A stretch of 60,364 bases of DNA, from IMG/VR virus record IMGVR_UViG_3300045919_000149, positions 1 to 60,364 of that record; one strand, given 5' to 3'. Under the pieces are notes generated by a model. The model searched no databases and had not been told where the DNA came from. It worked only from the letters and a program-made list of their open reading frames with translations. Positions within the stretch are counted from its first letter, which is position 1. Each line of letters begins with the position of its first letter. The position numbers and the translations under genes were made by a program. Origin of the DNA: a virus. Below, piece after piece: positions 1 to 60,364 of this stretch.

Positions 1-94
1 GTTTCCGGGTATCAAGACAACTAGATGGTATGCCGGAGGCTCAGGGGGGAATCGTGAGGGATTATACGCGTGTGTTTTTTTTTTGCGTATAAAG

Positions 95-105
95 TTACTT
101 AGTGA
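95..105. promoter_or_regulatory. TCACTNAGTGA-like palindrome (TTACTTAGTGA)
   Basis: A one-mismatch copy of the 11-bp palindrome found in clusters between 278 and 533. It lies just after the poly-T tract in the terminal repeat, so a second copy is present at 60257-60267. Its role as a protein-binding site is inferred from the palindromic form and the clustering. Confidence 0.4.
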
Positions 106-141
106 CTTCACGCGCGCCACGTACGCCAACACACGAACACG

Positions 142-153
142 CTCTCGCGAGAG
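142..153. promoter_or_regulatory. Perfect 12-bp palindrome CTCTCGCGAGAG
   Basis: The sequence equals its own reverse complement over 12 bases and lies in the terminal repeat. The 8-bp core CTCGCGAG recurs at 236-243 outside the repeat. Paired palindromes in a non-coding end region suggest a binding site, but nothing identifies the protein. Confidence 0.35.
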
Positions 154-202
154 GAGGCTTTTTACTACTACTTATTGTATATTTGTACTCAATATAGAAC
201 AA

Positions 203-343
203 AGCCTTGATTTCATTGGGTTTGGAGTGATTGGACTCGCGAGAAGGCACCCAAAAATCGTCTAGTGACTATAGGATTCACTCAGTGAGTAAACCAAGTC
301 ACTCAGTAACTCACTGAGTGAACCTGAAAAGTCACTTAGCGAG
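203..343. other. Junction-proximal non-coding region with clustered palindromes
   Basis: No supported gene. A short open frame at 83-265 (+) has atypical composition and crosses the repeat boundary. The region is richer in A+T than the rest of the window. It holds TCACTCAGTGA at 278-288, TCACTCAGTAA at 299-309, TCACTGAGTGA at 311-321 and TCACTTAGCGA at 332-342. On a closed map it joins 60116-60163 to make a regulatory interval of about 390 bp between two leftward genes. Confidence 0.7.
277..322. promoter_or_regulatory. Perfect 14-bp inverted repeat with an 18-bp spacer
   Basis: TTCACTCAGTGAGT at 277-290 is the exact reverse complement of ACTCACTGAGTGAA at 309-322. Each arm is itself a near-palindrome of the form TCACTNAGTGA, and the spacer holds a third, imperfect copy (TCACTCAGTAA). 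The nested symmetry fits an operator, origin or partition-type binding array, or a cruciform. It lies just downstream of the leftward gene ending at 344 and has no U-tract, so it is not a standard intrinsic terminator. Confidence 0.6.
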
Positions 344-580
344 CTACTTCGCAGTCCCCGCGACCGTGAATTTGGACACATTGCGGCGCGACACTATGAC
401 CCGAGCACCTGCGGTGCTGCCTGTAGTCTTGGGGTTACCGCATCCGAACGTACGACCGGCTTCCCATGGGTCACCGCCCGCGTAGATAGCCTCAAGGTTG
501 GATGGGTTGGCGTTGCCGACATTCACTGAGTGAACGCGCTTAGGTGGCAGCTTTGTGCCACGGTTGATTGGGTATGACAT
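344..580 (-). CDS. Hypothetical protein (78 aa)
   Basis: I do not recognise this protein. It is 78 residues, basic, rich in Gly and Asn, with a plausible soluble composition. It would be the last leftward gene before the genome junction and follows the 177-residue gene at 644-1177 after a terminator. No strong ribosome site precedes the ATG at 580. One palindrome, TCACTGAGTGA, lies inside the frame (523-533), which may mean the region is partly regulatory. Coding status rests on frame length, composition and strand agreement with the neighbour only. Confidence 0.5.
   Translation of the reverse strand: MSYPINRGTKLPPKRVHSVNVGNANPSNLEAIYAGGDPWEAGRTFGCGNPKTTGSTAGARVIVSRRNVSKFTVAGTAK
523..533. 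promoter_or_regulatory. TCACTGAGTGA palindrome within the 344-580 frame
   Basis: An exact copy of the TCACTNAGTGA palindrome, flanked by a further symmetric T and A (TTCACTGAGTGAA). It is the third exact copy within 256 bp, counting those at 278 and 311. Confidence 0.45.
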
Positions 581-600
581 AAGTTGCGTCTGTCAGGGTT

Positions 601-611
601 GACCAGTGCTG
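601..611 (+). repeat. GACCAGTGCTG motif, intergenic copy
   Basis: One of six exact copies of this 11-mer, all on the + strand. This one is non-coding, between a terminator hairpin and the upstream edge of the 344-580 gene. A non-coding copy argues against codon preference as the sole reason for the repetition. Confidence 0.5.
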
Positions 612-612
612 C

Positions 613-640
613 GCGGAAAAGAAAAGGGCCGAAGCCCTTT
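613..640 (-). terminator. Intrinsic terminator for the 644-1177 gene
   Basis: Read on the - strand, AAAGGGC-TTCG-GCCCTTT forms a 7-bp stem with a stable TTCG tetraloop (623-640), followed by the T-rich run TCTTTTCC. It begins 4 bp after the stop codon at 644-646, as expected for a factor-independent terminator. Confidence 0.85.
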
Positions 641-643
641 CTC

Positions 644-1177
644 TTATTCCTTCTCTTCGACCAGATCGAACTTTTCGCTCAGGATAGCCCGAGCGTGAAA
701 CTCAGCCGCTGCTTTGGCCATGTGTTCAAGCAAGGCCTTGCCGTGCACCACACCGCCCGCATTCGCAACCTCCGTTGCCTGCTTGGTCAGCGTATCCATG
801 AACTTGTCGAACTTCGCGCTGATCTCAAGCACGCTGATCGCAGCGGGTTCGGGGATTGCATCTTCCCATGGCTTTGCCATTAGACGCTCACGCAGCTCAG
901 GAGTATCCTGCTTGCCCAGCTTATGTGTCTTGTCGAATGAAAACACGTTCTTGCCCTTTGCAATGAACATGCAACCGTTGATCTCGAACCAAGCCCGCAA
1001 ACTCGATTTACGGCCCTGCTTGCCCAGTGCATCAACCAACTGGTCAGCCAGTGTCACATCACCATGCAACACCGCATGAATGACGCATTCGACGGCGCAC
1101 GCTTGCACGTCTTTGGTCAGCTTAGCGCTGGCTTTGCCAATCGAACCGATGGCCTTGAGTATTTGTGTTTTTTCCAT
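644..1177 (-). CDS. Hypothetical phage protein (177 aa)
   Basis: I do not recognise a family. The protein is 177 residues, mostly helical by composition, with a stretch around residues 60-80 that mixes aromatic and Cys residues (EINGCMF) and a charged C-terminus ending in VEEKE. I place the start at the ATG at 1177 and not at the GTG nine bases upstream, because that GTG lies inside the ribosome site AAAGGTG. It is the first leftward gene beside the large C-rich non-coding region and is closed by a strong terminator. It may therefore be expressed early as its own unit. Confidence 0.75.
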   Translation of the reverse strand: MEKTQILKAIGSIGKASAKLTKDVQACAVECVIHAVLHGDVTLADQLVDALGKQGRKSSLRAWFEINGCMFIAKGKNVFSFDKTHKLGKQDTPELRERLMAKPWEDAIPEPAAISVLEISAKFDKFMDTLTKQATEVANAGGVVHGKALLEHMAKAAAEFHARAILSEKFDLVEEKE

Positions 1178-1186
1178 TTGAATCAC

Positions 1187-1895
1187 CTTTAAAAGTTATC
1201 GAGCGACATGCTCAGATAGCACACTGCATGCAATGTACTATCGGAATTTTCGCTTTTGGGTGTTATGGTCCACGGTCCCCGTTATGCACGCCCTTTGGTG
1301 CACCTATACCTGCGCTATTCGGACCCAGATCGTCCACTGCGTTACGTTGCAGTCCACGGCCAGCTAGCCTGTCACACTTCGCTGGGCCTTCATGCACATA
1401 GGGGTTTTCCGTGCACTCTCAGGGTACAGGCACTGTCGCACTACCGGCCGACCTATGCACCCTTGATACCACACGCTTCGATGACTAATGCCACCCTCCC
1501 CGTGCAGACGTTCCTCGGCTACAAACAGACGCACCTATGCTTAGCGCGGCCGTACCACCATACTCGAACGGGTCGGGGACTTAGCTGTATTCCATGCCCC
1601 TTCCACCTATGGCAAAACGAGAGTACCCCCACCCACATGGCCAAGGGGGGCCCCCTCGCGATGTATTTACCCCCCTCACACACACCGTCCCTAAAAACCA
1701 ATACCCGACTAAATTAGTCAAGTATTCCCGCCGCGCTATGCCGTGAGTAAATCTACTCAGTGAAAAATCACCCCCGCCCCCTCAAAACATCTTTCAAAAT
1801 TTTTCAGAATAAAAAAGGACCTGCAAAGCGGTGCTCGCCGAAAGGCGATGTACCGGGTTACACTCCCCCCATCTCATAGCCCAAGGACACTGAGC
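1187..1895. other. Large C-rich non-coding divergent region
   Basis: About 700 bp between the divergent genes at 1177 (-) and 1896 (+). A 153-codon open frame at 1256-1717 (+) lacks a ribosome site and has an odd His/Pro/Thr/Leu/Arg-rich translation, so I do not call it a gene. The + strand is strikingly rich in C and poor in G. Short recurring elements are GTCCACGG at 1268-1275, GTCCACTG at 1332-1339, GTCCACGG at 1352-1359, several CACCTAT and several TGCAC. There is a GGGGGCCCCC palindrome (1646-1655) and GACTAAATTAGTC at 1707-1719. The position and skew suit a replication origin and/or divergent promoters; neither is proved. Confidence 0.6.
1829..1855 (+). promoter_or_regulatory. Hairpin with GAAA tetraloop in the terminase leader
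   Basis: TCGCC-GAAA-GGCGA (1835-1848) forms a 5-bp stem with a GNRA tetraloop. It is enclosed, across an internal loop, by CGGT (1829-1832) pairing with ACCG (1852-1855). The element sits 41 bases upstream of the small terminase start and after an A-rich run. It could be a 5' UTR stabiliser or cis-regulator of the late operon. It has no U-tract, so it is not an intrinsic terminator. Confidence 0.4.
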
Positions 1896-2477
1896 ATGGA
1901 TTTACCAGACTTCCAAGACGAGCCCATCGATATTGGCTACGTCCCCACCACCCAGTTCCAAATCCCACCCGAATTGGTCGTAACCCTTGCCCAAGGCTTG
2001 GTCGACCCCGATGAAGCGGCTGCAAAGCACAACATCAGTCCGAAAAACTGGGAAAAACTCAAAAATTGGCCCCCGTTTTTGGCCGCTGTGGAAGCCCACC
2101 GCACCGAATTGGCCGCAACCGGCTACACATTCCGCATCAAAGCCAAGTTCATGGCCGAGGAATTGGCCGAAAAGACCTTCGTGAGAGCTATGGGGCCCGA
2201 CGCCACGTTCGCCCAGCAGTTCCAAGCCACCCAGTTCTTCACACGCGTGGCCGGATTGGAGCCCAAAGAGGAAAAATCGGTCAACGCGGGCGAGGGTTTC
2301 AGCGTGACGATCAACATGAACGGCAACCAGACCACCGTTTCTGGCCAAACAACCGGCGTTTCAGACAAAAATACGTTCAACATGGAAGATACCGGCCATA
2401 AAACAAGCGGTTACGTGATTGCACCCCTCATCGACCCCACACTGTTTGCCGAGATGGCAGAAAATCAAGCCGAATGA
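1896..2477 (+). CDS. terS: Terminase small subunit (probable)
   Basis: A 193-residue protein directly before, and overlapping by 4 bp (ATGA), the large terminase gene. By position it is the DNA-recognition subunit that marks phage DNA for packaging. The N-terminal half has a helix-turn-helix-like stretch around residues 35-60 (LAQGLVDPDEAAAKHNISP), the usual small-terminase plan for DNA binding. A charged middle and a loose acidic C-terminus follow. I chose the ATG at 1896, preceded by AAGGAC, and not the in-frame start at 1848, which would fall inside the leader hairpin. Sequence similarity alone is weak; the call rests on context. Confidence 0.75.
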   Translation: MDLPDFQDEPIDIGYVPTTQFQIPPELVVTLAQGLVDPDEAAAKHNISPKNWEKLKNWPPFLAAVEAHRTELAATGYTFRIKAKFMAEELAEKTFVRAMGPDATFAQQFQATQFFTRVAGLEPKEEKSVNAGEGFSVTINMNGNQTTVSGQTTGVSDKNTFNMEDTGHKTSGYVIAPLIDPTLFAEMAENQAE

Positions 2478-3898
2478 AAGTCAACTACGTCGCACCCCCC
2501 ACGGGTGCCGTGTTTATGCAGTCCAGCGCGCTGGTTCGCTTGCTTATGGGGCCGGTGGGCTCGGGCAAATCGGTCACATGCATCATGGAGATGTTTCGCC
2601 GCTGCGCAGAGATGCCCAAATGCAAGGACGGGCTGCGCCGCAGTCGCTGGGCCGTCATCCGAAACACCAGCCAGCAGCTTCGGGACACGACGCTAAAAAC
2701 GTGGTTCAACTGGTTTCCAGACGGTGTGGCCGGTGACTGGCGCGTGGGCGACAAAGTGTTCCTGATAAACGTCGGAGACATCCGCGCGGAAATCCTGTTC
2801 CTGCCCTTGGACACCCCGGACGACCAGCGCAAACTCCTGTCGCTGGAGTTGACTGGAGTTTTTATCAACGAGGCCCGGGAAGTCCACCCGGACCTGATAA
2901 TTGCCGCGCGGTCGCGCCTTACGCGATACCCGTCAAAAAGCATGCTGGCCGATGACCCCCGCACGGGAAAGCCCGCTAAATACTGGTCCGGGCTCATCAT
3001 GGACACGAACCCGCCCTCCGAAGACAGTTGGCTCTACGAGCAGTTCGAGGTCGTTAAACCGGCCGGGTGGGCGCACTTTCGGCAGCCCTCGGGCCTCTCG
3101 CCGCTGGCAGAGAACCGGGAAAATCTGGGCGAGACGTACTACGAGGACATGATGGAGGGTGCCACGGAAGACTTTATCCGCGTGCACGTGCACGGCGAAT
3201 ACGGCCGCTCCCTCGTTGGCAAACCGGTATACGAGAAAAGTTTCGTGCGGGAATACCACGTGGCCCCCACGGTGCTGCGCCACATCGAGTACGACCAGTA
3301 CCCCATCATCATCGGCATGGACTTCGGGCGCACGCCAGCGGCGGTGTTCCTGCAGCGCGATGCGCGCGGGCGCGTGCTGGTGCTGGATGCGATCTACGTG
3401 GAAAATATCGGACTGCAAGGATTCCTGCGGGAGTACGTCAAACCGCTGCTCAGCCGCAAATTCGCGGCTAATAAGTTCCTCATCAGCGGTGACCCGGCCG
3501 GTTGGGCTAAAAGCCAGCTCAGCGAGGAAAACGTCGAGGACGTGTTCAAGTCCGAGGGGCTGCGCTCGATACGCGCACCCACAAACGACCCCACTAAACG
3601 CATCGCAGCCGTCGAGCAGCTTCTGGCATCCCAAGTCAACGGCGGGGCGGCACTACTCTTTAGCGCACCGGAAACGTCCGACGGCATGAAGCATCTGGTC
3701 CAAGCGATGTACGGCGGCTACAAGTACCGGCGCAAGAAAGACGGCTCCTACGAAACCGAGCCCCTGAAGGACGAATGGAGCCACTGTTCGGACGCTTTAC
3801 AGTACGGCTGCTTGTGTATAAACTCCGGTGGAGCAGCGGCAGCCTTCGGAGCCAAGCGCCGCCAAGTGCGGGTTGCGAACGCCTACGGCTGGACGTAA
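2474..3898 (+). CDS. terL: Terminase large subunit (ATPase-nuclease)
   Basis: The packaging motor. It couples ATP hydrolysis to DNA translocation into the prohead through the portal and cuts the DNA. The 474-residue length is typical. Walker A is GPVGSGKS at residues 26-33, and Walker B is VFINEA near 129-134 with the catalytic Glu at 133. The RNase H-like nuclease follows, with acidic residues in GMDFGR (Asp283), SGDPAGW (Asp340) and CSDALQYG (Asp440). The start overlaps the small subunit gene as ATGA, implying translational coupling. It is complete and intact. Confidence 0.95.
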   Translation: MKVNYVAPPTGAVFMQSSALVRLLMGPVGSGKSVTCIMEMFRRCAEMPKCKDGLRRSRWAVIRNTSQQLRDTTLKTWFNWFPDGVAGDWRVGDKVFLINVGDIRAEILFLPLDTPDDQRKLLSLELTGVFINEAREVHPDLIIAARSRLTRYPSKSMLADDPRTGKPAKYWSGLIMDTNPPSEDSWLYEQFEVVKPAGWAHFRQPSGLSPLAENRENLGETYYEDMMEGATEDFIRVHVHGEYGRSLVGKPVYEKSFVREYHVAPTVLRHIEYDQYPIIIGMDFGRTPAAVFLQRDARGRVLVLDAIYVENIGLQGFLREYVKPLLSRKFAANKFLISGDPAGWAKSQLSEENVEDVFKSEGLRSIRAPTNDPTKRIAAVEQLLASQVNGGAALLFSAPETSDGMKHLVQAMYGGYKYRRKKDGSYETEPLKDEWSHCSDALQYGCLCINSGGAAAAFGAKRRQVRVANAYGWT

Positions 3899-3920
3899 AC
3901 TATCATTTTTGGAGCACACC

Positions 3921-4541
3921 ATGTCAGCTTTCGGAGACGCATTTAAGGCAGCCCGCGCAAGCGGCGTTAAAACTTTTGAGTTTGGCGGCAAGAGTTACAC
4001 CACCGCGCAGGCAGACGACTCTCCTGCCGCTCCTAGTACATCATCCGGCGGTTATCCGGGCATCGGCGGAGGTCGCGGCAAAATTAACCCATCCGCTACC
4101 GGTAACTCTACACCTCCCCCCTCCCCATACAGTAAGCCATCCACCATGCCCCGCGATACCACACCGGTCCCTGCCGAGTTTGGTAAGGCCCTGACCGGCA
4201 AAAGCCGGGAGGACGCCGTGGACTGGGCAAACTCATCCGTGGACCCCATCGGTTCCATGGTGACATCCATCAACCGTGGCCAGTCGAATCCCGCTGATGT
4301 CAGCCCACACTCCATGCAGACCGGGTACGCCACCGGCGGTGTTGTTGGTCGCGCGCCCAACCGATTCGAGAACTCTGCAAAAGACAAAGAACCAGCGGGC
4401 AACCCCTTCGGTGCCGAGGGCTCCAAGCGCGAAGAGGCGCACGACGCCATGCAGGCCAAAGGTATGACAAACTCGTTTCCGAAAAAGCCCAACCCCCACA
4501 TCAACCCGTTCGGTAGCAAACCCCCCGCAATGCCATCCTGA
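3921..4541 (+). CDS. Structural-type protein with basic GKxY motif (206 aa)
   Basis: A 206-residue, largely disordered protein rich in Pro, Ser and Gly. The N-terminus (residues 4-25) carries AFGDAFKAARASG followed by FGGKSYTT. This short amphipathic module recurs in many unrelated phage virion proteins. I chose the ATG at 3921 because GGAG precedes it; the frame is open further upstream but overlaps the terminase gene. It lies between terminase and portal, so a minor virion or packaging-accessory role is likely. The function is unknown. Confidence 0.7.
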   Translation: MSAFGDAFKAARASGVKTFEFGGKSYTTAQADDSPAAPSTSSGGYPGIGGGRGKINPSATGNSTPPPSPYSKPSTMPRDTTPVPAEFGKALTGKSREDAVDWANSSVDPIGSMVTSINRGQSNPADVSPHSMQTGYATGGVVGRAPNRFENSAKDKEPAGNPFGAEGSKREEAHDAMQAKGMTNSFPKKPNPHINPFGSKPPAMPS

Positions 4542-4587
4542 TCTGGTATAGTGTCACCGACCCGCCGTGGGTCTTTTGGAGAAATTT

Positions 4588-4980
4588 ATGGAAACTAACT
4601 CTCAACAGTACAAGACCCTCGGTTCTGTCGGCGGCATGGGCGGCACAGCTACCGCTGGCGGCTACAACCAAGGCAACCAGATCGCTGGCGTGCACGCACG
4701 CGGCGACTCCAGCCCCCAGATGGCCGGTAGTCCCAAGTCCGGTGGTAATGCCATGGTAGGCGGTCATTTTGGCCCCACGACCGGCGCAGCCAACGCAGCG
4801 AGCGGCTACAACCAAGGCGACTCGTTCGCAGCTTCTGCCGGTGATGGCAAAGCAGTGGGTTTGGGCGGTGTAAAAAAGGGCGGCAACGCGCTCAACGGCG
4901 CGTTCCCCGGTGGTCCAGACCAAGCTCCCGGTGGTTCTGGTTACGCCCAAGGTGACGAATACGCTGCGACGACAAAATAA
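4588..4980 (+). CDS. Glycine-rich small virion-type protein (130 aa)
   Basis: A 130-residue protein, very rich in Gly and Ala, with internal degenerate repeats around 'GYNQG(N/D)' at three places and no hydrophobic core visible. The ATG at 4588 has GGAG seven bases upstream; the in-frame GTG at 4567 is less likely. The stop codon overlaps the portal start (TAATG), so the two are translationally coupled. I do not recognise a family. Its place suggests a minor capsid or portal-associated role, by inference only. Confidence 0.7.
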   Translation: METNSQQYKTLGSVGGMGGTATAGGYNQGNQIAGVHARGDSSPQMAGSPKSGGNAMVGGHFGPTTGAANAASGYNQGDSFAASAGDGKAVGLGGVKKGGNALNGAFPGGPDQAPGGSGYAQGDEYAATTK

Positions 4981-7094
4981 TGGCAGGGCTCGTCCGCATC
5001 GAGAACAATGCGCAGCTCGACGCTCGCCAGCAGGCAGAGCAGTCGGCGCAGGAGCGTCAGAACGACCCTCTCATTCTCGGGCTGGCAGCCCACCTGAAAG
5101 CTCTATGGGAGCCCGCTAAACGCGCCAAGCTGCCCATAGAGCGCAAAATGTTCAAAGCCTTGCGCCAGCGCAACGGCGAGTACGAGACAGACATCGCCAA
5201 GGCCATCGCAGCCCAAGGCGGCTCTCAGGTGTACATGATGGTCACCGAGACAAAATGCCGTGGCGCTGAGTCATGGCTACGCGACATCCTGCTGGAAGAC
5301 GGCAAAATTCCGTTTCTGGTGTCACCCACACCCCAGCCCAGCATCAACCCGGACCTGCAGCAGCAAATCACTGAGCGGTTCGGCCAGAAGGTGATGCAAG
5401 CCATGCAGTCGGGCCAGCCGCTGGACCCGGACACGCAGGACGACATGAAGGACCTTGCGAAGCAGGAAATTCGCAACGAGGTCATGGAAGAAGCCCAAGA
5501 GACTGCGGGCAACATGCAGACCAAGATCGAAGACCAGTTTGCCGAAGGCGGCATGATCGAGGGCTTCAACGCGTTTATTTCCGACTTGGCCACATACCCC
5601 AACGCCTTCCTCAAAGGACCCACCGTACGCAAGCAACGCCGCATGGCGTGGGTGCAGGGGCCTGACGGCAAGTACGCGCCTGATGTGACCGAAGAACTGG
5701 TACCGACGTACACCCGCGTGGACCCGTACCGCATCTACCCGGAGCCGGGTGTCACCGACATCAACGAAGGCTTCATGTTTGAGCACCACCGGCTCAGCCG
5801 CCCAGACCTTGCAGCCCTCAAAGGCCTGCCCGGGTACGACGATGCCGCCATCAGCCACGTCTTGGAGAACATGCCCGCCAGCAGCGCTGGCACATGGCTC
5901 AATCCGAACGAGCAGATGAAGTCCACGCTGGAGCAGAAGTACAACATCTGGGACCGGCCCACGGCCAGTGTGGATGCTCTGGAGTTCACCGGCAAGGTCC
6001 CCGGCAGCAAACTAATTGAGTGGGGCATGACTTCAGATGAAGTGCCTGACCCGGACAAAGAATACGACTGCAATGCGTGGCTGATCGACCGCTGGGTCAT
6101 CAAGGCCACTATGAACTACGACCCGCTGGGTCGCAACAACTACTACACGTCTTCGTTCGTCAAGCGCCCCGGCGCGTTCTGGGGCACCGGTATCCCCGAG
6201 CTGATCGAAGACATCCAGAATATGTGCAACGCGGCAGCCCGCTCGTTGGTCAACAACATGGGACTGGCCTCTGGCCCCATGGTGGAAATCAACATCGACC
6301 GCATGCCACAGGACGAAGAAATTACCACGCTCACCCCGTGGCGCATTTTCCAAGTCACCAACGACCCGCTGGGCTCTGGCCAGCCCGCCATCCGCTTTAA
6401 CCAGCCGCAAAGCAATGCGCAAGAGCTGATGATGGTGTACACCCACTTCACCAAGCTCGCCGACGACCAGTCAGGCATTCCGGCGTACGTCTACGGCGAC
6501 ATGAACGTGGCTGGTGCCGGTCGCACCGCGTCGGGCCTGTCCATGCTGATGGGCTCAGCCGGTAAGGGTATCCGCCAAGTCATCATGCATCTGGACATGG
6601 ATGTGATCGGCAAGGCCGTGCGCGCCCAGTACGACTGGAACATGCGCTATGTGGATGACGACACCATCAAGGGCGACTCGCAAGTCGAGCCCAAGGGTGC
6701 CATCCAGTTGGCCACCAAGGAACAGGAAAACGTGCGCCGCATGGAGTTTCTGCAAGCCACAGCGAATCCGGCCGACATGCAGATCGTTGGCATCCCCGGG
6801 CGCGCGGCAATCTTGCGCGAAGTGGCCAAGGGGCTCAACATGCCGGTGGACGACATCATCCCTAGCAAAGAAAAGCTGGAACAGATGCAGGAAGAGCAAA
6901 AGGCGCAGCAAGAAGCTCAGCAGCAGGCCCAGATGCAAGCGCAGCAGCAAGCTAATGCCCCGCGCAACGTGGTGATCTCCAAAGGTGGCGCACCCGGCGC
7001 ACCAGCACCCGCCCCGACGTTTCCCGGTGGGGCTCCGAAAGGCGGGCAGGACGCTAACACCGTCAGCAACCAAACCACAGGGAAAGCAGCATGA
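4980..7094 (+). CDS. Portal protein (head-tail connector)
   Basis: The 704-residue portal forms the dodecameric ring through which DNA enters and leaves the head. Its length is close to the P22-type portal class (about 725 residues) and clearly longer than T7 gp8. The region near residues 480-530 (QSGIPAYVYGDMN, then TASGLSMLM) is characteristic of podoviral head-to-tail connector proteins. The C-terminal 70 residues are Gln/Ala-rich and probably coiled coil, like the barrel of long portals. It starts by a 1-bp overlap with the upstream stop and ends in an ATGA overlap with the next gene. Confidence 0.92.
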   Translation: MAGLVRIENNAQLDARQQAEQSAQERQNDPLILGLAAHLKALWEPAKRAKLPIERKMFKALRQRNGEYETDIAKAIAAQGGSQVYMMVTETKCRGAESWLRDILLEDGKIPFLVSPTPQPSINPDLQQQITERFGQKVMQAMQSGQPLDPDTQDDMKDLAKQEIRNEVMEEAQETAGNMQTKIEDQFAEGGMIEGFNAFISDLATYPNAFLKGPTVRKQRRMAWVQGPDGKYAPDVTEELVPTYTRVDPYRIYPEPGVTDINEGFMFEHHRLSRPDLAALKGLPGYDDAAISHVLENMPASSAGTWLNPNEQMKSTLEQKYNIWDRPTASVDALEFTGKVPGSKLIEWGMTSDEVPDPDKEYDCNAWLIDRWVIKATMNYDPLGRNNYYTSSFVKRPGAFWGTGIPELIEDIQNMCNAAARSLVNNMGLASGPMVEINIDRMPQDEEITTLTPWRIFQVTNDPLGSGQPAIRFNQPQSNAQELMMVYTHFTKLADDQSGIPAYVYGDMNVAGAGRTASGLSMLMGSAGKGIRQVIMHLDMDVIGKAVRAQYDWNMRYVDDDTIKGDSQVEPKGAIQLATKEQENVRRMEFLQATANPADMQIVGIPGRAAILREVAKGLNMPVDDIIPSKEKLEQMQEEQKAQQEAQQQAQMQAQQQANAPRNVVISKGGAPGAPAPAPTFPGGAPKGGQDANTVSNQTTGKAA

Positions 7095-7504
7095 TCGTCA
7101 CAGCCATCTGCGAACAAGCCAAGCTGGACATGATGAACGGCGTGCACCAGCCCGGGGATGACTATCGCCTTGCCCTTTTTACGGAGCAGGCCGATCTCGG
7201 CCCCAAGACAACCAAGTACTCCACCAAGAATGAAGTTTCCGGCCCCGGATATGTCAAGGGCGGCTTTCATCTGGTGAACCGTCGCGCAATCTTAATCGAT
7301 GGTGTAGCGTGCCTTGCGTTTAACGACGTGAAGGTAGAGCGTTGCTCGTTTGAGGCGTCGGGTGCAATGGTGTACAACGCATCCCGCAACGGTGCCGTAT
7401 TGGCTACTTTTGAGTTCGATGCGATCAAACGACCATCAAACGGTCTATTCGAGCTAGAATTTCCCCTACCAACCCCCAACAGCGCCTTCGTTGTTATCGT
7501 ATAG
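7091..7504 (+). CDS. Conserved-looking structural protein (137 aa)
   Basis: A 137-residue protein starting inside the portal stop codon (ATGA). Residues 60-135 contain alternating hydrophobic strands (for example 'AMVYNASRNGAVLATFEF') typical of a beta-rich virion protein. This pattern is familiar from small proteins next to portal or tail genes in several phages, but I cannot name a family. Coupling to the portal suggests a stoichiometric role in head or tail assembly. Confidence 0.75.
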   Translation: MIVTAICEQAKLDMMNGVHQPGDDYRLALFTEQADLGPKTTKYSTKNEVSGPGYVKGGFHLVNRRAILIDGVACLAFNDVKVERCSFEASGAMVYNASRNGAVLATFEFDAIKRPSNGLFELEFPLPTPNSAFVVIV

Positions 7505-7513
7505 GAGCCCACC

Positions 7514-8116
7514 ATGGCACTTCAGTATTCTGTTACCCACCGTACAAATGCCATTGGCACTCTGACCACTGATGTCGGCGCTACCGGCGTATGCAAAATC
7601 TTTACCGGTGCGGCCCCTGCCACGTGCGCCACGGCCGATACCGGCACACTACTGGCGACATTTGCAGGTAATGCGACGTTCGGTTCTGCCACTACCGGTG
7701 TTTACACGCTTAACGCGATCACTGGCGTTACTGCGGCAGGCACCGGCACGGCGGGTTACTTCCGCTGGTATCCTGCTGCGGCCACCACGACCAATGCCGT
7801 TATTCAAGGCACCGTGTTCCAGTCGTCTACGATAGTAACCAGCGCTACTTCAGCGGCTAATAGCAATGTGCTGACCTTTGCGGCCGTATCCGGCATCTCG
7901 GTGGGTCAGACCGTATCCGGCACCGGTATCCTCACTGGTACAACCGTTATTGCCACGACAGGCACCACAGTAACGCTGAGTCTGTCATCTACCGCTGGTG
8001 TCGGTTCTGGCGTGACCATCACGTTCGGCGGCGACATGAACTTGACCAACACCAGCATCGTGTCCGGTCAGACAGTTAACTTTACTTCGCAGACGATCAC
8101 CGCTTACGGTGCTTAA
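7514..8116 (+). CDS. Beta-rich virion surface protein (200 aa)
   Basis: Two hundred residues, dominated by Thr, Ala, Ser and Gly, with no charged core. The C-terminal half (about 110-180) contains a module of the form 'ISVGQTVSGTGILTGTTVI', a beta-strand element often seen in phage tail and fibre proteins. GGAG precedes the ATG at 7514. The stop overlaps the next start (TAATG). It is probably a surface or adhesin component; exact role unknown. Confidence 0.7.
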   Translation: MALQYSVTHRTNAIGTLTTDVGATGVCKIFTGAAPATCATADTGTLLATFAGNATFGSATTGVYTLNAITGVTAAGTGTAGYFRWYPAAATTTNAVIQGTVFQSSTIVTSATSAANSNVLTFAAVSGISVGQTVSGTGILTGTTVIATTGTTVTLSLSSTAGVGSGVTITFGGDMNLTNTSIVSGQTVNFTSQTITAYGA

Positions 8117-8466
8117 TGCCGTACATCGCAGACCGTGTTCAGGAGACTACCGCCACCACCGGCACTGGGGCGGTTACTCTTGCTGGCGCGGTGGCGGGGT
8201 ATCAGAGCTTTGCCACGGCATTTGGCAGTGCCTCGTTGATCGTCCAGTACCTAATCGTTAGCGGTTCGGCATGGGAAGTAGGCAAAGGCACGTTCAATGG
8301 TACCACAGGACTCACACGCGACTTTGTGCGCTCAAGTAGCGCCGGTGGTGCGCTGATAACCCTGAGCGGCACCAGTAACGTGTTCTGCACTGCAGCGGCA
8401 GAACTTTTGGATAATGCAAACGTCGGTATGCAAGTTGCGATGAGTCGCGGCTTGGCTATGCCATAA
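8116..8466 (+). CDS. Tail-fibre N-terminal-like domain protein (116 aa)
   Basis: The sequence begins MPYIADRVQETTATTGTG and continues with VTLAGAVAGYQSF, W-E-V-G-K-G-T and LTRDFVRSSSAGG. These motifs are typical of the N-terminal virion-anchoring segment of phage tail proteins. Here the domain stands alone as a 116-residue protein instead of leading a long fibre. It starts by a 1-bp overlap with the upstream gene. It may be an adaptor to which other surface proteins attach. Confidence 0.7.
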   Translation: MPYIADRVQETTATTGTGAVTLAGAVAGYQSFATAFGSASLIVQYLIVSGSAWEVGKGTFNGTTGLTRDFVRSSSAGGALITLSGTSNVFCTAAAELLDNANVGMQVAMSRGLAMP

Positions 8467-8475
8467 GGAACGATC

Positions 8476-8940
8476 ATGGCTGGAAATAACGACCCAATCT
8501 ACAGCAAAGTTGGCGACATCCAAAGCACCACGCTTGCAGCGGCAACATTGCTTGGCCCAACTGCTAATACCGCACAAGATGGTACTGGTACGATTTACCC
8601 AATCTTCACTGCTGATGCGACCAACGGTGGGTATATTCAAAGGTTGTCGTGCGAGAGTATCTCATCACCAGTCTTAACAGTGATGCGGGTGTATGTATCC
8701 AACACTGTGCCTACAGTTACTTCGGGTGCGCTTGTAAGTAATACATCATTGAATACTTGGAAGATAGCCGAGGTCACGTTAAATGCTGTAACAGTGTCTC
8801 AGCTTACCGCTGCGGTACATATAGATGTACCCCTTAGTATGGCTCTACCTCCGGGTTATCGTATAAGTGTATCTTTTGGTACAAGTACGGGCGCTGGTAC
8901 CACTGGTTGGGCAGTTGTAGCAATAGGGGGCAAATACTAA
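8476..8940 (+). CDS. Virion structural protein (154 aa)
   Basis: A 154-residue beta-rich protein with an N-terminal helix-poor region and repeated hydrophobic strands (RLSCESI, LTVMRVYVSN, YRISVSFGT, GWAVVAIGGKY). It looks like a single jelly-roll-type domain by its strand pattern. It is followed by a TAATG overlap into the Gly-rich gene, so it belongs to the same translationally coupled surface-protein group. No named family is recognised. Confidence 0.7.
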   Translation: MAGNNDPIYSKVGDIQSTTLAAATLLGPTANTAQDGTGTIYPIFTADATNGGYIQRLSCESISSPVLTVMRVYVSNTVPTVTSGALVSNTSLNTWKIAEVTLNAVTVSQLTAAVHIDVPLSMALPPGYRISVSFGTSTGAGTTGWAVVAIGGKY

Positions 8941-9842
8941 TGCTTGACCTCAACCATCTGCCTAAACCTTTTGCTGGCGCTGGCGATATCCAGATTTTCT
9001 ACGGTGATATGACAGCTGTAGGTGGGCTACATCAAACGTGGATAAAGCCACGGGGTATTACCATGGTTTACATACTTGCCGTTGGGCAGGGTGGCAAAGG
9101 TGTTGATGCAGTGGCAGGGGCTACGTCTGCTGGGGGAGGTGGTGGGGGAAGCGGCTCTCAGGCAACACTCCTTATACCGGCAATGTTCCTACCAGATGTA
9201 TGCTACGTTGGGGGAGGTGGTGGGGGAACTGGGACTGCAGTTGCTAGTATGTTTGCGGCTAGGTCTGGTTCTAATTTAGCGCCAGCAGTGGGTGATATAA
9301 TACTGTCGGCTCCAGGTGCAATTGGTAATGCCACCACCCCAGGTACGGTAGGTAGTGTAGGCAATAATTTAATTGCCGGTCGAGGGGTGGCTACATATAT
9401 ATCCGGCGTGGCTGGCGGTACGGGTGGTGCCGTTACACCAACTGCAGGCGGCTCCCCAGGTCTAACAACATCGGGGATAATCACCCAAGGCGGCGGCGGC
9501 GGCGGCGGTATGTCAGCAGCAGCAAGTACAGCTGGCGGCAATTCTGCGTCAGTTTTTTCTGGAGCAAATATAACAGCGTCTGTTGGGGGTGCGGCAGGTA
9601 CGTCAGGTGTAGCTGGCGGCGCTGGTGCAAACGGAAGTTTTCCCACAACCTACCTGTACCTATCCATAGGTGGTGGCGGTGGAGGCTCAGGGTTCCCAAC
9701 AGCTACAGCGTCCGCTGGCGGTAATGGGGGTCGTGGGGCACCGGGTAGCGGTGGCGGTGGCGGTGGCGGGGCGGTAACGGGTCAAACTCCAGGGGTTGGT
9801 GGTCTAGGAGGTCCTGGGTTTGTTATAGTTGCTTGTTGGTAA
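8940..9842 (+). CDS. Glycine-rich tail/adhesin-like protein (300 aa)
   Basis: Residues 1-55 are an ordinary N-terminal segment. From about residue 60 to the end the protein is dominated by poly-Gly loops such as GGGGGGSGS, GGGGGGT and GGGGGGGA, spaced by short hydrophobic strands. This is the pattern of Gly-rich domains in phage tail adhesins, where stacked polyglycine II helices are known in T-even gp38-type tips. I set the start at 8940 (TAATG overlap) and not at the upstream frame start at 8907, which lies inside the previous gene. A receptor-binding role is inferred. Confidence 0.75.
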   Translation: MLDLNHLPKPFAGAGDIQIFYGDMTAVGGLHQTWIKPRGITMVYILAVGQGGKGVDAVAGATSAGGGGGGSGSQATLLIPAMFLPDVCYVGGGGGGTGTAVASMFAARSGSNLAPAVGDIILSAPGAIGNATTPGTVGSVGNNLIAGRGVATYISGVAGGTGGAVTPTAGGSPGLTTSGIITQGGGGGGGMSAAASTAGGNSASVFSGANITASVGGAAGTSGVAGGAGANGSFPTTYLYLSIGGGGGGSGFPTATASAGGNGGRGAPGSGGGGGGGAVTGQTPGVGGLGGPGFVIVACW

Positions 9843-9849
9843 GTAAACA

Positions 9850-12111
9850 ATGCTCGGCTTTGGCGCAATTGCAGATGGGTCTATTGCAGATAGCCCGTTA
9901 GTAGTTTCGTCTTCTAACGCTTCATCCGGTACAACGGACGGTCAGGACCTAAGCGCGGCTTCGGTCGCTGCAATCGCTGCGGGCTCTTCGGCCACTACGG
10001 ACGGTCAGGATTTAAGCGCGGCTTCGGTCGCTGCAATCGCTGCGGGCTCTTCGGCCCCTACGGACGGTCAGGACCTAAGCGCGGCTTCGGTCGCTGCAAT
10101 CACTGCGGGCTCTTCGACCACTACGGACGGTCAGGACCTAAGCGCGGCTTCGGTCGCTGCAATCACTGCGGGCTCTTCGACCACTACGGACGGTAAGGAC
10201 CTAAGTGCGGCTTCGGTCGCTGCAATCGCTGCGGGCTCTTCGACCACTACGGACGGTCAGGATTTAAGCGCGGCTTCGGTCGCTGCAATCGCTGCGGGCT
10301 CTTCGGCCACTACAGACGGTCAGGACCTAAGTGCGGCTTCGGTCGCTGCAATCGCTGCGGGCTCTTCGGCCACTACGGACGGTCAGGATTTAAGCGCGGC
10401 TTCGGTCGCTGCAATCGCTGCGGGCTCTTCGGCCACTACAGACGGTCAGGATTTAAGCGCGGCTTCGGTCGCTGCAATCGCTGCGGGCTCTTCGGCCACT
10501 ACAGACGGTCAGGATTTAAGTGTTGCGTCGCTCTCGCTCACAAACGTTTCAAATGCGTCCTCTGCGACGACTGACGGCAGTGATGTAAGCAGTGCGACAG
10601 TATCTGTCGTAGTCGCAGCATCTTCAACATCTACGGATGGGCAAGACCTATCCAGCGCCGCCGTTGCGCCAGTTGTGTCGAGTACATCGGCTACCACGGA
10701 TGGCCAAGACATCGGAGCTGCCTCACTCAGTGGTGGAACTTCGGTCAGCGCCGCCACGACGGACGGTCAGGATACGAGTGCGGCTACCCTAGCAGCCATT
10801 TCGGCCGCAAGTAGCGCAACGACAGACGGGCAAGACACAGGTGTTGCCACAATAGCTACGACCGTAGCAAGCACGTCATCTGCTACAGATGGTCAGGATG
10901 TTAGTGCGGCCAGCGTCTCTGTCATCAACGCCACAACCTCTGCGGCGACAGACGGTCAGGATATAGCAAACTTCGCTGTCAGTGTGGGCAACGTGTCTAC
11001 CGCCAGCAGTGCAACGACGGATGACCAAGACACTAGCACTGCCACCCTTGCCGCGATAACCGCCAGTACGGCTTCGACAACTGACGGTGCCGACACTTCT
11101 ACGGCAGCAGTTTCCGTGGTATCGGCCGCTACGGCTTCGACAACTGACGGTGCGGACCTCTCCAGCGCAACGGTTGCTTCTGTTCTGGCGCTGACCGGCG
11201 CGACAACAGACGGACAAGACACGGCAGCCACTACCCTCGACGCGGTATCCGCAGCAACGTCTGCGGTTGCTGACGGGCAGGACATCAGTGTGGCTTCCGG
11301 CAGCACGGTCAATGCTTCGACAGCAACCAGCGCAGCAACGGACGGCCCGGATGCAAGCAGCGCCGTTATCGCAAATCCGATAGCGGTTACCGCCGACGCG
11401 GCTGACGGCGCAGACATTAGCGCGGCTGCCGGGACCTCGACCATAGCGGCGCAGTCATCCGCAACTGACGGAGCTGACCGCAGCTTGGCTGCTGGCGATG
11501 TCCTTGCTGCATTCACTTCAGCAACTACAGATGGACAGGACCTCTCGGACGCATCAGGGACAGTGATCGGCTTTGCGGTATCACTTGGCGGTGATTCGTA
11601 TGAAGGCCCCGATGTCATCGTGGTGCCGGAAGAAGTGGTTACCATCCGGCCGCGCCGCAACCAGAAGCAAAACCTCCGGTTCATCCGCGACGAGCGCGCG
11701 ATCGCTCCCGGGCGCAGCGTCCAGACTTTGGCCCGCCCACTGGTTGCACGTGTCACAAACCCCGAACCGCCTCCCGCGCTGCATGACATTTTGGAATTGT
11801 TTGTCGCCCCGGTGGTTGTGGAAGTGCCGTACGTTGAGCCGGAAATTCCGGCGCGCGCTACCCTCGGACAAGCCCGCTCAGCGTTACAAGCCCGGTGCGT
11901 TGCAGTCAGTGCCAGCGCATGCGCTTCGATACGACCGCGCGCAGTAGCCCCGGCCCCGGAGACGCGCTCAGTGACGACAACTGCCGGTATTCAGACGCGG
12001 GCTCCGCACCTGCGACTCACCATGCAAGTGCACGAACCAGACGATGTGTGGGCTGAACAAGTTGACGACGACGAAGACTTGTGGGCTACAATGCTTGAGC
12101 TTATCGACTAA
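9850..12111 (+). CDS. Tandem-repeat surface protein (753 aa)
   Basis: A 753-residue virion-type protein. Residues about 25-240 hold ten near-identical 21-residue repeats, core TTDGQDLSAASVAAIAAGSS, encoded by 63-bp repeats. Residues 240-575 hold about fifteen diverged copies keeping T-D-G-x-D. The C-terminal 180 residues are non-repetitive, with a basic, Pro-rich linker and a very acidic end (DDDEDLW). The regular alternation suggests a beta-solenoid or extended stalk on the particle. The conserved DNA of the first ten copies implies recent expansion or gene conversion, and copy number could vary. Function unknown; a fibre or decoration role is inferred from the neighbours. Confidence 0.8.
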   Translation: MLGFGAIADGSIADSPLVVSSSNASSGTTDGQDLSAASVAAIAAGSSATTDGQDLSAASVAAIAAGSSAPTDGQDLSAASVAAITAGSSTTTDGQDLSAASVAAITAGSSTTTDGKDLSAASVAAIAAGSSTTTDGQDLSAASVAAIAAGSSATTDGQDLSAASVAAIAAGSSATTDGQDLSAASVAAIAAGSSATTDGQDLSAASVAAIAAGSSATTDGQDLSVASLSLTNVSNASSATTDGSDVSSATVSVVVAASSTSTDGQDLSSAAVAPVVSSTSATTDGQDIGAASLSGGTSVSAATTDGQDTSAATLAAISAASSATTDGQDTGVATIATTVASTSSATDGQDVSAASVSVINATTSAATDGQDIANFAVSVGNVSTASSATTDDQDTSTATLAAITASTASTTDGADTSTAAVSVVSAATASTTDGADLSSATVASVLALTGATTDGQDTAATTLDAVSAATSAVADGQDISVASGSTVNASTATSAATDGPDASSAVIANPIAVTADAADGADISAAAGTSTIAAQSSATDGADRSLAAGDVLAAFTSATTDGQDLSDASGTVIGFAVSLGGDSYEGPDVIVVPEEVVTIRPRRNQKQNLRFIRDERAIAPGRSVQTLARPLVARVTNPEPPPALHDILELFVAPVVVEVPYVEPEIPARATLGQARSALQARCVAVSASACASIRPRAVAPAPETRSVTTTAGIQTRAPHLRLTMQVHEPDDVWAEQVDDDEDLWATMLELID
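9927..10556 (+). repeat. 63-bp tandem repeats (about ten units)
   Basis: Direct tandem repeats of 63 bp within the 9850-12111 gene, visible as recurring 'GGTCAGGA(C/T)(C/T)TAAG' and 'GCAATCGCTGCGGGCTC'. Units differ by only one or a few substitutions. Unit length is a multiple of three, so slippage changes length without breaking the frame. There are no unique spacers, so this is not a CRISPR array. The boundaries are approximate. Confidence 0.9.
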
Positions 12112-12122
12112 CGGAGAAAACC

Positions 12123-12320
12123 ATGACCGATGACGTTAACCCTGAGAACCCCGATGGCGTTGTGATGGCAGAGGCACCTGTTGCCGCTCCCGCAAAGGCC
12201 GATTTTGCAGACCATCCCCTGCACGCGGCTCTTACCGCCGAGATCGAAGCAATCGGAGGCTACGCCACCGGCCGACTGCACCAGCTTCTGGAAGAAATGC
12301 GCGCTCTGTTTAACCTGTAA
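12123..12320 (+). CDS. Small acidic protein (65 aa)
   Basis: A 65-residue protein with an acidic, Pro/Ala-rich N-terminal half and an amphipathic helical C-terminus (about residues 35-65, ending LLEEMRALFNL). GGAG stands seven bases before the ATG. It lies in the structural operon just after the repeat protein. I do not recognise it; the helical tail suggests it binds a partner. Confidence 0.65.
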   Translation: MTDDVNPENPDGVVMAEAPVAAPAKADFADHPLHAALTAEIEAIGGYATGRLHQLLEEMRALFNL

Positions 12321-12329
12321 GGAAGAACC

Positions 12330-12659
12330 ATGGCTGCCTTTTCCCCACTTCAAAACAACACCGGCACGCTGCGGTACACCATCGGTGTCGCAGCTACGGC
12401 AATTACGCTGCCCGCGCGCCCGGGCACGATTCGCATTTTCAACGCGACCCCAGCCAACATCGTGTACATCGAGATCGGTGGCGCGGTAGCGACTGTTCCT
12501 GTTGCCAACGGTGCTTCAGGCTCCATGCCACTGGCTGGCGGCGCAGGCTCGATTCCACTTTTGCTGGAAAAAGGCAACTCCACTCAGCTCAGCATGATCG
12601 CTTCAGGCGCAGCCACGGACGTTTACGTCACGCTGGGCCTTGGTGACACGGTGGGTTAG
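12330..12659 (+). CDS. Small beta-rich virion protein (109 aa)
   Basis: A 109-residue protein, preceded by AAGGAAG, composed of short hydrophobic strands and Gly/Ala turns (TIRIFNAT, VYIEIGG, TDVYVTLGLGD). This looks like a one-domain capsid decoration or tail surface protein. No family name can be given. Position before scaffold and coat suggests a head protein. Confidence 0.7.
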   Translation: MAAFSPLQNNTGTLRYTIGVAATAITLPARPGTIRIFNATPANIVYIEIGGAVATVPVANGASGSMPLAGGAGSIPLLLEKGNSTQLSMIASGAATDVYVTLGLGDTVG

Positions 12660-12728
12660 TGGTATAAATCGGATGTCGGCGTATTCTGGTAGCAAACCGC
12701 AAGCCAGTCACCGTCAAAAGGAAACATC

Positions 12729-13082
12729 ATGCGTTACGAAGACTTCAGCACCAACCTCTTGCGTATCGGCGAAGGCCGAGGCGTACCCGCAGCCGGTCGC
12801 TTTGCGGCAACTGAAAAAGCCCCCAGCTCGCTGGTGACCGTTACTTTGACTCCCGCCGCTGTCGCCGCGTCGTCCAACGTGGACCAGACGCTGACCGGTA
12901 TCCCGGGTGTCGAGTTGAACGACATCGTGATCGCTGTGCGCTATCCGACCAACGTCAACACTTGGATTACCAAGTGCACTCCCAACGCCACGAACTCACT
13001 GGCCATCACTTTTGCGTCCAACGCAACCGGTGGCACCCCGACTTCTGGCGCGTACACGTTCTTGATTATCAAGACCCAGTAA
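12729..13082 (+). CDS. Virion-type protein (117 aa)
   Basis: A 117-residue protein with a charged N-terminus (MRYEDFSTNLLRIGEGRG) and a beta-rich body (VTVTLTPAAV, DIVIAVRYPTN, YTFLIIKTQ). AAAGGAAAC provides the ribosome site. The composition matches other small head/tail proteins of this block. Not recognised. Confidence 0.7.
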   Translation: MRYEDFSTNLLRIGEGRGVPAAGRFAATEKAPSSLVTVTLTPAAVAASSNVDQTLTGIPGVELNDIVIAVRYPTNVNTWITKCTPNATNSLAITFASNATGGTPTSGAYTFLIIKTQ

Positions 13083-13083
13083 C

Positions 13084-13293
13084 ATGCGCAAGTTCTCCCC
13101 GGAACAGAAACAGTCGTTTGACACGCTCTCACGGCAGTATCCTGAGTTTGGGGAGTTTTTGCGCGAGTGGCGGCAACAAGAGCTTGAAGCTATGGTGCAC
13201 GCCACGAAAGAGAATTTGGACGTACTTCGCGGTCGCGTCCAGACCCTGACGGAACTTTCGCAGGGACTTTTTGGCCGTGGTATTTCTCCTTAG
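13084..13293 (+). CDS. Small helical protein before scaffold (69 aa)
   Basis: Sixty-nine residues, highly charged and predicted helical by pattern (FSPEQKQSFDTLSRQ, EFLREWRQQELEAM, LTELSQGLFGRG). It begins one base after the previous stop, so it is probably translated by coupling. A role in capsid assembly alongside the scaffold is possible from position only. Confidence 0.65.
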   Translation: MRKFSPEQKQSFDTLSRQYPEFGEFLREWRQQELEAMVHATKENLDVLRGRVQTLTELSQGLFGRGISP

Positions 13294-13311
13294 CAATTGA
13301 AAGGCAAGGAA

Positions 13312-14289
13312 ATGGCAAACATCCCAGAGCAAATTCGTAAGCAGATTGAAGCTGCGCAGTCGTTAGTTGACGCTCAGTACGGTACCGGCAAACCCGCCGA
13401 ACCAAGTACAGAGTCCAACGTGACTGACGTGGAACCGAAACCCGCCAAAGAAGTTGTAGCGCCTGTCAAAGCGCAGGGGAACAGCCAAGAGGAAGATGAA
13501 AATAGCTTAACCTACGCCCAACGGTGGCGCTCTTTGCAGGGTATCGTGAACTCTGAAAAGCAGCGCAGTTCACAGTTGGAGGCTCAGGTCCAGCATTTGC
13601 AGCAGCTTGTGTCTACGTTGCAGACCGCTCCAGTCGCCAAGATGGCCACAGCCCAGTTCCTGACCGATCAGGATACGACGGACTATGGTTCTGACATGGT
13701 GGATGTGATGCGGCGCGCGGCGCGTGAAGAACTCAAGGACTTTGCCGGTGCCATCGGTGCCGTCAAGCAGGACGTTGACGCTTTGCGTCAGGTCGTGCCA
13801 GCAGTCCAGCGTTTGACGCAAGACAACCAGCAGTCGGCGCAGGAGAAATTCTTTGCTGCACTGGGAACCGCTGTACCGGACTATGAGCAGGTTAACGCAA
13901 ACGCGCAGTTCCATCAATGGCTGCTGACGCCCGACCCCATGACTGGCATTCTTCGTCAGACATATTTGGTCGATGCGCAGCGTGCAGGTGACGCAGGACG
14001 CGTGGCAACCATCTTTAACACTTGGAAATCTCTCTCTGGAACTCAAGGTCAGACGAACGCTCGTTCCTCTGCCAAGCAAGAACTTGAACGGCAGCAAGCC
14101 CCCGGGCGAAACCTCTCAGTCACACCAACGGATAGCACCGGACGTATCTGGGACCCCCGCGAGATTACTGCTCTCTACGAAGATAAACGTCGTGGCAAGT
14201 ATGCTGGTAAGGAAGCCGAGTTTAAGGCGCTTGAGCAAGACATTTTCAAGGCGCAGCAAGACGGACGCATTGTTCGCAAGGCTGCATAA
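13312..14289 (+). CDS. Scaffolding protein (probable)
   Basis: A 325-residue hydrophilic protein immediately before the coat gene, the classic place for the scaffold that guides prohead assembly and then leaves. It has an acidic, Glu/Lys-rich N-terminal third, a coiled-coil stretch around residues 80-110 (SEKQRSSQLEAQVQHLQQL) and further helices with Gln. The C-terminus is short and basic (RIVRKAA), as in scaffolds that dock on coat through a basic helix. I chose the ATG at 13312, which has AAGGA upstream, and not the in-frame TTG at 13297. Confidence 0.8.
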   Translation: MANIPEQIRKQIEAAQSLVDAQYGTGKPAEPSTESNVTDVEPKPAKEVVAPVKAQGNSQEEDENSLTYAQRWRSLQGIVNSEKQRSSQLEAQVQHLQQLVSTLQTAPVAKMATAQFLTDQDTTDYGSDMVDVMRRAAREELKDFAGAIGAVKQDVDALRQVVPAVQRLTQDNQQSAQEKFFAALGTAVPDYEQVNANAQFHQWLLTPDPMTGILRQTYLVDAQRAGDAGRVATIFNTWKSLSGTQGQTNARSSAKQELERQQAPGRNLSVTPTDSTGRIWDPREITALYEDKRRGKYAGKEAEFKALEQDIFKAQQDGRIVRKAA

Positions 14290-14315
14290 ACTTTTGATTC
14301 TTTAGGAGCACTACT

Positions 14316-15233
14316 ATGGCATTTCCAGTCGCAGGCGGCGGCGCAAACTACACCGGCAATTTCATCCCTGAAATCTGGTCTAGCAAGCTGATCGCCAATT
14401 TTTACGATGCAACCGTTTGCGCGGCCATCGCCAATACCGACTACAACGGTGAAATCACAGGCTTTGGCGACAAAGTCAACATCCGCACAACCCCTGAACT
14501 CACCATCCGTGATTATCAGAAGGGTATGCAACTGCAGGTGGAACGCCCGGACAAACCGAAGCTGACACTGAATATCGACCAAGGCGACTACTTCGCTGCC
14601 GTGGAAGATGACGTGGACCGCATTCAGGCCGACGTGAACCTGATGGACGCGTGGACCCGTGACGCGTCTGAAAAGATGAAGATCAAGATCGACGCCAAAG
14701 TGCTGACCGGTATCATCCCCAGCATTTCGGCGCTGAACTCTGGTGCTGCTGCTGGCCGTATCTCGGGCAACATCAACTTGGGCGCAACCGGTGCACCCGT
14801 TCAGTTGACCAAGACCAACGTCATCGACTACATCGTTGACTCTGGCGCGGTTCTGGACGAAGCCAACGCTCCTGAGTCCGATCGCTTCATCGTGATTCCC
14901 GCATGGGTCGCTGCCATGATTAAGAAATCTGACGTGAAAGACGCCAGCTTGACCGGTGACAGCCAAACCCCTCTGCGCAATGGTCGCCTCGGCACCATCG
15001 ACCGCTATACCGTGTATGTCAGCCACAACTTGAACCGCGTGATTGACTCCGGTAACCAGTGCTTCAGCATCCTTGCTGGACACAAGATGGGCCTGACTTT
15101 CGCTACCCAGATGACCAACATGGAGTCCATTCGTGCTGAGTCCACTTTCGGCAGCATCGTTCGCGGCTTGCAGGTCTACGGCTACGCGGTTGTGAAACCC
15201 GAAGCTCTGGCCCGTTTGTACGTGCGTCAATAA
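14316..15233 (+). CDS. Major capsid (coat) protein
   Basis: A 305-residue protein with a strong ribosome site (AGGAG) just after the scaffold gene and before a terminator, as expected for the most abundant virion protein. The N-terminal segment (NFIPEIWSSKLIANFYD) and the middle (VNIRTTPELTIRDYQKG, VERPDKPKLTLNIDQGDYF) match the pattern of P22-type/HK97-fold coat proteins annotated in podoviruses. The C-terminal domain ends with VYGYAVVKPEALARLYV, also typical. It assembles the icosahedral shell. Confidence 0.9.
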   Translation: MAFPVAGGGANYTGNFIPEIWSSKLIANFYDATVCAAIANTDYNGEITGFGDKVNIRTTPELTIRDYQKGMQLQVERPDKPKLTLNIDQGDYFAAVEDDVDRIQADVNLMDAWTRDASEKMKIKIDAKVLTGIIPSISALNSGAAAGRISGNINLGATGAPVQLTKTNVIDYIVDSGAVLDEANAPESDRFIVIPAWVAAMIKKSDVKDASLTGDSQTPLRNGRLGTIDRYTVYVSHNLNRVIDSGNQCFSILAGHKMGLTFATQMTNMESIRAESTFGSIVRGLQVYGYAVVKPEALARLYVRQ

Positions 15234-15259
15234 ACCCGCCGAAAAAGGAGTAATCTGAA

Positions 15260-15895
15260 ATGGCAAATTACATCACCGACCAAAAGGGTCGTCTGCTCTC
15301 CACGGTGTTTCCTGCATACCGTGGCGATGCTTCTATCGGTGGCCAAGAAGTCATCGAAGTCACCGTTGATCTGTCCCAGATCGGCACGGGTACCAGTCTG
15401 ACCGCCCTCGGCGTGCAGTCCGGTTTTCCCAATGCCGGTGTTGGCGTGATCGCGACTGACACGATCGACGTGGCTACCCTGCCGTACAACTTCCAAGTCC
15501 AGTCCGTCCAAGTAATTGTGGATACCAATGCTCCGACCCCGGACGTGGTGCCCGCAGGTAACTTGACCGGCCTGACCAACTTGACCGTTAACATCGGCCA
15601 CCAAGCTGTGCTGACCTCTGACCGTTCGACCGTGGCAACCATCTCTGGTTTCACACCATCGGCCACCGTGTTTGCCTCTGGCCAAACCGTGTTTTCCAAC
15701 GCTTCGGCGCTGACTTACACGACTGCAACAGCGTTCCTGCCATGGGCAACACCTGCAGCATCTGGTTCCCTGACCACGTTGCCTGCTGTGTACGTCCTGC
15801 GCGTGGCAATCGCTGCGCTGACGGGCGGCTCGTCTACCGGCATCAAGGCTGGTAAGTTCCGCATCCGCGTCGGCGGCATTGCATACGCGGTCTAA
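15260..15895 (+). CDS. Capsid-associated structural protein (211 aa)
   Basis: A 211-residue beta-rich protein between the coat gene and the terminator, so it shares the coat transcript and is probably abundant. The ribosome site is AAAGGAG. The Thr/Val-rich strand pattern and the lack of long helices suggest a capsid decoration or cement protein. I cannot assign a family. Confidence 0.7.
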   Translation: MANYITDQKGRLLSTVFPAYRGDASIGGQEVIEVTVDLSQIGTGTSLTALGVQSGFPNAGVGVIATDTIDVATLPYNFQVQSVQVIVDTNAPTPDVVPAGNLTGLTNLTVNIGHQAVLTSDRSTVATISGFTPSATVFASGQTVFSNASALTYTTATAFLPWATPAASGSLTTLPAVYVLRVAIAALTGGSSTGIKAGKFRIRVGGIAYAV

Positions 15896-15913
15896 CCGAC
15901 CACGTCTGTACGG

Positions 15914-15938
15914 AAGGCCCCTTACGGGGCCTTTTTTC
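15914..15938 (+). terminator. Intrinsic terminator after the coat genes
   Basis: AAGGCCCC-TTAC-GGGGCCTT is a perfect 8-bp stem with a 4-base loop followed by TTTT and C. It lies 20 bp after the stop at 15895. It probably limits read-through into the tail genes, keeping coat output higher than that of downstream proteins. Confidence 0.93.
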
Positions 15939-15972
15939 TGTTATATTCACTCGACTTCAGGAGTAACGCGCA

Positions 15973-16209
15973 ATGGCAGATCGTTATACCAAGCACATCC
16001 CATCCGGCCAAGTGTTCATCTACGCACCCCCATGGATTGGGCATGAGGACTTCGTGGAAGTTGCCAATCCAGCAGGCGACCCCCTTCCCGACCCCGAAGC
16101 TATCGTCAACCCCGCACCCGCGCGCCGCAAGAAAAACGCCGACGCGCCCGTGGATGACGCCGCTTTGTCGGCTGATGCTTCACGCGGCCTTGCCGCCCAA
16201 GGACTGTAA
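15973..16209 (+). CDS. Small protein (78 aa)
   Basis: A 78-residue protein with the ribosome site AGGAG upstream. The first 40 residues look folded (HIPSGQVFIYAPPW), followed by a Pro/Asp-rich linker and a basic patch ARRKK. The final base of its stop overlaps the next ATG (TAATGG). It is the first gene after the coat terminator, so a promoter may lie in 15939-15960, but no clear -35/-10 pair is visible. Function unknown. Confidence 0.7.
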   Translation: MADRYTKHIPSGQVFIYAPPWIGHEDFVEVANPAGDPLPDPEAIVNPAPARRKKNADAPVDDAALSADASRGLAAQGL

Positions 16210-16874
16210 TGGCCACCTTCCTGATGTCCGACGTTGTCGCGGATGCGCGGTTGGCCGTTCAGGACTTAGGTGTACTGACTGCTCAGCGTTTTACTGACGC
16301 TCAGTACCTGTCGTTTGCCAACCAAACGCTCAAGCGCATGGCGCTCATTCGCCCCGACTTGTTTGCACTTATTACAACCATGCCAACGGCAGCCGGTGCC
16401 TTGCAAACAGCACCTGCAGACAGCATGCGTTTCATGGAAGCACTGACCGTCGTTGGCGTACAGAATCTCAATGAGATCAACCGGGAAGCCCTCGATCTGA
16501 TGGTGTCAACGTGGCAGATCGGTACCCCCAGCAGCCCGACCAACTGGATGCGCCACCCGCGCAACGCTAATAACTTTTTTGTCTACCCGCCAGCGACTGC
16601 TGGCATTTCTCTGCAGATAGAGTACGTGCAATCACCTGCTCGGTACGCGCTGAACCAGTCACCGGCCTTATTGCCGGATGCGTACTACCCCGTCTTGCTT
16701 GACGGCACTGTTGCATTGCTGGAGATGACAGACAACGAAGCGGTTAACGACGGTCGAGCCAAGCTCTGCTACGACAACTTTACGTCGTTGCTGAAGAGTA
16801 GCGCCGATTCGCGCGCAACTACCGACGGCGAAGGCGCGGGCATGCCGCCCGGAACTAACCCGGGAGTTGTGTAA
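16209..16874 (+). CDS. Head-tail adaptor protein (probable)
   Basis: A 221-residue helical protein whose body (DVVADARLAVQDLG, FTDAQYLSFANQTLKRMALIRPDLF) matches the pattern of podoviral head-tail adaptor or 'gp4-like' proteins that sit below the portal. The end is a disordered Gly/Pro tail. It starts by a 1-bp overlap with the 78-residue gene and ends by a 1-bp overlap with the next gene, so the three are coupled. Confidence 0.65.
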   Translation: MATFLMSDVVADARLAVQDLGVLTAQRFTDAQYLSFANQTLKRMALIRPDLFALITTMPTAAGALQTAPADSMRFMEALTVVGVQNLNEINREALDLMVSTWQIGTPSSPTNWMRHPRNANNFFVYPPATAGISLQIEYVQSPARYALNQSPALLPDAYYPVLLDGTVALLEMTDNEAVNDGRAKLCYDNFTSLLKSSADSRATTDGEGAGMPPGTNPGVV

Positions 16875-17578
16875 TGTCTTTTCCTGTCCCCTACGCTACC
16901 TACTTTGGCGATATTTCGCCTAACGTGCCGGGTGTCCCAGACGCTGTTCTTGGGTTCTATATGAACAAGGTGATGATCGACTTATGTGATCGCGCCAAAG
17001 TCGCTCGGGTGTCAGCGCTGCCAGTTTCACTCGTACCTTGCACCTATGTAAACGGCGCGCCGACCGCGCTTGGGCAAATCGACTATGCGCCGATACTGCC
17101 CCAAGCATACTGCACCATCTCGGCTATTTTGTCTGCCAAGATTTACATGACAAATGCGCAGAAATGGTACGACATACCCAGTCTTACCACTGAGCAGATT
17201 TTTGCCACTCAGCCTGACTGGCCAAACTACCTCAACCCCGGACAACCTTCGGCCGTTACGCAAAAAGACGAACAGTACATCTCGATTGTCCCCGCAGTCA
17301 GCAACGCGGACACGTTTACGCTGTACCTCTTCGTGGCGATACGTCCAACGGTGAGCTCGACATTTGTGGACCCTATCGTTTACGAGTCCAACCGGCGCGC
17401 AATTTACCACGGCACGCTGCACGAACTGATGTCTATGCCCAAGCGCCCATGGACCGATGAAAAACGCGCGCAGTACCACGGCAAGCAGTGGGAATACATG
17501 GTCAATCTGGCCCGGGCCCGCGCAAACAAGAGTTTCAGCCGCGCCAACATATCTGTGGTGCCATCGCCGTGGGCGTAA
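16874..17578 (+). CDS. Tail adaptor / tubular-type protein (234 aa)
   Basis: A 234-residue protein coupled to the adaptor by a TAATG overlap. Landmarks are a C-terminal motif around residues 180-215 (RPWTDEKRAQYHGKQWEYM then ARARANKSF) and a strand-rich middle (DTFTLYLFVAIRPTV). This arrangement is familiar from small tail proteins encoded just before fibres in podoviruses. The likely role is a head-tail completion ring; confidence in the exact role is modest. Confidence 0.65.
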   Translation: MSFPVPYATYFGDISPNVPGVPDAVLGFYMNKVMIDLCDRAKVARVSALPVSLVPCTYVNGAPTALGQIDYAPILPQAYCTISAILSAKIYMTNAQKWYDIPSLTTEQIFATQPDWPNYLNPGQPSAVTQKDEQYISIVPAVSNADTFTLYLFVAIRPTVSSTFVDPIVYESNRRAIYHGTLHELMSMPKRPWTDEKRAQYHGKQWEYMVNLARARANKSFSRANISVVPSPWA

Positions 17579-17587
17579 AGGAATGAC

Positions 17588-18547
17588 ATGGGACAAGTAA
17601 AACTCGCCAACAACGCGTACACCACACTGGCCACTGGTTGCACGGCTATTGCCACGACTGTATCGGTTACGTCATCGGCCGCGTTTCCTGCGGTAACTAC
17701 CGCTTCCACCAACTGGTTTTACGCATGCTTCCAAGACGTTTCCGGCAATCTGGAAATTGTTAAGGTAACGGATGTGACCGGCACCACGTGGACTATCACC
17801 CGTGCGGTCGGAGGCACTACGGCGCAAGCGTTTGCGTCGGGCTCAGTGGTTGAACTGCGGGTCACGGCCGAGACGATCTCCGACATCTTGACGGTGCCCG
17901 GGCAAACAATTACTGGCGGCTCGATTGACAACACCCCGATCGGTGCCACAACCCCAAGCTCGGGGGTATTTAGTACATTGACGGTTAACGGGTACACGCT
18001 TGTAACGGTCGGTACAGTTACCACACCGTCGATCTCTGACGACATTAACCTCAACGCAGCAAACGCTGTCGGCATCAATTCCGACTCAGGCGGTCGCTTG
18101 AATTTTTACAACAACGGGACGTTTGCCGGGTTTTTTCAGGCGGATGCGAATGCCTACTCCGTTACGATGTCGTCGTCCACCGGCACGAAAGTCGTTACTC
18201 GCGGCACCGGGCTGGGTGCGGGGCTCGACAACACCATCGGTTTTTACAATGCAAACGTCGAGCACGTTCGGTTGTCCGCGACTGGCAATCTGGTGCTGGG
18301 AGGTTCGCTTGCGGATGACGGCGTCAACATTTTGCAGGCCAACGGACCTGTGACTATTTCCGGCAATCTGACTGGCCCAGCCGGTACGACCAGCATGACT
18401 TCCGGCTTTCTGTATATTTCGTCCGCGTCTGGAGCGCCCACAGGTGTTCCATCGTCGTTGGCTGGGCACGTGGCGCTCTACTACGATACAGCCACGAATA
18501 ACTTCTACGCATACAACGGCGCTTGGAAGAAAGTGACGCTGACATGA
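17588..18547 (+). CDS. Tail fibre protein A (319 aa)
   Basis: A fibre-type protein. An N-terminal anchoring domain (residues 1-100, with TNWFYACFQD and WTITRAVGG) is followed by the motif NTPIGATTPSSGVFSTL at about 120-136, which recurs in many phage tail fibres. A variable beta-rich shaft follows, and the end is YDTATNNFYAYNGAWKKV. It is a clear paralogue of the next gene over the N-terminal 130 and C-terminal 80 residues, with a divergent centre. The centre probably carries receptor specificity. The stop overlaps the next start (ATGA). Confidence 0.85.
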   Translation: MGQVKLANNAYTTLATGCTAIATTVSVTSSAAFPAVTTASTNWFYACFQDVSGNLEIVKVTDVTGTTWTITRAVGGTTAQAFASGSVVELRVTAETISDILTVPGQTITGGSIDNTPIGATTPSSGVFSTLTVNGYTLVTVGTVTTPSISDDINLNAANAVGINSDSGGRLNFYNNGTFAGFFQADANAYSVTMSSSTGTKVVTRGTGLGAGLDNTIGFYNANVEHVRLSATGNLVLGGSLADDGVNILQANGPVTISGNLTGPAGTTSMTSGFLYISSASGAPTGVPSSLAGHVALYYDTATNNFYAYNGAWKKVTLT

Positions 18548-19533
18548 GCAGCCGCGTTCAGTTTACAAACAACGCGGCAACGACGCTGTCTGTTGGCTGT
18601 AGCGCTGCCGACACCACACTTACGGTTACATCATCCCTCGGCTTTCCGCCTGTTTTGACGGGCAGTAACTGGTTCTACGCATGCTTGCAAGACACTTTTG
18701 CCAACACAGAAATTGTCAAAGTCACAAACATTGTCGGCACTGTGTGGACTGTTGTTCGCGGTATCGGAGGATACACAGCTCGGGCCTTCGTATCAGGGGC
18801 ATCGATAGACCTTCGATTGACAGCCGAAGGTCTTTCTGATTTGTCTGTGCTGCCTGCGCTGGTAACGGTAGGGGGTTCGATCAACAACACCCCGATTGGC
18901 GCTACGTTTCCTAGTACGGGAAGTTTTGTACCAACTGCTGCCACGACTACTGCGTTAAAAGTCAACGGTGTGTGGAACATAAAAACGGGCTTAGTGACAA
19001 ACCCAGTTACTTCCAACTCCATAAACTTTAATTTAGCGTATAACAAAGCTGTAGGGGCTGATGGCTGGACCGGCGCTGCTTGGTACCTGTACACAGGTGG
19101 CAGTTACGCCGGTGGATTGTTCACACGTGCTGGTGGTTTTGGCGTAAGTTTTTCTGCCAACTTTACTACTATTACTACGCAAAGTTCAGCCAGCAGTCAC
19201 AACGATAATATCCGGCTGTACAACGACTCATCCGAACACTGGCGCATTTACGCAGACGGTCGCAGTGGTCTGGGGGCAACTCCCCTCGGCAACCAGTTTA
19301 GCGACGGCGTCAATATCCTGAACGCTGACGGTTCTTTCACGCGTACTGGCAATCTGACCACCGCAGCCGGTACGACTTCGATGGTTGACGGTTTCATCCG
19401 AATACCCGCAAGCGGCGGTCCACCAACTGGCGTTCCAACTGCAGTTACGGGGCAAGTTCCCCTATACTTCGACACAACAAATAACCGGCTCTACGCCTAC
19501 AACGGCGCATGGAAGAAAGTGGGTGTGGCATGA
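18544..19533 (+). CDS. Tail fibre protein B, paralogue of A (329 aa)
   Basis: Arose by tandem duplication of the preceding fibre gene. It shares NWFYACLQD, the NTPIGATFPSTGSF motif, a DGVNIL-containing segment, the PPTGVPTAVTGQVPLYFDT-type segment and the terminal YAYNGAWKKV. The middle (residues 150-235) differs strongly and is rich in aromatics (GWTGAAWYLYTGGSYAGG). The start at 18544 is set by the ATGA overlap; the open frame reaches further upstream but only inside gene A. It likely gives the particle a second binding specificity or forms a hetero-oligomer with A. Confidence 0.85.
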   Translation: MSSRVQFTNNAATTLSVGCSAADTTLTVTSSLGFPPVLTGSNWFYACLQDTFANTEIVKVTNIVGTVWTVVRGIGGYTARAFVSGASIDLRLTAEGLSDLSVLPALVTVGGSINNTPIGATFPSTGSFVPTAATTTALKVNGVWNIKTGLVTNPVTSNSINFNLAYNKAVGADGWTGAAWYLYTGGSYAGGLFTRAGGFGVSFSANFTTITTQSSASSHNDNIRLYNDSSEHWRIYADGRSGLGATPLGNQFSDGVNILNADGSFTRTGNLTTAAGTTSMVDGFIRIPASGGPPTGVPTAVTGQVPLYFDTTNNRLYAYNGAWKKVGVA

Positions 19534-19865
19534 GCGATGAGTTTCGTCCTTCTGGTTTTGACCGACGCGGTGGCGAGCGTCGCGCCGTCAATCAAATTCA
19601 ACCACCACAACCAGAGAGCTGGCATTTGGACAAGAAAGTACCCATCGGTTTTATCTTTGCGTTAATCGTCCAAACAGTTAGCGTCATTTGGTTTTTTGCC
19701 GACCTCAAAAAAGACGTAGAGCTATTGAAGCAAGATGCCGCCGCGCTGCACGTGCGGGATAGCCAAAACATTGATTCGCTCAACAACGTTGTAAAAAATT
19801 TTACCGACCAGTACCGGCTCCTTGATGCCAAGCTGGACCGCCTTATAGAAAGGACCGTGAAATGA
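19530..19865 (+). CDS. Membrane protein with coiled coil, lysis cassette (111 aa)
   Basis: A 111-residue protein with a hydrophilic N-terminal 45 residues, one transmembrane segment (about 46-67, IGFIFALIVQTVSVIWFFA) and a C-terminal coiled coil with heptad Leu/Ile. The layout suits a pinholin/holin-accessory or a membrane-anchored assembly factor. It starts at 19530 by ATGA overlap with fibre B and ends by ATGA overlap with the DUF5675-like gene, placing it in the lysis group. The role is inferred from topology and context. Confidence 0.65.
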   Translation: MSDEFRPSGFDRRGGERRAVNQIQPPQPESWHLDKKVPIGFIFALIVQTVSVIWFFADLKKDVELLKQDAAALHVRDSQNIDSLNNVVKNFTDQYRLLDAKLDRLIERTVK

Positions 19866-20263
19866 AACTCAAAGTTGTACGCGATGGTCTGAAAGAAGAC
19901 TGCACGCTGGGTAAGCTGTACGTCAATGACGAGTTCGAGTGCTTCACGCTTGAAGACGAAGTGCGTCTTGACGGTGAAAAAGTTTTTGGCCAAACCGCAA
20001 TTCCCTACGGAGTCTACGATGTCACCATTACTCATAGTCCTCATTTTGACCGTGATCTGCCTTTGCTTGGTGGTGTACCTAACTTTGAAGGCGTTCGCAT
20101 ACACCCCGGAAACACCGCCGCCGATACAGAAGGGTGTCTACTTGTGGGGCATGAGCGATCAGACGATTCCATCGCCCGATCAAGACTCGCCTTCGACGCC
20201 CTCTTCCCCAAAATACGGGATGCCCTCGACGCGGGTGAAGAAGTCACCATTGAGTACATCTAA
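19862..20263 (+). CDS. DUF5675-like protein, candidate cell-wall enzyme
   Basis: A 133-residue protein with the features I associate with the DUF5675 family: CTLGKLYVNDEFECFTLED near residues 14-32, then AIPYGVYDV, and the signature FEGVRIHPGNTAADTEGCLL (about 75-94) with His and Cys. The His...DTEGC arrangement resembles the HxxxxxxxG...SxGC active site of L,D-transpeptidase-fold enzymes. No other endolysin is visible in the window and this gene sits among holin- and spanin-like genes. A peptidoglycan-acting role is therefore attractive but unproved. Confidence 0.7.
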   Translation: MKLKVVRDGLKEDCTLGKLYVNDEFECFTLEDEVRLDGEKVFGQTAIPYGVYDVTITHSPHFDRDLPLLGGVPNFEGVRIHPGNTAADTEGCLLVGHERSDDSIARSRLAFDALFPKIRDALDAGEEVTIEYI

Positions 20264-20478
20264 TGAGCCATGGTATTGACCTCAATGACATTGACCCCTT
20301 CCACCCCTCACTAATCAAGAGTCAGAGCGTAGCTCTAGCCCTCGGTAAGAACAAGGTGGAACACTATGTTGCCAAGGGTCAAGTCAAAGAAGCGCAGGGC
20401 GCGCGCTCGATCGTTCGCATTATGTGGCAGTCGTTTATGGAGCAGTCAGATATAGATACAGGATGGGGTGAACTATGA
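20263..20478 (+). CDS. Small soluble protein in lysis cassette (71 aa)
   Basis: Seventy-one residues, no hydrophobic segment, mixed charge; reads MSHGIDLNDIDPFHPSL at the start. It overlaps its neighbours by one base upstream (TAATG) and four bases downstream (ATGA). I do not recognise it. It could be an antiholin or a tail protein; nothing decides. Confidence 0.6.
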   Translation: MSHGIDLNDIDPFHPSLIKSQSVALALGKNKVEHYVAKGQVKEAQGARSIVRIMWQSFMEQSDIDTGWGEL

Positions 20479-20693
20479 ATTTCATTCGGCACATCTTCAC
20501 TTGCGCTGATGGCGTAACTTATGACATTGGCCGTGTTAGCTGGGCGGTGAGCCTTGGCGCGGTGATAGCCGCAGGGCTTCATTCAGCGTGGCACGGCCCA
20601 ATTGACCTCATTGCATTTGGCACCGCCATCTCTGGCGTAGTGCTAACGCATGGTGCATCCCTCGGTCTTAAGGCCAACACGGAGCCAAAATGA
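20475..20693 (+). CDS. Holin-like membrane protein (72 aa)
   Basis: A 72-residue protein with two hydrophobic segments (about 24-38, VSLGAVIAAGLHSAW, and 44-62, LIAFGTAISGVVLTHGASL) joined by a short loop, and a short hydrophilic tail. This is the class II holin layout. The motif 'DIGRVSWAV...FGTAISGVVLTHGASLGLKA' resembles small phage holins seen near Rz genes. ATGA overlaps tie it to both neighbours, and it is directly upstream of the spanins. Confidence 0.75.
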   Translation: MNFIRHIFTCADGVTYDIGRVSWAVSLGAVIAAGLHSAWHGPIDLIAFGTAISGVVLTHGASLGLKANTEPK

Positions 20694-21160
20694 ACCTTTT
20701 AGGACCGTATAAATATGTGGTGGATTTTCTGGTTATTGCCGCTCTGGTCGGCATTGCCGCTTTTGGAGTCCACAAGTACAATGCGTACCAGCAAGACATC
20801 GGAGCTGCCAGAGTCCAAGACCAGTGGGACAAAGCAGTCATCTTAGCGAAGGACGCCCAACGTCAACGTGAGATTCAGTTCCAGAAGGAGAAAGACGATG
20901 CCATTGCCCAAGCTGCCAAATCCGCTCAAGTATCTGCTGCTGCTGCTGCCAGTGCTACTCAGTCTGGGCGCGTGCTGCAGTCCACCATCGAAACCATCCT
21001 TGCCCGAAGCGGCAGTGATTCCGTCGATGCCAATCGCAAGTACACCGCTGCCCTCGCAACCGTACTCACTGAGTGCACAAGCGCTTATCGAGAAATGGCG
21101 AAAAACGCTGACGGACACGCTACCGACGAGCAAACCTTAATGAGCGCTTGGCCTAAATAA
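20690..21160 (+). CDS. Rz: Inner-membrane spanin (Rz-like)
   Basis: A 156-residue protein with an N-terminal membrane anchor (about 8-26, YVVDFLVIAALVGIAAFGV) and a long periplasmic coiled coil rich in Ala, Gln and Lys (30-110). A short C-terminal globular end with one Cys follows. This is the type II topology of i-spanins, which with an outer-membrane lipoprotein fuse the two membranes at lysis. The embedded lipoprotein gene at 20898-21140 supports the assignment strongly. Confidence 0.88.
   Translation: MNLLGPYKYVVDFLVIAALVGIAAFGVHKYNAYQQDIGAARVQDQWDKAVILAKDAQRQREIQFQKEKDDAIAQAAKSAQVSAAAAASATQSGRVLQSTIETILARSGSDSVDANRKYTAALATVLTECTSAYREMAKNADGHATDEQTLMSAWPK
20898..21140 (+). CDS. Rz1: Outer-membrane spanin (Rz1-like), embedded out of frame
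   Basis: An 80-residue lipoprotein fully inside the Rz-like gene in the +1 frame. I chose the ATG at 20898, which has AAGGAG nine bases upstream; the in-frame GTG at 20868 lacks one. The signal is basic then hydrophobic (KYLLLLLPVLLSLGAC) with the lipobox L-G-A-C, Cys at about residue 26. A Pro-rich mature part follows (CSPPSKPSLPEAAVIP), as in lambda Rz1. It should be lipidated, moved to the outer membrane and paired with the Rz-like coiled coil. The host is therefore Gram-negative. Confidence 0.88.
   Translation: MPLPKLPNPLKYLLLLLPVLLSLGACCSPPSKPSLPEAAVIPSMPIASTPLPSQPYSLSAQALIEKWRKTLTDTLPTSKP
21066..21076. promoter_or_regulatory. TCACTGAGTGC, stray near-copy of the palindrome
   Basis: A one-mismatch version of TCACTNAGTGA within the spanin genes. 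It is isolated from the cluster at the genome ends and may be chance. Confidence 0.15.
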
Positions 21161-23496
21161 TGCCCGCAATCCAGATCAACAAGTTCCTTGGGGAAGCTCC
21201 GAAGCTCTCCCCGGAACTACTGCCGACCAGCGCGGCTCAGATTGCCACGAACGTCAAGCTGTACTCGGGCAACCTCCTTCCCTACAACGCGTCGTCATAC
21301 CAAGCTAATCTGGTTAAAACAGGACCTATTCAGACGATTTACCCCATGGACGACGGCGTGGGTGGTTTCAAGTGGCTGCACTGGGCCTCCGATGTCGACG
21401 TGGTGCGCGCGCCGGTACCCAACAATGCTTCCACTCAGCGGGTTTACTACACAGGCGACACTGCCGGTAACGGAGAACCCAAGGCGACCACATACTCGCT
21501 GGCCACAACCGGTGCCAGCACGGCGTACCCCTACACCTACTACACGCTAGGGCTTCCCGCACCTTTGACCGCATCAACCGTGACTGCCGGTGCCGCCCTG
21601 CGTTTGGTAAACCCGGGCATCGCGACGGTCATTACCAATCTAGCCTACGTCTCGGGCAGCACGGTCACGGTGACGACTGCGAATCCACACGGGCTCAATA
21701 CCGGCGCGTACATCACCATTTCTGGGGTCACGGTCAACACCGCGTTCAACGTCACCAATGCGCAGATCACGGTTACAAGCACCACGATGTTCACATATTT
21801 TGCCAATGGCACTGCTTCACCGGCCCCGACATTCACGTCCATGACGCTGGACCTGACCGGTTTGCAACTCGCGCGCACCTACGTTTACACGTGGCTCACC
21901 GCATGGGGAGAAGAGTCTGCACCCTCGCCTGTTTCTAATTCGGTTTATCTGTATGAAGGAACGACAGCAACCATTACCGGCATCCCCACGTTTCCAACGA
22001 CCGGCGCGTACGCTGGTGGTGTGTACCAAACGACCGGCATGCTGGTGAACGTGTACCGCACGGTTACATCCACTACAGGCACCACGTATTACCTTGCCGG
22101 TCAGGTGCCGCTTGGCACGCGCAACTACACTTATTCCAAAGTCGGAACGGCCAATACCATAACACTCAACAACCACGGGCTTGTCGCGGGGCAGTCGATA
22201 AGTATCACTGTGACCTTGGGAACGGCCACGCCGGGAGCCTACACGGTAACTTCCGTGACGAATGCCAACGTGTTTGTCATCACCGACGCTGTTTCGAGCA
22301 CCACTTCTGGTGTCGGGGCTCTCACCGTAACGGGTTTTGTCGACACCCAGCCGCTGACCAGTCTGACTACTACTTTGCCCAGCGCCACGTGGTTTCCGCC
22401 ACCGGTCGGCCTGACAGGTATCCGCGCCATCCACAACAACATGCTGGTGGGCTTCACCGGCACGACCGTCTGTTTCTCAGAGCCCGGGCAACCGCATAGC
22501 TGGCCAACCAAGTATTATCAAGAAATCGGACGCACTGTTGTGGCCGTGGGCTCTGTGGGCACCACCGTTATCGTGCTGACCGACGCTAACCCGTGGATTA
22601 TTCAGGGCAACACGCCGACCGCCATGCAGAAAGTCCGCATGGACTCCAACATGCCTTGTGTATCCAAGCGCGGCATGGTCAACATGGACGATGGCCTGTA
22701 CTTCCCCACACGCGGCGGTATTGCTGTGTTCTCGCTGCTGCAAGGCGCATCGCTGGTGACCAACTACGTGTACGACTGGGACAACTTTCGCACGCAGGTG
22801 GACCCCACAACGATTACAGCGACCCGGTACAACAACAAGTACATGGCCAGCCACTCGGTGGGTAACTTCATCTTCGAGAAAGACCAGCACACAGGCGGTT
22901 TCCTGACCGAAACAAACCAAAGTTTCACGGCGGTTTACTACAACCCGAACACGGCCAAGCTGTACTATGCAGTCAACACGATCGCTACGTTGTACCTCTG
23001 GGATGACAGCGGCTACCCGTATCAGAACTTCGAGTGGAAATCGCGTGTTATCCGCACCGAAGAGTTTCAAAACTTTGGCGCGGCCCGGGTGATCGCTGAC
23101 TTCAGCAGCGTGTCAAATATCACCAACACCAACGCAGCGATCACCGCCACCAACTCCACGCTTATGAGCGGGCGACTAACGGGGGGTCCGATCGCGGGCA
23201 ACGGAAATCGGTTTGGCCCGAGCCCGACCAATACCCAACTTGACATCGGCGGCGCGCTGGCTGGAGTACGTGTAGCAGGCAGCAGACTAAAACCGCTGCT
23301 TACTTCCAACGTGGCGCTTTACTTCTACCTGTACACCAACGGGACGCTGGCTGCGACCCACACGGTGACGGATGACTCTGCCTTTCGGCTGCCCACCGGC
23401 TACCGCACGGACAAGTTCGAGGTCCGCATCACTGGCAATGCGCCCGTGCGCGCTATTCAACTCGCTGAGACTATGCAAGGTCTAAAGAAGGTCTAA
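21160..23496 (+). CDS. Tail nozzle / tubular protein B-like (778 aa)
   Basis: A 778-residue beta-rich protein beginning MPAIQINKFLGEAPKLSPELLP, a start typical of the podoviral tail tube end ('nozzle', T7 gp12-like at 794 residues, P22 gp10-type). Motifs such as NNMLVGFTGTTVCFSEPGQPHSWPTKY and VIVLTDANPWIIQG are characteristic of this large beta-propeller family. Two inserted Thr-rich modules (about 150-225 and 330-390) look like Ig-like surface domains. It starts by a 1-bp overlap with the spanin stop and forms the distal tail channel. Confidence 0.8.
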   Translation: MPAIQINKFLGEAPKLSPELLPTSAAQIATNVKLYSGNLLPYNASSYQANLVKTGPIQTIYPMDDGVGGFKWLHWASDVDVVRAPVPNNASTQRVYYTGDTAGNGEPKATTYSLATTGASTAYPYTYYTLGLPAPLTASTVTAGAALRLVNPGIATVITNLAYVSGSTVTVTTANPHGLNTGAYITISGVTVNTAFNVTNAQITVTSTTMFTYFANGTASPAPTFTSMTLDLTGLQLARTYVYTWLTAWGEESAPSPVSNSVYLYEGTTATITGIPTFPTTGAYAGGVYQTTGMLVNVYRTVTSTTGTTYYLAGQVPLGTRNYTYSKVGTANTITLNNHGLVAGQSISITVTLGTATPGAYTVTSVTNANVFVITDAVSSTTSGVGALTVTGFVDTQPLTSLTTTLPSATWFPPPVGLTGIRAIHNNMLVGFTGTTVCFSEPGQPHSWPTKYYQEIGRTVVAVGSVGTTVIVLTDANPWIIQGNTPTAMQKVRMDSNMPCVSKRGMVNMDDGLYFPTRGGIAVFSLLQGASLVTNYVYDWDNFRTQVDPTTITATRYNNKYMASHSVGNFIFEKDQHTGGFLTETNQSFTAVYYNPNTAKLYYAVNTIATLYLWDDSGYPYQNFEWKSRVIRTEEFQNFGAARVIADFSSVSNITNTNAAITATNSTLMSGRLTGGPIAGNGNRFGPSPTNTQLDIGGALAGVRVAGSRLKPLLTSNVALYFYLYTNGTLAATHTVTDDSAFRLPTGYRTDKFEVRITGNAPVRAIQLAETMQGLKKV

Positions 23497-23862
23497 ATGC
23501 CGTCATTTTCGCCCGTACCCGACGTACCCATGGAAGGGCTCAACCTTGCTGAGTCCGGGTTGTTCCGCGCGCTCAAAGAGAACGTAGAAATTCTGTCGGG
23601 CGCGCGTATCAGCGGCATCCGAGCGCTGACCAACGACTCAATCACCGTCGTACCAAGCGACGTTCAGCAAGCCAAACGCACAAACGCAGGCGCTACCGGC
23701 TATGCTACTTCCTATCCAAACTCCGCTTCTGTCGTCTACCCTCTTGTCATTGTGAGCGCTACGGACTATGCCGCTCTCGTTTCGGACGTGCAGAACGTCA
23801 TGAATGACTTGGCGAGACTGCAGAATGTTGTAAACTCACTTCTGCAGCAGCTACGGAGCTAA
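23497..23862 (+). CDS. Small structural protein (121 aa)
   Basis: A 121-residue protein starting directly after the nozzle-like stop. It has a helical N-terminal part (LNLAESGLFRALKENVEIL) and a C-terminal coiled coil with regular Leu/Val spacing (DVQNVMNDLARLQNVVNSLL). The coiled coil suggests an oligomeric tail component. I do not recognise a family. Confidence 0.7.
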   Translation: MPSFSPVPDVPMEGLNLAESGLFRALKENVEILSGARISGIRALTNDSITVVPSDVQQAKRTNAGATGYATSYPNSASVVYPLVIVSATDYAALVSDVQNVMNDLARLQNVVNSLLQQLRS

Positions 23863-23863
23863 C

Positions 23864-25699
23864 ATGGCACGTACCCAACAAAACACCAATGCATCACGTC
23901 GGTACGCTGACGGCGGTCCCGTGCTCGGGCTTTCATACGCTGACGGCGGCAACATCCGAGAAGCGCGCGACGGGGTTGATTCTCAAGCCTCTGACCGACA
24001 GGCAAAAAGTATATGGAGCGCTGACGTAGACCCCAACACGACCACCTACCGCGACGACTGGTTGCGTGGCGTCAACCTTGGCCCGATGAATTTTGGTGCT
24101 CAGATGGGCTCCATCATACAAGCTCCTGATATTTCACCACCACCTTCTAGCAATAACGTCGGCCCTGCCAAAGACCAGTTCGGTATGAGCCCGACGACCG
24201 GCGCGCCGCTCGACATCCAGAAAAACGGAACTGATGCCAACGGCAACCCTCAGTACAGCGGAACGGACGTTGGCGAAAACCTTTCCCCCCAAGGCGGGTA
24301 CGTTGACACAATGGCGGGCCCGGTGACCGATGCAAATTTAGTGCCCTCGATCACGGATTCGTTAGAAAATGCCGCGCAAAACCCGCTAAATTGGAACCCC
24401 AAGGGGCTTTTAGGTGCGGTAGGGTATGGGCTTCTTAATAACGCGATCAACAACGCGCAAGCACAAGGTATTATCAACGGCCCCACAAGCGGGTACGACA
24501 CACCTACCGAAGCGTCGAACGCATACCAAGGACTGAGCAATACAGCCCCTGACGGCTCTGACCGAGGCCCGTCGAAAACTACCATGCAGAAGACGCTGGA
24601 CACTCCCGGCGCTGCAGGCCTGTTCGGTGGTGGCTACAACGCAGGAAACACAGACCCGGGCGCTCCTACTACAACTCCGACTGGTGCCAGCATCGCGGCA
24701 AACCCGATGTCGACGGACCCAGCCCAAGCGCAACAGGCTGCCGCCATCACGCAAGCTCCGACCGTTGCCCCGACTCCCGCGCCTACTCCCGCGCCTACTC
24801 CCGCGCCTACGCCGGTTAACTTCGCAAACATTGAAGTCGGTGGCCGAAACGGGCAAAGAATTGAAGGTTACTACGACACTGCTACCGGCGCTGCGTACGA
24901 TATGAACCACAACCCAACTGGGCAGTATTACCAGCCGCAGGGGGGGTACTATTCTGAGTCACCTACTTTTGGTACCTCTGGCGGAAGTAGCGGTGGGAGC
25001 TTTGGCGGTAGCTCAAACAACTCGCAGATGCAGCACACCGAAACAACTTCTGGTGGCGACCAGTCCACGGGCGGTTTCGGCTCGTCCGCTTCAGCAGCCG
25101 ACGGCGGCATGGCTACCGATCAAGGTTTCTCACAAGCCCCGGGGCTCCAACTTCCGCAAGGACAACCTATGGCACAAGCACCTACACCCATGCACCCCGC
25201 CCTTGCGCAGCTCCACGTCCAGAACACTATGGCAAACCCGCAAGTGATGCAGGCCATGCAGGCGCACATAACCCAAGCCATCCAGTCCGGGCAACTCAAT
25301 CCGCAGCAGCTCCAGATGATGGGTCAACTTGCGCAGTCGGCTATGCAGCACCCCGAACTCTGGCCCAAGTTGCGCCAGTTCGCTATCCAAGCCAACCTGC
25401 CGGATGCGCAGCAGTTGCCGATGCAATTCGATCAGCGCATCTGCATGGCTCTCATGGGTGCGGCTCAAGCCTCTCAGCACGGCGATCGCCCGGGCGCGTT
25501 TGCCAACGGCGGCATGTTGCATGGCCCGGGCACCGGAACCAGCGACTCTATCCACACCAAGAACTCCAGCAATGGGCAGCCAGTAAACGTCAGCAACGGC
25601 GAGTACGTCATCCCTGCCGATGTGGTGGCCACGAAAGGCAAAGAGTTTTTCGACAACATCGTGCGCAAATATCACACGCCTGCTGCCATGCAGCGATAA
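23864..25699 (+). CDS. Internal virion / tail-associated protein (611 aa)
   Basis: A 611-residue low-complexity protein. It has YADGG motifs at the N-terminus, a disordered Gly/Ser/Thr middle, an APTPAPTP linker encoded by 12-bp repeats, and a Gln/Met-rich helical part (about 445-525). The C-terminus carries FANGGMLHGPGTGTSDSI and SNGEYVIPADVVATKGKEFFD, a terminal signature I know from phage virion proteins encoded near tail or ejection proteins. It starts the run of four probable ejection proteins before the giant gene. Confidence 0.75.
   Translation: MARTQQNTNASRRYADGGPVLGLSYADGGNIREARDGVDSQASDRQAKSIWSADVDPNTTTYRDDWLRGVNLGPMNFGAQMGSIIQAPDISPPPSSNNVGPAKDQFGMSPTTGAPLDIQKNGTDANGNPQYSGTDVGENLSPQGGYVDTMAGPVTDANLVPSITDSLENAAQNPLNWNPKGLLGAVGYGLLNNAINNAQAQGIINGPTSGYDTPTEASNAYQGLSNTAPDGSDRGPSKTTMQKTLDTPGAAGLFGGGYNAGNTDPGAPTTTPTGASIAANPMSTDPAQAQQAAAITQAPTVAPTPAPTPAPTPAPTPVNFANIEVGGRNGQRIEGYYDTATGAAYDMNHNPTGQYYQPQGGYYSESPTFGTSGGSSGGSFGGSSNNSQMQHTETTSGGDQSTGGFGSSASAADGGMATDQGFSQAPGLQLPQGQPMAQAPTPMHPALAQLHVQNTMANPQVMQAMQAHITQAIQSGQLNPQQLQMMGQLAQSAMQHPELWPKLRQFAIQANLPDAQQLPMQFDQRICMALMGAAQASQHGDRPGAFANGGMLHGPGTGTSDSIHTKNSSNGQPVNVSNGEYVIPADVVATKGKEFFDNIVRKYHTPAAMQR
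24773..24808 (+). repeat. Three 12-bp tandem repeats (ACTCCCGCGCCT)
   Basis: Three exact copies of a 12-bp unit encoding Thr-Pro-Ala-Pro within the 23864-25699 gene. It forms a rigid Pro-rich linker and is a likely slippage site that keeps the frame. Confidence 0.9.
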
Positions 25700-25708
25700 G
25701 GAAAAATT

Positions 25709-26623
25709 ATGTCTTGGTGGGACCCTTTTGTTGATTGGTTTACAGGCGACTCCGGTTCAAGTGTTGGGGATGTGCTTGGGCAAACGGCAAGCAACGCCGG
25801 TTCTGCCCTTGGCAGTTTGTTTACTGGTGACGGTAGCTCGCCCGGGCTGGCGTCCTACTCTGGCGGAATACCGTTCAACACGACTACGCTGGACGGCGTC
25901 AACCAAGCAAGCGCGGGGCTCATGCCGATGTCCACGACTTCGCTGGATGGTATCAACGCTGCATCTGCAGGGCTTGGTAGCGACTATGGCGGGTTAACGA
26001 ATGGGGCCAGTATCGGCTCTGCGGTGGGCTCTGGCGCGGCTGACTCGGGCGGTGCAGGTTTGCTAAGCCAAGGTGCGGACTACCTTAAGAAAAACCCGTC
26101 GTTTATTAACCCCATGGTGCAAGCAGGGCTCGCCCTCACCAAGCAAAATGCGCCTTCGGCTGCCAAGTCGGCCGGATACAACGCGGCCGTCGCAGGAAAC
26201 GCCGGTAACGCGGCTGTGGGTAACTCGCTGATTAACCAAGCTCCGTTCCTTGCCAACAACGCCGAGGCGGCAGCCAAGGGTGCCAGCGCCAATGCCACGT
26301 CGCACTTGCAACAGACACTTCAGCAGCAAGGCTACAAACCCGGCGACCCGATGTACGACTCGGCCATGCAACAGCAGAGCTTTGGCAACCGCAACGCCGA
26401 GACGACAGCTTATGCTGCCGGTCAAGGTCAGATGGCAAGCCAAGAAGGCCTTGGCGCTGGACTACTCACCCCGAAAAACTTGGATGCGTATGACTCCCTC
26501 GGCAGTGACCAGAACGCCAAACAGACTTCCGACAATCAGACGAACGCCGATCTGGGAAGCGCTGCGACCAAGGCTTTTGACATCTGGTCGGGCACGAAAC
26601 AACCAGCCAACGCACCTGCTTAG
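25709..26623 (+). CDS. Internal virion protein (304 aa)
   Basis: A 304-residue protein starting MSWWDPFVDWFTGD, with Gly/Ser-rich N-terminal 120 residues and an Ala/Asn/Gln-rich helical C-terminal half (about 150-260). The ribosome site is AAGGAAAAA. Small Ala-rich helical proteins between tail genes and a giant protein are typical of the DNA-ejection set of podoviruses. Not assigned to a family. Confidence 0.7.
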   Translation: MSWWDPFVDWFTGDSGSSVGDVLGQTASNAGSALGSLFTGDGSSPGLASYSGGIPFNTTTLDGVNQASAGLMPMSTTSLDGINAASAGLGSDYGGLTNGASIGSAVGSGAADSGGAGLLSQGADYLKKNPSFINPMVQAGLALTKQNAPSAAKSAGYNAAVAGNAGNAAVGNSLINQAPFLANNAEAAAKGASANATSHLQQTLQQQGYKPGDPMYDSAMQQQSFGNRNAETTAYAAGQGQMASQEGLGAGLLTPKNLDAYDSLGSDQNAKQTSDNQTNADLGSAATKAFDIWSGTKQPANAPA

Positions 26624-26631
26624 GACTGACC

Positions 26632-28314
26632 ATGGACCTTCAATACGCCAACCAGTCTTCGAGCGATGCCTTCACCAAGGGCATGCAGAACCTGAAAACG
26701 CTGGATGACCAACAGCGTCAGTACCTTGCTGACCGCGCCTCGAACATGCAAGACCGCACGGCCAGCGGCTTCCCCACGGCGAATACCGATCTGCCGCCAG
26801 CATCTTCTGCTGGCCTTGATGCGTCCCCCACTTCTGATGCAACAAGCGGTAGTGGAGCTAGTGCACCAGCGGAACCCACCAGCGGGCGTCAAACCTTGGC
26901 CGGTCCCGGTGACCCCGTCAACGGAGTTCCTGCCCAGCCTGCTACACCCACATGGGGTGGACGCAGCGGTGGTGCTCAAGGTGACCAAGAAGTTAAACCC
27001 CCGAACCCCAATGGCGCGTGGGCTGGAAGCACTGCCCAGCCTGCTGATAAATGGAACGCAAAAGTAGCGGCCGAGCAAGCTGTCTACGACAAACTCAAAT
27101 CGTCACCCCGTGTCGGGAGTGCTGCTTTAGCTGCATCGGCAAAACGCCTCGCGGCGCTTCGTAGCGACCAATCTGCGTCCGTACGCGGGCAAGCCGATAA
27201 AAACGCTGCGAATAACCCATCCGTTGTTGGCCCCGAGGCAACTGCTTCTGCTCCATCTCAACCGGCAGCGGGAAACTCAGACGTAACTCGTCTGCAAGGC
27301 GACCTTGAAGGCATTCAGCGAGAAATAGCGCGCGCAAACAAGTCGCCGGATAGCAAAGCCAAAGCGGACCAACTGTTAATCCTTAACAGCGAGATGAAGA
27401 ACATTCAGGCGCGCTTGGCTGCTGCGGGCGGCGCTTCCACATCTGGCACGTCACAAACTGCGCAAACACCACAAGCTGCCTCCGTTCCACAAGGCGCTGC
27501 GCCCCAACAAGCTGCGGCACCCCAGCCAGCGCCCGTCACCCCGCAAGGACCGGGCCAAACGTTTGACGGCACCCAAGGTGCGGACTACAACTTCGACTCG
27601 GACGCGGCGCATCTGCAACTGCTGCAACTCCAGCAACAGTACAAGCTGCTGCAGTTCAAGGCCAACAACGCAGCTACGCCACAAGAGCGCGACCAAGCCT
27701 TTGCTCAACTGCAACAAGTTCAATCCACCGGCCAGCAAGTGCACCAGCAGATTTTCAGCAACAACATGCTGCAGGCTACGCGCGCCGTGGAAAACGGCAA
27801 CATGGGAGCCCTTGGCCAGATGGTTCAGTCCATGGCCCAGAACACTCAAACACCACTGGTCATCCACACTGTAGGCAACGGGCAGTACGCTCTGTACACA
27901 CCCCAAGGGCAGATGGTGGCCCAACCCGGCACGCCTGTCGATCTTGCACACATGCTGTATGCCAAGGTAGCACCGGCCGGTCGCGACTTGACTATGAAGA
28001 ATGCCATGGCGTACAACCAAGCGTTCCAAGCTGCTGCAGCCGAAGCAAATGCCAAGGCGGGCCCAGCCGAGCGCCTGAAGAACATGGAAATCCAAGGTGA
28101 GATCAGCAAAGCGCTGGTGTCAAGCAACATGGAACTCATGAAGGCAACGCTCGAACAGCACGGCCTCAAAGCCGTTTCCGACCCGATGGGCACTGGCATG
28201 TATGTCTACTCGCCCGATCGCTCCACCATGATGTTCATCCCCACAAATGCGGGCGGCAAGCCTCAAGTTGGGTTAGACTTCAAATCGATACCCAAGCAAG
28301 GGATTCCCCAATAA
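26632..28314 (+). CDS. Internal virion protein, Gln-rich coiled coil (560 aa)
   Basis: A 560-residue protein. The N-terminal third is disordered and Pro/Ala/Ser-rich. A helical part follows at about 215-370, including a Gln-rich coiled coil (LLQLQQQYKLLQFKANNA). A more ordered C-terminal half contains VIHTVGNGQYALYTPQG and GTGMYVYSPDRSTMMF. It is closely packed between two other internal-protein-type genes. I infer it is carried in the head and ejected; there is no enzymatic motif that I can see. Confidence 0.7.
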   Translation: MDLQYANQSSSDAFTKGMQNLKTLDDQQRQYLADRASNMQDRTASGFPTANTDLPPASSAGLDASPTSDATSGSGASAPAEPTSGRQTLAGPGDPVNGVPAQPATPTWGGRSGGAQGDQEVKPPNPNGAWAGSTAQPADKWNAKVAAEQAVYDKLKSSPRVGSAALAASAKRLAALRSDQSASVRGQADKNAANNPSVVGPEATASAPSQPAAGNSDVTRLQGDLEGIQREIARANKSPDSKAKADQLLILNSEMKNIQARLAAAGGASTSGTSQTAQTPQAASVPQGAAPQQAAAPQPAPVTPQGPGQTFDGTQGADYNFDSDAAHLQLLQLQQQYKLLQFKANNAATPQERDQAFAQLQQVQSTGQQVHQQIFSNNMLQATRAVENGNMGALGQMVQSMAQNTQTPLVIHTVGNGQYALYTPQGQMVAQPGTPVDLAHMLYAKVAPAGRDLTMKNAMAYNQAFQAAAAEANAKAGPAERLKNMEIQGEISKALVSSNMELMKATLEQHGLKAVSDPMGTGMYVYSPDRSTMMFIPTNAGGKPQVGLDFKSIPKQGIPQ

Positions 28315-28323
28315 GGACTTGAT

Positions 28324-31300
28324 ATGGCCATGAACCCCGCCGCGAAGGATTCAAACGCTTTCGCATCCAGTAACCTGAGTGGCGGGAGTGCAAACAACGC
28401 CATCCTTGGCGTTCCGCAGAACCCTTCGATACCTCGCGGCCCGCAGCCTACCAGCGCTGGCCTCACTCCGCTGGCGCAGCAGAACAACCAAGCCATGGGG
28501 CCTCAGTTCTGGAATACGGTGAGCCCCGGCACTCCCGGCCCGACAGCCGACGCGCCGCCTGACTACGCAACACAGATCGCTCAGCACAATGCACAGATGC
28601 TGCAGCAGATGCAAGCCCAGTATGGGCAGCAGCCGACAACGCCATCCACGCAGCCGACCTACGGCATCGGGCCGAATAACGAGCTTCAAGTGGGCGACAC
28701 GGTTGTGCCGATGGGGGATAACCCCACGATGGCTGCCAACCTATTGCAAACCAACGGGCACCAGAGTGTTTCGCCGACAAACCTAAAACCCGGTTTTCGG
28801 ATGGTCAACGCGTCTGATGTGCAGCAGTACCTGTCAAGTATTGACCGTGGCGCGGGCCATGCGGCGTACGAAACCGGCAAACAGTTCCTCGGCGGCGTAG
28901 CCGGTGGTGGGCTCGATACCCTCGGTAAAGCAGCAACGTGGGCCGGTGCTCCCGGGATTGGTCAGTCTTTGCAAAATGCTGGCGGCGCAGCAGACCGGTT
29001 TCTCGGTACTGACCAGCCAGCCGACACCCTCGGCCACGGTACCGTTGCGTCTGGATTTATCAACAACGCGCGTTCCGCTGGACTTGCCGTTCCGATCGCC
29101 GCTGCCAACGTGGGGCTCACCGCAGCCGGTATGCCGGAAGTCGCCGCTGCCATGGATGTGGGCGTCGTGGCTCCCTTATTTGGCGCGTCTGACGCACAGA
29201 ACACGTACGAGTCCCTGATTAAGCAAGGCGTTCCACAGGACCAAGCCAATCAAGCTGGCTGGCGGCAGTTCTTTATCAGCGGCGGCACGCAAGCCGCCCT
29301 CGGCTTTGCCGGTGGTCGCATTATGGCGAACGGGGGTGCCTACGCCGGTATTCAACGTTTGCGCCAAGCAGTGTCCGGTGGAGAGCTGACGGCCGACCAA
29401 GCTGCCCAGATGGTTACGAACCCGCAGTTCATGAAGCGCTTTGCGACCAACGAAGGCGTCAACCAAGCAACGCAAGCCACAGGTATGGCCGCTCAAGGCG
29501 CGCTGTCTGCAGCCAACAATAACGCGGCCGGTGGAGCTCCAGAAGATGTGGGCGACGCCGCTCTGGGCGGTGCGCAAGCCGGTTTGTACATGGGTGCCAT
29601 GATGGCTCCGCTTGCTGGTTACCACCAGTTGCAGGACTCGGGCCGTCGCGCGCAACTGGGCCGACACTTGAGCGACCCTACTCAGCCAGTTGATTTGCTA
29701 CGCGCAACGCAAATGGAAGACGCTGCCAAAGCTGTGCAACCAGAAGTTGGCGCATTGGTTGGTGCCGCACCCGCGCAAAAGTGGATGGAAGGGCAGCAAG
29801 TCCGTTCCGACAAGTTGCTGGGAGATGCGAACCAGCAGCGTTTCTTGGCTCAGCGTGCAGCAGAAACTGCACCGCCTCCTGCGGTCGAGACACCGCCCCC
29901 ACCGCCTCCCGTTGCGCCGGTCGTAACGCCCGAGCAAGAGCTGTCAGGTCTGAAGTTGGACGACACTCTCAAAGCGATCGGTATCGGCAAGAAAAAGCAA
30001 GCCTCAGTGCGCCCGCTGGCTGAGCAAGCTGTTGCTGCCGGTATTGACCTCGAAAGTGCGGAAGCCGAGACTTTAGTTAAAGCGCTTAAGTCCGGTAAAC
30101 TAGGCGCAGCACAACTGGAAATTGACCGACTGAAAGGCTCAAATGACGGCACATCTGGATTGGCTGCAGCCGGAAATGCAGGAGTGGGTGGAGCTGGGGG
30201 TAATAAGCCAGCAGGAAGCGTGGGAGCTGGAGTACCTGTCTCTGGCGAATCCGGGGGAGTTCGTACTGGCACCGGAGAGCCTGCACCCAGCGTGCAGCCG
30301 CCTGTGGCTGGCGGAAATGCCGGTGTTCCCAAGGCTCCAGTAGCTTCGCGCACTGCGACCGGCCACGAAAACACGGGCAAGCTCGCCCCTGTCGAGGTCG
30401 GCCAGAAACCGGCCGTTGCCCCGATACCCACGGCACCCGTGCGCCCGCCCGAAGCGCCGCGCCCCGACTTCCACTTGGAACACCCAAGCGGTGTTCCACA
30501 TCCTGAGTGGCACCTGCCGGAAGAGCCCGCCGCGCCCGAGCAGACGGACAACATGCGCCCGAACCTTGGCAAAGAGACGGGCCAGAAGCACCTGTTCCCC
30601 ATGGGCGCACGTGGTGAGCTACCCAAGACCGGCGAAGCTCCGAAGCGCGTAGTGAAAGCCGAAGAACTGGCCCCGGCGCAGGCTGCGGTCAACCAAGGCG
30701 TACCCATCGAGCAGGTAGGTGAACACGCGGCCCCGGTCATCGAAACGGCTGAAGACGCCAAGAAGTCGCGCAAACGCCAAGAGGAAGAAGCCGCTGCCGA
30801 AGCTGCCAAGACCCCTGAACAGCGTGCTGCCGAAGCGAAGCAGACGGCCGCTGAGACAACCAAGATTCCACCTGTGGAGCGCTTCATCGCCGCCCTCGGT
30901 GAGCTGGCCGGTACACGCCTGCATGCAGCCGCGAATGGTGAAAACTGGCAAGCTATGGCCACACGTGAGGGTGTGCACCACACCACGCCGCAGAAGTACA
31001 TCAACAAGATCAAGGCCGAACGCATCGACGCTGCGATGAACGATGGCAAGATCACACCCGACGAAGCCCGTGCCATGAAGGAAGCCTTGGACATTGCCCA
31101 AGGTAAAGCGGTGCAGCGCAAGACCGAAGCGGCCATCGCCCAAGACGGTGGCGTGTCGTCTGCCATGGATGACAACTTGTCGGCTGGTGAAAAGCAGGAA
31201 CTGATGGCCGGTGGTGGCATGCAAGTGCATGGCGCGGACAACATGGGCGTCAAGACCAAAGCTGAAGCCGAAGCGGAAGGCCAGCAATCCAAGGCGATCG

Positions 31301-34300
31301 CCGCCGACGCCGCTGCGGCTGAAAAGAAGGACGCCGAAGAGAAGGCCAAGAAACAAGGTCGCGCCGAGACGCGCGGCATCGACATCCACTCGACAGATTT
31401 GGAAATCCTGAAAGAAGGCAGCCGCCTTGAAATGGAGCGCAACAAGGCTCAGAAAGCTGGCAACACCAAGCTATTCGACGAGCTGACCGACCAGATACAT
31501 GCGTTGGAGCGCGTGTACAAGAAGCGTCTGGATGAGTCCGTCAAGAAGGACGCGGACAAAGAGCAGAAAGAAAAGGAAGCCGCCGATGAAGTTTCAATCG
31601 ACGACCAGATCGAAGCTCTGAACGACAAGATCAACGATGCCGAAGAGGCAGGTAACGCCAAGCAAGTTACCAAGCTGGAAGCCGAGCGCCAAGCCCTGTA
31701 CGACAAGCGTGACGGTCTGGATGCGCCTGACGACGGTGAAGCACTTGTTCGCGACGATAAGTTGGCCGGTAACTCGGATGACGTTGCGTACGGCAAAGGC
31801 GATGCGGTCACGGACCCATACAAGTCTGGTAAAGAACTGCACGACGAGATAGCCGCATGGATGAACGTTGAGGAACTTCCACGCCACATCAAGATCGTGG
31901 ACACCGCCACCGACCTGACAGATTTGCAAGACCTTGGCTACGCGTTTAGCAAGGGCAGCCCGTTTGGGTGGGCCAAAGATGGCCGTGTCGTTATGATTGC
32001 CGACCGCATTTCTCGGGGTGACGGCAAGGGGGCATTTCTCCACGAAGTAGGCTCTCACTTGGGGCTGGACCGCATTCTGGGCAAAGAGAAGATTGACCGC
32101 ATCCATGAAGCTATCAAGGAGTGGGCAGCTCGGACTGATGGCTCCAAAGAGTCAGAAATCGCGCGGGAAGCCCTATCCCACGTGTTTATGGCGGGGACAA
32201 AGCCCCACCAAGAAGCCAACGAAGCAGTAGCGTATTTTGTACAAGTAGCGTTGAAGCGCGGTGTGGAACCGACTGCACTTAAAGGGTACGACGGCCGGTT
32301 TGCCAGCCTCATTCGCCAGATTTACGCAGCGTTCAAAGATGCCATCCGCCGGGTTATGCGGGGCAAGGACATCAACAAGTTGACCGCCGAGGATATGGTC
32401 AATATGGCCTACGGCGCAGCGCGGCTGGAAGTGGCAGGCAACTGGCATGGCACCGCTGCAGCTTTTCGCAAGTTCAACAGTAAGTTTGTTGGTACCGGCG
32501 AGGGTGCGCAAGCCTACGGCTGGGGCGCGGCGTACATAGCAAAGCGCCAAGGCATCGGCTCGGATTACCACGTGCGCGACGTGATGGCCAAGTGGAAAAA
32601 ATCCGTCACTGACCAGTTGGAAAAATACGCCGACTGGTACCCCAAGGATGAAATCTTGCACCCCGTAAACCGCTCAGAGTTGATTCCAAAAGACGCGCAG
32701 TTGGGTGACTTTAACCCCGGCAAACTCGCAAAGAAACTGCTGGAAGCCGGAGTTGATTACATCGACGTCGTGAACCACGACACCGGGGAAATTGAACGGC
32801 TGAATTTCAATCAGCGCAGCATTGGCAATTTGATGCGCGTAGACCACACGGTCCCCGACAACGCCATGATGATGTCAGACTTGCCCGTAGCCAAGCAGCA
32901 TGAGCACGTGCGCAATGTGCTGAATGAGTTGCTGGACAAGATGGACAAGAAGCTACCCGGGGAAGTGACGTCTTACCTTGACGACATGCTGGACCAAGCA
33001 AACATTGACCGTGATGAAATCACTGGCCACGATTTTGTTGGTAGCCCAGACTCGCACTTTGGTAAAGACGGGCTGCTGGCTCGCGCTATCGAAGACGGCA
33101 TATTTGACGACGCCCCTGACCATGGGCACGCCAAACGAGCCGCTGCTGAATATCTGAACTCGCTGGGCGTGAAGGGCACCAAGTTCTACGACAGCCAAAG
33201 TCGTGGGCCGGATATTTCGGCGGTGAATTATGTGGGTAATGACCGCCCGGACTATTTTCTCATGCAGCGACTAATGAGCGGTATCCAGTTTGAACCCGCT
33301 CGCAAGATTGCAATGGCCGGGCTGCGCAAAGACATAAAACATCTGGAGGCATCTGACGGCCCCAATAGCGCTTCGGTCTCTGACGCAAGAATGCGTTTGG
33401 AAGAGCTTAACCAAGCTAAGCCGAGCGATTACCAAATAGTCAAGCGCGAGCGTACGCACAACACCATCATTTTCAATGACAGGAACATCCTGCGTGTTGC
33501 ATCCCATCCGGGCGGCGACGTCGAGCAAGACTTGCATGGCGTGAAGTTTGGCAAAACCGTTGCCGCTAACATCTCCCGGCTGCCCGACCATCTGCAAGAG
33601 CCCGCGCGCACGATCACCGACCGTCTGAACCGCTGGGCCGGGGATGCGCTGAACCACGTGGTATTTACCCGCGATCTGGTGGCGCGAGGCGTGGCCAAGG
33701 GGCTCACTGCACTGGAGCACTACGACACGCTACGCGAAGCCCGTGATGCGCTGGCCGGTCACTTCCAGAAGATGGCGTTCAATGCGATCGAGCCGGTGCG
33801 CAAGTTCACACAGGAAGAGAAGACGGGTTTGAGCGCGTTCCTGCAGCACAGCACCCTGAACGGTGAGTGGGGCTACGGACCCAAGGCGACCGGCAAAGCC
33901 AAGGTGATGTTCGACCAGCTATCCGATCGAGCCCAGTCGGTGGCCAAGGCCATGTTCGCCCACGGCGATGAAATTCTCAAAGAGAAGAAAGCCGTCATCG
34001 AGAAAAAGGCTGCCGAGCTGTACGACGACATGCTCAAGGGTACGACCGGCGCAGAGCGCGAAGAGATTCTGGCCGAGAAGAACGGCTTCATGAAGAAGTA
34101 CAACACCCTCATGCAGATTGGCGAGGGTAAACCCTACGTGCCCGCGCGCCGCCACGGTGACTGGGTTGTCGTGGGCAAGTCGGACGCTTACCTGCGTGCT
34201 GAAGAGCGTGCAAGCCGCGACGGCGCAACCCGCGAAGACAAGAAGGCGCTGTACGATCTGGTGACGGACCCGCAGCACTACCTTGTGTCGGAAGCCCAGA

Positions 34301-36345
34301 GTGAGCAAGAGTCCAAGGCGTTGCGTCAGAACATGCGCGATGCGGGCTTTCCCGCCACGAAGGACCACACCTACTACAAGCCAAAGGAAGACTGGCAAAC
34401 CGAACTGAACGGCGGCAAGGGTGTGCTGGCCGGTATGTCGCGGCTGCGTCACCAACTGGAAAAGCTAAGCCAAGAAGCCCCGGCTGAAGCTGACCGGATG
34501 AAGTACAAAACCTCGGCCCGCTTGCTGACCAATATGTGGTTGGATGCGCTGAGTCAGTCGTCGTCCCGCAAAGCCGAGATGCGCCGCATGGGTGTTCACG
34601 GCACCATGGATATGGTGGGCTCGTTCAAGCAGCAAGCCAAGGGTGACGCGCACTTTATCGCTGGCATCACGCACAACGATGCCATGCTTACCCAGTTGAA
34701 GAAGGCCTACAAGCAGGCTGACAGCGGTGAGGGTGAAGATCGCACGACAAAGTTGCACATATACGACGAGTTCATGCTACGCCACGAAGGTAGTGTCAAC
34801 GCGGTGCCAACCCCTTGGGCCAACAAGATCACCAAGGCAACTGCCCTCTGGCAGATCGCAACAAGCCCAGCGCACTTCATTGGCAACTTGATGCAGCCGT
34901 GGACGATGACGCTGCCCTACTTGCAAGCGCACCATGGGTACGGTAAGGCAACCAGTGAGTTCTTCAAGGCATACAAAGAGATCGGTGACATCCTTGGCAA
35001 AACTGGTTTGCTCGACACCCTGAAGGTGTCAGACATGCCTGCTGACGTGCGGGCACCCATGCAGCGTTTGCTGGAGCTGGGTCGTCTGGACATCGGCATG
35101 AACACTGAGTACGGCTCCATGGAGCTGCGGCCCAAGAACATGGCGACTCGCGCAGCGCAAGCGGCAGCCGATCGCGTTGCCCAAGCCTCGTTGAAGATGG
35201 AATCTTTGAACCGGTTGGCCAGCGCTGCAGCCGCTTACCGGCTGGAGTTTGCCAAGCATGGAGATGCTGAGCGCGCTCTGCACTACGCGGGTGACGTGGT
35301 GGCTGAGACTCACGGTGACCACAGCCGCGCCAATGCGCCCCGGGTGTTCAACAACGGCTTTGGCAAGGTGGCATTGCAGTTCCGCAAGTTCCAGTTGGTG
35401 CAGCTCACTCAGATGGTCAAAATGATGGGCAACCTGAAGAACGCTGACCCGGCCGAGCGCTCGATCGCTGTACGCCACTTGGTGTACACCTTGGCCCACG
35501 TCGGTGTGCTGGGCGGCGCGCTGGGAATGCCCGGGTTCGGTACGTTCAGCGCCGCGTCTCAGACCCTGCAGAAGTGGCTGACCGGCGTGGATGGCCAAGA
35601 CTGGGAAACCAAGATCGAAAAGGCCGTTGGTGATCGCCACATTGCGCAACTGCTGCTTCGCGGCGTGCCCGGACTGCTGGGTGTGGACCTGTCCAAGAAG
35701 GTCGGCTACGGCGACATGCTGGGTATTGCGCCTTACACCGACGTGGACCCGACAGATCGCAAGAGCGTGCAAGATGCCATTGGCCAAGTTACCGCAGGCC
35801 CGTTCGGCGGGCTCGTTGGCCGCGCGGCGCAGTCGCTGCACCACATGTTCGTGGGCAACTATTACAAGGGCCTCGAAGGGTTGATGCCCCAAGGTATTGC
35901 CAACATCATGAAGGGTGCGCGTGAAGGCGGCTTTGCCCCAACACTTGGCGGTGTAACCAACACCAAGAACGACAAGCTGATGGACATCAACGCTGGCGAA
36001 GCGCTGCTGGAAGCCTTCGGGTTCGAGCCATCCAGCAAGGCCATGATGCAGTCGGAAACCGGTGCCATGATTAAGTCCACGGAAGACTTCAAGAACCGTC
36101 TGGAGATTCTGAAGGAGCGCTACAACAACGACGCGCGCAGCGGTTCAGCGGGCACGTCCACGGCGATCAAGGAGATGAACGATCTACGCAAGGAAATGGT
36201 CGAGCGCGGCTACCGGCCGACCCCTCTGGCCGACATCCTGAAGACGCCGATAGAACAGCTCAAGCGTCAGATGTTCACGACCCCGGGCGGTGTGCAGTAC
36301 CAGCCAAAGCAAACCGGTCGCGCGATCGATCAGCTTCCAAAATGA
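28324..36345 (+). CDS. Giant polyvalent internal virion protein (2673 aa)
   Basis: At 2673 residues this is the largest protein here, one fifth of the rightward block. It looks like a multi-domain 'polyvalent' protein delivered into the cell with the DNA. Residues 1-620 are low-complexity and Gly/Ala-rich, and 620-830 are Pro-rich. Charged helices span about 850-1170, with an HTH-like stretch near 880. A zincin-like motif LHEVGSHLGL has His1240, Glu1241 and His1244. From about 1375 to 1645, GTGEGAQAYGWGAAYIA and later LGVKGTKFYDSQSRG match the ADP-ribosyltransferase-like domain of polyvalent proteins. The C-terminal 1000 residues are helical, with RGVPGLLGVDLSKKVGYGDM near 2447-2466, a motif of large phage internal proteins. 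Confidence 0.8.
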   Translation: MAMNPAAKDSNAFASSNLSGGSANNAILGVPQNPSIPRGPQPTSAGLTPLAQQNNQAMGPQFWNTVSPGTPGPTADAPPDYATQIAQHNAQMLQQMQAQYGQQPTTPSTQPTYGIGPNNELQVGDTVVPMGDNPTMAANLLQTNGHQSVSPTNLKPGFRMVNASDVQQYLSSIDRGAGHAAYETGKQFLGGVAGGGLDTLGKAATWAGAPGIGQSLQNAGGAADRFLGTDQPADTLGHGTVASGFINNARSAGLAVPIAAANVGLTAAGMPEVAAAMDVGVVAPLFGASDAQNTYESLIKQGVPQDQANQAGWRQFFISGGTQAALGFAGGRIMANGGAYAGIQRLRQAVSGGELTADQAAQMVTNPQFMKRFATNEGVNQATQATGMAAQGALSAANNNAAGGAPEDVGDAALGGAQAGLYMGAMMAPLAGYHQLQDSGRRAQLGRHLSDPTQPVDLLRATQMEDAAKAVQPEVGALVGAAPAQKWMEGQQVRSDKLLGDANQQRFLAQRAAETAPPPAVETPPPPPPVAPVVTPEQELSGLKLDDTLKAIGIGKKKQASVRPLAEQAVAAGIDLESAEAETLVKALKSGKLGAAQLEIDRLKGSNDGTSGLAAAGNAGVGGAGGNKPAGSVGAGVPVSGESGGVRTGTGEPAPSVQPPVAGGNAGVPKAPVASRTATGHENTGKLAPVEVGQKPAVAPIPTAPVRPPEAPRPDFHLEHPSGVPHPEWHLPEEPAAPEQTDNMRPNLGKETGQKHLFPMGARGELPKTGEAPKRVVKAEELAPAQAAVNQGVPIEQVGEHAAPVIETAEDAKKSRKRQEEEAAAEAAKTPEQRAAEAKQTAAETTKIPPVERFIAALGELAGTRLHAAANGENWQAMATREGVHHTTPQKYINKIKAERIDAAMNDGKITPDEARAMKEALDIAQGKAVQRKTEAAIAQDGGVSSAMDDNLSAGEKQELMAGGGMQVHGADNMGVKTKAEAEAEGQQSKAIAADAAAAEKKDAEEKAKKQGRAETRGIDIHSTDLEILKEGSRLEMERNKAQKAGNTKLFDELTDQIHALERVYKKRLDESVKKDADKEQKEKEAADEVSIDDQIEALNDKINDAEEAGNAKQVTKLEAERQALYDKRDGLDAPDDGEALVRDDKLAGNSDDVAYGKGDAVTDPYKSGKELHDEIAAWMNVEELPRHIKIVDTATDLTDLQDLGYAFSKGSPFGWAKDGRVVMIADRISRGDGKGAFLHEVGSHLGLDRILGKEKIDRIHEAIKEWAARTDGSKESEIAREALSHVFMAGTKPHQEANEAVAYFVQVALKRGVEPTALKGYDGRFASLIRQIYAAFKDAIRRVMRGKDINKLTAEDMVNMAYGAARLEVAGNWHGTAAAFRKFNSKFVGTGEGAQAYGWGAAYIAKRQGIGSDYHVRDVMAKWKKSVTDQLEKYADWYPKDEILHPVNRSELIPKDAQLGDFNPGKLAKKLLEAGVDYIDVVNHDTGEIERLNFNQRSIGNLMRVDHTVPDNAMMMSDLPVAKQHEHVRNVLNELLDKMDKKLPGEVTSYLDDMLDQANIDRDEITGHDFVGSPDSHFGKDGLLARAIEDGIFDDAPDHGHAKRAAAEYLNSLGVKGTKFYDSQSRGPDISAVNYVGNDRPDYFLMQRLMSGIQFEPARKIAMAGLRKDIKHLEASDGPNSASVSDARMRLEELNQAKPSDYQIVKRERTHNTIIFNDRNILRVASHPGGDVEQDLHGVKFGKTVAANISRLPDHLQEPARTITDRLNRWAGDALNHVVFTRDLVARGVAKGLTALEHYDTLREARDALAGHFQKMAFNAIEPVRKFTQEEKTGLSAFLQHSTLNGEWGYGPKATGKAKVMFDQLSDRAQSVAKAMFAHGDEILKEKKAVIEKKAAELYDDMLKGTTGAEREEILAEKNGFMKKYNTLMQIGEGKPYVPARRHGDWVVVGKSDAYLRAEERASRDGATREDKKALYDLVTDPQHYLVSEAQSEQESKALRQNMRDAGFPATKDHTYYKPKEDWQTELNGGKGVLAGMSRLRHQLEKLSQEAPAEADRMKYKTSARLLTNMWLDALSQSSSRKAEMRRMGVHGTMDMVGSFKQQAKGDAHFIAGITHNDAMLTQLKKAYKQADSGEGEDRTTKLHIYDEFMLRHEGSVNAVPTPWANKITKATALWQIATSPAHFIGNLMQPWTMTLPYLQAHHGYGKATSEFFKAYKEIGDILGKTGLLDTLKVSDMPADVRAPMQRLLELGRLDIGMNTEYGSMELRPKNMATRAAQAAADRVAQASLKMESLNRLASAAAAYRLEFAKHGDAERALHYAGDVVAETHGDHSRANAPRVFNNGFGKVALQFRKFQLVQLTQMVKMMGNLKNADPAERSIAVRHLVYTLAHVGVLGGALGMPGFGTFSAASQTLQKWLTGVDGQDWETKIEKAVGDRHIAQLLLRGVPGLLGVDLSKKVGYGDMLGIAPYTDVDPTDRKSVQDAIGQVTAGPFGGLVGRAAQSLHHMFVGNYYKGLEGLMPQGIANIMKGAREGGFAPTLGGVTNTKNDKLMDINAGEALLEAFGFEPSSKAMMQSETGAMIKSTEDFKNRLEILKERYNNDARSGSAGTSTAIKEMNDLRKEMVERGYRPTPLADILKTPIEQLKRQMFTTPGGVQYQPKQTGRAIDQLPK

Positions 36346-36372
36346 AAAAAGCCCCCGGGGTAAGCCGGGGGC
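36345..36372 (-). terminator. Intrinsic terminator closing the leftward block
   Basis: GCCCCCGG (36351-36358) pairs with CCGGGGGC (36365-36372) across the 6-base loop GGTAAG. Read on the - strand the hairpin is followed by TTTTTTCATTTT, so it ends leftward transcription from the primase gene. On the + strand there is no T-run after the stem. The hairpin still sits directly after the giant gene's stop and may stabilise or slow that transcript too. Confidence 0.88.
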
Positions 36373-36421
36373 GAATCGCTATCACTCAAGGAGACAGGAG
36401 GGAGGCACCTGTCAGCGCGCA
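36373..36421. other. Convergent intergenic gap with a second short hairpin
   Basis: A 49-bp space between the terminator and the primase stop. GACAGG (36393-36398) can pair with CCTGTC (36408-36413). The + strand shows AAGGAG and GGAGG, but no start codon with an open frame follows, so I see no gene. Confidence 0.5.
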
Positions 36422-39400
36422 CTATACACCAGTCTGGGCTCCCGGCAAAGCCGTGTTGTCGACGACCAGCACCGGCCCATGGGCTTCAAGCTGTGGCAGA
36501 TCGATCACCACGCAGCGTTGTTGCACCCGTGGAAGGTCCGTACCGCGCGTCAACGTAACCCGCTCGTCTTCCGTTATAAGGGCACCTGCCTGTCTCAGAT
36601 GGTCCAGCACGTTCTGGAAGTCCGTGCGGTTCTTCATGCACCATTCACGCATTGCCTTCTGGCAGAGAAACAGCCGACCGGCGAACGCTGGCTCATGCTT
36701 GGTACCAAGCACGTAGCGCCCAACAATTGGTCCCTTGAGGGTGTTGCGTGGGCTCTCCACCCCAGACAAGCTGCGCGAATCCCGGTACTCTGACGTGACC
36801 ACGATGCCGCCAGTGAGCGATGCCACCAGCCGGTTGAACGCGTCGTCTGATGACACTGTGTTATTAACTGTGATTTCTTTAGCTAGTTTTTGCATAAGGC
36901 CGATCGCAAACTCGTTGAGCTTTTCCACGCTGAACTCGGAGAACCCAAGCTCGAAGGCGATCTCGGCGGCGACCAGCGTACATGCGGCATGGCTGCGGTA
37001 GAAGCGGTACTTGGTCCCCGGCACGTGCTTCACAAACTCGGATACCTTGGCCTGAATACGCTGAAAAATCTGCTCGGTATGTGTGACAGCGTACTGAATT
37101 AACGCCGCGCCTGCTGTACCGCGATTGGCTTTCATCTGGGCCAGCGCTGTCTGGACTTCGGTTTCTTCCAGCTTGGGGATTGGGTAGCTGTCCACGTGAA
37201 TCTGGACCATGCGAACGGCTTCCGCTTGGGAGTTAGCCTGTGTGGCTGCCAGCACCCCGTGCAAGTCCTTGTTGGCCGTGCCGAAGGGACTCATGCGCCA
37301 CGTGGATTGGTTGGCAAACTTTACACCCGAGCCAGTCGACTGAAGCCGTGCGCGCTCTTCGCCGAGCGAAAGGGTGTACGTGAAGTTGGAGAACCATTCA
37401 GCCTCAACTCCCGTAAGCTCATCGAATATGAGCGGGAGATTGTTGAAAGCACCCACCGTCGCCCAAAGCGCGTTACGTGTGCCTGCATCATCCGACTTGA
37501 GCGCCATGGCATTGGAGTCTCCAAACGCGTAAACCGAGGCGTAAGCGACCGTCGACTTACCCTTGCCGGAATCGCCGCCCGTGATTGCCAGCAGGAGCCC
37601 GCAGTACAGCTCTTCACAGAAGGGGTTGAGGATTGAGCCCCAGCCCGAGCAAATAGCGTACTGTAGGCTTTCCATGCCATCGCGGGCATAGACGTAATTG
37701 AGCGGCTTTGCGTATCCAGCCAAGGTGCCCTGTGGAGCGGTAAGAGCAGCTTGCTTTTGTGCCGCGTAACCTCCCAGTAAAACTCGTTTGACTGAGCCAT
37801 CAGTTGCGTAATAGCGGTCACCGATGAGGAAGCCGCGCATCTCGTCCTTCCAACCGAAAGACGTGAGCGTATTTGTTTCTTCAACACGCCGCTTAAGCTG
37901 TTCCAGTGAGTCTCGAAGGTACGCAGTAAGGTGCGTCCCTGCATTGGGGTGATTTGTTTGCATGAGTTCATATTTCGCCAAAGATTTAAGGATGTCAGTG
38001 GATGACGCCATGGCCTCGAAAGGCATTTGAAAATCGCGGATTCGGTTGTTATGCAGGTGCATGCGCAGACCGATTTTGTAGGCCCCATCTTCGCCGCGAA
38101 TACGCATGGTGGGGTAGAACTGGTGGGGCGTGAAGCTGTGGACTTGGTTGATGCCGTCCTTGTCTGGGAGGATGCGCGAGAGCAGGCCGTTGTTCCATTG
38201 ATAGCCCGGTGGGTACGCCGGTATAGTGACAACTTCGACCGCCTCGGTGGCCGTGGCCACTTCGACTTCCTGTTCCACTGTGATGGGAATGACGCGACCA
38301 AGTACCAGAGGCGTGTTTACCTTGTCCTTGAACTCACAGCCTACGCAACCGTTGGGGCTGCATTTGGCGATGGACGTGCACAGGGATGGGCCGCCCTCCC
38401 ATGAGTCGTAGCGCGTTTCCCAGTCGGTGTTGTCGTGACCAGTGCTGGCGCGTTCGCTGGACCAGTCTTGAGCCTTGGAGCGCCCATCTTCGCAGAACGT
38501 CAGTAGCCCGACTACATAACGCCAGTGATCGTAGGGTACGTCCCCGGCTGTGTTACGCACCGCACCGACTTGGCGGCACTTGTTCGCCATGATGTCAGCA
38601 TCCACAGGTGCGTTCGCGTATGGAGCATGCGCAGCTAGATCAGTGGAAACCGCTTCGCCCTTAAGGTAATCTGGCATGTCGCCGAGCGCGTCCGTGGAGG
38701 CCTTGGGCATCACCACATCGTGCGTCTCTGCGTACAGTTTGATGGCCGTGTACAGGGTCTTGGCGTCTTGGGCCGCGCACTCGCGGATGACCTTGACCTT
38801 GAGCGGGTTTGATGGGTCCTTGCGGTTGCTTGTACCGGCCGGTCGCAGGATGGATGCAAAGTCTGCCGTGCGCGTGGGGTCCGCGATCAAGCCATACAGG
38901 TTGGCAGCAGCCTTGAGCAGTTCAGCGCACTTGGTCCAGCTTGTGTGGTTCACCGCACTGACAAGGGGCCAATAAGCGTGCAAGCCGTTGCCGCTCGATA
39001 CCAGCATGGGTAGAGGCCAGCCCACAGCCACGGCGAACTTGGACACTGCCACGGCAGCGTCTTTCTTGGTCAGGTAGCCTTGTCCCGCATCGAACTTCTC
39101 TTGGCCGCAGTCAAGGTCAAGCCAGAAGGACTTGGCCGAGCGCCAGTTGTTAGGTTTGCGGTACTGCTTCTTGAGCCTGCCGCCCTTTTCCACTTCGACG
39201 TATGGGAGCTTGTAGCTGGAACATGCGTGGTACACAGCAGTAACCTGCGGGTCACGGTTGTAGTTGGCTATAGCCTCGACCATATCTTCCAAGTCTTGGA
39301 AGCTGCGGTGTATGGGGTAAGGAAACGTGGTCTTGAACAGCACCACGAATTTGAATCCTGACTCGGGCAGAATCGTCTGGAGAAATGTCAGGGTGTCCAC
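36422..39400 (-). CDS. AEP-type primase-helicase (992 aa)
   Basis: A replicative primase fused to an ATPase/helicase, a phage counterpart of T7 gp4 by role. The N-terminal primase (about 1-220) shows the archaeo-eukaryotic primase core FWLDLDCG (Asp95, Asp97) and VSSGNGLHAYWPL with its conserved His. A Cys-rich patch near 320-350 (CTSIAKCSPNGCVGC) may bind zinc. The helicase has Walker A GGDSGKGKST near 608-617 and Walker B LPLIFDEL near 656-663. It starts at a GTG at 39400 preceded by AAGGGGG. It is the last gene of the leftward block and would unwind and prime for the family A polymerase. Confidence 0.88.
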   Translation of the reverse strand: MDTLTFLQTILPESGFKFVVLFKTTFPYPIHRSFQDLEDMVEAIANYNRDPQVTAVYHACSSYKLPYVEVEKGGRLKKQYRKPNNWRSAKSFWLDLDCGQEKFDAGQGYLTKKDAAVAVSKFAVAVGWPLPMLVSSGNGLHAYWPLVSAVNHTSWTKCAELLKAAANLYGLIADPTRTADFASILRPAGTSNRKDPSNPLKVKVIRECAAQDAKTLYTAIKLYAETHDVVMPKASTDALGDMPDYLKGEAVSTDLAAHAPYANAPVDADIMANKCRQVGAVRNTAGDVPYDHWRYVVGLLTFCEDGRSKAQDWSSERASTGHDNTDWETRYDSWEGGPSLCTSIAKCSPNGCVGCEFKDKVNTPLVLGRVIPITVEQEVEVATATEAVEVVTIPAYPPGYQWNNGLLSRILPDKDGINQVHSFTPHQFYPTMRIRGEDGAYKIGLRMHLHNNRIRDFQMPFEAMASSTDILKSLAKYELMQTNHPNAGTHLTAYLRDSLEQLKRRVEETNTLTSFGWKDEMRGFLIGDRYYATDGSVKRVLLGGYAAQKQAALTAPQGTLAGYAKPLNYVYARDGMESLQYAICSGWGSILNPFCEELYCGLLLAITGGDSGKGKSTVAYASVYAFGDSNAMALKSDDAGTRNALWATVGAFNNLPLIFDELTGVEAEWFSNFTYTLSLGEERARLQSTGSGVKFANQSTWRMSPFGTANKDLHGVLAATQANSQAEAVRMVQIHVDSYPIPKLEETEVQTALAQMKANRGTAGAALIQYAVTHTEQIFQRIQAKVSEFVKHVPGTKYRFYRSHAACTLVAAEIAFELGFSEFSVEKLNEFAIGLMQKLAKEITVNNTVSSDDAFNRLVASLTGGIVVTSEYRDSRSLSGVESPRNTLKGPIVGRYVLGTKHEPAFAGRLFLCQKAMREWCMKNRTDFQNVLDHLRQAGALITEDERVTLTRGTDLPRVQQRCVVIDLPQLEAHGPVLVVDNTALPGAQTGV
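38437..38447 (+). repeat. GACCAGTGCTG motif, copy in primase gene
   Basis: An exact copy. On the coding (-) strand it spans Ser-Thr-Gly codons, a different frame from the Ala-Leu-Val use in several other copies. Confidence 0.5.
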
Positions 39401-39461
39401 GTGACACCCCCTTGAGATACTTGCATACCGCCCCCGGTAAGAAAAAAGTTTTATTGGATGT

Positions 39462-39496
39462 GCCGGTTACGGTTCCGGCGACGGGCATGACCCGTC
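39462..39496 (-). promoter_or_regulatory. Two adjacent hairpins between SSB-like and primase genes
   Basis: GCCGG/CCGGC (39462-39466 with 39475-39479) and GACGGG/CCCGTC (39480-39485 with 39491-39496) abut in the 110-bp gap after the SSB-like stop. There is no U-run, so they are not clear terminators. They may be an RNA processing or attenuation element that adjusts primase output. Confidence 0.4.
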
Positions 39497-39510
39497 CGAT
39501 TCCGGGGGGT

Positions 39511-40467
39511 TTAGTCGTCGAAGTCGATGCCGTCGATGTCGAGGTCAGGGTCTTCATCCACAACCGGCACTACCTTAACAGGTTCTGGGACCGGCTCGGG
39601 TTTGGGTTCGGCCTTGGGCTTGACTGCCTTGGGCTTCTCGGCTTTAGGTTTCTCAGGTTCTTGAGCAGGTGGGGGTGTCTCTTGCACAGGTTTTGGCGTT
39701 TCTTGAGCAGGTGCCTCAGCGTCAGCGCCATCGTACAGACCGGCCACACCGATGATGGACTCAACGGTCTTGGATTCCAGCGTCTCTTTGACGATCGCGT
39801 AGTCTTCGGCCGACAGGAAACCCATGGGCTTAAACATCAGCTTGGGGCTCTCGGCTTCCTGATCGAAGACGATCTTAGTGACCACCATGTTGTACGCCAC
39901 ACCGCGTTTGGCCAACATCTGGCCGTACTCGCCAAGGGCTGCGATCGACGCCGGGGGAACGCGAATCAGATGCGGGTCGTTCAGTGTGCCGTTGGGCACC
40001 ACGGCAATACGCACGGAGTCTTGGCAAGCCTTGCCCTTGGTGGCCACGCCCTTCTCGTTGACGGCTGAGCCCCATGCGTTCCACTTGCACACCGCGCAGC
40101 TTGTAGCTTGCTTGTGCTCGGAGTCGGCCGCTGGGTGCGTACCGTTGGCAGAGTAGCAGTCGGGCTTCTTGGCCTTGTCGCTGGAGTTGGGGTCGTACTT
40201 CTCGATGTAGTAGACCTTGGACTTGTCCTTGTTGGCCTTAACCAGAACGACCTCGATGCTGGTGGCAGGAGAATCCGGGTCCTTGGGGTTGGGCAGAACC
40301 ACACGTTCGCCGTCACGCACCACAGCAAAGACCTTGCCCTTGATGGAGATGACAGGAAAGCCCGCACCTGCGTGGGCAGTCAGGTCAGAGTTAAATGCCT
40401 TGACATCGATGCCAGCCAAGTGGGCGGGTAGTTGGGCGGATTCAAACGGAATGAGAGATGTAGCCAT
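39511..40467 (-). CDS. Single-stranded DNA-binding-like protein (318 aa)
   Basis: A 318-residue protein with a folded N-terminal part containing four Cys that could hold zinc (about 104-150: DCYSANG, SCAVCKW, KACQDS). A linker of Lys/Pro/Glu repeats follows (PKAEKPKAVKPKAEPKPEP), and the tail is strongly acidic, ending DLDIDGIDFDD. An acidic tail on a flexible linker is the hallmark of phage and bacterial SSBs, where it recruits partners. Its location between primase and helicase genes agrees. The family is not certain. The ATG at 40467 has AAGGAA upstream. Confidence 0.7.
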   Translation of the reverse strand: MATSLIPFESAQLPAHLAGIDVKAFNSDLTAHAGAGFPVISIKGKVFAVVRDGERVVLPNPKDPDSPATSIEVVLVKANKDKSKVYYIEKYDPNSSDKAKKPDCYSANGTHPAADSEHKQATSCAVCKWNAWGSAVNEKGVATKGKACQDSVRIAVVPNGTLNDPHLIRVPPASIAALGEYGQMLAKRGVAYNMVVTKIVFDQEAESPKLMFKPMGFLSAEDYAIVKETLESKTVESIIGVAGLYDGADAEAPAQETPKPVQETPPPAQEPEKPKAEKPKAVKPKAEPKPEPVPEPVKVVPVVDEDPDLDIDGIDFDD

Positions 40468-40486
40468 GATTTGCTTTTCCTTGAGA

Positions 40487-40870
40487 TTAAGCGTTACGAC
40501 GAATTGACACTGTGCGTTCGGTGCGATAGTTCACACCCGGTGGCACATCACCGTGCTCAGCAGCATAGGCATCCACTGCGAGTTTGCTGACTCGGACTTC
40601 CATGAGGTCCCATGCCAAATTAGATTTGACGTGGCCCATGAAGGCATCCTTGTCGGCGATCGTTGCGCTGGTGCGAGAGCTGATGTACGCAGTACCGGCA
40701 GCGGTACGCATTCCCTCCCCACCGAGCTTGTCGAGAGCCACCATGAGCTGGCCTTCGAGCTTGTCCATTTTGTCTTGGATGACTGCGATCTCGGCTTTGC
40801 GGGCCTTGTCGATCTCAGCCTTTTTATCGCGCATGGCGATGTAGATTTCCACTGCTTCAGAGAGCTTCAT
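40487..40870 (-). CDS. Conserved phage protein next to SSB (127 aa)
   Basis: A 127-residue protein. The N-terminal half is a charged coiled coil (VEIYIAMRDKKAEIDKARKAE). The C-terminal half has SSRTSATIADKDAFMGHVK and PPGVNYRTERTVSIRR, a pattern I recognise from uncharacterised phage proteins encoded beside recombination or replication genes. The leader is CTCAAGGA, shared by other genes of this block. The function is unknown; DNA association is likely given the context. Confidence 0.75.
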   Translation of the reverse strand: MKLSEAVEIYIAMRDKKAEIDKARKAEIAVIQDKMDKLEGQLMVALDKLGGEGMRTAAGTAYISSRTSATIADKDAFMGHVKSNLAWDLMEVRVSKLAVDAYAAEHGDVPPGVNYRTERTVSIRRNA

Positions 40871-40885
40871 TTTGGATTCCTTGAG

Positions 40886-42454
40886 TTACGCTTCAACACC
40901 ATTGTTCTCCTTGACCATGTCCAGAAGAACGCCTTGCATAGACTGCTTGGCTGCCAGTCTTTTATATATCGTTCGCTCCATAGCTGTGCCTGCAATATGC
41001 ACAATTACAGTTTTCTTTGTCTGCCCCGGGCGACGAACCCGAGCACACGCTTGCTCATAAATTTCGTTCGAGTGAACCGGAGCGTACCAGACAATCGTCG
41101 TGGCAGCAGTTAGGGTAAGCCCGTGGCTCATGGTCTGCGCATTGGCCAACAAGACGCGCGGTTCGACTTGGTTTTGGAACTCACCAAAAATGCGATCACG
41201 CTCAGACTTGCTAGTCTCGCCATTGACTACTTCCACTGTTGTGTCCTTGTCTAATTCTGTCTTGATTGCGTTCAACGCCCCGGTCAAGGGGACAAATACT
41301 ATCACCTTTCCTTCCGACTCTTCAATGATTTCTTTGACTAAATCAACCCTCGGCTTAGATGGAATAATTATGTTTTCGCCATTCGTTCCGTACGCAACGC
41401 CACATGCAATTTGTATCAGTTTATTGGCCTTGACAGCTTCGTTGACAGCGAGTATTTGGCCACCTGCGGCTTCCGTCGACAGGCGGGTCATCATGTCTTT
41501 GTAGGCCTTGTCTTGCTCCTTGGTTAGTTCCACTTCCCGGGAGAGCACGATCTGTTCTGGCAGATCGACACAGTCGTCCAGCGCATACCGGATGGCTGGC
41601 TGCATGCACTTGAACACGGTGTCATTCGCAGTCGGTCGCGCAATCCACTTGAAGGGCGTCAATTGCCGCATCACGGAATCTTTGAAGCGGCCGAAGTACC
41701 GAGGCACTTCCGGGTTGTCTGGTGTGATAAGGCGGCACTGAGCCCACGCGTCGGTAGGGGAGTTGGGCGTAGGTGAGCCAGTCATTCCCCACACGCGCCG
41801 GGGCGCTTGCTTGTTGCATATTTCGTTGAGTATTGTCCATCGGTCGGTCTGTGCGTTGCGGGCCATAGCTAGTTCATCCACCACAACAAGATCGATGTCC
41901 GGGCGTTTGGCTAACTCCTTTTTGATGATGCTGATGCCATCAATGTTGATGATGTATATGTCGGCTTTCTGGTCCAGCAGTTTTAGTCGACGTTCGCGGG
42001 AGCCATAGAGTACGACGGCATCCAGATGCGGGAACGTGGAGAACACCGCGTCCCCCCACGTGCGCTCCATGGTAGACAGCGGGCACACAACCAGCATGCG
42101 TTTGGCCTGCTTGACTGTTCTTAGGTAGTCATAGGCCCACAGCGCTGAGTTGGTTTTCCCAGTGCCCATGTCGTTGAGACAAAAAGCACGCCTGCTCATG
42201 GAAAGAAAACTAGCCGTCGTGCGTTGCACTTCAAACGGATTGAACCGTCCGTTGGCCAACGGATAGTCGTAGTGCAGTGGCATCGGGTCCGGTATGTCGA
42301 ACCCCAAGTTGCGCAGCACCCGCGTCTCGTCGGGCCGGTGAGGTAGAGCTACCACATGGCTGTTCACCATGCGCGCTGTGGGTATCACCGACGTTATCCT
42401 TGAGGGGTGCCGCAGCTTCAAGACCACGGCTTTTTTTCTTTTGTGGATGTACAC
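40886..42454 (-). CDS. SNF2/DEAD-type helicase (522 aa)
   Basis: A superfamily 2 DNA helicase/translocase with both RecA-like lobes. Motif I is NDMGTGKTN near residue 95, motif II VVVDELAMA near 194, and motif VI RVRRPGQTKK near 480, with GMTGSPTPN (motif III-like) between. These match the compact SNF2-like proteins of phages, which act in replication, recombination or fork repair. The start is a GTG at 42454, one base after the upstream stop; an internal ATG at residue 29 has no ribosome site. Confidence 0.9.
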   Translation of the reverse strand: MYIHKRKKAVVLKLRHPSRITSVIPTARMVNSHVVALPHRPDETRVLRNLGFDIPDPMPLHYDYPLANGRFNPFEVQRTTASFLSMSRRAFCLNDMGTGKTNSALWAYDYLRTVKQAKRMLVVCPLSTMERTWGDAVFSTFPHLDAVVLYGSRERRLKLLDQKADIYIINIDGISIIKKELAKRPDIDLVVVDELAMARNAQTDRWTILNEICNKQAPRRVWGMTGSPTPNSPTDAWAQCRLITPDNPEVPRYFGRFKDSVMRQLTPFKWIARPTANDTVFKCMQPAIRYALDDCVDLPEQIVLSREVELTKEQDKAYKDMMTRLSTEAAGGQILAVNEAVKANKLIQIACGVAYGTNGENIIIPSKPRVDLVKEIIEESEGKVIVFVPLTGALNAIKTELDKDTTVEVVNGETSKSERDRIFGEFQNQVEPRVLLANAQTMSHGLTLTAATTIVWYAPVHSNEIYEQACARVRRPGQTKKTVIVHIAGTAMERTIYKRLAAKQSMQGVLLDMVKENNGVEA

Positions 42455-42455
42455 G

Positions 42456-42773
42456 TTACTCTACCCAGTACATCAGGGTAAAACCTTTATGCTGAACGAC
42501 GTTAAGGACGTGGGGAATCCTGTCTGTTTCGGTAGGGTCACCGTGGCAGTTTTCACAAGTAAACGCAATAGAAAGTCCATCTCTGCGCGCGCTCGGGTTA
42601 TCTTCCATGGTGGCTTTTGTAAAAACGCCGCCACCTTCGTCTGAGATCATCCCAGCAACACCCCGTTCAGCGTCTTCTGCACGGAAGAATGCGGTAACCG
42701 ATATTTGATGAAGGTTATTTCCGGGGCAGCATGGGCACTGCAGGTCCCCGTCCTCAATTTTAGCGAACTTCAT
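42456..42773 (-). CDS. Putative zinc-binding protein (105 aa)
   Basis: A 105-residue protein with CPCC near residue 12 and CENC near 70, a possible split zinc ribbon. It mentions no catalytic motif. I set the start at the ATG at 42773, which overlaps the upstream stop as ATGA and has AGGTGG upstream, and not at the longer frame start at 42830. It lies between the helicase and HNH-like genes. Role unknown. Confidence 0.7.
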   Translation of the reverse strand: MKFAKIEDGDLQCPCCPGNNLHQISVTAFFRAEDAERGVAGMISDEGGGVFTKATMEDNPSARRDGLSIAFTCENCHGDPTETDRIPHVLNVVQHKGFTLMYWVE

Positions 42774-43057
42774 TTGGAACCACCTTTCTTGTCCACCGGC
42801 ACCTTGTATCCAGCTTCGCCTTCGCGCCATCCACGGTTCTTGGTAGCGGGCTCGACCTTCAGGTTACTGGCCACCGTCTTGCCACCACCTGACAGGGGTT
42901 TGACGTGGGCAATATCTTTGCCATCGCCAATTGCTACCTTGCCCGCAGCGATCTCATGGCGACGTTCGCGGCGACGTTCGACACCAGCTTCTTTCTGGGC
43001 GGGTTGCGAGTTATAGGCCTTTTGGTAGGCCAGCTTTTCTGCAGTTGATTTAGCCAA
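42770..43057 (-). CDS. HNH-like small protein (95 aa)
   Basis: A 95-residue basic protein. Residues about 49-74 read IAHVKPLSGGGKTVASNLKV, similar to the D-H-x-x-P-L-x-x-G-G-x-x-x-x-x-N-L core of HNH nucleases, but the usual first Asp is replaced and no CxxC pairs are seen. The N-terminus is Arg/Lys-rich. It could be a minimal HNH nuclease, a degenerate one or a DNA-binding protein. It overlaps the next upstream gene by 8 bp. Confidence 0.6.
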   Translation of the reverse strand: MAKSTAEKLAYQKAYNSQPAQKEAGVERRRERRHEIAAGKVAIGDGKDIAHVKPLSGGGKTVASNLKVEPATKNRGWREGEAGYKVPVDKKGGSK

Positions 43058-43343
43058 GTTCTTTCTCCAATAAAAAGTCCATCAATTGCTGAGCGTCGTC
43101 AACGACGATAGCCCAAGCCCCGGCCGCAACCATCTCTCGTATGACACGATCTTGATTTGCGGTGGTGTTGTTTCGCTTACCTTTTGCCTTCACTTCCACA
43201 CCAAGAAGCTGGCCGTTCTTGCAGCACATTATGTCAGGTATGCCGTGCGTTGAAAAGGGGCCAGCTACTGCAATGTAGAACCACCAGCCCTCGCTTTTAA
43301 GTATGGCCTTGACTTTTTCTTTGACCTTTCCTTCAGGTGTCAC
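43050..43343 (-). CDS. VRR-NUC domain nuclease (97 aa)
   Basis: A 97-residue stand-alone VRR-NUC protein of the PD-(D/E)XK superfamily, known from FAN1 and from phages, where it can resolve branched DNA. The core is HGIPDIMCC (Asp near 37) and LLGVEVKAKGK (Glu-x-Lys near 50-52), followed by QDRVIREM with its conserved Gln. It is of the typical length. It lies in a run of nuclease and helicase genes, suggesting a role in recombination intermediates. Confidence 0.88.
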   Translation of the reverse strand: MTPEGKVKEKVKAILKSEGWWFYIAVAGPFSTHGIPDIMCCKNGQLLGVEVKAKGKRNNTTANQDRVIREMVAAGAWAIVVDDAQQLMDFLLEKELG

Positions 43344-43582
43344 GATGGCTCCATTTCACGAAGTTGATGACTGCGCCCTGCAATAACTACATGCGTTAAC
43401 CCCATGCGCAACCACAAGCTGTTGAGAACAACTACTTGCTCTTCCGGCACGCCGATCTTAAGTAGCGTAGTTACATAATCGAGTTGACTACGCACCAAGT
43501 AACCCCCTTGCTTCGCCCGTATTAAATGCAGAAGCAGGTGTTCTATGGATATTCCTAACGATGACTTTGGCTCTTCGTTCAT
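43340..43582 (-). CDS. Hypothetical protein (80 aa)
   Basis: Eighty residues, mostly hydrophobic helical pattern (EHLLLHLIRAKQGG, YVTTLLKIGVPEEQVVVLNSLW). The start at 43582 is firm: AAGGAGGG stands six bases upstream. This ribosome site lies inside the upstream gene, whose frame then runs 95 bp into this gene. The end overlaps the VRR-NUC gene as ATGA. No family recognised. Confidence 0.65.
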   Translation of the reverse strand: MNEEPKSSLGISIEHLLLHLIRAKQGGYLVRSQLDYVTTLLKIGVPEEQVVVLNSLWLRMGLTHVVIAGRSHQLREMEPS

Positions 43583-43724
43583 GCAGTCCCTCCTTGAAGG
43601 TGAGTGTCAGGGTGCCAAGCGTTACCTTGAAGGGGTGTTGCTTGGCCAGTTCAAACGATGCTTGCGCACCGGCTTTGATGGCTGCCACCAATTGTGGCTT
43701 GTTGATTACGACTGCTTCGTCCAT
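43488..43724 (-). CDS. Hypothetical protein with 95-bp overlap (78 aa)
   Basis: The first 45 residues look like a normal small protein (MDEAVVINKPQLVAAIKAGA, VTLGTLTLTFKEGLHERR). The last third, inside the overlap with the 43340-43582 gene, is of odd composition. This suggests either true overlapping coding or loss of an older stop codon. The leader, 17 bases identical to that of the next gene, contains AAGGAG. Confidence 0.6.
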   Translation of the reverse strand: MDEAVVINKPQLVAAIKAGAQASFELAKQHPFKVTLGTLTLTFKEGLHERRAKVIVRNIHRTPASAFNTGEARGLLGA

Positions 43725-43975
43725 TACGTTTTCTCCTTTGCGATCTTTTTGCCCAAACGGTCTACGACTTGGGCACCTACTATGGCTTGCAGGTTAGCGA
43801 CAAACTTTTCGCTTTTCATTGCGGCCTTGACCTCATGCTCGATGTAGAGCCGCAGTTCTTTGCCTGTGTAGTAGTCGACGGTAACTTTGATGGTTTTCAG
43901 GCACTCCTTGGCCACGTAATCTTCAACATACTTTTTCATACTTGCAGGGTCAATCTTTACGTCAATGGTAAGCAT
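43724..43975 (-). CDS. Hypothetical protein (83 aa)
   Basis: Eighty-three residues with alternating strands and helices (MLTIDVKIDPASMKKYVEDY; IKVTVDYYTGKELRLYIEHEV), Lys-rich. It shares with the downstream gene the exact leader CATTACGTTTTCTCCTT (+ strand, 43973-43989 and 43722-43738), so the pair may result from a small duplication of a translation signal. Function unknown. Confidence 0.7.
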   Translation of the reverse strand: MLTIDVKIDPASMKKYVEDYVAKECLKTIKVTVDYYTGKELRLYIEHEVKAAMKSEKFVANLQAIVGAQVVDRLGKKIAKEKT

Positions 43976-44631
43976 TACGTTTTCTCCTTGTAGTGTTGGC
44001 AGGTTTTACAGGGGCACCAGCCTCGGCATAGGCCCGATGGTTTAGCAGGCCATGAGTCCTGCTCGTAGGCGCGCTCCATGCGGCGCACCCGGGGCACAAA
44101 CTGTTGCCAGATAACTGGCACAGCATCCGCACCCATCGTCTTCTTGGTCATCTTGGATTCTTTAAGCCACACGAATGCTGTCTGGATGACTTCGGTGTCA
44201 GGCCACTGCGCCATGATGTAGCCAGCGTACAGGTCCAACTGCTCAGTGGGTTTCTTCTTGCCTGTCTTCCAGTCAGCGATGAGCACGCGTTTCTTGTGGC
44301 GCACAACCAAGTCAGCGATGCCGCGACTCCATGATGCATCCCACGGTGCGGGCTCAAAGTTCTTGTCGATAGCAAACTTGTACTCCACCAGCTTCTCACC
44401 GGGCAGCCGCGCAAACTTATCTGCGATGCTTTGCCAGTGTTGCATGCCCTCGGGTAAGGGCTCGTTGTGAATCATCACGTTCTCAAATGCGGTGTGCACC
44501 TTCTTGCCCCACAGTGTTGCAGCCGTATCGCCCTCGACTATGTCCTTGAGCACTTTGGTGTGGTAGAACTGCTTGGCGCACGTCTCGAAGGCAGACAGTC
44601 GCGAGTATGTCCAGCTACTCATTTTTTTCAT
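43975..44631 (-). CDS. Cas4/RecB-like PD-(D/E)XK exonuclease (218 aa)
   Basis: A 218-residue nuclease of the PDDEXK_1 (Cas4/RecB) group. The motifs are SRLSAFETCAKQFY at the N-terminus, GKKVHTAFE with the family His near 44, GIADLV (catalytic Asp), LIADWKTGKK (Asp-x-Lys) and QLDLYAGY. Cys near 18 and the C-terminal CRGWCPCKTC cluster could bind an iron-sulphur cluster as in Cas4. There are no cas genes nearby, so it probably trims ends in phage recombination or packaging. The start overlaps the upstream stop (ATGA). Confidence 0.88.
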   Translation of the reverse strand: MKKMSSWTYSRLSAFETCAKQFYHTKVLKDIVEGDTAATLWGKKVHTAFENVMIHNEPLPEGMQHWQSIADKFARLPGEKLVEYKFAIDKNFEPAPWDASWSRGIADLVVRHKKRVLIADWKTGKKKPTEQLDLYAGYIMAQWPDTEVIQTAFVWLKESKMTKKTMGADAVPVIWQQFVPRVRRMERAYEQDSWPAKPSGLCRGWCPCKTCQHYKEKT

Positions 44632-44933
44632 GAGAGTTCTTCCAAAATCATCATGCTGCTACCCAGATACCAGAGGCCACCTTGGGATGCCGGGCGGTGA
44701 ATGGCGTCGAGTACCTTGATAGACACCTTGCACCACACACGGTCCCCACCTTGGCGCAGATGGGGTGCCAGAGGTTCATTGCACACATGCCAGCCGGGGC
44801 GATGCGCGTAGCCCTTGGTTGGGTGATCTTCTGCAGGGTAGCTGATGCCCTTCTCCAGCCGCAGTCTGCGGTTAATAAACAAGGGGCCGTAGCTGCCGTC
44901 CTTGCGCTTGCGAAAAAGTTTGTATCCAATCAT
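44628..44933 (-). CDS. Conserved phage protein (101 aa)
   Basis: A 101-residue protein with the landmarks YKLFRKRKDGSYGPLFINRR, PTKGYAHRPGWHVC and GGLWYLGSSM. I recognise this pattern from small uncharacterised proteins in replication regions of several phages. No catalytic motif is clear, although the conserved H-R-P-G-W-H-x-C could bind metal. It is coupled by ATGA to the nuclease gene. Confidence 0.75.
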   Translation of the reverse strand: MIGYKLFRKRKDGSYGPLFINRRLRLEKGISYPAEDHPTKGYAHRPGWHVCNEPLAPHLRQGGDRVWCKVSIKVLDAIHRPASQGGLWYLGSSMMILEELS

Positions 44934-45164
44934 TTAGTTCTCCAGTGCATGAAGGGTGGCGAGATGCCGCGCTACTTCATACGTCATTGTTACGGGTTGC
45001 CCCCACATATTGCAATCCACTGTGTCGCCGGGTTTGTGCGCTTCCACTTTGATGCGGACTACATTTTTTACCATGCTAAGCATGTGAACTACTTGGGAGG
45101 GCAGTTCGTTAAGCTGCCCCACCGTAGCTATGTGGTAGTGCCCAAGGTTCTCAGTGCGGTTCAT
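44934..45164 (-). CDS. Hypothetical protein ending in LEN (76 aa)
   Basis: A 76-residue protein, start overlapping the upstream stop (ATGA). The C-terminal helix VARHLATLHALEN resembles the ends of several other small proteins in this block. Not recognised. Confidence 0.65.
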   Translation of the reverse strand: MNRTENLGHYHIATVGQLNELPSQVVHMLSMVKNVVRIKVEAHKPGDTVDCNMWGQPVTMTYEVARHLATLHALEN

Positions 45165-45385
45165 TTTTCCAGTGCTTCTTCGACTAGGAAGAGGTTAATT
45201 AAACGCTGGGATATATGCAGCTCCACTCCAGCGTGATTCAGGATGTTAAATCCCGACGGATTCGGTAGGCTCCCTCGCCTACGCATGTCAACAAGCTCCG
45301 ACTTGTAATCACGAAGAACGTCGCGCAGGGTAAGTGCGCAATCGTCCAACGTCCCTTGCTCCGTAAAGTTAGTGGGCTTCACCAT
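45161..45385 (-). CDS. Hypothetical protein (74 aa)
   Basis: A 74-residue, mixed-charge protein. The ATG at 45385 lies inside the end of the polymerase gene (17-bp overlap); the longer frame to 45490 is only the polymerase shadow. It ends by an ATGA overlap with the next gene. The C-terminus LFLVEEALEK is helical. No function can be given. Confidence 0.6.
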   Translation of the reverse strand: MVKPTNFTEQGTLDDCALTLRDVLRDYKSELVDMRRRGSLPNPSGFNILNHAGVELHISQRLINLFLVEEALEK

Positions 45386-47336
45386 AGCTGTACCCCATTC
45401 CTGATTCAGACCATTTAATAAGCGCTGGCCACCATGTGGTCGGTTCACGCATGATGGCATCCAGCTTGTCGCGTACTGCCTCGGCCTCATGCAGTTTCAC
45501 GATGCAAACGTATTCGTCATGGACCAGCAACGCTGGCTTGATACCGTGGCGTGTGTACATAGCCCGCACAACATCGCGCAGCACATCGGCTGCCAGCGCT
45601 TGGACAATGTTCTCGTCGACTTTCCCGGCGTAGATGCGCGCCCGGTTGCGGCCGGTGCCATACCACCATTCCTTCTTGCCCTTGTCGCCGATTTCCTGAT
45701 GCAGCCCGGGGTACCAAATCTTGCGTCCGCTTGGCAGTGCGATGTGGTCCTTGCCGGTCCTGCACAAGCCCCACGGGTCGATCGCTCCGTCGTTGCCGTT
45801 GTAGATGTCGGTCAGCGCGTTGTGGCAGGTACGCCAGCCCTCGTAAATCTCGCTGTACTCTTCACGCCACTTGTCCGTGATCTCTTGCGCTTCATCGAGC
45901 GTGATGTCCACGCCGCCCATCATCTTGGCGATGCGCTGGAATGTCGCAGCCCCCGCACCGAAGCCCAGCCCCAAGTGAGCGATCTTGCCGATCTGCCGCT
46001 GGTTCTTGGTCACGTCGGCTACGCTGGGCACCGTGTACAGGTTGGCCGCGAACTCACGGTACAGGTCAGCCTTGTCAGGGCTTGCATGAAAGAGCTTCAT
46101 GCTGGAGCGCACTTGCCACAAGAAGTGGTTGATGCGCAGCTCGATACCGCTAAGGTCAGAAGTCACAACCATGTAGCCGCTGGGTGCGATCAGTGAGTTA
46201 CGCAAGCAGTCGGAGAGCTTCGGTTTGGTCGGGTCGATGCGTGGCAGGTTCTGCGGGTTGAAAATCTCACCGCTCCAGCGACCAGTGGTGGCCGCACCTG
46301 CGTAGCGCAACGGCATGGGCAGCTTACCCTTCAAGCGGCCCGAGGCTTCGAGGAACTTGGCAATGCGCGTTTCCAGCAGGGTGCTCTTGGCCTCCAGCCG
46401 CGCGGTCACTGCCATGGCCACTACGGGGTCGTCGTGTTCTTCCAGTGCAAGGAAGGCCTCATCTGTCTTGGACAGCGCCGGTATCTGCTTGTTCGGGTTG
46501 GTGGGAGACGCCTTCATCGGGATAGGCACGCCGCGCTTGGTCAGTATTTCACCGAACTTCGCCGCAGACATGAGCTGCATGCGCGTGAACTCAGCAAGCT
46601 GCGTGCCGGTTTCCAGCACGTGGACCACCTGTTCTACCTTGGACATCAGCAAGTCTGTAAGCTCCTTGAGTGAGCGCAGCTTCTCTTCCTGAACAGACAG
46701 CAGGGTGCTGCGTAGAAGGTCGCCGTCAACAAGGAACTGGGGCTCCGTCAGCATGCGCGTGGTCAGGTCGATCTGCAGCAGCTCCTTGGATGGGAAGTCG
46801 CGCGCCAGTAACTTGAACAGCCCACAGCATTGCTCGGTGTCGTCCTTGTTGTAGACCGCCATGGCCTTGATCTCTTCCTTGGTGAAGTCCTTCAAGTGAC
46901 GCCCCTTGGTGTTGATGAGCGCTGACTGGTCCTTCACGCCACTGATGCCCATGGCTTCCAGTTCAGACTTGAAGTGCGCGACCAGCTTGGACAGTGAGCC
47001 GCCCACGTCCGCGTTGTACTTGGAGCGTGCCATAGCCAGCGTGCAACCCCACATCTTTGGTGTGATGCCAAAGCGCCACGCGAGGATGAGCGCATCGAAG
47101 CCCGACATGTTGTGGCCAATGGCCATGCCCTTGTCCCATGCAACGCTGGCCAACGCTTTGCGAATCTCATCCTCGCCGAAGTAGACCATGGCAGCGCCGT
47201 TGATGCCGACCTTCATGCACATCGAGATGATTTCCGTTTCCGGGTGCATCACGTACTCGATGTTGGTCATCTTCGAGAGTGTGTGGGTCACGCTCCAGAA
47301 AGTTTCAAAGTCTATGTAGACCGGTGTGATTTTCAT
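45369..47336 (-). CDS. DNA polymerase, family A (655 aa)
   Basis: The replicative polymerase, T7-type in length (T7 gp5 is 704 residues). The 3'-5' exonuclease is present: YIDFET (Asp9, Glu11) and GHNMSGFDALILAW. The polymerase motifs follow: A is SDLSGIELR with Asp394, B is RQIGKIAHLGLGFGAG near 450-465, and C is VHDEY with Asp607. All catalytic acids are intact. There is no thioredoxin-binding insertion that I can see. It works with the primase-helicase and SSB-like protein encoded nearby. Confidence 0.95.
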   Translation of the reverse strand: MKITPVYIDFETFWSVTHTLSKMTNIEYVMHPETEIISMCMKVGINGAAMVYFGEDEIRKALASVAWDKGMAIGHNMSGFDALILAWRFGITPKMWGCTLAMARSKYNADVGGSLSKLVAHFKSELEAMGISGVKDQSALINTKGRHLKDFTKEEIKAMAVYNKDDTEQCCGLFKLLARDFPSKELLQIDLTTRMLTEPQFLVDGDLLRSTLLSVQEEKLRSLKELTDLLMSKVEQVVHVLETGTQLAEFTRMQLMSAAKFGEILTKRGVPIPMKASPTNPNKQIPALSKTDEAFLALEEHDDPVVAMAVTARLEAKSTLLETRIAKFLEASGRLKGKLPMPLRYAGAATTGRWSGEIFNPQNLPRIDPTKPKLSDCLRNSLIAPSGYMVVTSDLSGIELRINHFLWQVRSSMKLFHASPDKADLYREFAANLYTVPSVADVTKNQRQIGKIAHLGLGFGAGAATFQRIAKMMGGVDITLDEAQEITDKWREEYSEIYEGWRTCHNALTDIYNGNDGAIDPWGLCRTGKDHIALPSGRKIWYPGLHQEIGDKGKKEWWYGTGRNRARIYAGKVDENIVQALAADVLRDVVRAMYTRHGIKPALLVHDEYVCIVKLHEAEAVRDKLDAIMREPTTWWPALIKWSESGMGYSYGEAH

Positions 47337-47581
47337 TTTTCAAGTCCTTGAGTTACAAGGTGCGTAATAACGGCTTGCACACCTTGTTCGATTGCCTCTG
47401 CACCGAAGCAGAGTCGTGGGTGGCCGAGCTGTTCACCCTGCGCGTTGACACACAACACAAAGCCACCTTCGACGTTTCCTATGCTAATAACTACTGAGCA
47501 CGTCATGGGGATGCCGATACGCGGTACCGATTGCGCCATTCGTTCGTAGGGGTCGACGTTGGGAGTGTAAGGGCTGGCCAT
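47333..47581 (-). CDS. Hypothetical protein (82 aa)
   Basis: Eighty-two residues; a beta-rich centre (CSVVISIGNVEGGFVLCVNAQGEQ) and a helical end. It overlaps the polymerase start as ATGA and the upstream stop by one base. The pattern 'GGFVLCVNAQGEQLG...IEQGVQAVITHL' appears in small phage proteins of unknown role. Confidence 0.65.
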   Translation of the reverse strand: MASPYTPNVDPYERMAQSVPRIGIPMTCSVVISIGNVEGGFVLCVNAQGEQLGHPRLCFGAEAIEQGVQAVITHLVTQGLEK

Positions 47582-47859
47582 TACTTGAGCCCCGCAGAAA
47601 CAATCGCCGTGGTGATTGTGTCCATCAGGTTGTCGCCGTCATGCACAAGGTATACCTCCATGTCGTTCTTGTCCGGTCCATTTTGGTTGTACTCGTTGCG
47701 TGTGTACACAACGATCTTGCCGTTGACTGCGTCGATGATCTCGAAGAAGTTGCGACGTTTCGTTTCGATGAGCCGGTTACCGCCGCCGACAAAACTTGCA
47801 ACAGGGGCATCGATGCCTTTAGGGCCTAGCCCCAGCCAGCGCAGTATCCAGTTTTTCAT
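47581..47859 (-). CDS. Hypothetical protein (92 aa)
   Basis: A 92-residue protein with an amphipathic N-terminus (MKNWILRWLGLG) and a beta-rich body (FFEIIDAVNGKIVVYTR, MEVYLVHDGDNL). It shares its general plan, a small beta domain followed by a helical end, with the protein at 48075-48452. ATGA coupling upstream. Function unknown. Confidence 0.65.
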   Translation of the reverse strand: MKNWILRWLGLGPKGIDAPVASFVGGGNRLIETKRRNFFEIIDAVNGKIVVYTRNEYNQNGPDKNDMEVYLVHDGDNLMDTITTAIVSAGLK

Positions 47860-48074
47860 GCCAGTACCTCCAAGAGCTTGCTCATGTAGTGCTGCGCTTT
47901 CTTCAGGTCTTCAATGCCGCCTTTGTCGTTACAGCGCATGGTGTACTTGATGACGTTGCCGCGCAAAAAACCCACGAACTCTTCCTTGGACAGACAAGAT
48001 TCCATCGTCTGCCACGGTGTTACTTTCTTTGAGCGGTAATGGTCACCGCCCACTTGCATGTCGTCTGCTCGCAT
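47856..48074 (-). CDS. DUF3310-like protein (72 aa)
   Basis: The sequence QVGGDHYRSKKVTPWQ near the N-terminus and FLRGNVIKYTMR ... GGIEDLKKAQHYMSKLLE in the second half match the DUF3310 pattern of small phage proteins, sometimes labelled nucleotide kinase-like. The His in GGDHY and the Arg/Lys-rich helix are the conserved parts. At 72 residues it is the usual length. The biochemical role is unsettled. Confidence 0.88.
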   Translation of the reverse strand: MRADDMQVGGDHYRSKKVTPWQTMESCLSKEEFVGFLRGNVIKYTMRCNDKGGIEDLKKAQHYMSKLLEVLA

Positions 48075-48452
48075 TTAGTTCTCCAGTTTTGCTTCGACCA
48101 GTGCTTGGCCTATGGTTTCAAGTAATGACGTGCCGGTCGGCACGACGTACATGCGCCCACCCACTGCAACAGTGCGACCGTTTTCCACTTCACTCACGAC
48201 GATATGAATGACTTGGCGCGTTGGAAACCCTCCGACAATGTTGGCCAACTTGGTTTGCCCGCCCCAGACATCACCTGCGCTAATTGTTGCGCCGTTCTGG
48301 CCAACGTACGTACCCTGCGTGGCTGCAGCAAATTCATACTTGTCTTGCGCCATCAGCTTATCAACAAACGGCGGGTTTGCACGTATCGCCATATTTTCTA
48401 TTTGCTGGCGCATCGCTGCGTTTTTTAGGCTTTGTTCATCTGCGGTACTCAT
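48075..48452 (-). CDS. Hypothetical protein (125 aa)
   Basis: A 125-residue protein with a helical N-terminal third and a beta-rich rest (VIHIVVSEVENGRTVAVGGRMYVVP), ending GQALVEAKLEN. The stop abuts the DUF3310-like start, whose ribosome site GGAG is inside this gene. The Ala-Leu-Val codons near the end carry the near-copy GACCAGTGCTT of the repeated motif. Not recognised. Confidence 0.65.
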   Translation of the reverse strand: MSTADEQSLKNAAMRQQIENMAIRANPPFVDKLMAQDKYEFAAATQGTYVGQNGATISAGDVWGGQTKLANIVGGFPTRQVIHIVVSEVENGRTVAVGGRMYVVPTGTSLLETIGQALVEAKLEN

Positions 48453-48664
48453 ACTGTCCTTTCGGTTGGTGGGGTTGGTTTCTTAGGTAAGGGTGCCCAT
48501 GACACCCAGAAATTGTTCTTGCCGTCGTAGTGTCCGTAGGTAGCCACACCACCTTGGCCAAGCAGTTGTATCTTCACGCCGCGCGGTGTGTCCGGGCCGA
48601 TGGGTAGCCAGAACGTATCGACGGCCACAGCGACGGACTTATCCGTGTTGAGAGTGTGCGTCAT
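48449..48664 (-). CDS. Hypothetical protein (71 aa)
   Basis: Seventy-one residues: TFWLPIGPDTPRGVKIQLLG then GGVATYGHYDGKNNFWVSWAPLPK. This is a small beta-rich protein of a kind common in phage early regions; a Pro-rich tail ends it. Coupled by ATGA on both sides. Function unknown. Confidence 0.7.
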   Translation of the reverse strand: MTHTLNTDKSVAVAVDTFWLPIGPDTPRGVKIQLLGQGGVATYGHYDGKNNFWVSWAPLPKKPTPPTERTV

Positions 48665-48936
48665 ATTTTCATATCATCCGGTCGTGGGCAATCTTCAAAA
48701 CGCTCTATCTTGGATGCCATGAAGATACGGGTGGGTACGCCAACGCGTGAGCGTTTCCAGCGGTCAACGTAGAACAGCAGATTATCCTCCACCACGATGT
48801 TCACCGTACTACGTGGATACCCTGTAATCTTGGCAATGTCGTACGCGGTCATGCCATCGTCGGACGCGGACAGTGTGTCAAACACCGCACGCACGCATTT
48901 GGTATACCGCTCAAGCGAGATCGCAGCCTTAACCAT
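48661..48936 (-). CDS. Winged-helix DNA-binding protein (probable, 91 aa)
   Basis: A 91-residue protein. MTAYDIAKITGYPRSTVNIVVEDN (about 29-52) has the helix-turn-helix pattern with the conserved turn Gly and a recognition helix, followed by a wing-like hairpin (YVDRWKRSRVGVPTRIFMAS). It may regulate transcription of this operon, perhaps at the palindromes near the genome ends, but that link is only a guess. AAGGAG precedes the ATG. Confidence 0.7.
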   Translation of the reverse strand: MVKAAISLERYTKCVRAVFDTLSASDDGMTAYDIAKITGYPRSTVNIVVEDNLLFYVDRWKRSRVGVPTRIFMASKIERFEDCPRPDDMKI

Positions 48937-49756
48937 GGCCTAACTCCTTGCGTAGTTCCAAGATCGCGTTTTGGCAACCCTCAAACGCACTGGTTAACTG
49001 TTCACCATGAGCCGACAGTACAAACTCAATAGCCTCCAGCGCCATCTGTGCTGCCTTGCGTAGACCGTCTTGGGGTGCGGCGTAGAGTGGGGTTACGTCC
49101 ATAGAGTAAGCATCTGCCAAGTGCTTATTCAGAAACACCTTGTAGCCATTGCCTTTAGTTGGCGAGTACCCCATCCAAGCCACAGGCTCCTGCACTGGCT
49201 CGGACTTTGGCTCCGCATCAAGCAACAGTCCATTGACAGAATCAATTGCTGCGGCCCAAACAGTTCGCGGGTCTGGACTGCCCTTGTATGGGCACCAGTC
49301 ATCGAACATCTGCTGCTCCATGAGCGGTGTGATGAACCCCACTTGCTCGGCCTCCCGCAGTTCTGCAAGTTCTTTGCGTAGTGCCAAGAGTTCAGCACCG
49401 TTGTTCTGTTGCATGGATGCCGCTTCTTTTAGTTCTGCGAGTTCTTTGCGTAGCGAGTCACGCTGTTCTTCCAATGATTTGCCAAGCTGAATAGCAAGGT
49501 CACGCTCCCTACGATAGTCCGCTTGTTCATGCAAGGTGTCGCACCATGCGCCGTGCAGCTTGCATTGCTCGGTGTTGGTGTCGCCATCAAACTTGCAAGC
49601 GCAGTGAGATTTCAATTCAGCCTTCAGCGCATCACGCTCACTGATAACTGCGCGGGTGTAGTCATGGTGCGCTTGCGTCCGGTTGTTGATGAACGCCATC
49701 TCAAGATGCGTCCACTTCCAGTTATGTTCTGGATGATCGAATACATTTTTGATCAT
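48929..49756 (-). CDS. Coiled-coil accessory protein, Ead/Ea22-like end (275 aa)
   Basis: A 275-residue protein with a long coiled coil (about 75-145, repeated RKELAEL and LRE), Cys pairs near 52-72, and a C-terminal part with DAEPKSEPVQEPVAWM and VTPLYAAPQ. That last pattern is common in phage Ead/Ea22-type accessory proteins. These are usually early-region genes of unknown role. GGAG precedes the ATG. Confidence 0.65.
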   Translation of the reverse strand: MIKNVFDHPEHNWKWTHLEMAFINNRTQAHHDYTRAVISERDALKAELKSHCACKFDGDTNTEQCKLHGAWCDTLHEQADYRRERDLAIQLGKSLEEQRDSLRKELAELKEAASMQQNNGAELLALRKELAELREAEQVGFITPLMEQQMFDDWCPYKGSPDPRTVWAAAIDSVNGLLLDAEPKSEPVQEPVAWMGYSPTKGNGYKVFLNKHLADAYSMDVTPLYAAPQDGLRKAAQMALEAIEFVLSAHGEQLTSAFEGCQNAILELRKELGHG

Positions 49757-50202
49757 GGATTCTCCAATGCTGCACGGGCAGCGTCAAATATCGCGTCAAA
49801 CTCTGCTTCTGTTTTGGGCGATTCATGGTTATCAAGCTCGTCAAGGAATGCATCGTCCTCAGTGATCGTTGCTTTGCGTACTGCGCGATACCGTTCAGCA
49901 TCGACACGCAAGTTGTCATCGTCTCGTATGTTCTTGGCAAGTAGGTCGTACTCTGCTTTCATAGCCTCAATATGCACCACAGAGCTATGACCCTCACGGG
50001 TTCCAAGAGAACTACTAATTGCCTCAAGCTCGGATAGCTGTGCTTTATTCTCTGTCCTCAGTGCATCAATCTCCGCTGCCTGCGACCTGAGCATTGCTGC
50101 TGCTTGGTGAACAGGGTGTTTAATGTCCGTAAAGGCGTAAGTGTCGGGATACGTTTCTTCAATCTCTGCTGCCAACTGCTCGGCGGTTTGTGCGGTGGTC
50201 AT
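49753..50202 (-). CDS. Ead/Ea22-like accessory protein (149 aa)
   Basis: A 149-residue acidic helical protein with a coiled coil (LRSQAAEIDALRTENKAQLSEL) and an 'AERYRAVRKA' motif typical of small phage accessory proteins. The start overlaps the upstream stop (ATGA). It is probably a paralogue in style of the neighbours, with no known activity. Confidence 0.65.
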   Translation of the reverse strand: MTTAQTAEQLAAEIEETYPDTYAFTDIKHPVHQAAAMLRSQAAEIDALRTENKAQLSELEAISSSLGTREGHSSVVHIEAMKAEYDLLAKNIRDDDNLRVDAERYRAVRKATITEDDAFLDELDNHESPKTEAEFDAIFDAARAALENP

Positions 50203-50534
50203 ACTTTTGCTTTCTGTGCCGCGAGGATGGCTCGGGCGAATTCGATATGCGACTCTGACCAGAACGCTTCACCAACAACTGCACACCGCACACCAATCTC
50301 ATTTATCTGCTCGTCCGTCAGTTCGGTGGGCTGTGGTGAAGCGAAAACCGGCAACGTCCCAAATAGCTTTGCAATAGGCTCCGACTGCTCCGGTGCTGCC
50401 AGATACTCTCGGGCTGCATCAGCGGCATCGAGTGCAGCGCACAGGGCGGCTCGTCCCTTGGCGTGGACTTGGTGTGTTGCAGCTACGTCAATCAGCTTAT
50501 CAATCAGCGGCAGTACGGTTTCTTTTAGGCTCAT
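50199..50534 (-). CDS. Accessory protein (111 aa)
   Basis: A 111-residue helical protein beginning MSLKETVLPLIDKL, with LTDEQINEIGVRC in the second half, a sequence pattern seen in phage early accessory proteins. I set the start at 50534, which has GGAG upstream and an ATGA overlap with the gene before it; the frame extends further only in shadow. Unknown role. Confidence 0.65.
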   Translation of the reverse strand: MSLKETVLPLIDKLIDVAATHQVHAKGRAALCAALDAADAAREYLAAPEQSEPIAKLFGTLPVFASPQPTELTDEQINEIGVRCAVVGEAFWSESHIEFARAILAAQKAKV

Positions 50535-50863
50535 TTCACACTCCCGATCACCGCCAGCGCAATGGCTTTCTGTGGTGTGTCGCCACTGCCGTGACTCCAC
50601 CCGTTAGGCGTGTTTGCCATCCACCAGCCTGCTGTGCCGTTCTTGCCGGGAAAGCATTCGTACTTCTCCGCAATCGGGCCAGCTACGGCCCAGTCACGGT
50701 AGTCGAAGATTCGATAGCCGTAAAACCACAGACCACCAGACTTCACGTTGTCACGGGGGTTGCCTGTGTGTACAACGGCAAGCGGGTCAATTCCTCTGGT
50801 GATAGTTACCAGCTTCCACCCAATCGCCAAGGCCAGCGCCTTTGATATTTCAAGATCGTTCAT
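50531..50863 (-). CDS. Hypothetical phage protein (110 aa)
   Basis: A 110-residue protein starting MNDLEISKALALAIGWK with aromatic-rich strands (GGLWFYGYRIFDYRDW) and a C-terminal helix DTPQKAIALAVIGSVK. The plan resembles small phage proteins with an alpha-beta-alpha fold such as NinX/ABA-type domains, and its neighbour is NinX-like. GGAGG precedes the ATG at 50863. Confidence 0.65.
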   Translation of the reverse strand: MNDLEISKALALAIGWKLVTITRGIDPLAVVHTGNPRDNVKSGGLWFYGYRIFDYRDWAVAGPIAEKYECFPGKNGTAGWWMANTPNGWSHGSGDTPQKAIALAVIGSVK

Positions 50864-51183
50864 TTCAGTTCCTCCGGTATCTCTACCTCGTCGCCCAGCT
50901 TGGACGCTACGTAACAGCGCATGGCTGCGATGAGTGGGGTAGGGCCAAAGCCAATGTGTGCAACGTCGATGCCTTCTCCGTTGAAGGATTCGGCAGACCA
51001 ATCGCTCTTGTGAACCTGCTTGCCAACGGTCATCTTCTCCCGCTCAATGATCGGGCCTCCCTGCGCCCAGTCTGTTGAATAGGCTGCTTGAGCCTCGCCG
51101 TACTCAGGCTGATACCAGTCCAGCCCCAGTGCTTCGCTCACCGCCCAGTCAAGGGCAGCGCCTGTCAATTCAGATGTTTTCAT
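50860..51183 (-). CDS. NinX-like (DUF2591) protein (107 aa)
   Basis: A 107-residue protein matching the DUF2591 pattern: LTGAALDWAVSEALGL, then YSTDWAQGGPIIERE, and a C-terminal PLIAAMRCYVASKLGDEVE. The family is found in lambdoid ninX loci and other phages; its activity is unknown. I set the start at 51183, which has AAGGAAG; the longer frame to 51267 is part of another gene. Confidence 0.88.
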   Translation of the reverse strand: MKTSELTGAALDWAVSEALGLDWYQPEYGEAQAAYSTDWAQGGPIIEREKMTVGKQVHKSDWSAESFNGEGIDVAHIGFGPTPLIAAMRCYVASKLGDEVEIPEELK

Positions 51184-51404
51184 GCTTGCTTCCTTGGGGC
51201 GTAGTGCCCCCGTTTGGTTGGTTGGTACACTTGCTTGGGTGCATACACTGCGATGCGCGGTTGCCACATGAAGTGCTCAAGGCGTGCAATCGCACGTTCA
51301 TAGACAGCGGCACACTTGGGTGCACCAGCTTCCATGAAGTACTGGTAGTGCCACTGATGACACTCGATGCTTTTTAGGCAATCATCCCGCTCGAATTTTT
51401 TCAC
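51180..51404 (-). CDS. Hypothetical protein, GTG start (74 aa)
   Basis: A 74-residue protein starting at a GTG at 51404 with AGGAGG four bases upstream. The body is aromatic and charged (HQWHYQYFMEAG, AAVYERAIARLEHFMW) with a basic tail PTKRGHYAPRKQA. It overlaps both neighbours by four bases. Not recognised. Confidence 0.65.
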   Translation of the reverse strand: MKKFERDDCLKSIECHQWHYQYFMEAGAPKCAAVYERAIARLEHFMWQPRIAVYAPKQVYQPTKRGHYAPRKQA

Positions 51405-51595
51405 GATTCCTCCTGTGCGTTGCCGCTCAGCGGTTCCAACTCGATAGCCTTGCTGCGCAAGTCCCACGCGGGTGTAGCGATGTAAATATCTTCAAAGCGT
51501 TGTAGTGCTTTCTCACGCGCCTTGTCGATGTTTTTGGCTTTGACGGTTATCTGCTCATAGCCTGTCAGTCGCACGTCGAATGTGTATGACTTCAT
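51401..51595 (-). CDS. Hypothetical protein (64 aa)
   Basis: A 64-residue protein: strand-rich N-terminus (MKSYTFDVRLTGYEQITVKA) followed by the helix KNIDKAREKALQRFEDIYI, the look of a small alpha-beta domain also seen in other phages. The ATG at 51595 overlaps the lipoprotein stop. Function unknown. Confidence 0.65.
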   Translation of the reverse strand: MKSYTFDVRLTGYEQITVKAKNIDKAREKALQRFEDIYIATPAWDLRSKAIELEPLSGNAQEES

Positions 51596-51744
51596 TTGCA
51601 ACTCCACACAATCGTCTTGGTTTCGTCAGCGGCTGAGCACACCGTGAACTCTTGCATTACGATGTAGTCTTTGATGCGAAGCCGCGCGACCGGTTGACCA
51701 GTGCTGCAGCCAGCAAGCATGAGCACGATGAGTAAGTACTTCAT
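51592..51744 (-). CDS. Small lipoprotein (50 aa)
   Basis: A 50-residue protein, MKYLLIVLMLAGC at the start: a positively charged then hydrophobic signal with the lipobox L-A-G-C, Cys at residue 13. The mature part is about 38 residues with two further Cys. The ATG at 51744 overlaps the preceding stop, and its own stop overlaps the next ATG, so it is a real member of the coupled operon. Small phage lipoproteins in early regions can block superinfection at the outer membrane, which is a possible role here. Confidence 0.7.
   Translation of the reverse strand: MKYLLIVLMLAGCSTGQPVARLRIKDYIVMQEFTVCSAADETKTIVWSCK
51696..51706 (+). repeat. GACCAGTGCTG motif, copy in lipoprotein gene
   Basis: An exact copy, encoding Ser-Thr-Gly on the coding strand directly after the lipobox Cys. 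Confidence 0.5.
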
Positions 51745-52475
51745 GGCATTTCCTTGAATGATTCGTTATATTGAGGAACGTCACCGAGTGGATATACCTT
51801 ATCCACTGCGGCCTTCGCGCCGTTTTGTTTAATATAGCAGGCCAACCCGGTCGGGTCAAACAACTCATTAGTTATATATGCGTTGCGTATAGTGTCCCAG
51901 TTCACATATACAGCCCCGGGCTCCATGACCTTGGACATAGCCTCGAACGGGCGCAGCCACAGCTTGAATGCCTTGCGATCGGCCTTACGCTGGGGCGATG
52001 TGATATCGCCTAACCGTGCTGGGCAGTCGCGTGACTTGGCTACATACAACAGGTTGTCTACCAAGCGTAGCTGTACCGGAAACACCAAGCCGGATTTCTC
52101 CGGGTTCATGCCGATCAGAACTTCTTTGCCGTGGGTAGTCTTGCGGGTGTAGTTGGCTGCACCAAAGCCCAGTACATCCCACTGGAAGCTCGATGAACTC
52201 TGGCTGCCATGCACGTTGTACCAGACCTCACGCTGCTCGCTGGTGCCGATTTGCTCGGGTTTGTAGTAGCGTGCCATCGATGTGGAGTACAGCACCACGT
52301 CATAGTAATCCTTGCCGCGCAGAACATACATGTGGGGCTTACGCAGGTTGTCGAGTGGGCGCATGTTTTCGTACCACGCCTTAGCCCGGGTGCCTAGAGG
52401 TTTGTCAAAGAACGCTGCGCACTCTTCGTAGTTGCGTGCGTACTTTGCGTGTCGTGTTTGTAGTCCGAATGCCAT
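51741..52475 (-). CDS. Hypothetical protein (244 aa)
   Basis: A 244-residue soluble protein with many aromatic residues (KAWYENMRPLDNLRKPHMYVL, DYYDVVLYSTSMARYYKPEQ). It has no motif I can place. I chose the ATG at 52475, one base after the upstream stop; the frame start at 52520 lies in the neighbouring gene. It may be a nucleic acid-related or host-directed protein; nothing decides. Confidence 0.7.
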   Translation of the reverse strand: MAFGLQTRHAKYARNYEECAAFFDKPLGTRAKAWYENMRPLDNLRKPHMYVLRGKDYYDVVLYSTSMARYYKPEQIGTSEQREVWYNVHGSQSSSSFQWDVLGFGAANYTRKTTHGKEVLIGMNPEKSGLVFPVQLRLVDNLLYVAKSRDCPARLGDITSPQRKADRKAFKLWLRPFEAMSKVMEPGAVYVNWDTIRNAYITNELFDPTGLACYIKQNGAKAAVDKVYPLGDVPQYNESFKEMP

Positions 52476-52476
52476 G

Positions 52477-52632
52477 TTACTTAGGCTCCACGATTTTGCA
52501 CTCGATACGACCGCCGCCAACCATACCGGCGCTGCCGTATTTCTGGCATTCGCGTACTGTGGCTTGATCGCCCAACAGATTGCCGATTACTATGTACATA
52601 ATAAAAATGCCTACGTATGCAAGTGTTTGCAT
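52477..52632 (-). CDS. Small membrane protein (51 aa)
   Basis: A 51-residue protein with one hydrophobic segment at the N-terminus (LAYVGIFIMYIVIGNLLG) and a short hydrophilic tail with two Cys. The ATG at 52632 has AAGGAG upstream (leader AACTCAAGGA is shared with other genes). It could be an inner-membrane peptide that interferes with the host; the role is unknown. Confidence 0.65.
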   Translation of the reverse strand: MQTLAYVGIFIMYIVIGNLLGDQATVRECQKYGSAGMVGGGRIECKIVEPK

Positions 52633-52794
52633 GTCATATCTCCTTGAGTTAAATGTGGTGGGGTATGCGTTCCACGCCCACCGCGTGGTATCAGGTCTTG
52701 CCCGTGCAAAGTCACTTGCCAAGGCCACGGTGCAAGGCCCGCTCTCTCATAGACGCACCCATCAAGAGCGGGCTCAGATGACGCCTTGGCTCAG
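52633..52794 (-). other. 162-bp intergenic region with inverted repeats
   Basis: No gene seen. GCCCGCTCT (52737-52745) pairs perfectly with AGAGCGGGC (52765-52773) over a 19-base loop, and CCACGC pairs with GCGTGG just upstream (near 52673-52690). It is one of the few true gaps in the leftward operon, right after the metalloprotease/VWA gene. Neither stem has a U-run, so it could be an RNA structure, a processing site or a promoter region. Confidence 0.55.
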
Positions 52795-53952
52795 TTATTC
52801 CATATCAAAGTGAATTGTCTCTCCGTGCGATGCAACTTTGTCGGAGCTGATGCACCACACAACCGGGTAGCCCGGGTCGGTGCCAAAGCCGGTGTATCCA
52901 TCGGTCAGGCAGACAAATACCTCGGGGGTGATGTTCTCAGCCGCGCACCAGCGAAAGCCCGCTGTCATGTCCGTGCCGCCGCAGCCGTCATACTCCAGCG
53001 ATACCTCTTCGCCCTGCTCGAACACAACGTGCTTCTGCACCCGTGTATCCACGTAGATGACGTGCACGCGCTCGGGGTTGCACATCTCCACGATACGCGC
53101 GAAGTGGCCCGCGTAGTAGCTCATCTCCTTCTTGGTCACTGAGCCCGACACATCGACTTCCAGCACGATGGTGCCCATGGTTTGCGCCTGACCAGTGCTG
53201 GGCAGGTAAGTACCCGCGCCGCTGTAGCGACGGTTCGGCCGAGCCCACGTGTAGCCTGACTGGATGAACTTGACCATGTGGCGCTCAAGGATTTCATACC
53301 ATGGCGTCTTGACCGCAAGTATCTGGGCCACCAGCTTCTCCAGCACACTGGGCATCTTGCCCTGCATCTTGGCTGCCTGCGCTGCTTGAGCGATCTCGTT
53401 CTGCAGCTCATGGGTATGCTCTTCGATCTGCTCGGGAGTCAGAGGCTCACCGGACTCGTCGATGTCACCGCCGATACCGCCCGGGTTATCGTCGTCATCG
53501 TCACCGAAGCCGTCGTATATATGGTCAGCGGTCTGGTCCATGGACCCGGGCATGTTGATGCCACCGTCGATAAAGTCGCCGACCTTGCATTGAATCAGTG
53601 TGTCGTTGATGACTGCATCACCTGCACGATTCCAGCGCCCGGGTTTGCGGTGGCCGCGCCGGTTGATGTGGTCGAAGAGTTCGTGACCGACCTCATGGCA
53701 CAGCAGAAACTGCAGGTTACCCACAGTAAAGTCTTTGGCCCAGCGTGGGTTGACTTTGATCTGGCCTTGCCGGTTGATGCTGGCTGTGGGCACGTTGTAG
53801 TCGTATATGACTTCGCGCTTGAGCAGGATGACCGCCCAGAACGGATGCTGCAGAACGATCTGCGTCTTGGCCTTGCTGACGTTGAAGTCAAAGACCTTGA
53901 GTTCACTTGCGGTGAGTACGTTGGTTGAGTGGGTTGGCAGGACTTGGGTCAC
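52795..53952 (-). CDS. Zincin-VWA protein (DUF2201-like, 385 aa)
   Basis: Two domains. The N-terminal part carries the metallopeptidase motif CHEVGHELFDH (His86, Glu87, His90). A very acidic linker follows (about 148-185, FGDDDDDNPGG). The C-terminal von Willebrand A domain has an intact MIDAS: DVSGS at 267-271, GGTDMT near 325-330 and LTDG at 349-352. This is the plan of the VWA-like/putative metallopeptidase family (COG3864-type) that usually partners with MoxR AAA+ ATPases. The GTG start at 53952 has GAGG upstream. It is likely a substrate-adaptor or protease in a remodelling complex with the ATPase at 56260-57276. Confidence 0.85.
   Translation of the reverse strand: MTQVLPTHSTNVLTASELKVFDFNVSKAKTQIVLQHPFWAVILLKREVIYDYNVPTASINRQGQIKVNPRWAKDFTVGNLQFLLCHEVGHELFDHINRRGHRKPGRWNRAGDAVINDTLIQCKVGDFIDGGINMPGSMDQTADHIYDGFGDDDDDNPGGIGGDIDESGEPLTPEQIEEHTHELQNEIAQAAQAAKMQGKMPSVLEKLVAQILAVKTPWYEILERHMVKFIQSGYTWARPNRRYSGAGTYLPSTGQAQTMGTIVLEVDVSGSVTKKEMSYYAGHFARIVEMCNPERVHVIYVDTRVQKHVVFEQGEEVSLEYDGCGGTDMTAGFRWCAAENITPEVFVCLTDGYTGFGTDPGYPVVWCISSDKVASHGETIHFDME
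53190..53200 (+). repeat. GACCAGTGCTG motif, copy in zincin-VWA gene
   Basis: An exact copy, read on the coding strand as Ser-Thr-Gly, between the two domains of the protein. Confidence 0.5.
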
Positions 53953-54151
53953 GGTAATACCTCGGTTTAGTAAAGTGGGGGTCGCCCTCTTCGATAGAGC
54001 GAATCTGGGCGCTTAGCTCTTTGAGCCATGCGTGGTTGAACGGGACCAACCAATCCTTGTGGCCACCGGCCAGCAGAAACTCAGCCTTGAGCCCTGCATA
54101 GCGCAGCCGTCTATCCTTGCGGGTTTGCTGCAGTCGGTGCTTGCGTTTCAC
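53903..54151 (-). CDS. Basic hypothetical protein (82 aa)
   Basis: An 82-residue basic protein (MKRKHRLQQTRKDRRLRYAG at the start) whose last 16 residues overlap the zincin-VWA gene by 50 bp out of frame. Its upstream boundary is an ATGA overlap. The basic N-terminus suggests nucleic acid binding. Not recognised. Confidence 0.6.
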   Translation of the reverse strand: MKRKHRLQQTRKDRRLRYAGLKAEFLLAGGHKDWLVPFNHAWLKELSAQIRSIEEGDPHFTKPRYYRDPSPANPLNQRTHRK

Positions 54152-54357
54152 TTCATCTTCTCTTGGGCGATCATGCCCGCCACGTAGTCCTTGTTGAGCA
54201 TGCTGACCGACACCTTCTGGTCGGGTGCCAGCGTGTAGACATACCCCGGGCCCGACTCGTAGGTAGCCTTCAGCGGCACAAGCTCGGCTATGGCCTCGGC
54301 CAAGCGCAGGGGCAGCATGAACGTGCCCTCGAATTGAACGTATGCTTCAGGTTTCAT
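54148..54357 (-). CDS. Hypothetical protein (69 aa)
   Basis: A 69-residue protein with FEGTFMLPLRLAEAIAELVPL in the centre and a C-terminal VSMLNKDYVAGMIAQEKMK. GGGAG precedes the ATG at 54357, which overlaps the 38-residue gene's stop. It looks like a small alpha-beta protein. Unknown. Confidence 0.65.
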   Translation of the reverse strand: MKPEAYVQFEGTFMLPLRLAEAIAELVPLKATYESGPGYVYTLAPDQKVSVSMLNKDYVAGMIAQEKMK

Positions 54358-54470
54358 GTGAACTCCCATGTAATGTCTTTGTTGAAACGACGGCGCTTTA
54401 CCCAGTAGGGCAGCGCCCAGCCCACGTTGGTTTCGACAACGATGAGTCGTCGTTTAAGGTAGACCCTCAT
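54354..54470 (-). CDS. Very small basic protein (38 aa)
   Basis: A 38-residue protein reading MRVYLKRRLIVVETNVGWAL at its start, with ATGA overlaps on both sides and AAGGAG six bases before the ATG. The double coupling makes it credible despite its length. It is basic and aromatic. Function unknown. Confidence 0.65.
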   Translation of the reverse strand: MRVYLKRRLIVVETNVGWALPYWVKRRRFNKDITWEFT

Positions 54471-54724
54471 TCCATTCTCCTTGCAATGTAATCGGCTATC
54501 GCCGCGTTGATGGCATCCATCCGGTTAGCTTCCGGGTTGATGCTCGGGTTGCTCCAGTCGCTGTTGCCCTTGGGTCCGTTGGTCAGGCAGCTCTGCCACG
54601 TCCACCCACCTTGGGGCTCGGGGTACACGGAGCCGATGATGTACCCCTTGTCATCCTTGATGTACTGGTGGCGCGGTGTGTGGCTAAGCCACGGGTTGGG
54701 TGCTTCCTCGCAGGTAAAGATCAT
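54467..54724 (-). CDS. Hypothetical protein (85 aa)
   Basis: An 85-residue protein with PNPWLSHTPRHQYIKDDKGY and GGWTWQSCLTNGPKGNSDW; a C-terminal helix NAAIADYIARRME. Two adjacent ATGs exist (54727 and 54724). I prefer 54724 because the ribosome site GGAGG then has four bases of spacing and not one. No family known. Confidence 0.6.
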   Translation of the reverse strand: MIFTCEEAPNPWLSHTPRHQYIKDDKGYIIGSVYPEPQGGWTWQSCLTNGPKGNSDWSNPSINPEANRMDAINAAIADYIARRME

Positions 54725-54915
54725 CATGCCTCCAGTTTGATTGCCACCCAGTGTGCGACCAGTGCTGCTTTGGCGTCCTTGCAGTAACGCACGCGGTGTT
54801 GTGAGCCCTCGGCAGCCCATATCCAGACGCGCTTACTGTGCCGAAATACCATGCCCATGGTGCCGCCTTTGTCACCGCGCAGTAGCCAGCCATTGGGGCA
54901 CTTCACCCAATTCAC
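54724..54915 (-). CDS. Hypothetical protein, GTG start (63 aa)
   Basis: A 63-residue basic protein (CPNGWLLRGDKGGTMGMVF) ending with the helix AALVAHWVAIKLEA, which is close to the ends of the Cys-rich proteins in this block. The GTG at 54915 overlaps the upstream stop. Its Ala-Leu-Val codons carry an exact GACCAGTGCTG. Confidence 0.6.
   Translation of the reverse strand: MNWVKCPNGWLLRGDKGGTMGMVFRHSKRVWIWAAEGSQHRVRYCKDAKAALVAHWVAIKLEA
54758..54768 (+). repeat. GACCAGTGCTG motif, copy in 54724-54915 gene
   Basis: An exact copy, encoding Ala-Ala-Leu-Val on the coding strand. Confidence 0.5.
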
Positions 54916-55814
54916 GAAAAGTAGTCGGCCAACTTCTTCGTTGCCGCCTCCAGATTCGCCTTGGCCGTTGCACGCACATCTTCGTCGCCCTTGATGCTGT
55001 CGATGCTGAACGTGTAGCCCTTGACCATACGCTCGATCTCAGCGATTTCAGTCAGCAGGGCAGGTGAGGCATCGATCGCCAGCTTGCGGGCCAGCTTGCA
55101 TCCATCCAGCACGTTCTCCAGCACGCTTGCATGGAAGCGCTCACCCTTCTCGCCCTTGTAGGTGCCAAGCCGTGTGGTCAGGTACTCAAGGGGCTTCAAC
55201 ATGCGCTCGATGGTTGCGTTGTTGGTATCCGCCAGCATCTCGCTGAACTGGGCACGCACAGCTTCCTTATCGGCGTCGTCCATGTCAAAGAGCGGGTGGG
55301 ACTCGTTGGGCAGTGGCACCATGCGGAAGTCAAAGCTGATGCGCTGGCCGAACTCGATGGCGCTTGGATACTGACTCGGGTCGGCTGCACCGTGCACCTT
55401 GCCGTAGTTGCGGTAGGCGATGTCATCGAGTACCAACTGGTCGTAAACCGGCAGTACGTGGGTCTTGTGTGTATCCACCACAGCGATCAACTGGCGCAAC
55501 CCGTTGGTGTACTCGAAGATGTTATCGCCGCGCACCAGCCGCTTGTCGCCGCAGCGCTCGGTGTTGTCGCAGTGGTAGGCGTATACCTCAGACACTGCCT
55601 TCATGAGCTTCCAGACCGGCGTGCCTTCCTTGCGGAACAGCTTGGTAAAAGCGGTGGCCGATGCGTCTGAGTTGCGCAGCAGGGCCGTAGCCGTGTTGTC
55701 GCGCTTGACCAGTGTTGTCCTGCGGATAACCAGCTTGGCTTCGATGGCCTTGTCGCTGAGTTTCGCGATCTTGGGTTCGACGGATGTGTCGATGCTTGTC
55801 CAGTTCATTGTCAT
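54912..55814 (-). CDS. Third component of the AAA+/VWA operon (300 aa)
   Basis: A 300-residue helical protein between the zincin-VWA and MoxR genes. Features are an N-terminal basic part (LVIRRTTLVKRDNT), a centre with YAYHCDNTERCGDKRL, and charged helices in the C-terminal half (LLTEIAEIERMVKGYTFSID). In phages with MoxR/VWA pairs a third protein of this size is often present, sometimes of the DUF3150 type. The similarity here is only in size and helical content. It may bridge the ATPase and the VWA protein. GGAG precedes the ATG at 55814. Confidence 0.7.
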   Translation of the reverse strand: MTMNWTSIDTSVEPKIAKLSDKAIEAKLVIRRTTLVKRDNTATALLRNSDASATAFTKLFRKEGTPVWKLMKAVSEVYAYHCDNTERCGDKRLVRGDNIFEYTNGLRQLIAVVDTHKTHVLPVYDQLVLDDIAYRNYGKVHGAADPSQYPSAIEFGQRISFDFRMVPLPNESHPLFDMDDADKEAVRAQFSEMLADTNNATIERMLKPLEYLTTRLGTYKGEKGERFHASVLENVLDGCKLARKLAIDASPALLTEIAEIERMVKGYTFSIDSIKGDEDVRATAKANLEAATKKLADYFS

Positions 55815-55815
55815 T

Positions 55816-56025
55816 TCAGTTCTCCAGTTTCAGAGTGATGTAAGCAAGCCGTGAGGCTTCGTGGTCTTCTATCCAAATGCATTTGTGTGTATAGCATCCT
55901 CCTATTGCGTCGCTCAGTTGGGTGCAGCGCTGGTCCTCGAATGTTTCGCCCTCGGTCTGGGCGTTGTGGTTGACTGCGCACCCGTCGCAGTCGTGTATCT
56001 CTGGCACGCGGATGTATGTGGTCAT
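55816..56025 (-). CDS. Cys-rich small protein, family member 1 (69 aa)
   Basis: Sixty-nine residues with C-x2-C at HDCDGCAV, a third Cys at RCTQL, and C-x4-C at CYTHKC. It ends in an aromatic strand and helix, CIWIEDHEASRLAYITLKLEN. The five Cys could bind zinc. It is one of at least seven proteins of this plan between 55.8 and 59.3 kb. The gene ends two bases before the start of the 300-residue gene. Confidence 0.75.
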   Translation of the reverse strand: MTTYIRVPEIHDCDGCAVNHNAQTEGETFEDQRCTQLSDAIGGCYTHKCIWIEDHEASRLAYITLKLEN

Positions 56026-56279
56026 GATGCTTCCAGCTTGAGTGCGATGTATTCAGCCAAGCCTTCGGGGGTGTCAGGTATCCAGATGGTCGAGCCACAC
56101 CAGTCACCATCAAGTGCTTCCTTGATGGCGGCACAACCCGGGCTGCGCATAGTCTCGTGGCCGTTGCGGAAGCTGCAACCCATGCACATCAATTCCCCTT
56201 CGTTATCGTCGCCGTTGGTGTAGGCGATGGGCTCAGGCATACGCTTGTATGCCCTGCCTCTATATGAGAACGTCTGCAT
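56022..56279 (-). CDS. Cys-rich small protein, family member 2 (85 aa)
   Basis: An 85-residue protein whose start at 56279 lies inside the end of the MoxR gene (20-bp overlap, different frame). It begins with a beta motif MQTFSYRGRAYKR, then LMCMGCSF (C-x2-C), PGCAA, DWCGST and the family ending TIWIPDTPEGLAEYIALKLEAS in two parts. The four Cys spacing is like the other members. Start choice rests on the frame; the ribosome site is weak. Confidence 0.7.
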   Translation of the reverse strand: MQTFSYRGRAYKRMPEPIAYTNGDDNEGELMCMGCSFRNGHETMRSPGCAAIKEALDGDWCGSTIWIPDTPEGLAEYIALKLEAS

Positions 56280-57276
56280 TCTCGGCAGCCCACGTCTGGA
56301 ACGCACGGGTACGCTTGATCTTGGGCTCGACCTTGATCGCGTCCTTGATGCACATGACGCGCATCTCAGGCTGGAAGCGGTTGGTGTATGTGCACACCGC
56401 CTCGAAGTTGTCCGCCGTGGATGCCCGGGCAAGGGCTCCGAGGACTGCAAAGCGCACATCGAGCTTGGCGGGAATAGCCGCTGTCGTGGGGTTGGCGATG
56501 AGTGTGTCGATGTTAGGCAAGTCATCGAACAGGTCCTTGAACGTACAGTACTCGATGGCACGGCCTTGGCCAACAGAGCCTGCCACGTTGTCACGCTCGA
56601 TATGCTTTGGCAGTGTGCGCGGCATGCGTGCAACATCTTCCCATGTACGCGGCGTTGCGTTGGCGTAGCGGTTCGGGTCAAAGTCGACCAGTGCTGCGCC
56701 CTTCATGAAGCGATGGTACTGAATCAGCTCGATGGGAAAGTCCATGTCCTGTGCATACGCAATCCACTCGTCCAGATTCTCGGTGTAGTCCAGACGACGC
56801 GTGCGCCCTGCGAACTTGGATGGAACACGCATGGCACCAGACTTGTCTTCGGTGCGGTTGCCAGTGGCCACGATGTGGAGATGGTCGGACAGAGCCATGT
56901 CACCGGCAAAGCGGTCGTAGATGATGCGGCATGCCGCGTTGAACATGGGCAGTTGTGCATCGCTGAACTCTTCGAGCAAGAGTGCTACGCGTCCTGTGCC
57001 CTTGCGCATCTTCCAGAACATCTCAGGCGGCACCCAGCGGGTGAAGTCGCCGATGTTGTTAGGTGTGCCCAGCAGATCGACCGGGTCACGCGAGGACAGT
57101 GTCAGCTCGAACAGTGTCTCGCCTTGGATAAAGCCCAGCTCGTTGAATGCGTCACGGGCACACGCTGACTTGCCGCCACCGGGCTGGCCCATGATAGCGA
57201 ACACGGTCTGGTTGGCGTCGGGGCGATCTTGGCTGAACTGGGCGACGACCGATTGTTTAACTTCTGAGTATTTCAT
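56260..57276 (-). CDS. MoxR-type AAA+ ATPase (338 aa)
   Basis: A 338-residue AAA+ protein. Walker A is GQPGGGKS at 30-37, Walker B LLLEEF at 99-104, sensor 1 ATGN ending at Asn140, and arginines in FAGRTRRLDY near 155-164 fit the finger. The short region DLLGTPNN before Walker B is typical of MoxR/CobS-type proteins, which act as ATP-driven chaperones with VWA partners (RavA-ViaA, CbbQ-CbbO, CobS-CobT). The VWA partner here is at 52795-53952. CAAGGAAATC provides the ribosome site. Confidence 0.9.
   Translation of the reverse strand: MKYSEVKQSVVAQFSQDRPDANQTVFAIMGQPGGGKSACARDAFNELGFIQGETLFELTLSSRDPVDLLGTPNNIGDFTRWVPPEMFWKMRKGTGRVALLLEEFSDAQLPMFNAACRIIYDRFAGDMALSDHLHIVATGNRTEDKSGAMRVPSKFAGRTRRLDYTENLDEWIAYAQDMDFPIELIQYHRFMKGAALVDFDPNRYANATPRTWEDVARMPRTLPKHIERDNVAGSVGQGRAIEYCTFKDLFDDLPNIDTLIANPTTAAIPAKLDVRFAVLGALARASTADNFEAVCTYTNRFQPEMRVMCIKDAIKVEPKIKRTRAFQTWAAENADVLI
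56686..56696 (+). repeat. GACCAGTGCTG motif, copy in MoxR gene
   Basis: An exact copy, encoding Ala-Ala-Leu-Val on the coding strand. Confidence 0.5.
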
Positions 57277-57304
57277 CTTGATTTCCTTGGGTGATATGAC
57301 GCCA

Positions 57305-57520
57305 TTACAGGCTGGCGTCGTTGCCTTCTTCTAACAGTGCTTCGATGTATGCTTGCTCCCTTATGAACAGGTATCCGGTGCCGCATGCGTTGTGGCACGA
57401 CTTACCAGCCATGACTGGCTGATATAGCGGGCAGTGGTTGCAGCCGATTCCAGTCGCAAACCCTTTGCCCATCTTCGCACGAACGCATGGCTCGTCCTTT
57501 ACAAGTAGTCGCTCGATCAT
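57305..57520 (-). CDS. Cys-rich small protein, family member 3 (71 aa)
   Basis: A 71-residue protein starting MIERLLVKDEPCVRAKMG, then IGCNHCPLY (C-x2-C), SCHNACG (C-x3-C) and an aromatic end YLFIREQAYIEALLEEG. It is a clear paralogue of the adjacent member 4 over the whole length. The start overlaps the upstream stop (ATGA). The four-Cys arrangement suggests a zinc knuckle. Confidence 0.75.
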   Translation of the reverse strand: MIERLLVKDEPCVRAKMGKGFATGIGCNHCPLYQPVMAGKSCHNACGTGYLFIREQAYIEALLEEGNDASL

Positions 57521-57723
57521 GGTGTCTCCAACAGAATTGCTATCCACACATGCTCACGCACCCACACGTATGAGTTACCGCAGCTCGAATTGCAACCGTC
57601 TGCTTCGCTTGCGTAGTGTGGGCATTCTATGCAAGGGTTATTCCAGTCGTAATCGCGGGTCGATCGCAAACCCACTCGAACGCACGGTTCACCGTTGACC
57701 AGTGCTTTGTCGCCGTGGTTCAT
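57517..57723 (-). CDS. Cys-rich small protein, family member 4 (68 aa)
   Basis: A 68-residue paralogue of member 3: ALVNGEPCVRVGL, PCIECPHY (C-x2-C), GCNSSCGN (C-x3-C) and YVWVREHVWIAILLETP. Coupled by ATGA overlaps on both sides. Tandem placement with member 3 shows local duplication. Confidence 0.75.
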   Translation of the reverse strand: MNHGDKALVNGEPCVRVGLRSTRDYDWNNPCIECPHYASEADGCNSSCGNSYVWVREHVWIAILLETP

Positions 57724-58010
57724 GGTGCACCCCCCAGTCGCAGCTCGACGGCTAGTCGCAGAGGCACGAACACAGCCGAGCGTTTATCTACGAGGCGATT
57801 GTCTGCATGGCACGGCGCGTCACTGAAGTCTTTTATTAGTGGACGTATCAGGTAGGCGCAGTTGCTGTGCTTTGTTTGCGGGTTGAACACGAAGTGCGGG
57901 CACAGGTGGCACGGGCTACCCCACTCCAGCTCATAGTCTTCGTGGTGTATGAACAGCGTCGTGGGTACAAGCGCGTACTCTTTGTCATCGACAGTGATGC
58001 GCCGCCACAT
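57720..58010 (-). CDS. Cys-rich small protein, family member 5 (96 aa)
   Basis: A 96-residue member with MWRRITVDDKEYALVP, SPCHLCPHF (C-x2-C), SNCAYL and DAPCHADN, ending SAVFVPLRLAVELRLGGAP. An insertion separates the last two Cys compared with members 3 and 4, and His residues may join metal binding. The ATG at 58010 has GGAG nine bases upstream. The open frame extends further but overlaps member 6. Confidence 0.7.
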   Translation of the reverse strand: MWRRITVDDKEYALVPTTLFIHHEDYELEWGSPCHLCPHFVFNPQTKHSNCAYLIRPLIKDFSDAPCHADNRLVDKRSAVFVPLRLAVELRLGGAP

Positions 58011-58011
58011 G

Positions 58012-58227
58012 CTATGACTCCAAACGCAGGACGACTGCTTGCGTCTCATCGAGCCACACACCACCGGAACATTTATGCGTTGCGCAACCGCTGTCTCGAA
58101 CACTGAATACGCACAGCGCGCATCCCTTGGCATCGTATTCGCTATTAATGATCTCATGGTCTTCACGAAGCACGAACACCGCGTGTGGGTGTGTGGTGCT
58201 ACGCGTCCACGACTTGAGGGTGCTCAC
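58012..58227 (-). CDS. Cys-rich small protein, family member 6 (71 aa)
   Basis: A 71-residue protein with KGCALCVFS (C-x2-C), SGCATHKCSG (C-x4-C) and the end GVWLDETQAVVLRLES, aligned with member 1 at the CATHKC/CYTHKC element. It starts at a GTG (58227) that overlaps the upstream stop. The N-terminus is Thr/His-rich. Confidence 0.7.
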   Translation of the reverse strand: MSTLKSWTRSTTHPHAVFVLREDHEIINSEYDAKGCALCVFSVRDSGCATHKCSGGVWLDETQAVVLRLES

Positions 58228-58466
58228 GGTATCCCCACTGCTTTGTGCACGTACGTCACAGTGTAGCCAAGGTGCATGATGACCGAGATGGCGTGGTGCG
58301 TGAGTGTCTTGGTCCCGGCAAGGGATGCAAACAGGTCAGCGTTCTGGTTGGCCGGGTGGTATGTCTGTCGTCCGTACTGGTCGCGCACTTCGAGCTTGAC
58401 TTCCATGTGTGCTGGCATGGACTCGAACGCTTCGCGCTCTTCGGGTGATTCCATTGTGATGTTCAT
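58224..58466 (-). CDS. Hypothetical protein (80 aa)
   Basis: An 80-residue protein without Cys: MNITMESPEEREAFESMPAH, then VKLEVRDQYGRQTYHPANQN and a C-terminal strand-rich part YTVTYVHKAVGIP. It has the look of a small alpha-beta domain. Coupled to both neighbours. Not recognised. Confidence 0.65.
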   Translation of the reverse strand: MNITMESPEEREAFESMPAHMEVKLEVRDQYGRQTYHPANQNADLFASLAGTKTLTHHAISVIMHLGYTVTYVHKAVGIP

Positions 58467-58708
58467 GGTTGCTCTCCTATTTGAACGTAATCCTCGAACG
58501 CGTAGAACTCATCCACGTTGTGAGGGAATCGGTTGTGGTCCGATATGAACCTGACTGCGTTGCAGTCACTGCACCATGCGCTATACGACTTGCACGGTTT
58601 GGTGTGACGGATAGGCCACATGGACCCACCATCCAGCACGGCATTCCAGCTCTTGTGCACGCTGTCCCAACGCCGCGACCGCAGGCGGCGCACCTTGCGC
58701 ATGTTCAT
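58463..58708 (-). CDS. Basic protein with Cys cluster (81 aa)
   Basis: An 81-residue protein with a very basic start (MNMRKVRRLRSRRW) and PCKSYSAWCSDCNAVRF in the middle (C-x7-C-x2-C), perhaps a zinc site. The end is aromatic and acidic. I chose the ATG at 58708, which overlaps the upstream stop; 58702 is an alternative. It lacks the family ending of the Cys-rich members, so I keep it separate. Confidence 0.6.
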   Translation of the reverse strand: MNMRKVRRLRSRRWDSVHKSWNAVLDGGSMWPIRHTKPCKSYSAWCSDCNAVRFISDHNRFPHNVDEFYAFEDYVQIGEQP

Positions 58709-58953
58709 AGGTCCTCCGGTTTGTTCCAAGGTAACTCAGGCTGCAGGAAGCGGCGGTGTGGTGGGTGTTTCTCCTGCAGTATCATGCGCGCCTCCACCCA
58801 CATGGCATATGAGTGGAAGTATGCGTCCCGGCCACGCAGTATCTGTTCCTGTGTGCTGTCCGGGTGGCGCATGAGCTTGAGCAAGTCCTTGCCCATGCCG
58901 TCGATCTGCTGGTGCAACGCGCGGTAGCGCATGAGCAGTTCTTTGTTAATCAT
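58705..58953 (-). CDS. Helical protein (82 aa)
   Basis: An 82-residue, entirely helical and charged protein (LLMRYRALHQQIDGMGKDLL, AMWVEARMILQEKHPPHRRF), Pro at the end. It overlaps the next upstream gene by 8 bp. It may act as a small adaptor or dimer. Unknown. Confidence 0.65.
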   Translation of the reverse strand: MINKELLMRYRALHQQIDGMGKDLLKLMRHPDSTQEQILRGRDAYFHSYAMWVEARMILQEKHPPHRRFLQPELPWNKPEDL

Positions 58954-59251
58954 CTGTTACTCCCAAGGCGAATGTGGATAGGTAAATGCCGTAGTCTTCG
59001 GCCCGTATGATTATGGAGTTATTTGATGTGCACCCTTGGGGTAAGCGGGCGCAGATGCTAGAGTGGCGCAGTCCGGGCGGTATGTTGTGCAGTACCGTGT
59101 GTCCAATGCACCCTTCGCAGCCACCATACTCTGCGCGTACGTTTTCGTGTGGTGAACGATCGAACGATGTCACAGCCAACAGGTCGACTGCTATGTTGCC
59201 AACCGTGAGCCTGAACGTAGAGCCGACTACTGCGGATGCTACGGACGCCAT
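58946..59251 (-). CDS. Cys-rich small protein, family member 7 (101 aa)
   Basis: A 101-residue member: beta-type N-terminus (FRLTVGNIAVDLLAVTSF), GGCEGCIGH (C-x2-C), SSICARL, QGCTSN, and an end SIIIRAEDYGIYLSTFAL that replaces the usual LxLE. It is the most divergent of the seven. Its start lies 13 bp inside the upstream membrane-protein gene. Confidence 0.65.
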   Translation of the reverse strand: MASVASAVVGSTFRLTVGNIAVDLLAVTSFDRSPHENVRAEYGGCEGCIGHTVLHNIPPGLRHSSICARLPQGCTSNNSIIIRAEDYGIYLSTFALGVTDD

Positions 59252-59418
59252 ACGATGCAGTCCGCCAACACAACGGCCACTGCGATGATGTAGAGCAGCG
59301 CCCAGTAGAACACCGTGCGCAGTCCGTCGCGGGTCTGGGCTTGCTTCAGAGTGGGCAGTCGGGTGGGTTTCTTCATGGTGTCTCCAATGAATACAGTTTC
59401 AGGCCATTCGTGGCTCAT
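59239..59418 (-). CDS. Single-pass membrane protein (59 aa)
   Basis: A 59-residue protein. The N-terminal part is hydrophilic and basic, and one transmembrane segment spans about 36-53 (VFYWALLYIIAVAVVLA). Two starts fit: 59418 with AAGGAG five bases upstream, and 59376 with GGAG. I prefer 59418 for the stronger site and the shared leader AACTCAAGGA. It could be a small regulator at the inner membrane. Confidence 0.65.
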   Translation of the reverse strand: MSHEWPETVFIGDTMKKPTRLPTLKQAQTRDGLRTVFYWALLYIIAVAVVLADCIVWRP

Positions 59419-59501
59419 GGTAGCTCCTTGAGTTGCGCCTGTTAAGGGGGTCAGGCTCCCCGTTTTTTTGCGTACGCGATGGCTGACTAGTGCTGCGCGT
59501 G
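59419..59501. other. Short gap with near-copy of the repeated motif
   Basis: An 83-bp space without a gene. GACTAGTGCTG at 59485-59495 differs by one base from the GACCAGTGCTG motif and is non-coding. GGGG (59446-59449) and CCCC (59458-59461) followed by a T-run on the + strand form only a weak hairpin. Confidence 0.5.
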
Positions 59502-59666
59502 CTAGAACCCCACGCCACCGGGGATATATGCGCCTTCGATGCGCACTTCTTCGCGTTGACCACCATCGCTCTCGAACAGCATAAAGGACAGTCCTTTCGC
59601 TGCGCTCTCGGTGTGTACGATGGCGTACAGACGACCATTAACGAATACCTTGTAGCAATTGAACAT
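59502..59666 (-). CDS. Small protein (54 aa)
   Basis: A 54-residue protein beginning MFNCYKVFVNGRLYAIVHTE, with a strand-helix-strand pattern. AAAGGAG lies seven bases before the ATG at 59666; another ATG at 59672 would sit too close to that site. The ribosome site is inside the end of the next upstream gene. 'VFVNGRLYAIV' resembles the N-terminal strand of the Cys-rich proteins. Unknown function. Confidence 0.65.
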   Translation of the reverse strand: MFNCYKVFVNGRLYAIVHTESAAKGLSFMLFESDGGQREEVRIEGAYIPGGVGF

Positions 59667-59668
59667 GC

Positions 59669-60115
59669 TCATTCTCCTTTAGGTTGCTTGTAATACTCTT
59701 CGCGCCAGTCGGGCGCAGCGATGCCATGCTTGGCCAAAAATGTACGTGCTGCGTTGTGTGTACGCATGTTGTGCCGGTCACTCAGTAACCCACTCAGTAA
59801 CTCCAATGCGCGCTTGAGTTCTGCGCCGTCCGGGCTGCGACTACGCTTGGCAATACCTTCAATTTGTGCAGGCGTTTGCTTACTGAGTGGCCAATGTTGC
59901 TTCAGTTCCGGGTACTTGTTGCACATCAGACCACGCACAACTGCACTCAACGTGATGCGCTTTGTGTGCGCAAGCTCGCGCACTTTCTGCTCAGTGATGT
60001 GTATGTCTGCCAAAAACGTGCGAGTCAAGGCTTCCACTGAGTGAGGCGGATGTGTGGATATGAGGTCGCGCAGCACCATTTGGGCTGACACAGGGCATGA
60101 AATGGTAAGGGCCAT
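59669..60115 (-). CDS. Hypothetical protein, possible regulator (148 aa)
   Basis: A 148-residue, helical, basic protein and the first gene of the leftward operon to the left of the genome junction. Residues about 28-60 (RTFLADIHITEQKVRELAHT then LSAVVRGLM) could form a helix-turn-helix, but no clear family fits. Three sequences close to TCACTNAGTGA lie in its gene (59778-59788, 59790-59800, 60034-60044), raising the idea that it regulates itself. GAGGA precedes the ATG. Confidence 0.65.
   Translation of the reverse strand: MALTISCPVSAQMVLRDLISTHPPHSVEALTRTFLADIHITEQKVRELAHTKRITLSAVVRGLMCNKYPELKQHWPLSKQTPAQIEGIAKRSRSPDGAELKRALELLSGLLSDRHNMRTHNAARTFLAKHGIAAPDWREEYYKQPKGE
59778..59800. promoter_or_regulatory. 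Paired near-palindromes within the 59669-60115 gene
   Basis: TCACTCAGTAA at 59778-59788 and CCACTCAGTAA at 59790-59800 are spaced as in 299-321, where TCACTCAGTAA is followed by TCACTGAGTGA. The similar spacing at two sites close to the junction supports a real binding array. Confidence 0.4.
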
Positions 60116-60163
60116 AGAAATCCTCTCTTATGTTGAGCTTAATAGAACTGAGCATCCATGCGG
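60116..60163. other. Short non-coding stretch upstream of the leftward operon
   Basis: Forty-eight bases between the first leftward gene and the right copy of the terminal repeat, with no gene. With the repeat and 203-343 it should contain the promoter of the leftward genes if transcription does not run through from 1177. I see no convincing -35/-10 pair. Confidence 0.5.
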
Positions 60164-60364
60164 GTTTCCGGGTATCAAGACAACTAGATGGTATGCCGGA
60201 GGCTCAGGGGGGAATCGTGAGGGATTATACGCGTGTGTTTTTTTTTGCGTATAAAGTTACTTAGTGACTTCACGCGCGCCACGTACGCCAACACACGAAC
60301 ACGCTCTCGCGAGAGGAGGCTTTTTACTACTACTTATTGTATATTTGTACTCAATATAGAACAA
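60164..60364. repeat. Right copy of terminal direct repeat
   Basis: 201 bases matching 1-202 except for one T fewer in the poly-T run (nine here). It contains the second copies of TTACTTAGTGA (60257-60267) and CTCTCGCGAGAG. The window stops at the end of the match, as expected for a whole genome unit with a redundant end. Confidence 0.9.

Follow-up and report, generated by a model that had tools for sequence, protein, structure and literature searches.

Does a virus that encodes a MoxR-type AAA+ ATPase, a VWA protein with a peptidase-like domain and a third protein of conserved size carry a protein-remodelling machine that has escaped description? The question is raised by one operon in the window, the 60,364-nucleotide stretch of viral DNA analysed here (IMG/VR record IMGVR_UViG_3300045919_000149).

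The operon and its three main proteins

In the ORF list of the window, the operon consists of three main genes and a set of small ones, all on the minus strand and tightly packed. The genes for the ATPase (56260–57276, 338 aa), a 300-aa partner (54912–55814) and a protein with HEVGH and MIDAS motifs (52795–53952, 385 aa) were found where the preliminary description had placed them, and the linkage through overlapping small genes that it described is seen as 4-nt overlaps at three junctions (54912–54915, 54148–54151 and 56022–56025). Two small genes between the ATPase gene and the middle gene encode Cys-rich proteins of the CxxC...C type (56022–56279, with a presumed start, and 55816–56025, 69 aa); they are paralogues (1.8e-4), and the former has homologues in loci L003 and L005. 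These proteins had been taken as an interleaved part of the system, and their position is as claimed, but they belong to a limited set of paralogues that accompanies the operon chiefly in the nearest relatives, and they lie outside the recurrent unit. The gap between the third-subunit and VWA genes holds one or more small ORFs at 54467–54820, with no family match and overlapped by ORF 54724–54915, as well as ORFs at 54148–54369 (73 aa) and 53903–54151 (82 aa), all defined by ORF calls. With GTG 53952 as its start, the VWA gene would overlap the last of these by 50 nt, a figure that depends on the start site. On the same strand lie a gene for a 259-aa protein of no assigned function (51741–52520), downstream of the operon and kept only in the nearest relatives (homologues in loci L003, L004 and L005), and a gene that we read from its sequence as a DNA polymerase of family-A type with an exonuclease (45369–47336), which gives the operon its replication-arm context.

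The ATPase carries its Walker A motif, GQPGGGKS, at residues 30–37 and is as intact as had been proposed. All 47 homologues keep G35, K36, N140, R158, P209 and R210, and both acidic positions of Walker B hold D or E throughout; N140 is sensor 1, and arginine-finger and sensor-2-like residues are present as well, the finger presumably being one of the conserved arginines. The protein is N4 gp24-like and matches phrog_1297 (3.1e-59), and its profile matches midasin (1.7e-38), NorQ (3.6e-7) and CbbQ (2.6e-6) in the PDB, so that motifs and profile similarity both place it in the midasin/CbbQ-NorQ/MoxR clade. All three of these AAA+ proteins act together with a VWA partner or domain, and the matches support a VWA-partnered machine.

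In Pfam, the 385-aa product, which is N4 gp25-like, hit the putative metallopeptidase family PF13203 (6e-36) and the VWA-like family PF09967 (1.6e-19). HEVGH is followed by a further invariant His at +9 (HExxHxxxxH), and H86, E87, H90, H95, N108, D112 and N116, together with the MIDAS residues D267, S269, S271, T327 and D351, are invariant in 46 homologues; the motifs are therefore not due to chance, and the claim that one protein combines HEVGH with an intact MIDAS VWA domain is upheld. In the AlphaFold model (pLDDT 87.7) the HExxH motif sits on helix 77–92, and H95 and D112, both invariant, are candidate third zinc ligands. A structural search had been suggested for both halves. By Foldseek, the VWA half matched the VWA domains of Ro60 and MDN1-MIDAS, and it holds the DxSxS...T...D metal site within a VWA fold. 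The zincin half was not confirmed by fold, as no zincin was among the Foldseek matches listed for the model; a putative zincin fold of this DUF2201_N half is suggested by Pfam and by weak profile matches of about 1e-3 (MJ1213, 9e-4; an M48 peptidase, 1.5e-3). We rejected the label "HNH endonuclease" attached to its family, phrog_1314, because the HNH homing endonuclease of phage G7C merely shares that operon; the family itself is DUF2201_N plus DUF2201.

The 300-aa protein did not match the Pfam model of DUF3150 (PF11348) above cut-off, and that model was matched at E<=0.01 by 7 of 52 of its relatives. It did match HMMs of intermediate family members, one built from plasmid DUF3150 proteins only (1.3e-7) and one from a distant clade (3.7e-22), with a best E of 20 for shuffled sequences. 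Its AlphaFold model (pLDDT 90.9), alpha-helical with a small beta part, resembled a predicted phage DUF3150 protein (Foldseek 1.3e-12, TM 0.72), and a PDB fold search with the model gave no significant match. Judging from the intermediate families and the predicted fold, the third subunit is a divergent DUF3150 protein.

Recurrence and co-inheritance of the trio

The trio was complete, and always on one strand, in 35 of the 40 fully flanked phage clusters (95%-clusters) in a sample of 80 loci, taken as those that best match the family of the window, a choice biased towards close relatives. Both the three-gene linkage across phage genomes and the recurrent association of a conserved-size third protein with the ATPase/VWA pair, as postulated earlier, are thus seen, and the latter appears not to have been reported before. 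The order ATPase-DUF3150-VWA was found in 57 loci, and the position of the third gene varies in 8. The cyanophage MinM2 carries the same trio, and Burkholderiales plasmids carry three homologous proteins in the same order. In 8 of 9 sampled gammaproteobacterial DUF3150 loci, DUF3150 stands with CobS-like and CobT-like partners, which match CobS/CobT models weakly and far below the equivalog cut-offs. The CobT-like partner gave no metallopeptidase match, so proteolysis is not the function that all versions share. A scan of genome contigs gave two loci, one of them partly fused or degraded, and no further lead; blastn against phages and alignment-based scans gave none either. As it is found in dozens of further phages and on plasmids as well, the trio is probably a widespread and uncharacterised protein-remodelling machine.

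Pairwise distances within the trio correlate at 0.85–0.92, compared with 0.61–0.68 with the DNA polymerase of the same phages, and the partial correlations are 0.75–0.86; physical linkage alone could yield such values. The third gene is missing in loci L008, L009, L066, L085 and others, and was not found in the N4-like phages LUZ7 and G7C, so the pair can do without it in some genomes. We considered whether a 178–192-aa gene replaces it in L008 and L009, but the family of that gene also adjoins DUF3150 in L016, and the third gene was therefore lost rather than replaced.

The position of these genes is the replication arm, both in the window and in LUZ7. A DNA polymerase homologue was on the strand of the VWA gene in all 34 loci where it was visible, and the terminase-portal-coat arm of the window lies on the opposite strand. 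In cyanophage S-TIM66 the pair adjoins Hsp20 and virion genes, which would fit a different infection stage.

Relation to known systems

The preliminary description had proposed the MoxR-VWA pair as part of an undescribed system. The AAA+/VWA pair with its intact metallopeptidase-like domain is there, but it is not new, because it corresponds to N4 gp24/gp25 and to the jumbo-phage pair of Iyer et al. 2021. The Schitoviridae core genes gp24 and gp25 encode a homologous ATPase and a DUF2201_N/DUF2201 VWA protein, close together on one strand, in the same order and beside replication genes, and are middle transcripts (PMC4193335). Between or near the N4-like pairs no DUF3150 was detected; what separates the two genes is ORF38 in LUZ7 and an HNH homing endonuclease gene in G7C. 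A rIIA/rIIB-like label for gp24/gp25 (PMC9525291) was not supported, as their LUZ7 counterparts hit the models for AAA and DUF2201. The jumbo-phage pair likewise joins a MoxR-type ATPase to a vWA protein with an N-terminal metallopeptidase; it differs in belonging to another phage group and in the virion-assembly role proposed for it, and the portion of that report available to us mentions no third subunit (PMC7824862).

CbbQ-CbbO, NorQ-NorD and midasin share the motor profile of the window ATPase, and the window partner likewise has a MIDAS VWA domain, although sequence identity to the window proteins is low. We know of no metallopeptidase domain or DUF3150 subunit in these machines. The MoxR-vWA ternary conflict systems (VMAP, iSTAND, FtsH, beta-propeller; PMC7159879) also combine the pair with a third, defining component, but they are enriched in multicellular bacteria, whereas the window trio is phage- and plasmid-borne with a DUF3150-like third protein; no VMAP, iSTAND or FtsH component was matched by Pfam in the operon proteins.

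On many Burkholderiaceae plasmids the trio lies 6–12 kb downstream of the PRTRC ubiquitin-like system (within 12.5 kb in 31 of 33 measured cases, on plasmids that are interrelated). We rejected PRTRC as a core part: striking as the association is on these plasmids, a search of 36 phage records and of the Simplicispira and Variovorax plasmids with the trio found no Prok_Ub gene.

A proposed remodelling machine and its alternatives

With slightly more confidence than doubt, we propose from the sequences that the trio forms a ternary remodelling machine of midasin/CbbQ type with a built-in metallopeptidase. The AAA+ protein would be the motor ring, presumably a hexamer; the 385-aa protein would use its MIDAS domain, a VWA domain with an Mg2+ bridge, to dock substrates or adaptors, and its putative zinc-metallopeptidase domain may clip the substrate presented. 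The DUF3150 protein, as a third subunit dedicated to this machine, would link the motor to the VWA protein or determine the substrate. Made together with replication genes, the machine would most likely act in mid-infection in the window phage, where it would take apart, activate or process some host or phage protein complex on which takeover or genome replication depends.

Alternatively, the trio could be a virion-assembly chaperone with a maturation protease that folds, assembles or trims capsid or tail proteins. This is the published proposal for the jumbo-phage pair (PMC7824862), with a parallel in the MoxR-vWA proteins that Acidianus two-tailed virus encodes. The S-TIM66 neighbourhood agrees with it, as do some N4-like roseophages with presumed middle-expressed virion genes near gp24/25. 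The strand shared with the DNA polymerase, opposite to the terminase-portal-coat arm, argues against it, and so does the trio on plasmids, which make no virion; the list of 13 virion proteins for RPP1/RLP1 contains neither protein, but a chaperone could do its work without becoming part of the particle. We regard a role in assembly as unlikely, while giving it some weight. A protease that destroys a host protein, such as a defence or restriction complex, would suit an intact HExxH domain tied to a docking domain and a motor, and carriers (phages, plasmids and possibly other mobile elements) that meet common host barriers. That the three proteins matched no family of the PADLOC defence library, and that the gammaproteobacterial CobT-like version has no metallopeptidase match, makes counter-defence or host takeover of this kind rather improbable.

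The ATPase and VWA protein may also cooperate alone, the DUF3150 protein being a passenger of linkage. Its absence from some relatives and N4-like phages and its variable position would be explained in this way, whereas the close co-variation of the trio distances speaks against it, as does a linkage that recurs from phages, one of them a cyanophage, to plasmids and bacterial genomes and with two VWA subfamilies; we hold this to be improbable. The metal-handling function suggested at the outset, a chelatase or cofactor-insertion machine of CobS-CobT or CoxD-CoxE type, draws on motor and VWA proteins of the same broad superfamilies and on the weak CobS/CobT matches of the gammaproteobacterial partners. 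It is disfavoured because a CobN/Mg-chelatase large subunit was found in none of 29 records (the window and 28 related records), and what the VWA partner bears instead is a peptidase-like domain; we consider it very improbable.

Beyond the remodelling machine proposed for the window phage, we suggest, tentatively and with more doubt than conviction, that DUF3150 is the signature subunit of an unrecognised ternary AAA+/VWA class in phages, plasmids and integrated elements. DUF3150, for which no solved structural relative was detected, would pair with two alternative VWA types, metallopeptidase-DUF2201 or CobT-like, and the machine may remodel a complex that many mobile elements meet in replication or establishment. 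N4 gp24 and gp25 have stood for a decade as N4-like core genes with no assigned function. With a third subunit that recurs, and a trio that plasmids and bacterial genomes share, two orphan genes and a DUF become one testable machine; should it be proteolytic, it would combine motor, peptidase and a docking domain of its own in one phage-encoded unit.

Gene content and protein families

All three genes named in the preliminary description were confirmed on the minus strand, encoding an AAA+ ATPase (56260..57276, 338 aa), a putative third subunit (54912..55814, 300 aa) and a VWA protein with a putative metallopeptidase domain (52795..53952, 385 aa). Small ORFs lie between these genes, with 4-nt overlaps as is typical in phage operons. 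In this linear IMG/VR record, the plus strand at about 1.8-36 kb is given over to structural genes, among them terminase, portal and coat; the minus strand at 36.4-60.1 kb carries primase/helicase and DNA polymerase genes, a nuclease-like gene and the trio operon (identities outside the operon were read from translations). Also on the plus strand are a 753-aa ORF (9850-12111) in which near-identical SSATTDGQDLSAASVAAIAAG-type repeats are numerous, and a 2673-aa ORF (28324-36345) that contains an HEVGSH motif; the product of the latter is probably a large polyvalent virion protein that includes a metallopeptidase-like stretch. Small CxxC...C...C Cys-rich proteins surround the operon on the minus strand (55816-56025, 56022-56279, 57305-57547, 57517-57723, 57720-58166, 58012-58227); they include at least two paralogous pairs (57305 vs 57517, 2e-8; 56022 vs 55816, 1.8e-4), have relatives in the window's nearest relatives (L003-L005), and gave no Pfam match among the four scanned.

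The ATPase, which has no Pfam match when searched alone, matches phrog_1297 (3.1e-59), and a 47-member profile compared with the PDB found midasin (1.7e-38) as well as NorQ and CbbQ. Its Walker A and Walker B motifs, sensor 1 and two arginines are conserved.

For the 385-aa product, Pfam gave DUF2201_N (putative metallopeptidase, 6e-36) and DUF2201 (VWA-like, 1.6e-19). Among 46 homologues, no variation was seen at H86, E87, H90, H95, R98, N108, D112, N116 or Y146, nor at D267, S269, S271, T327 or D351 of the MIDAS. Of the two folds proposed earlier for this product, structural search with its AlphaFold model (pLDDT 87.7) recovered the VWA domain in the C-terminal half (Ro60, 2.6e-4; MDN1-MIDAS, 2e-3); no zincin was among the fold matches listed. 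A profile search with the N-terminal half reached MJ1213 and an M48 peptidase at E of about 1e-3. The putative zincin assignment is therefore drawn from Pfam and from the conserved motif rather than from a match in fold. In the model, three short strands, the HExxH helix and a helix bearing the invariant N/D/N follow the order expected of a minimal zincin. PHROGs labels this family, phrog_1314, 'HNH endonuclease', as do many phage records; we reject the label, as the members are DUF2201_N + DUF2201 proteins. It was possibly carried over from the HNH homing endonuclease gene between gp24 and gp25 (the N4 ATPase and VWA homologues) in N4-like phages such as G7C.

Searched alone, the 300-aa protein had no Pfam, PHROG or NCBIfam match. 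Judged by sequence, it is a homologue of DUF3150-group plasmid proteins: an HMM built from just four plasmid proteins finds it at 1.3e-7 and one of distant relatives at 3.7e-22, whereas shuffled sequences reached E=20 at best. Among 52 relatives, seven hit PF11348 directly, and the homologue in cyanophage MinM2 carries a DUF3150 annotation. Structural searches with its confident AlphaFold model (pLDDT 90.9, pTM 0.83) found nothing in the PDB at E<=0.001 but recovered a predicted phage structure of DUF3150 (1.3e-12, TM 0.72). Since the invariant residues D39, T85 and R281 are unlike a catalytic set, we infer a structural or adaptor subunit.

Linkage in phages, plasmids and bacterial genomes

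Eighty IMG/VR loci with the VWA family, a sample skewed towards the window's relatives, were scanned with models of all three proteins. The three-gene linkage, which the preliminary description had proposed to survey, recurs in related phages: in this skewed sample, 35 of 40 95%-identity clusters with enough flank carry all three genes, five carry ATPase and VWA only, and none lacks the ATPase (22 vs 2 for the first two classes at 70% identity). The trio lies on one strand in 65/65 loci, ordered ATPase-DUF3150-VWA in 57, ATPase-VWA-DUF3150 in seven and DUF3150-ATPase-VWA in one. Members of the pair (ATPase and VWA) are common in isolated phages (522 and 606 records); tblastn located the third protein in only three records, with one identical protein common to all.

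Across 20 loci with the trio and a long DNA polymerase, near-identical records included, correlations of pairwise distances (given without significance test) were 0.85 for ATPase-DUF3150, 0.90 for ATPase-VWA and 0.92 for DUF3150-VWA, vs 0.61-0.68 between trio proteins and the polymerase; partial correlations given the polymerase were 0.75, 0.84 and 0.86, respectively. The three genes seem to travel together as one module, and physical linkage alone could produce such correlations.

Burkholderiales plasmids, from Simplicispira, Burkholderia, Cupriavidus and Variovorax, carry the trio too. On NZ_CP062805.1 (L095/L102) and related Burkholderiaceae plasmids it lies 6-12 kb downstream of a PRTRC system on the same strand (within 12.5 kb in 31 of 33 plasmids measured). 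The PRTRC proteins have matches to Prok_Ub, Prok-E2_D, Prok-JAB and ThiF. DUF3150 is present in 9/369 gammaproteobacterial genomes, followed in 9/9 loci by a VWA gene (CobT-like where scanned), with a CobS-like ATPase within about 3.5 kb in 8/9. In these loci (L117-L125) CobS-like AAA+ and CobT-like VWA genes flank DUF3150; a lambda-exonuclease family gene adjoins in L120, which suggests mobile elements with phage-like recombination genes. DUF3150 thus goes with AAA+/VWA machines whose VWA proteins fall into two subfamilies, DUF2201-type and CobT-like.

Stage of action and proposed mechanism

In 34 loci a DNA polymerase homologue can be seen; it shares the strand of the VWA gene every time and lies downstream of it in all except L068. 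Helicase and DNA polymerase genes come after the pair in the N4-like phage LUZ7. Chan et al. 2014 (PMC4193335) place gp24 and gp25 among 14 core genes of N4-like phages and class them as middle transcripts in N4; neither belongs to the 13 virion proteins that the paper reports. Polymerase strand, LUZ7 context, middle transcription and absence from that virion list together favour a role during replication or takeover rather than the one in virion assembly that PMC7824862 proposes for jumbo phages. The pair's role may differ between lineages, since in cyanophage S-TIM66 it adjoins Hsp20 and virion genes. According to a later paper (PMC9525291), small Vibrio N4-like phages are without gp24/gp25. 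The same paper names the N4 genes rIIA/rIIB-like, at odds with the AAA+ and DUF2201 domains that their LUZ7 homologues match.

The trio is real, conserved and recurrent. Its two-gene core has been described before. In the open-licence literature searched, the form with three subunits seems to be unreported: we found no paper naming DUF3150 and none on the ATPase-DUF3150-VWA trio. Alongside the sequences, linkage and context observed, we infer a complex, its activity and a target, drawing on midasin and RavA-ViaA as discussed in PMC7159879. By this analogy, the AAA+ ring would impose a conformational change through a substrate-bound VWA protein. CbbQ-CbbO is a further analogy for an AAA+ ring working through a VWA protein. 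An intact MIDAS site makes docking by way of a metal-bridged acidic residue plausible, and the peptidase domain could cut the substrate presented. DUF3150 would couple the ATPase to the VWA protein, or choose the substrate.
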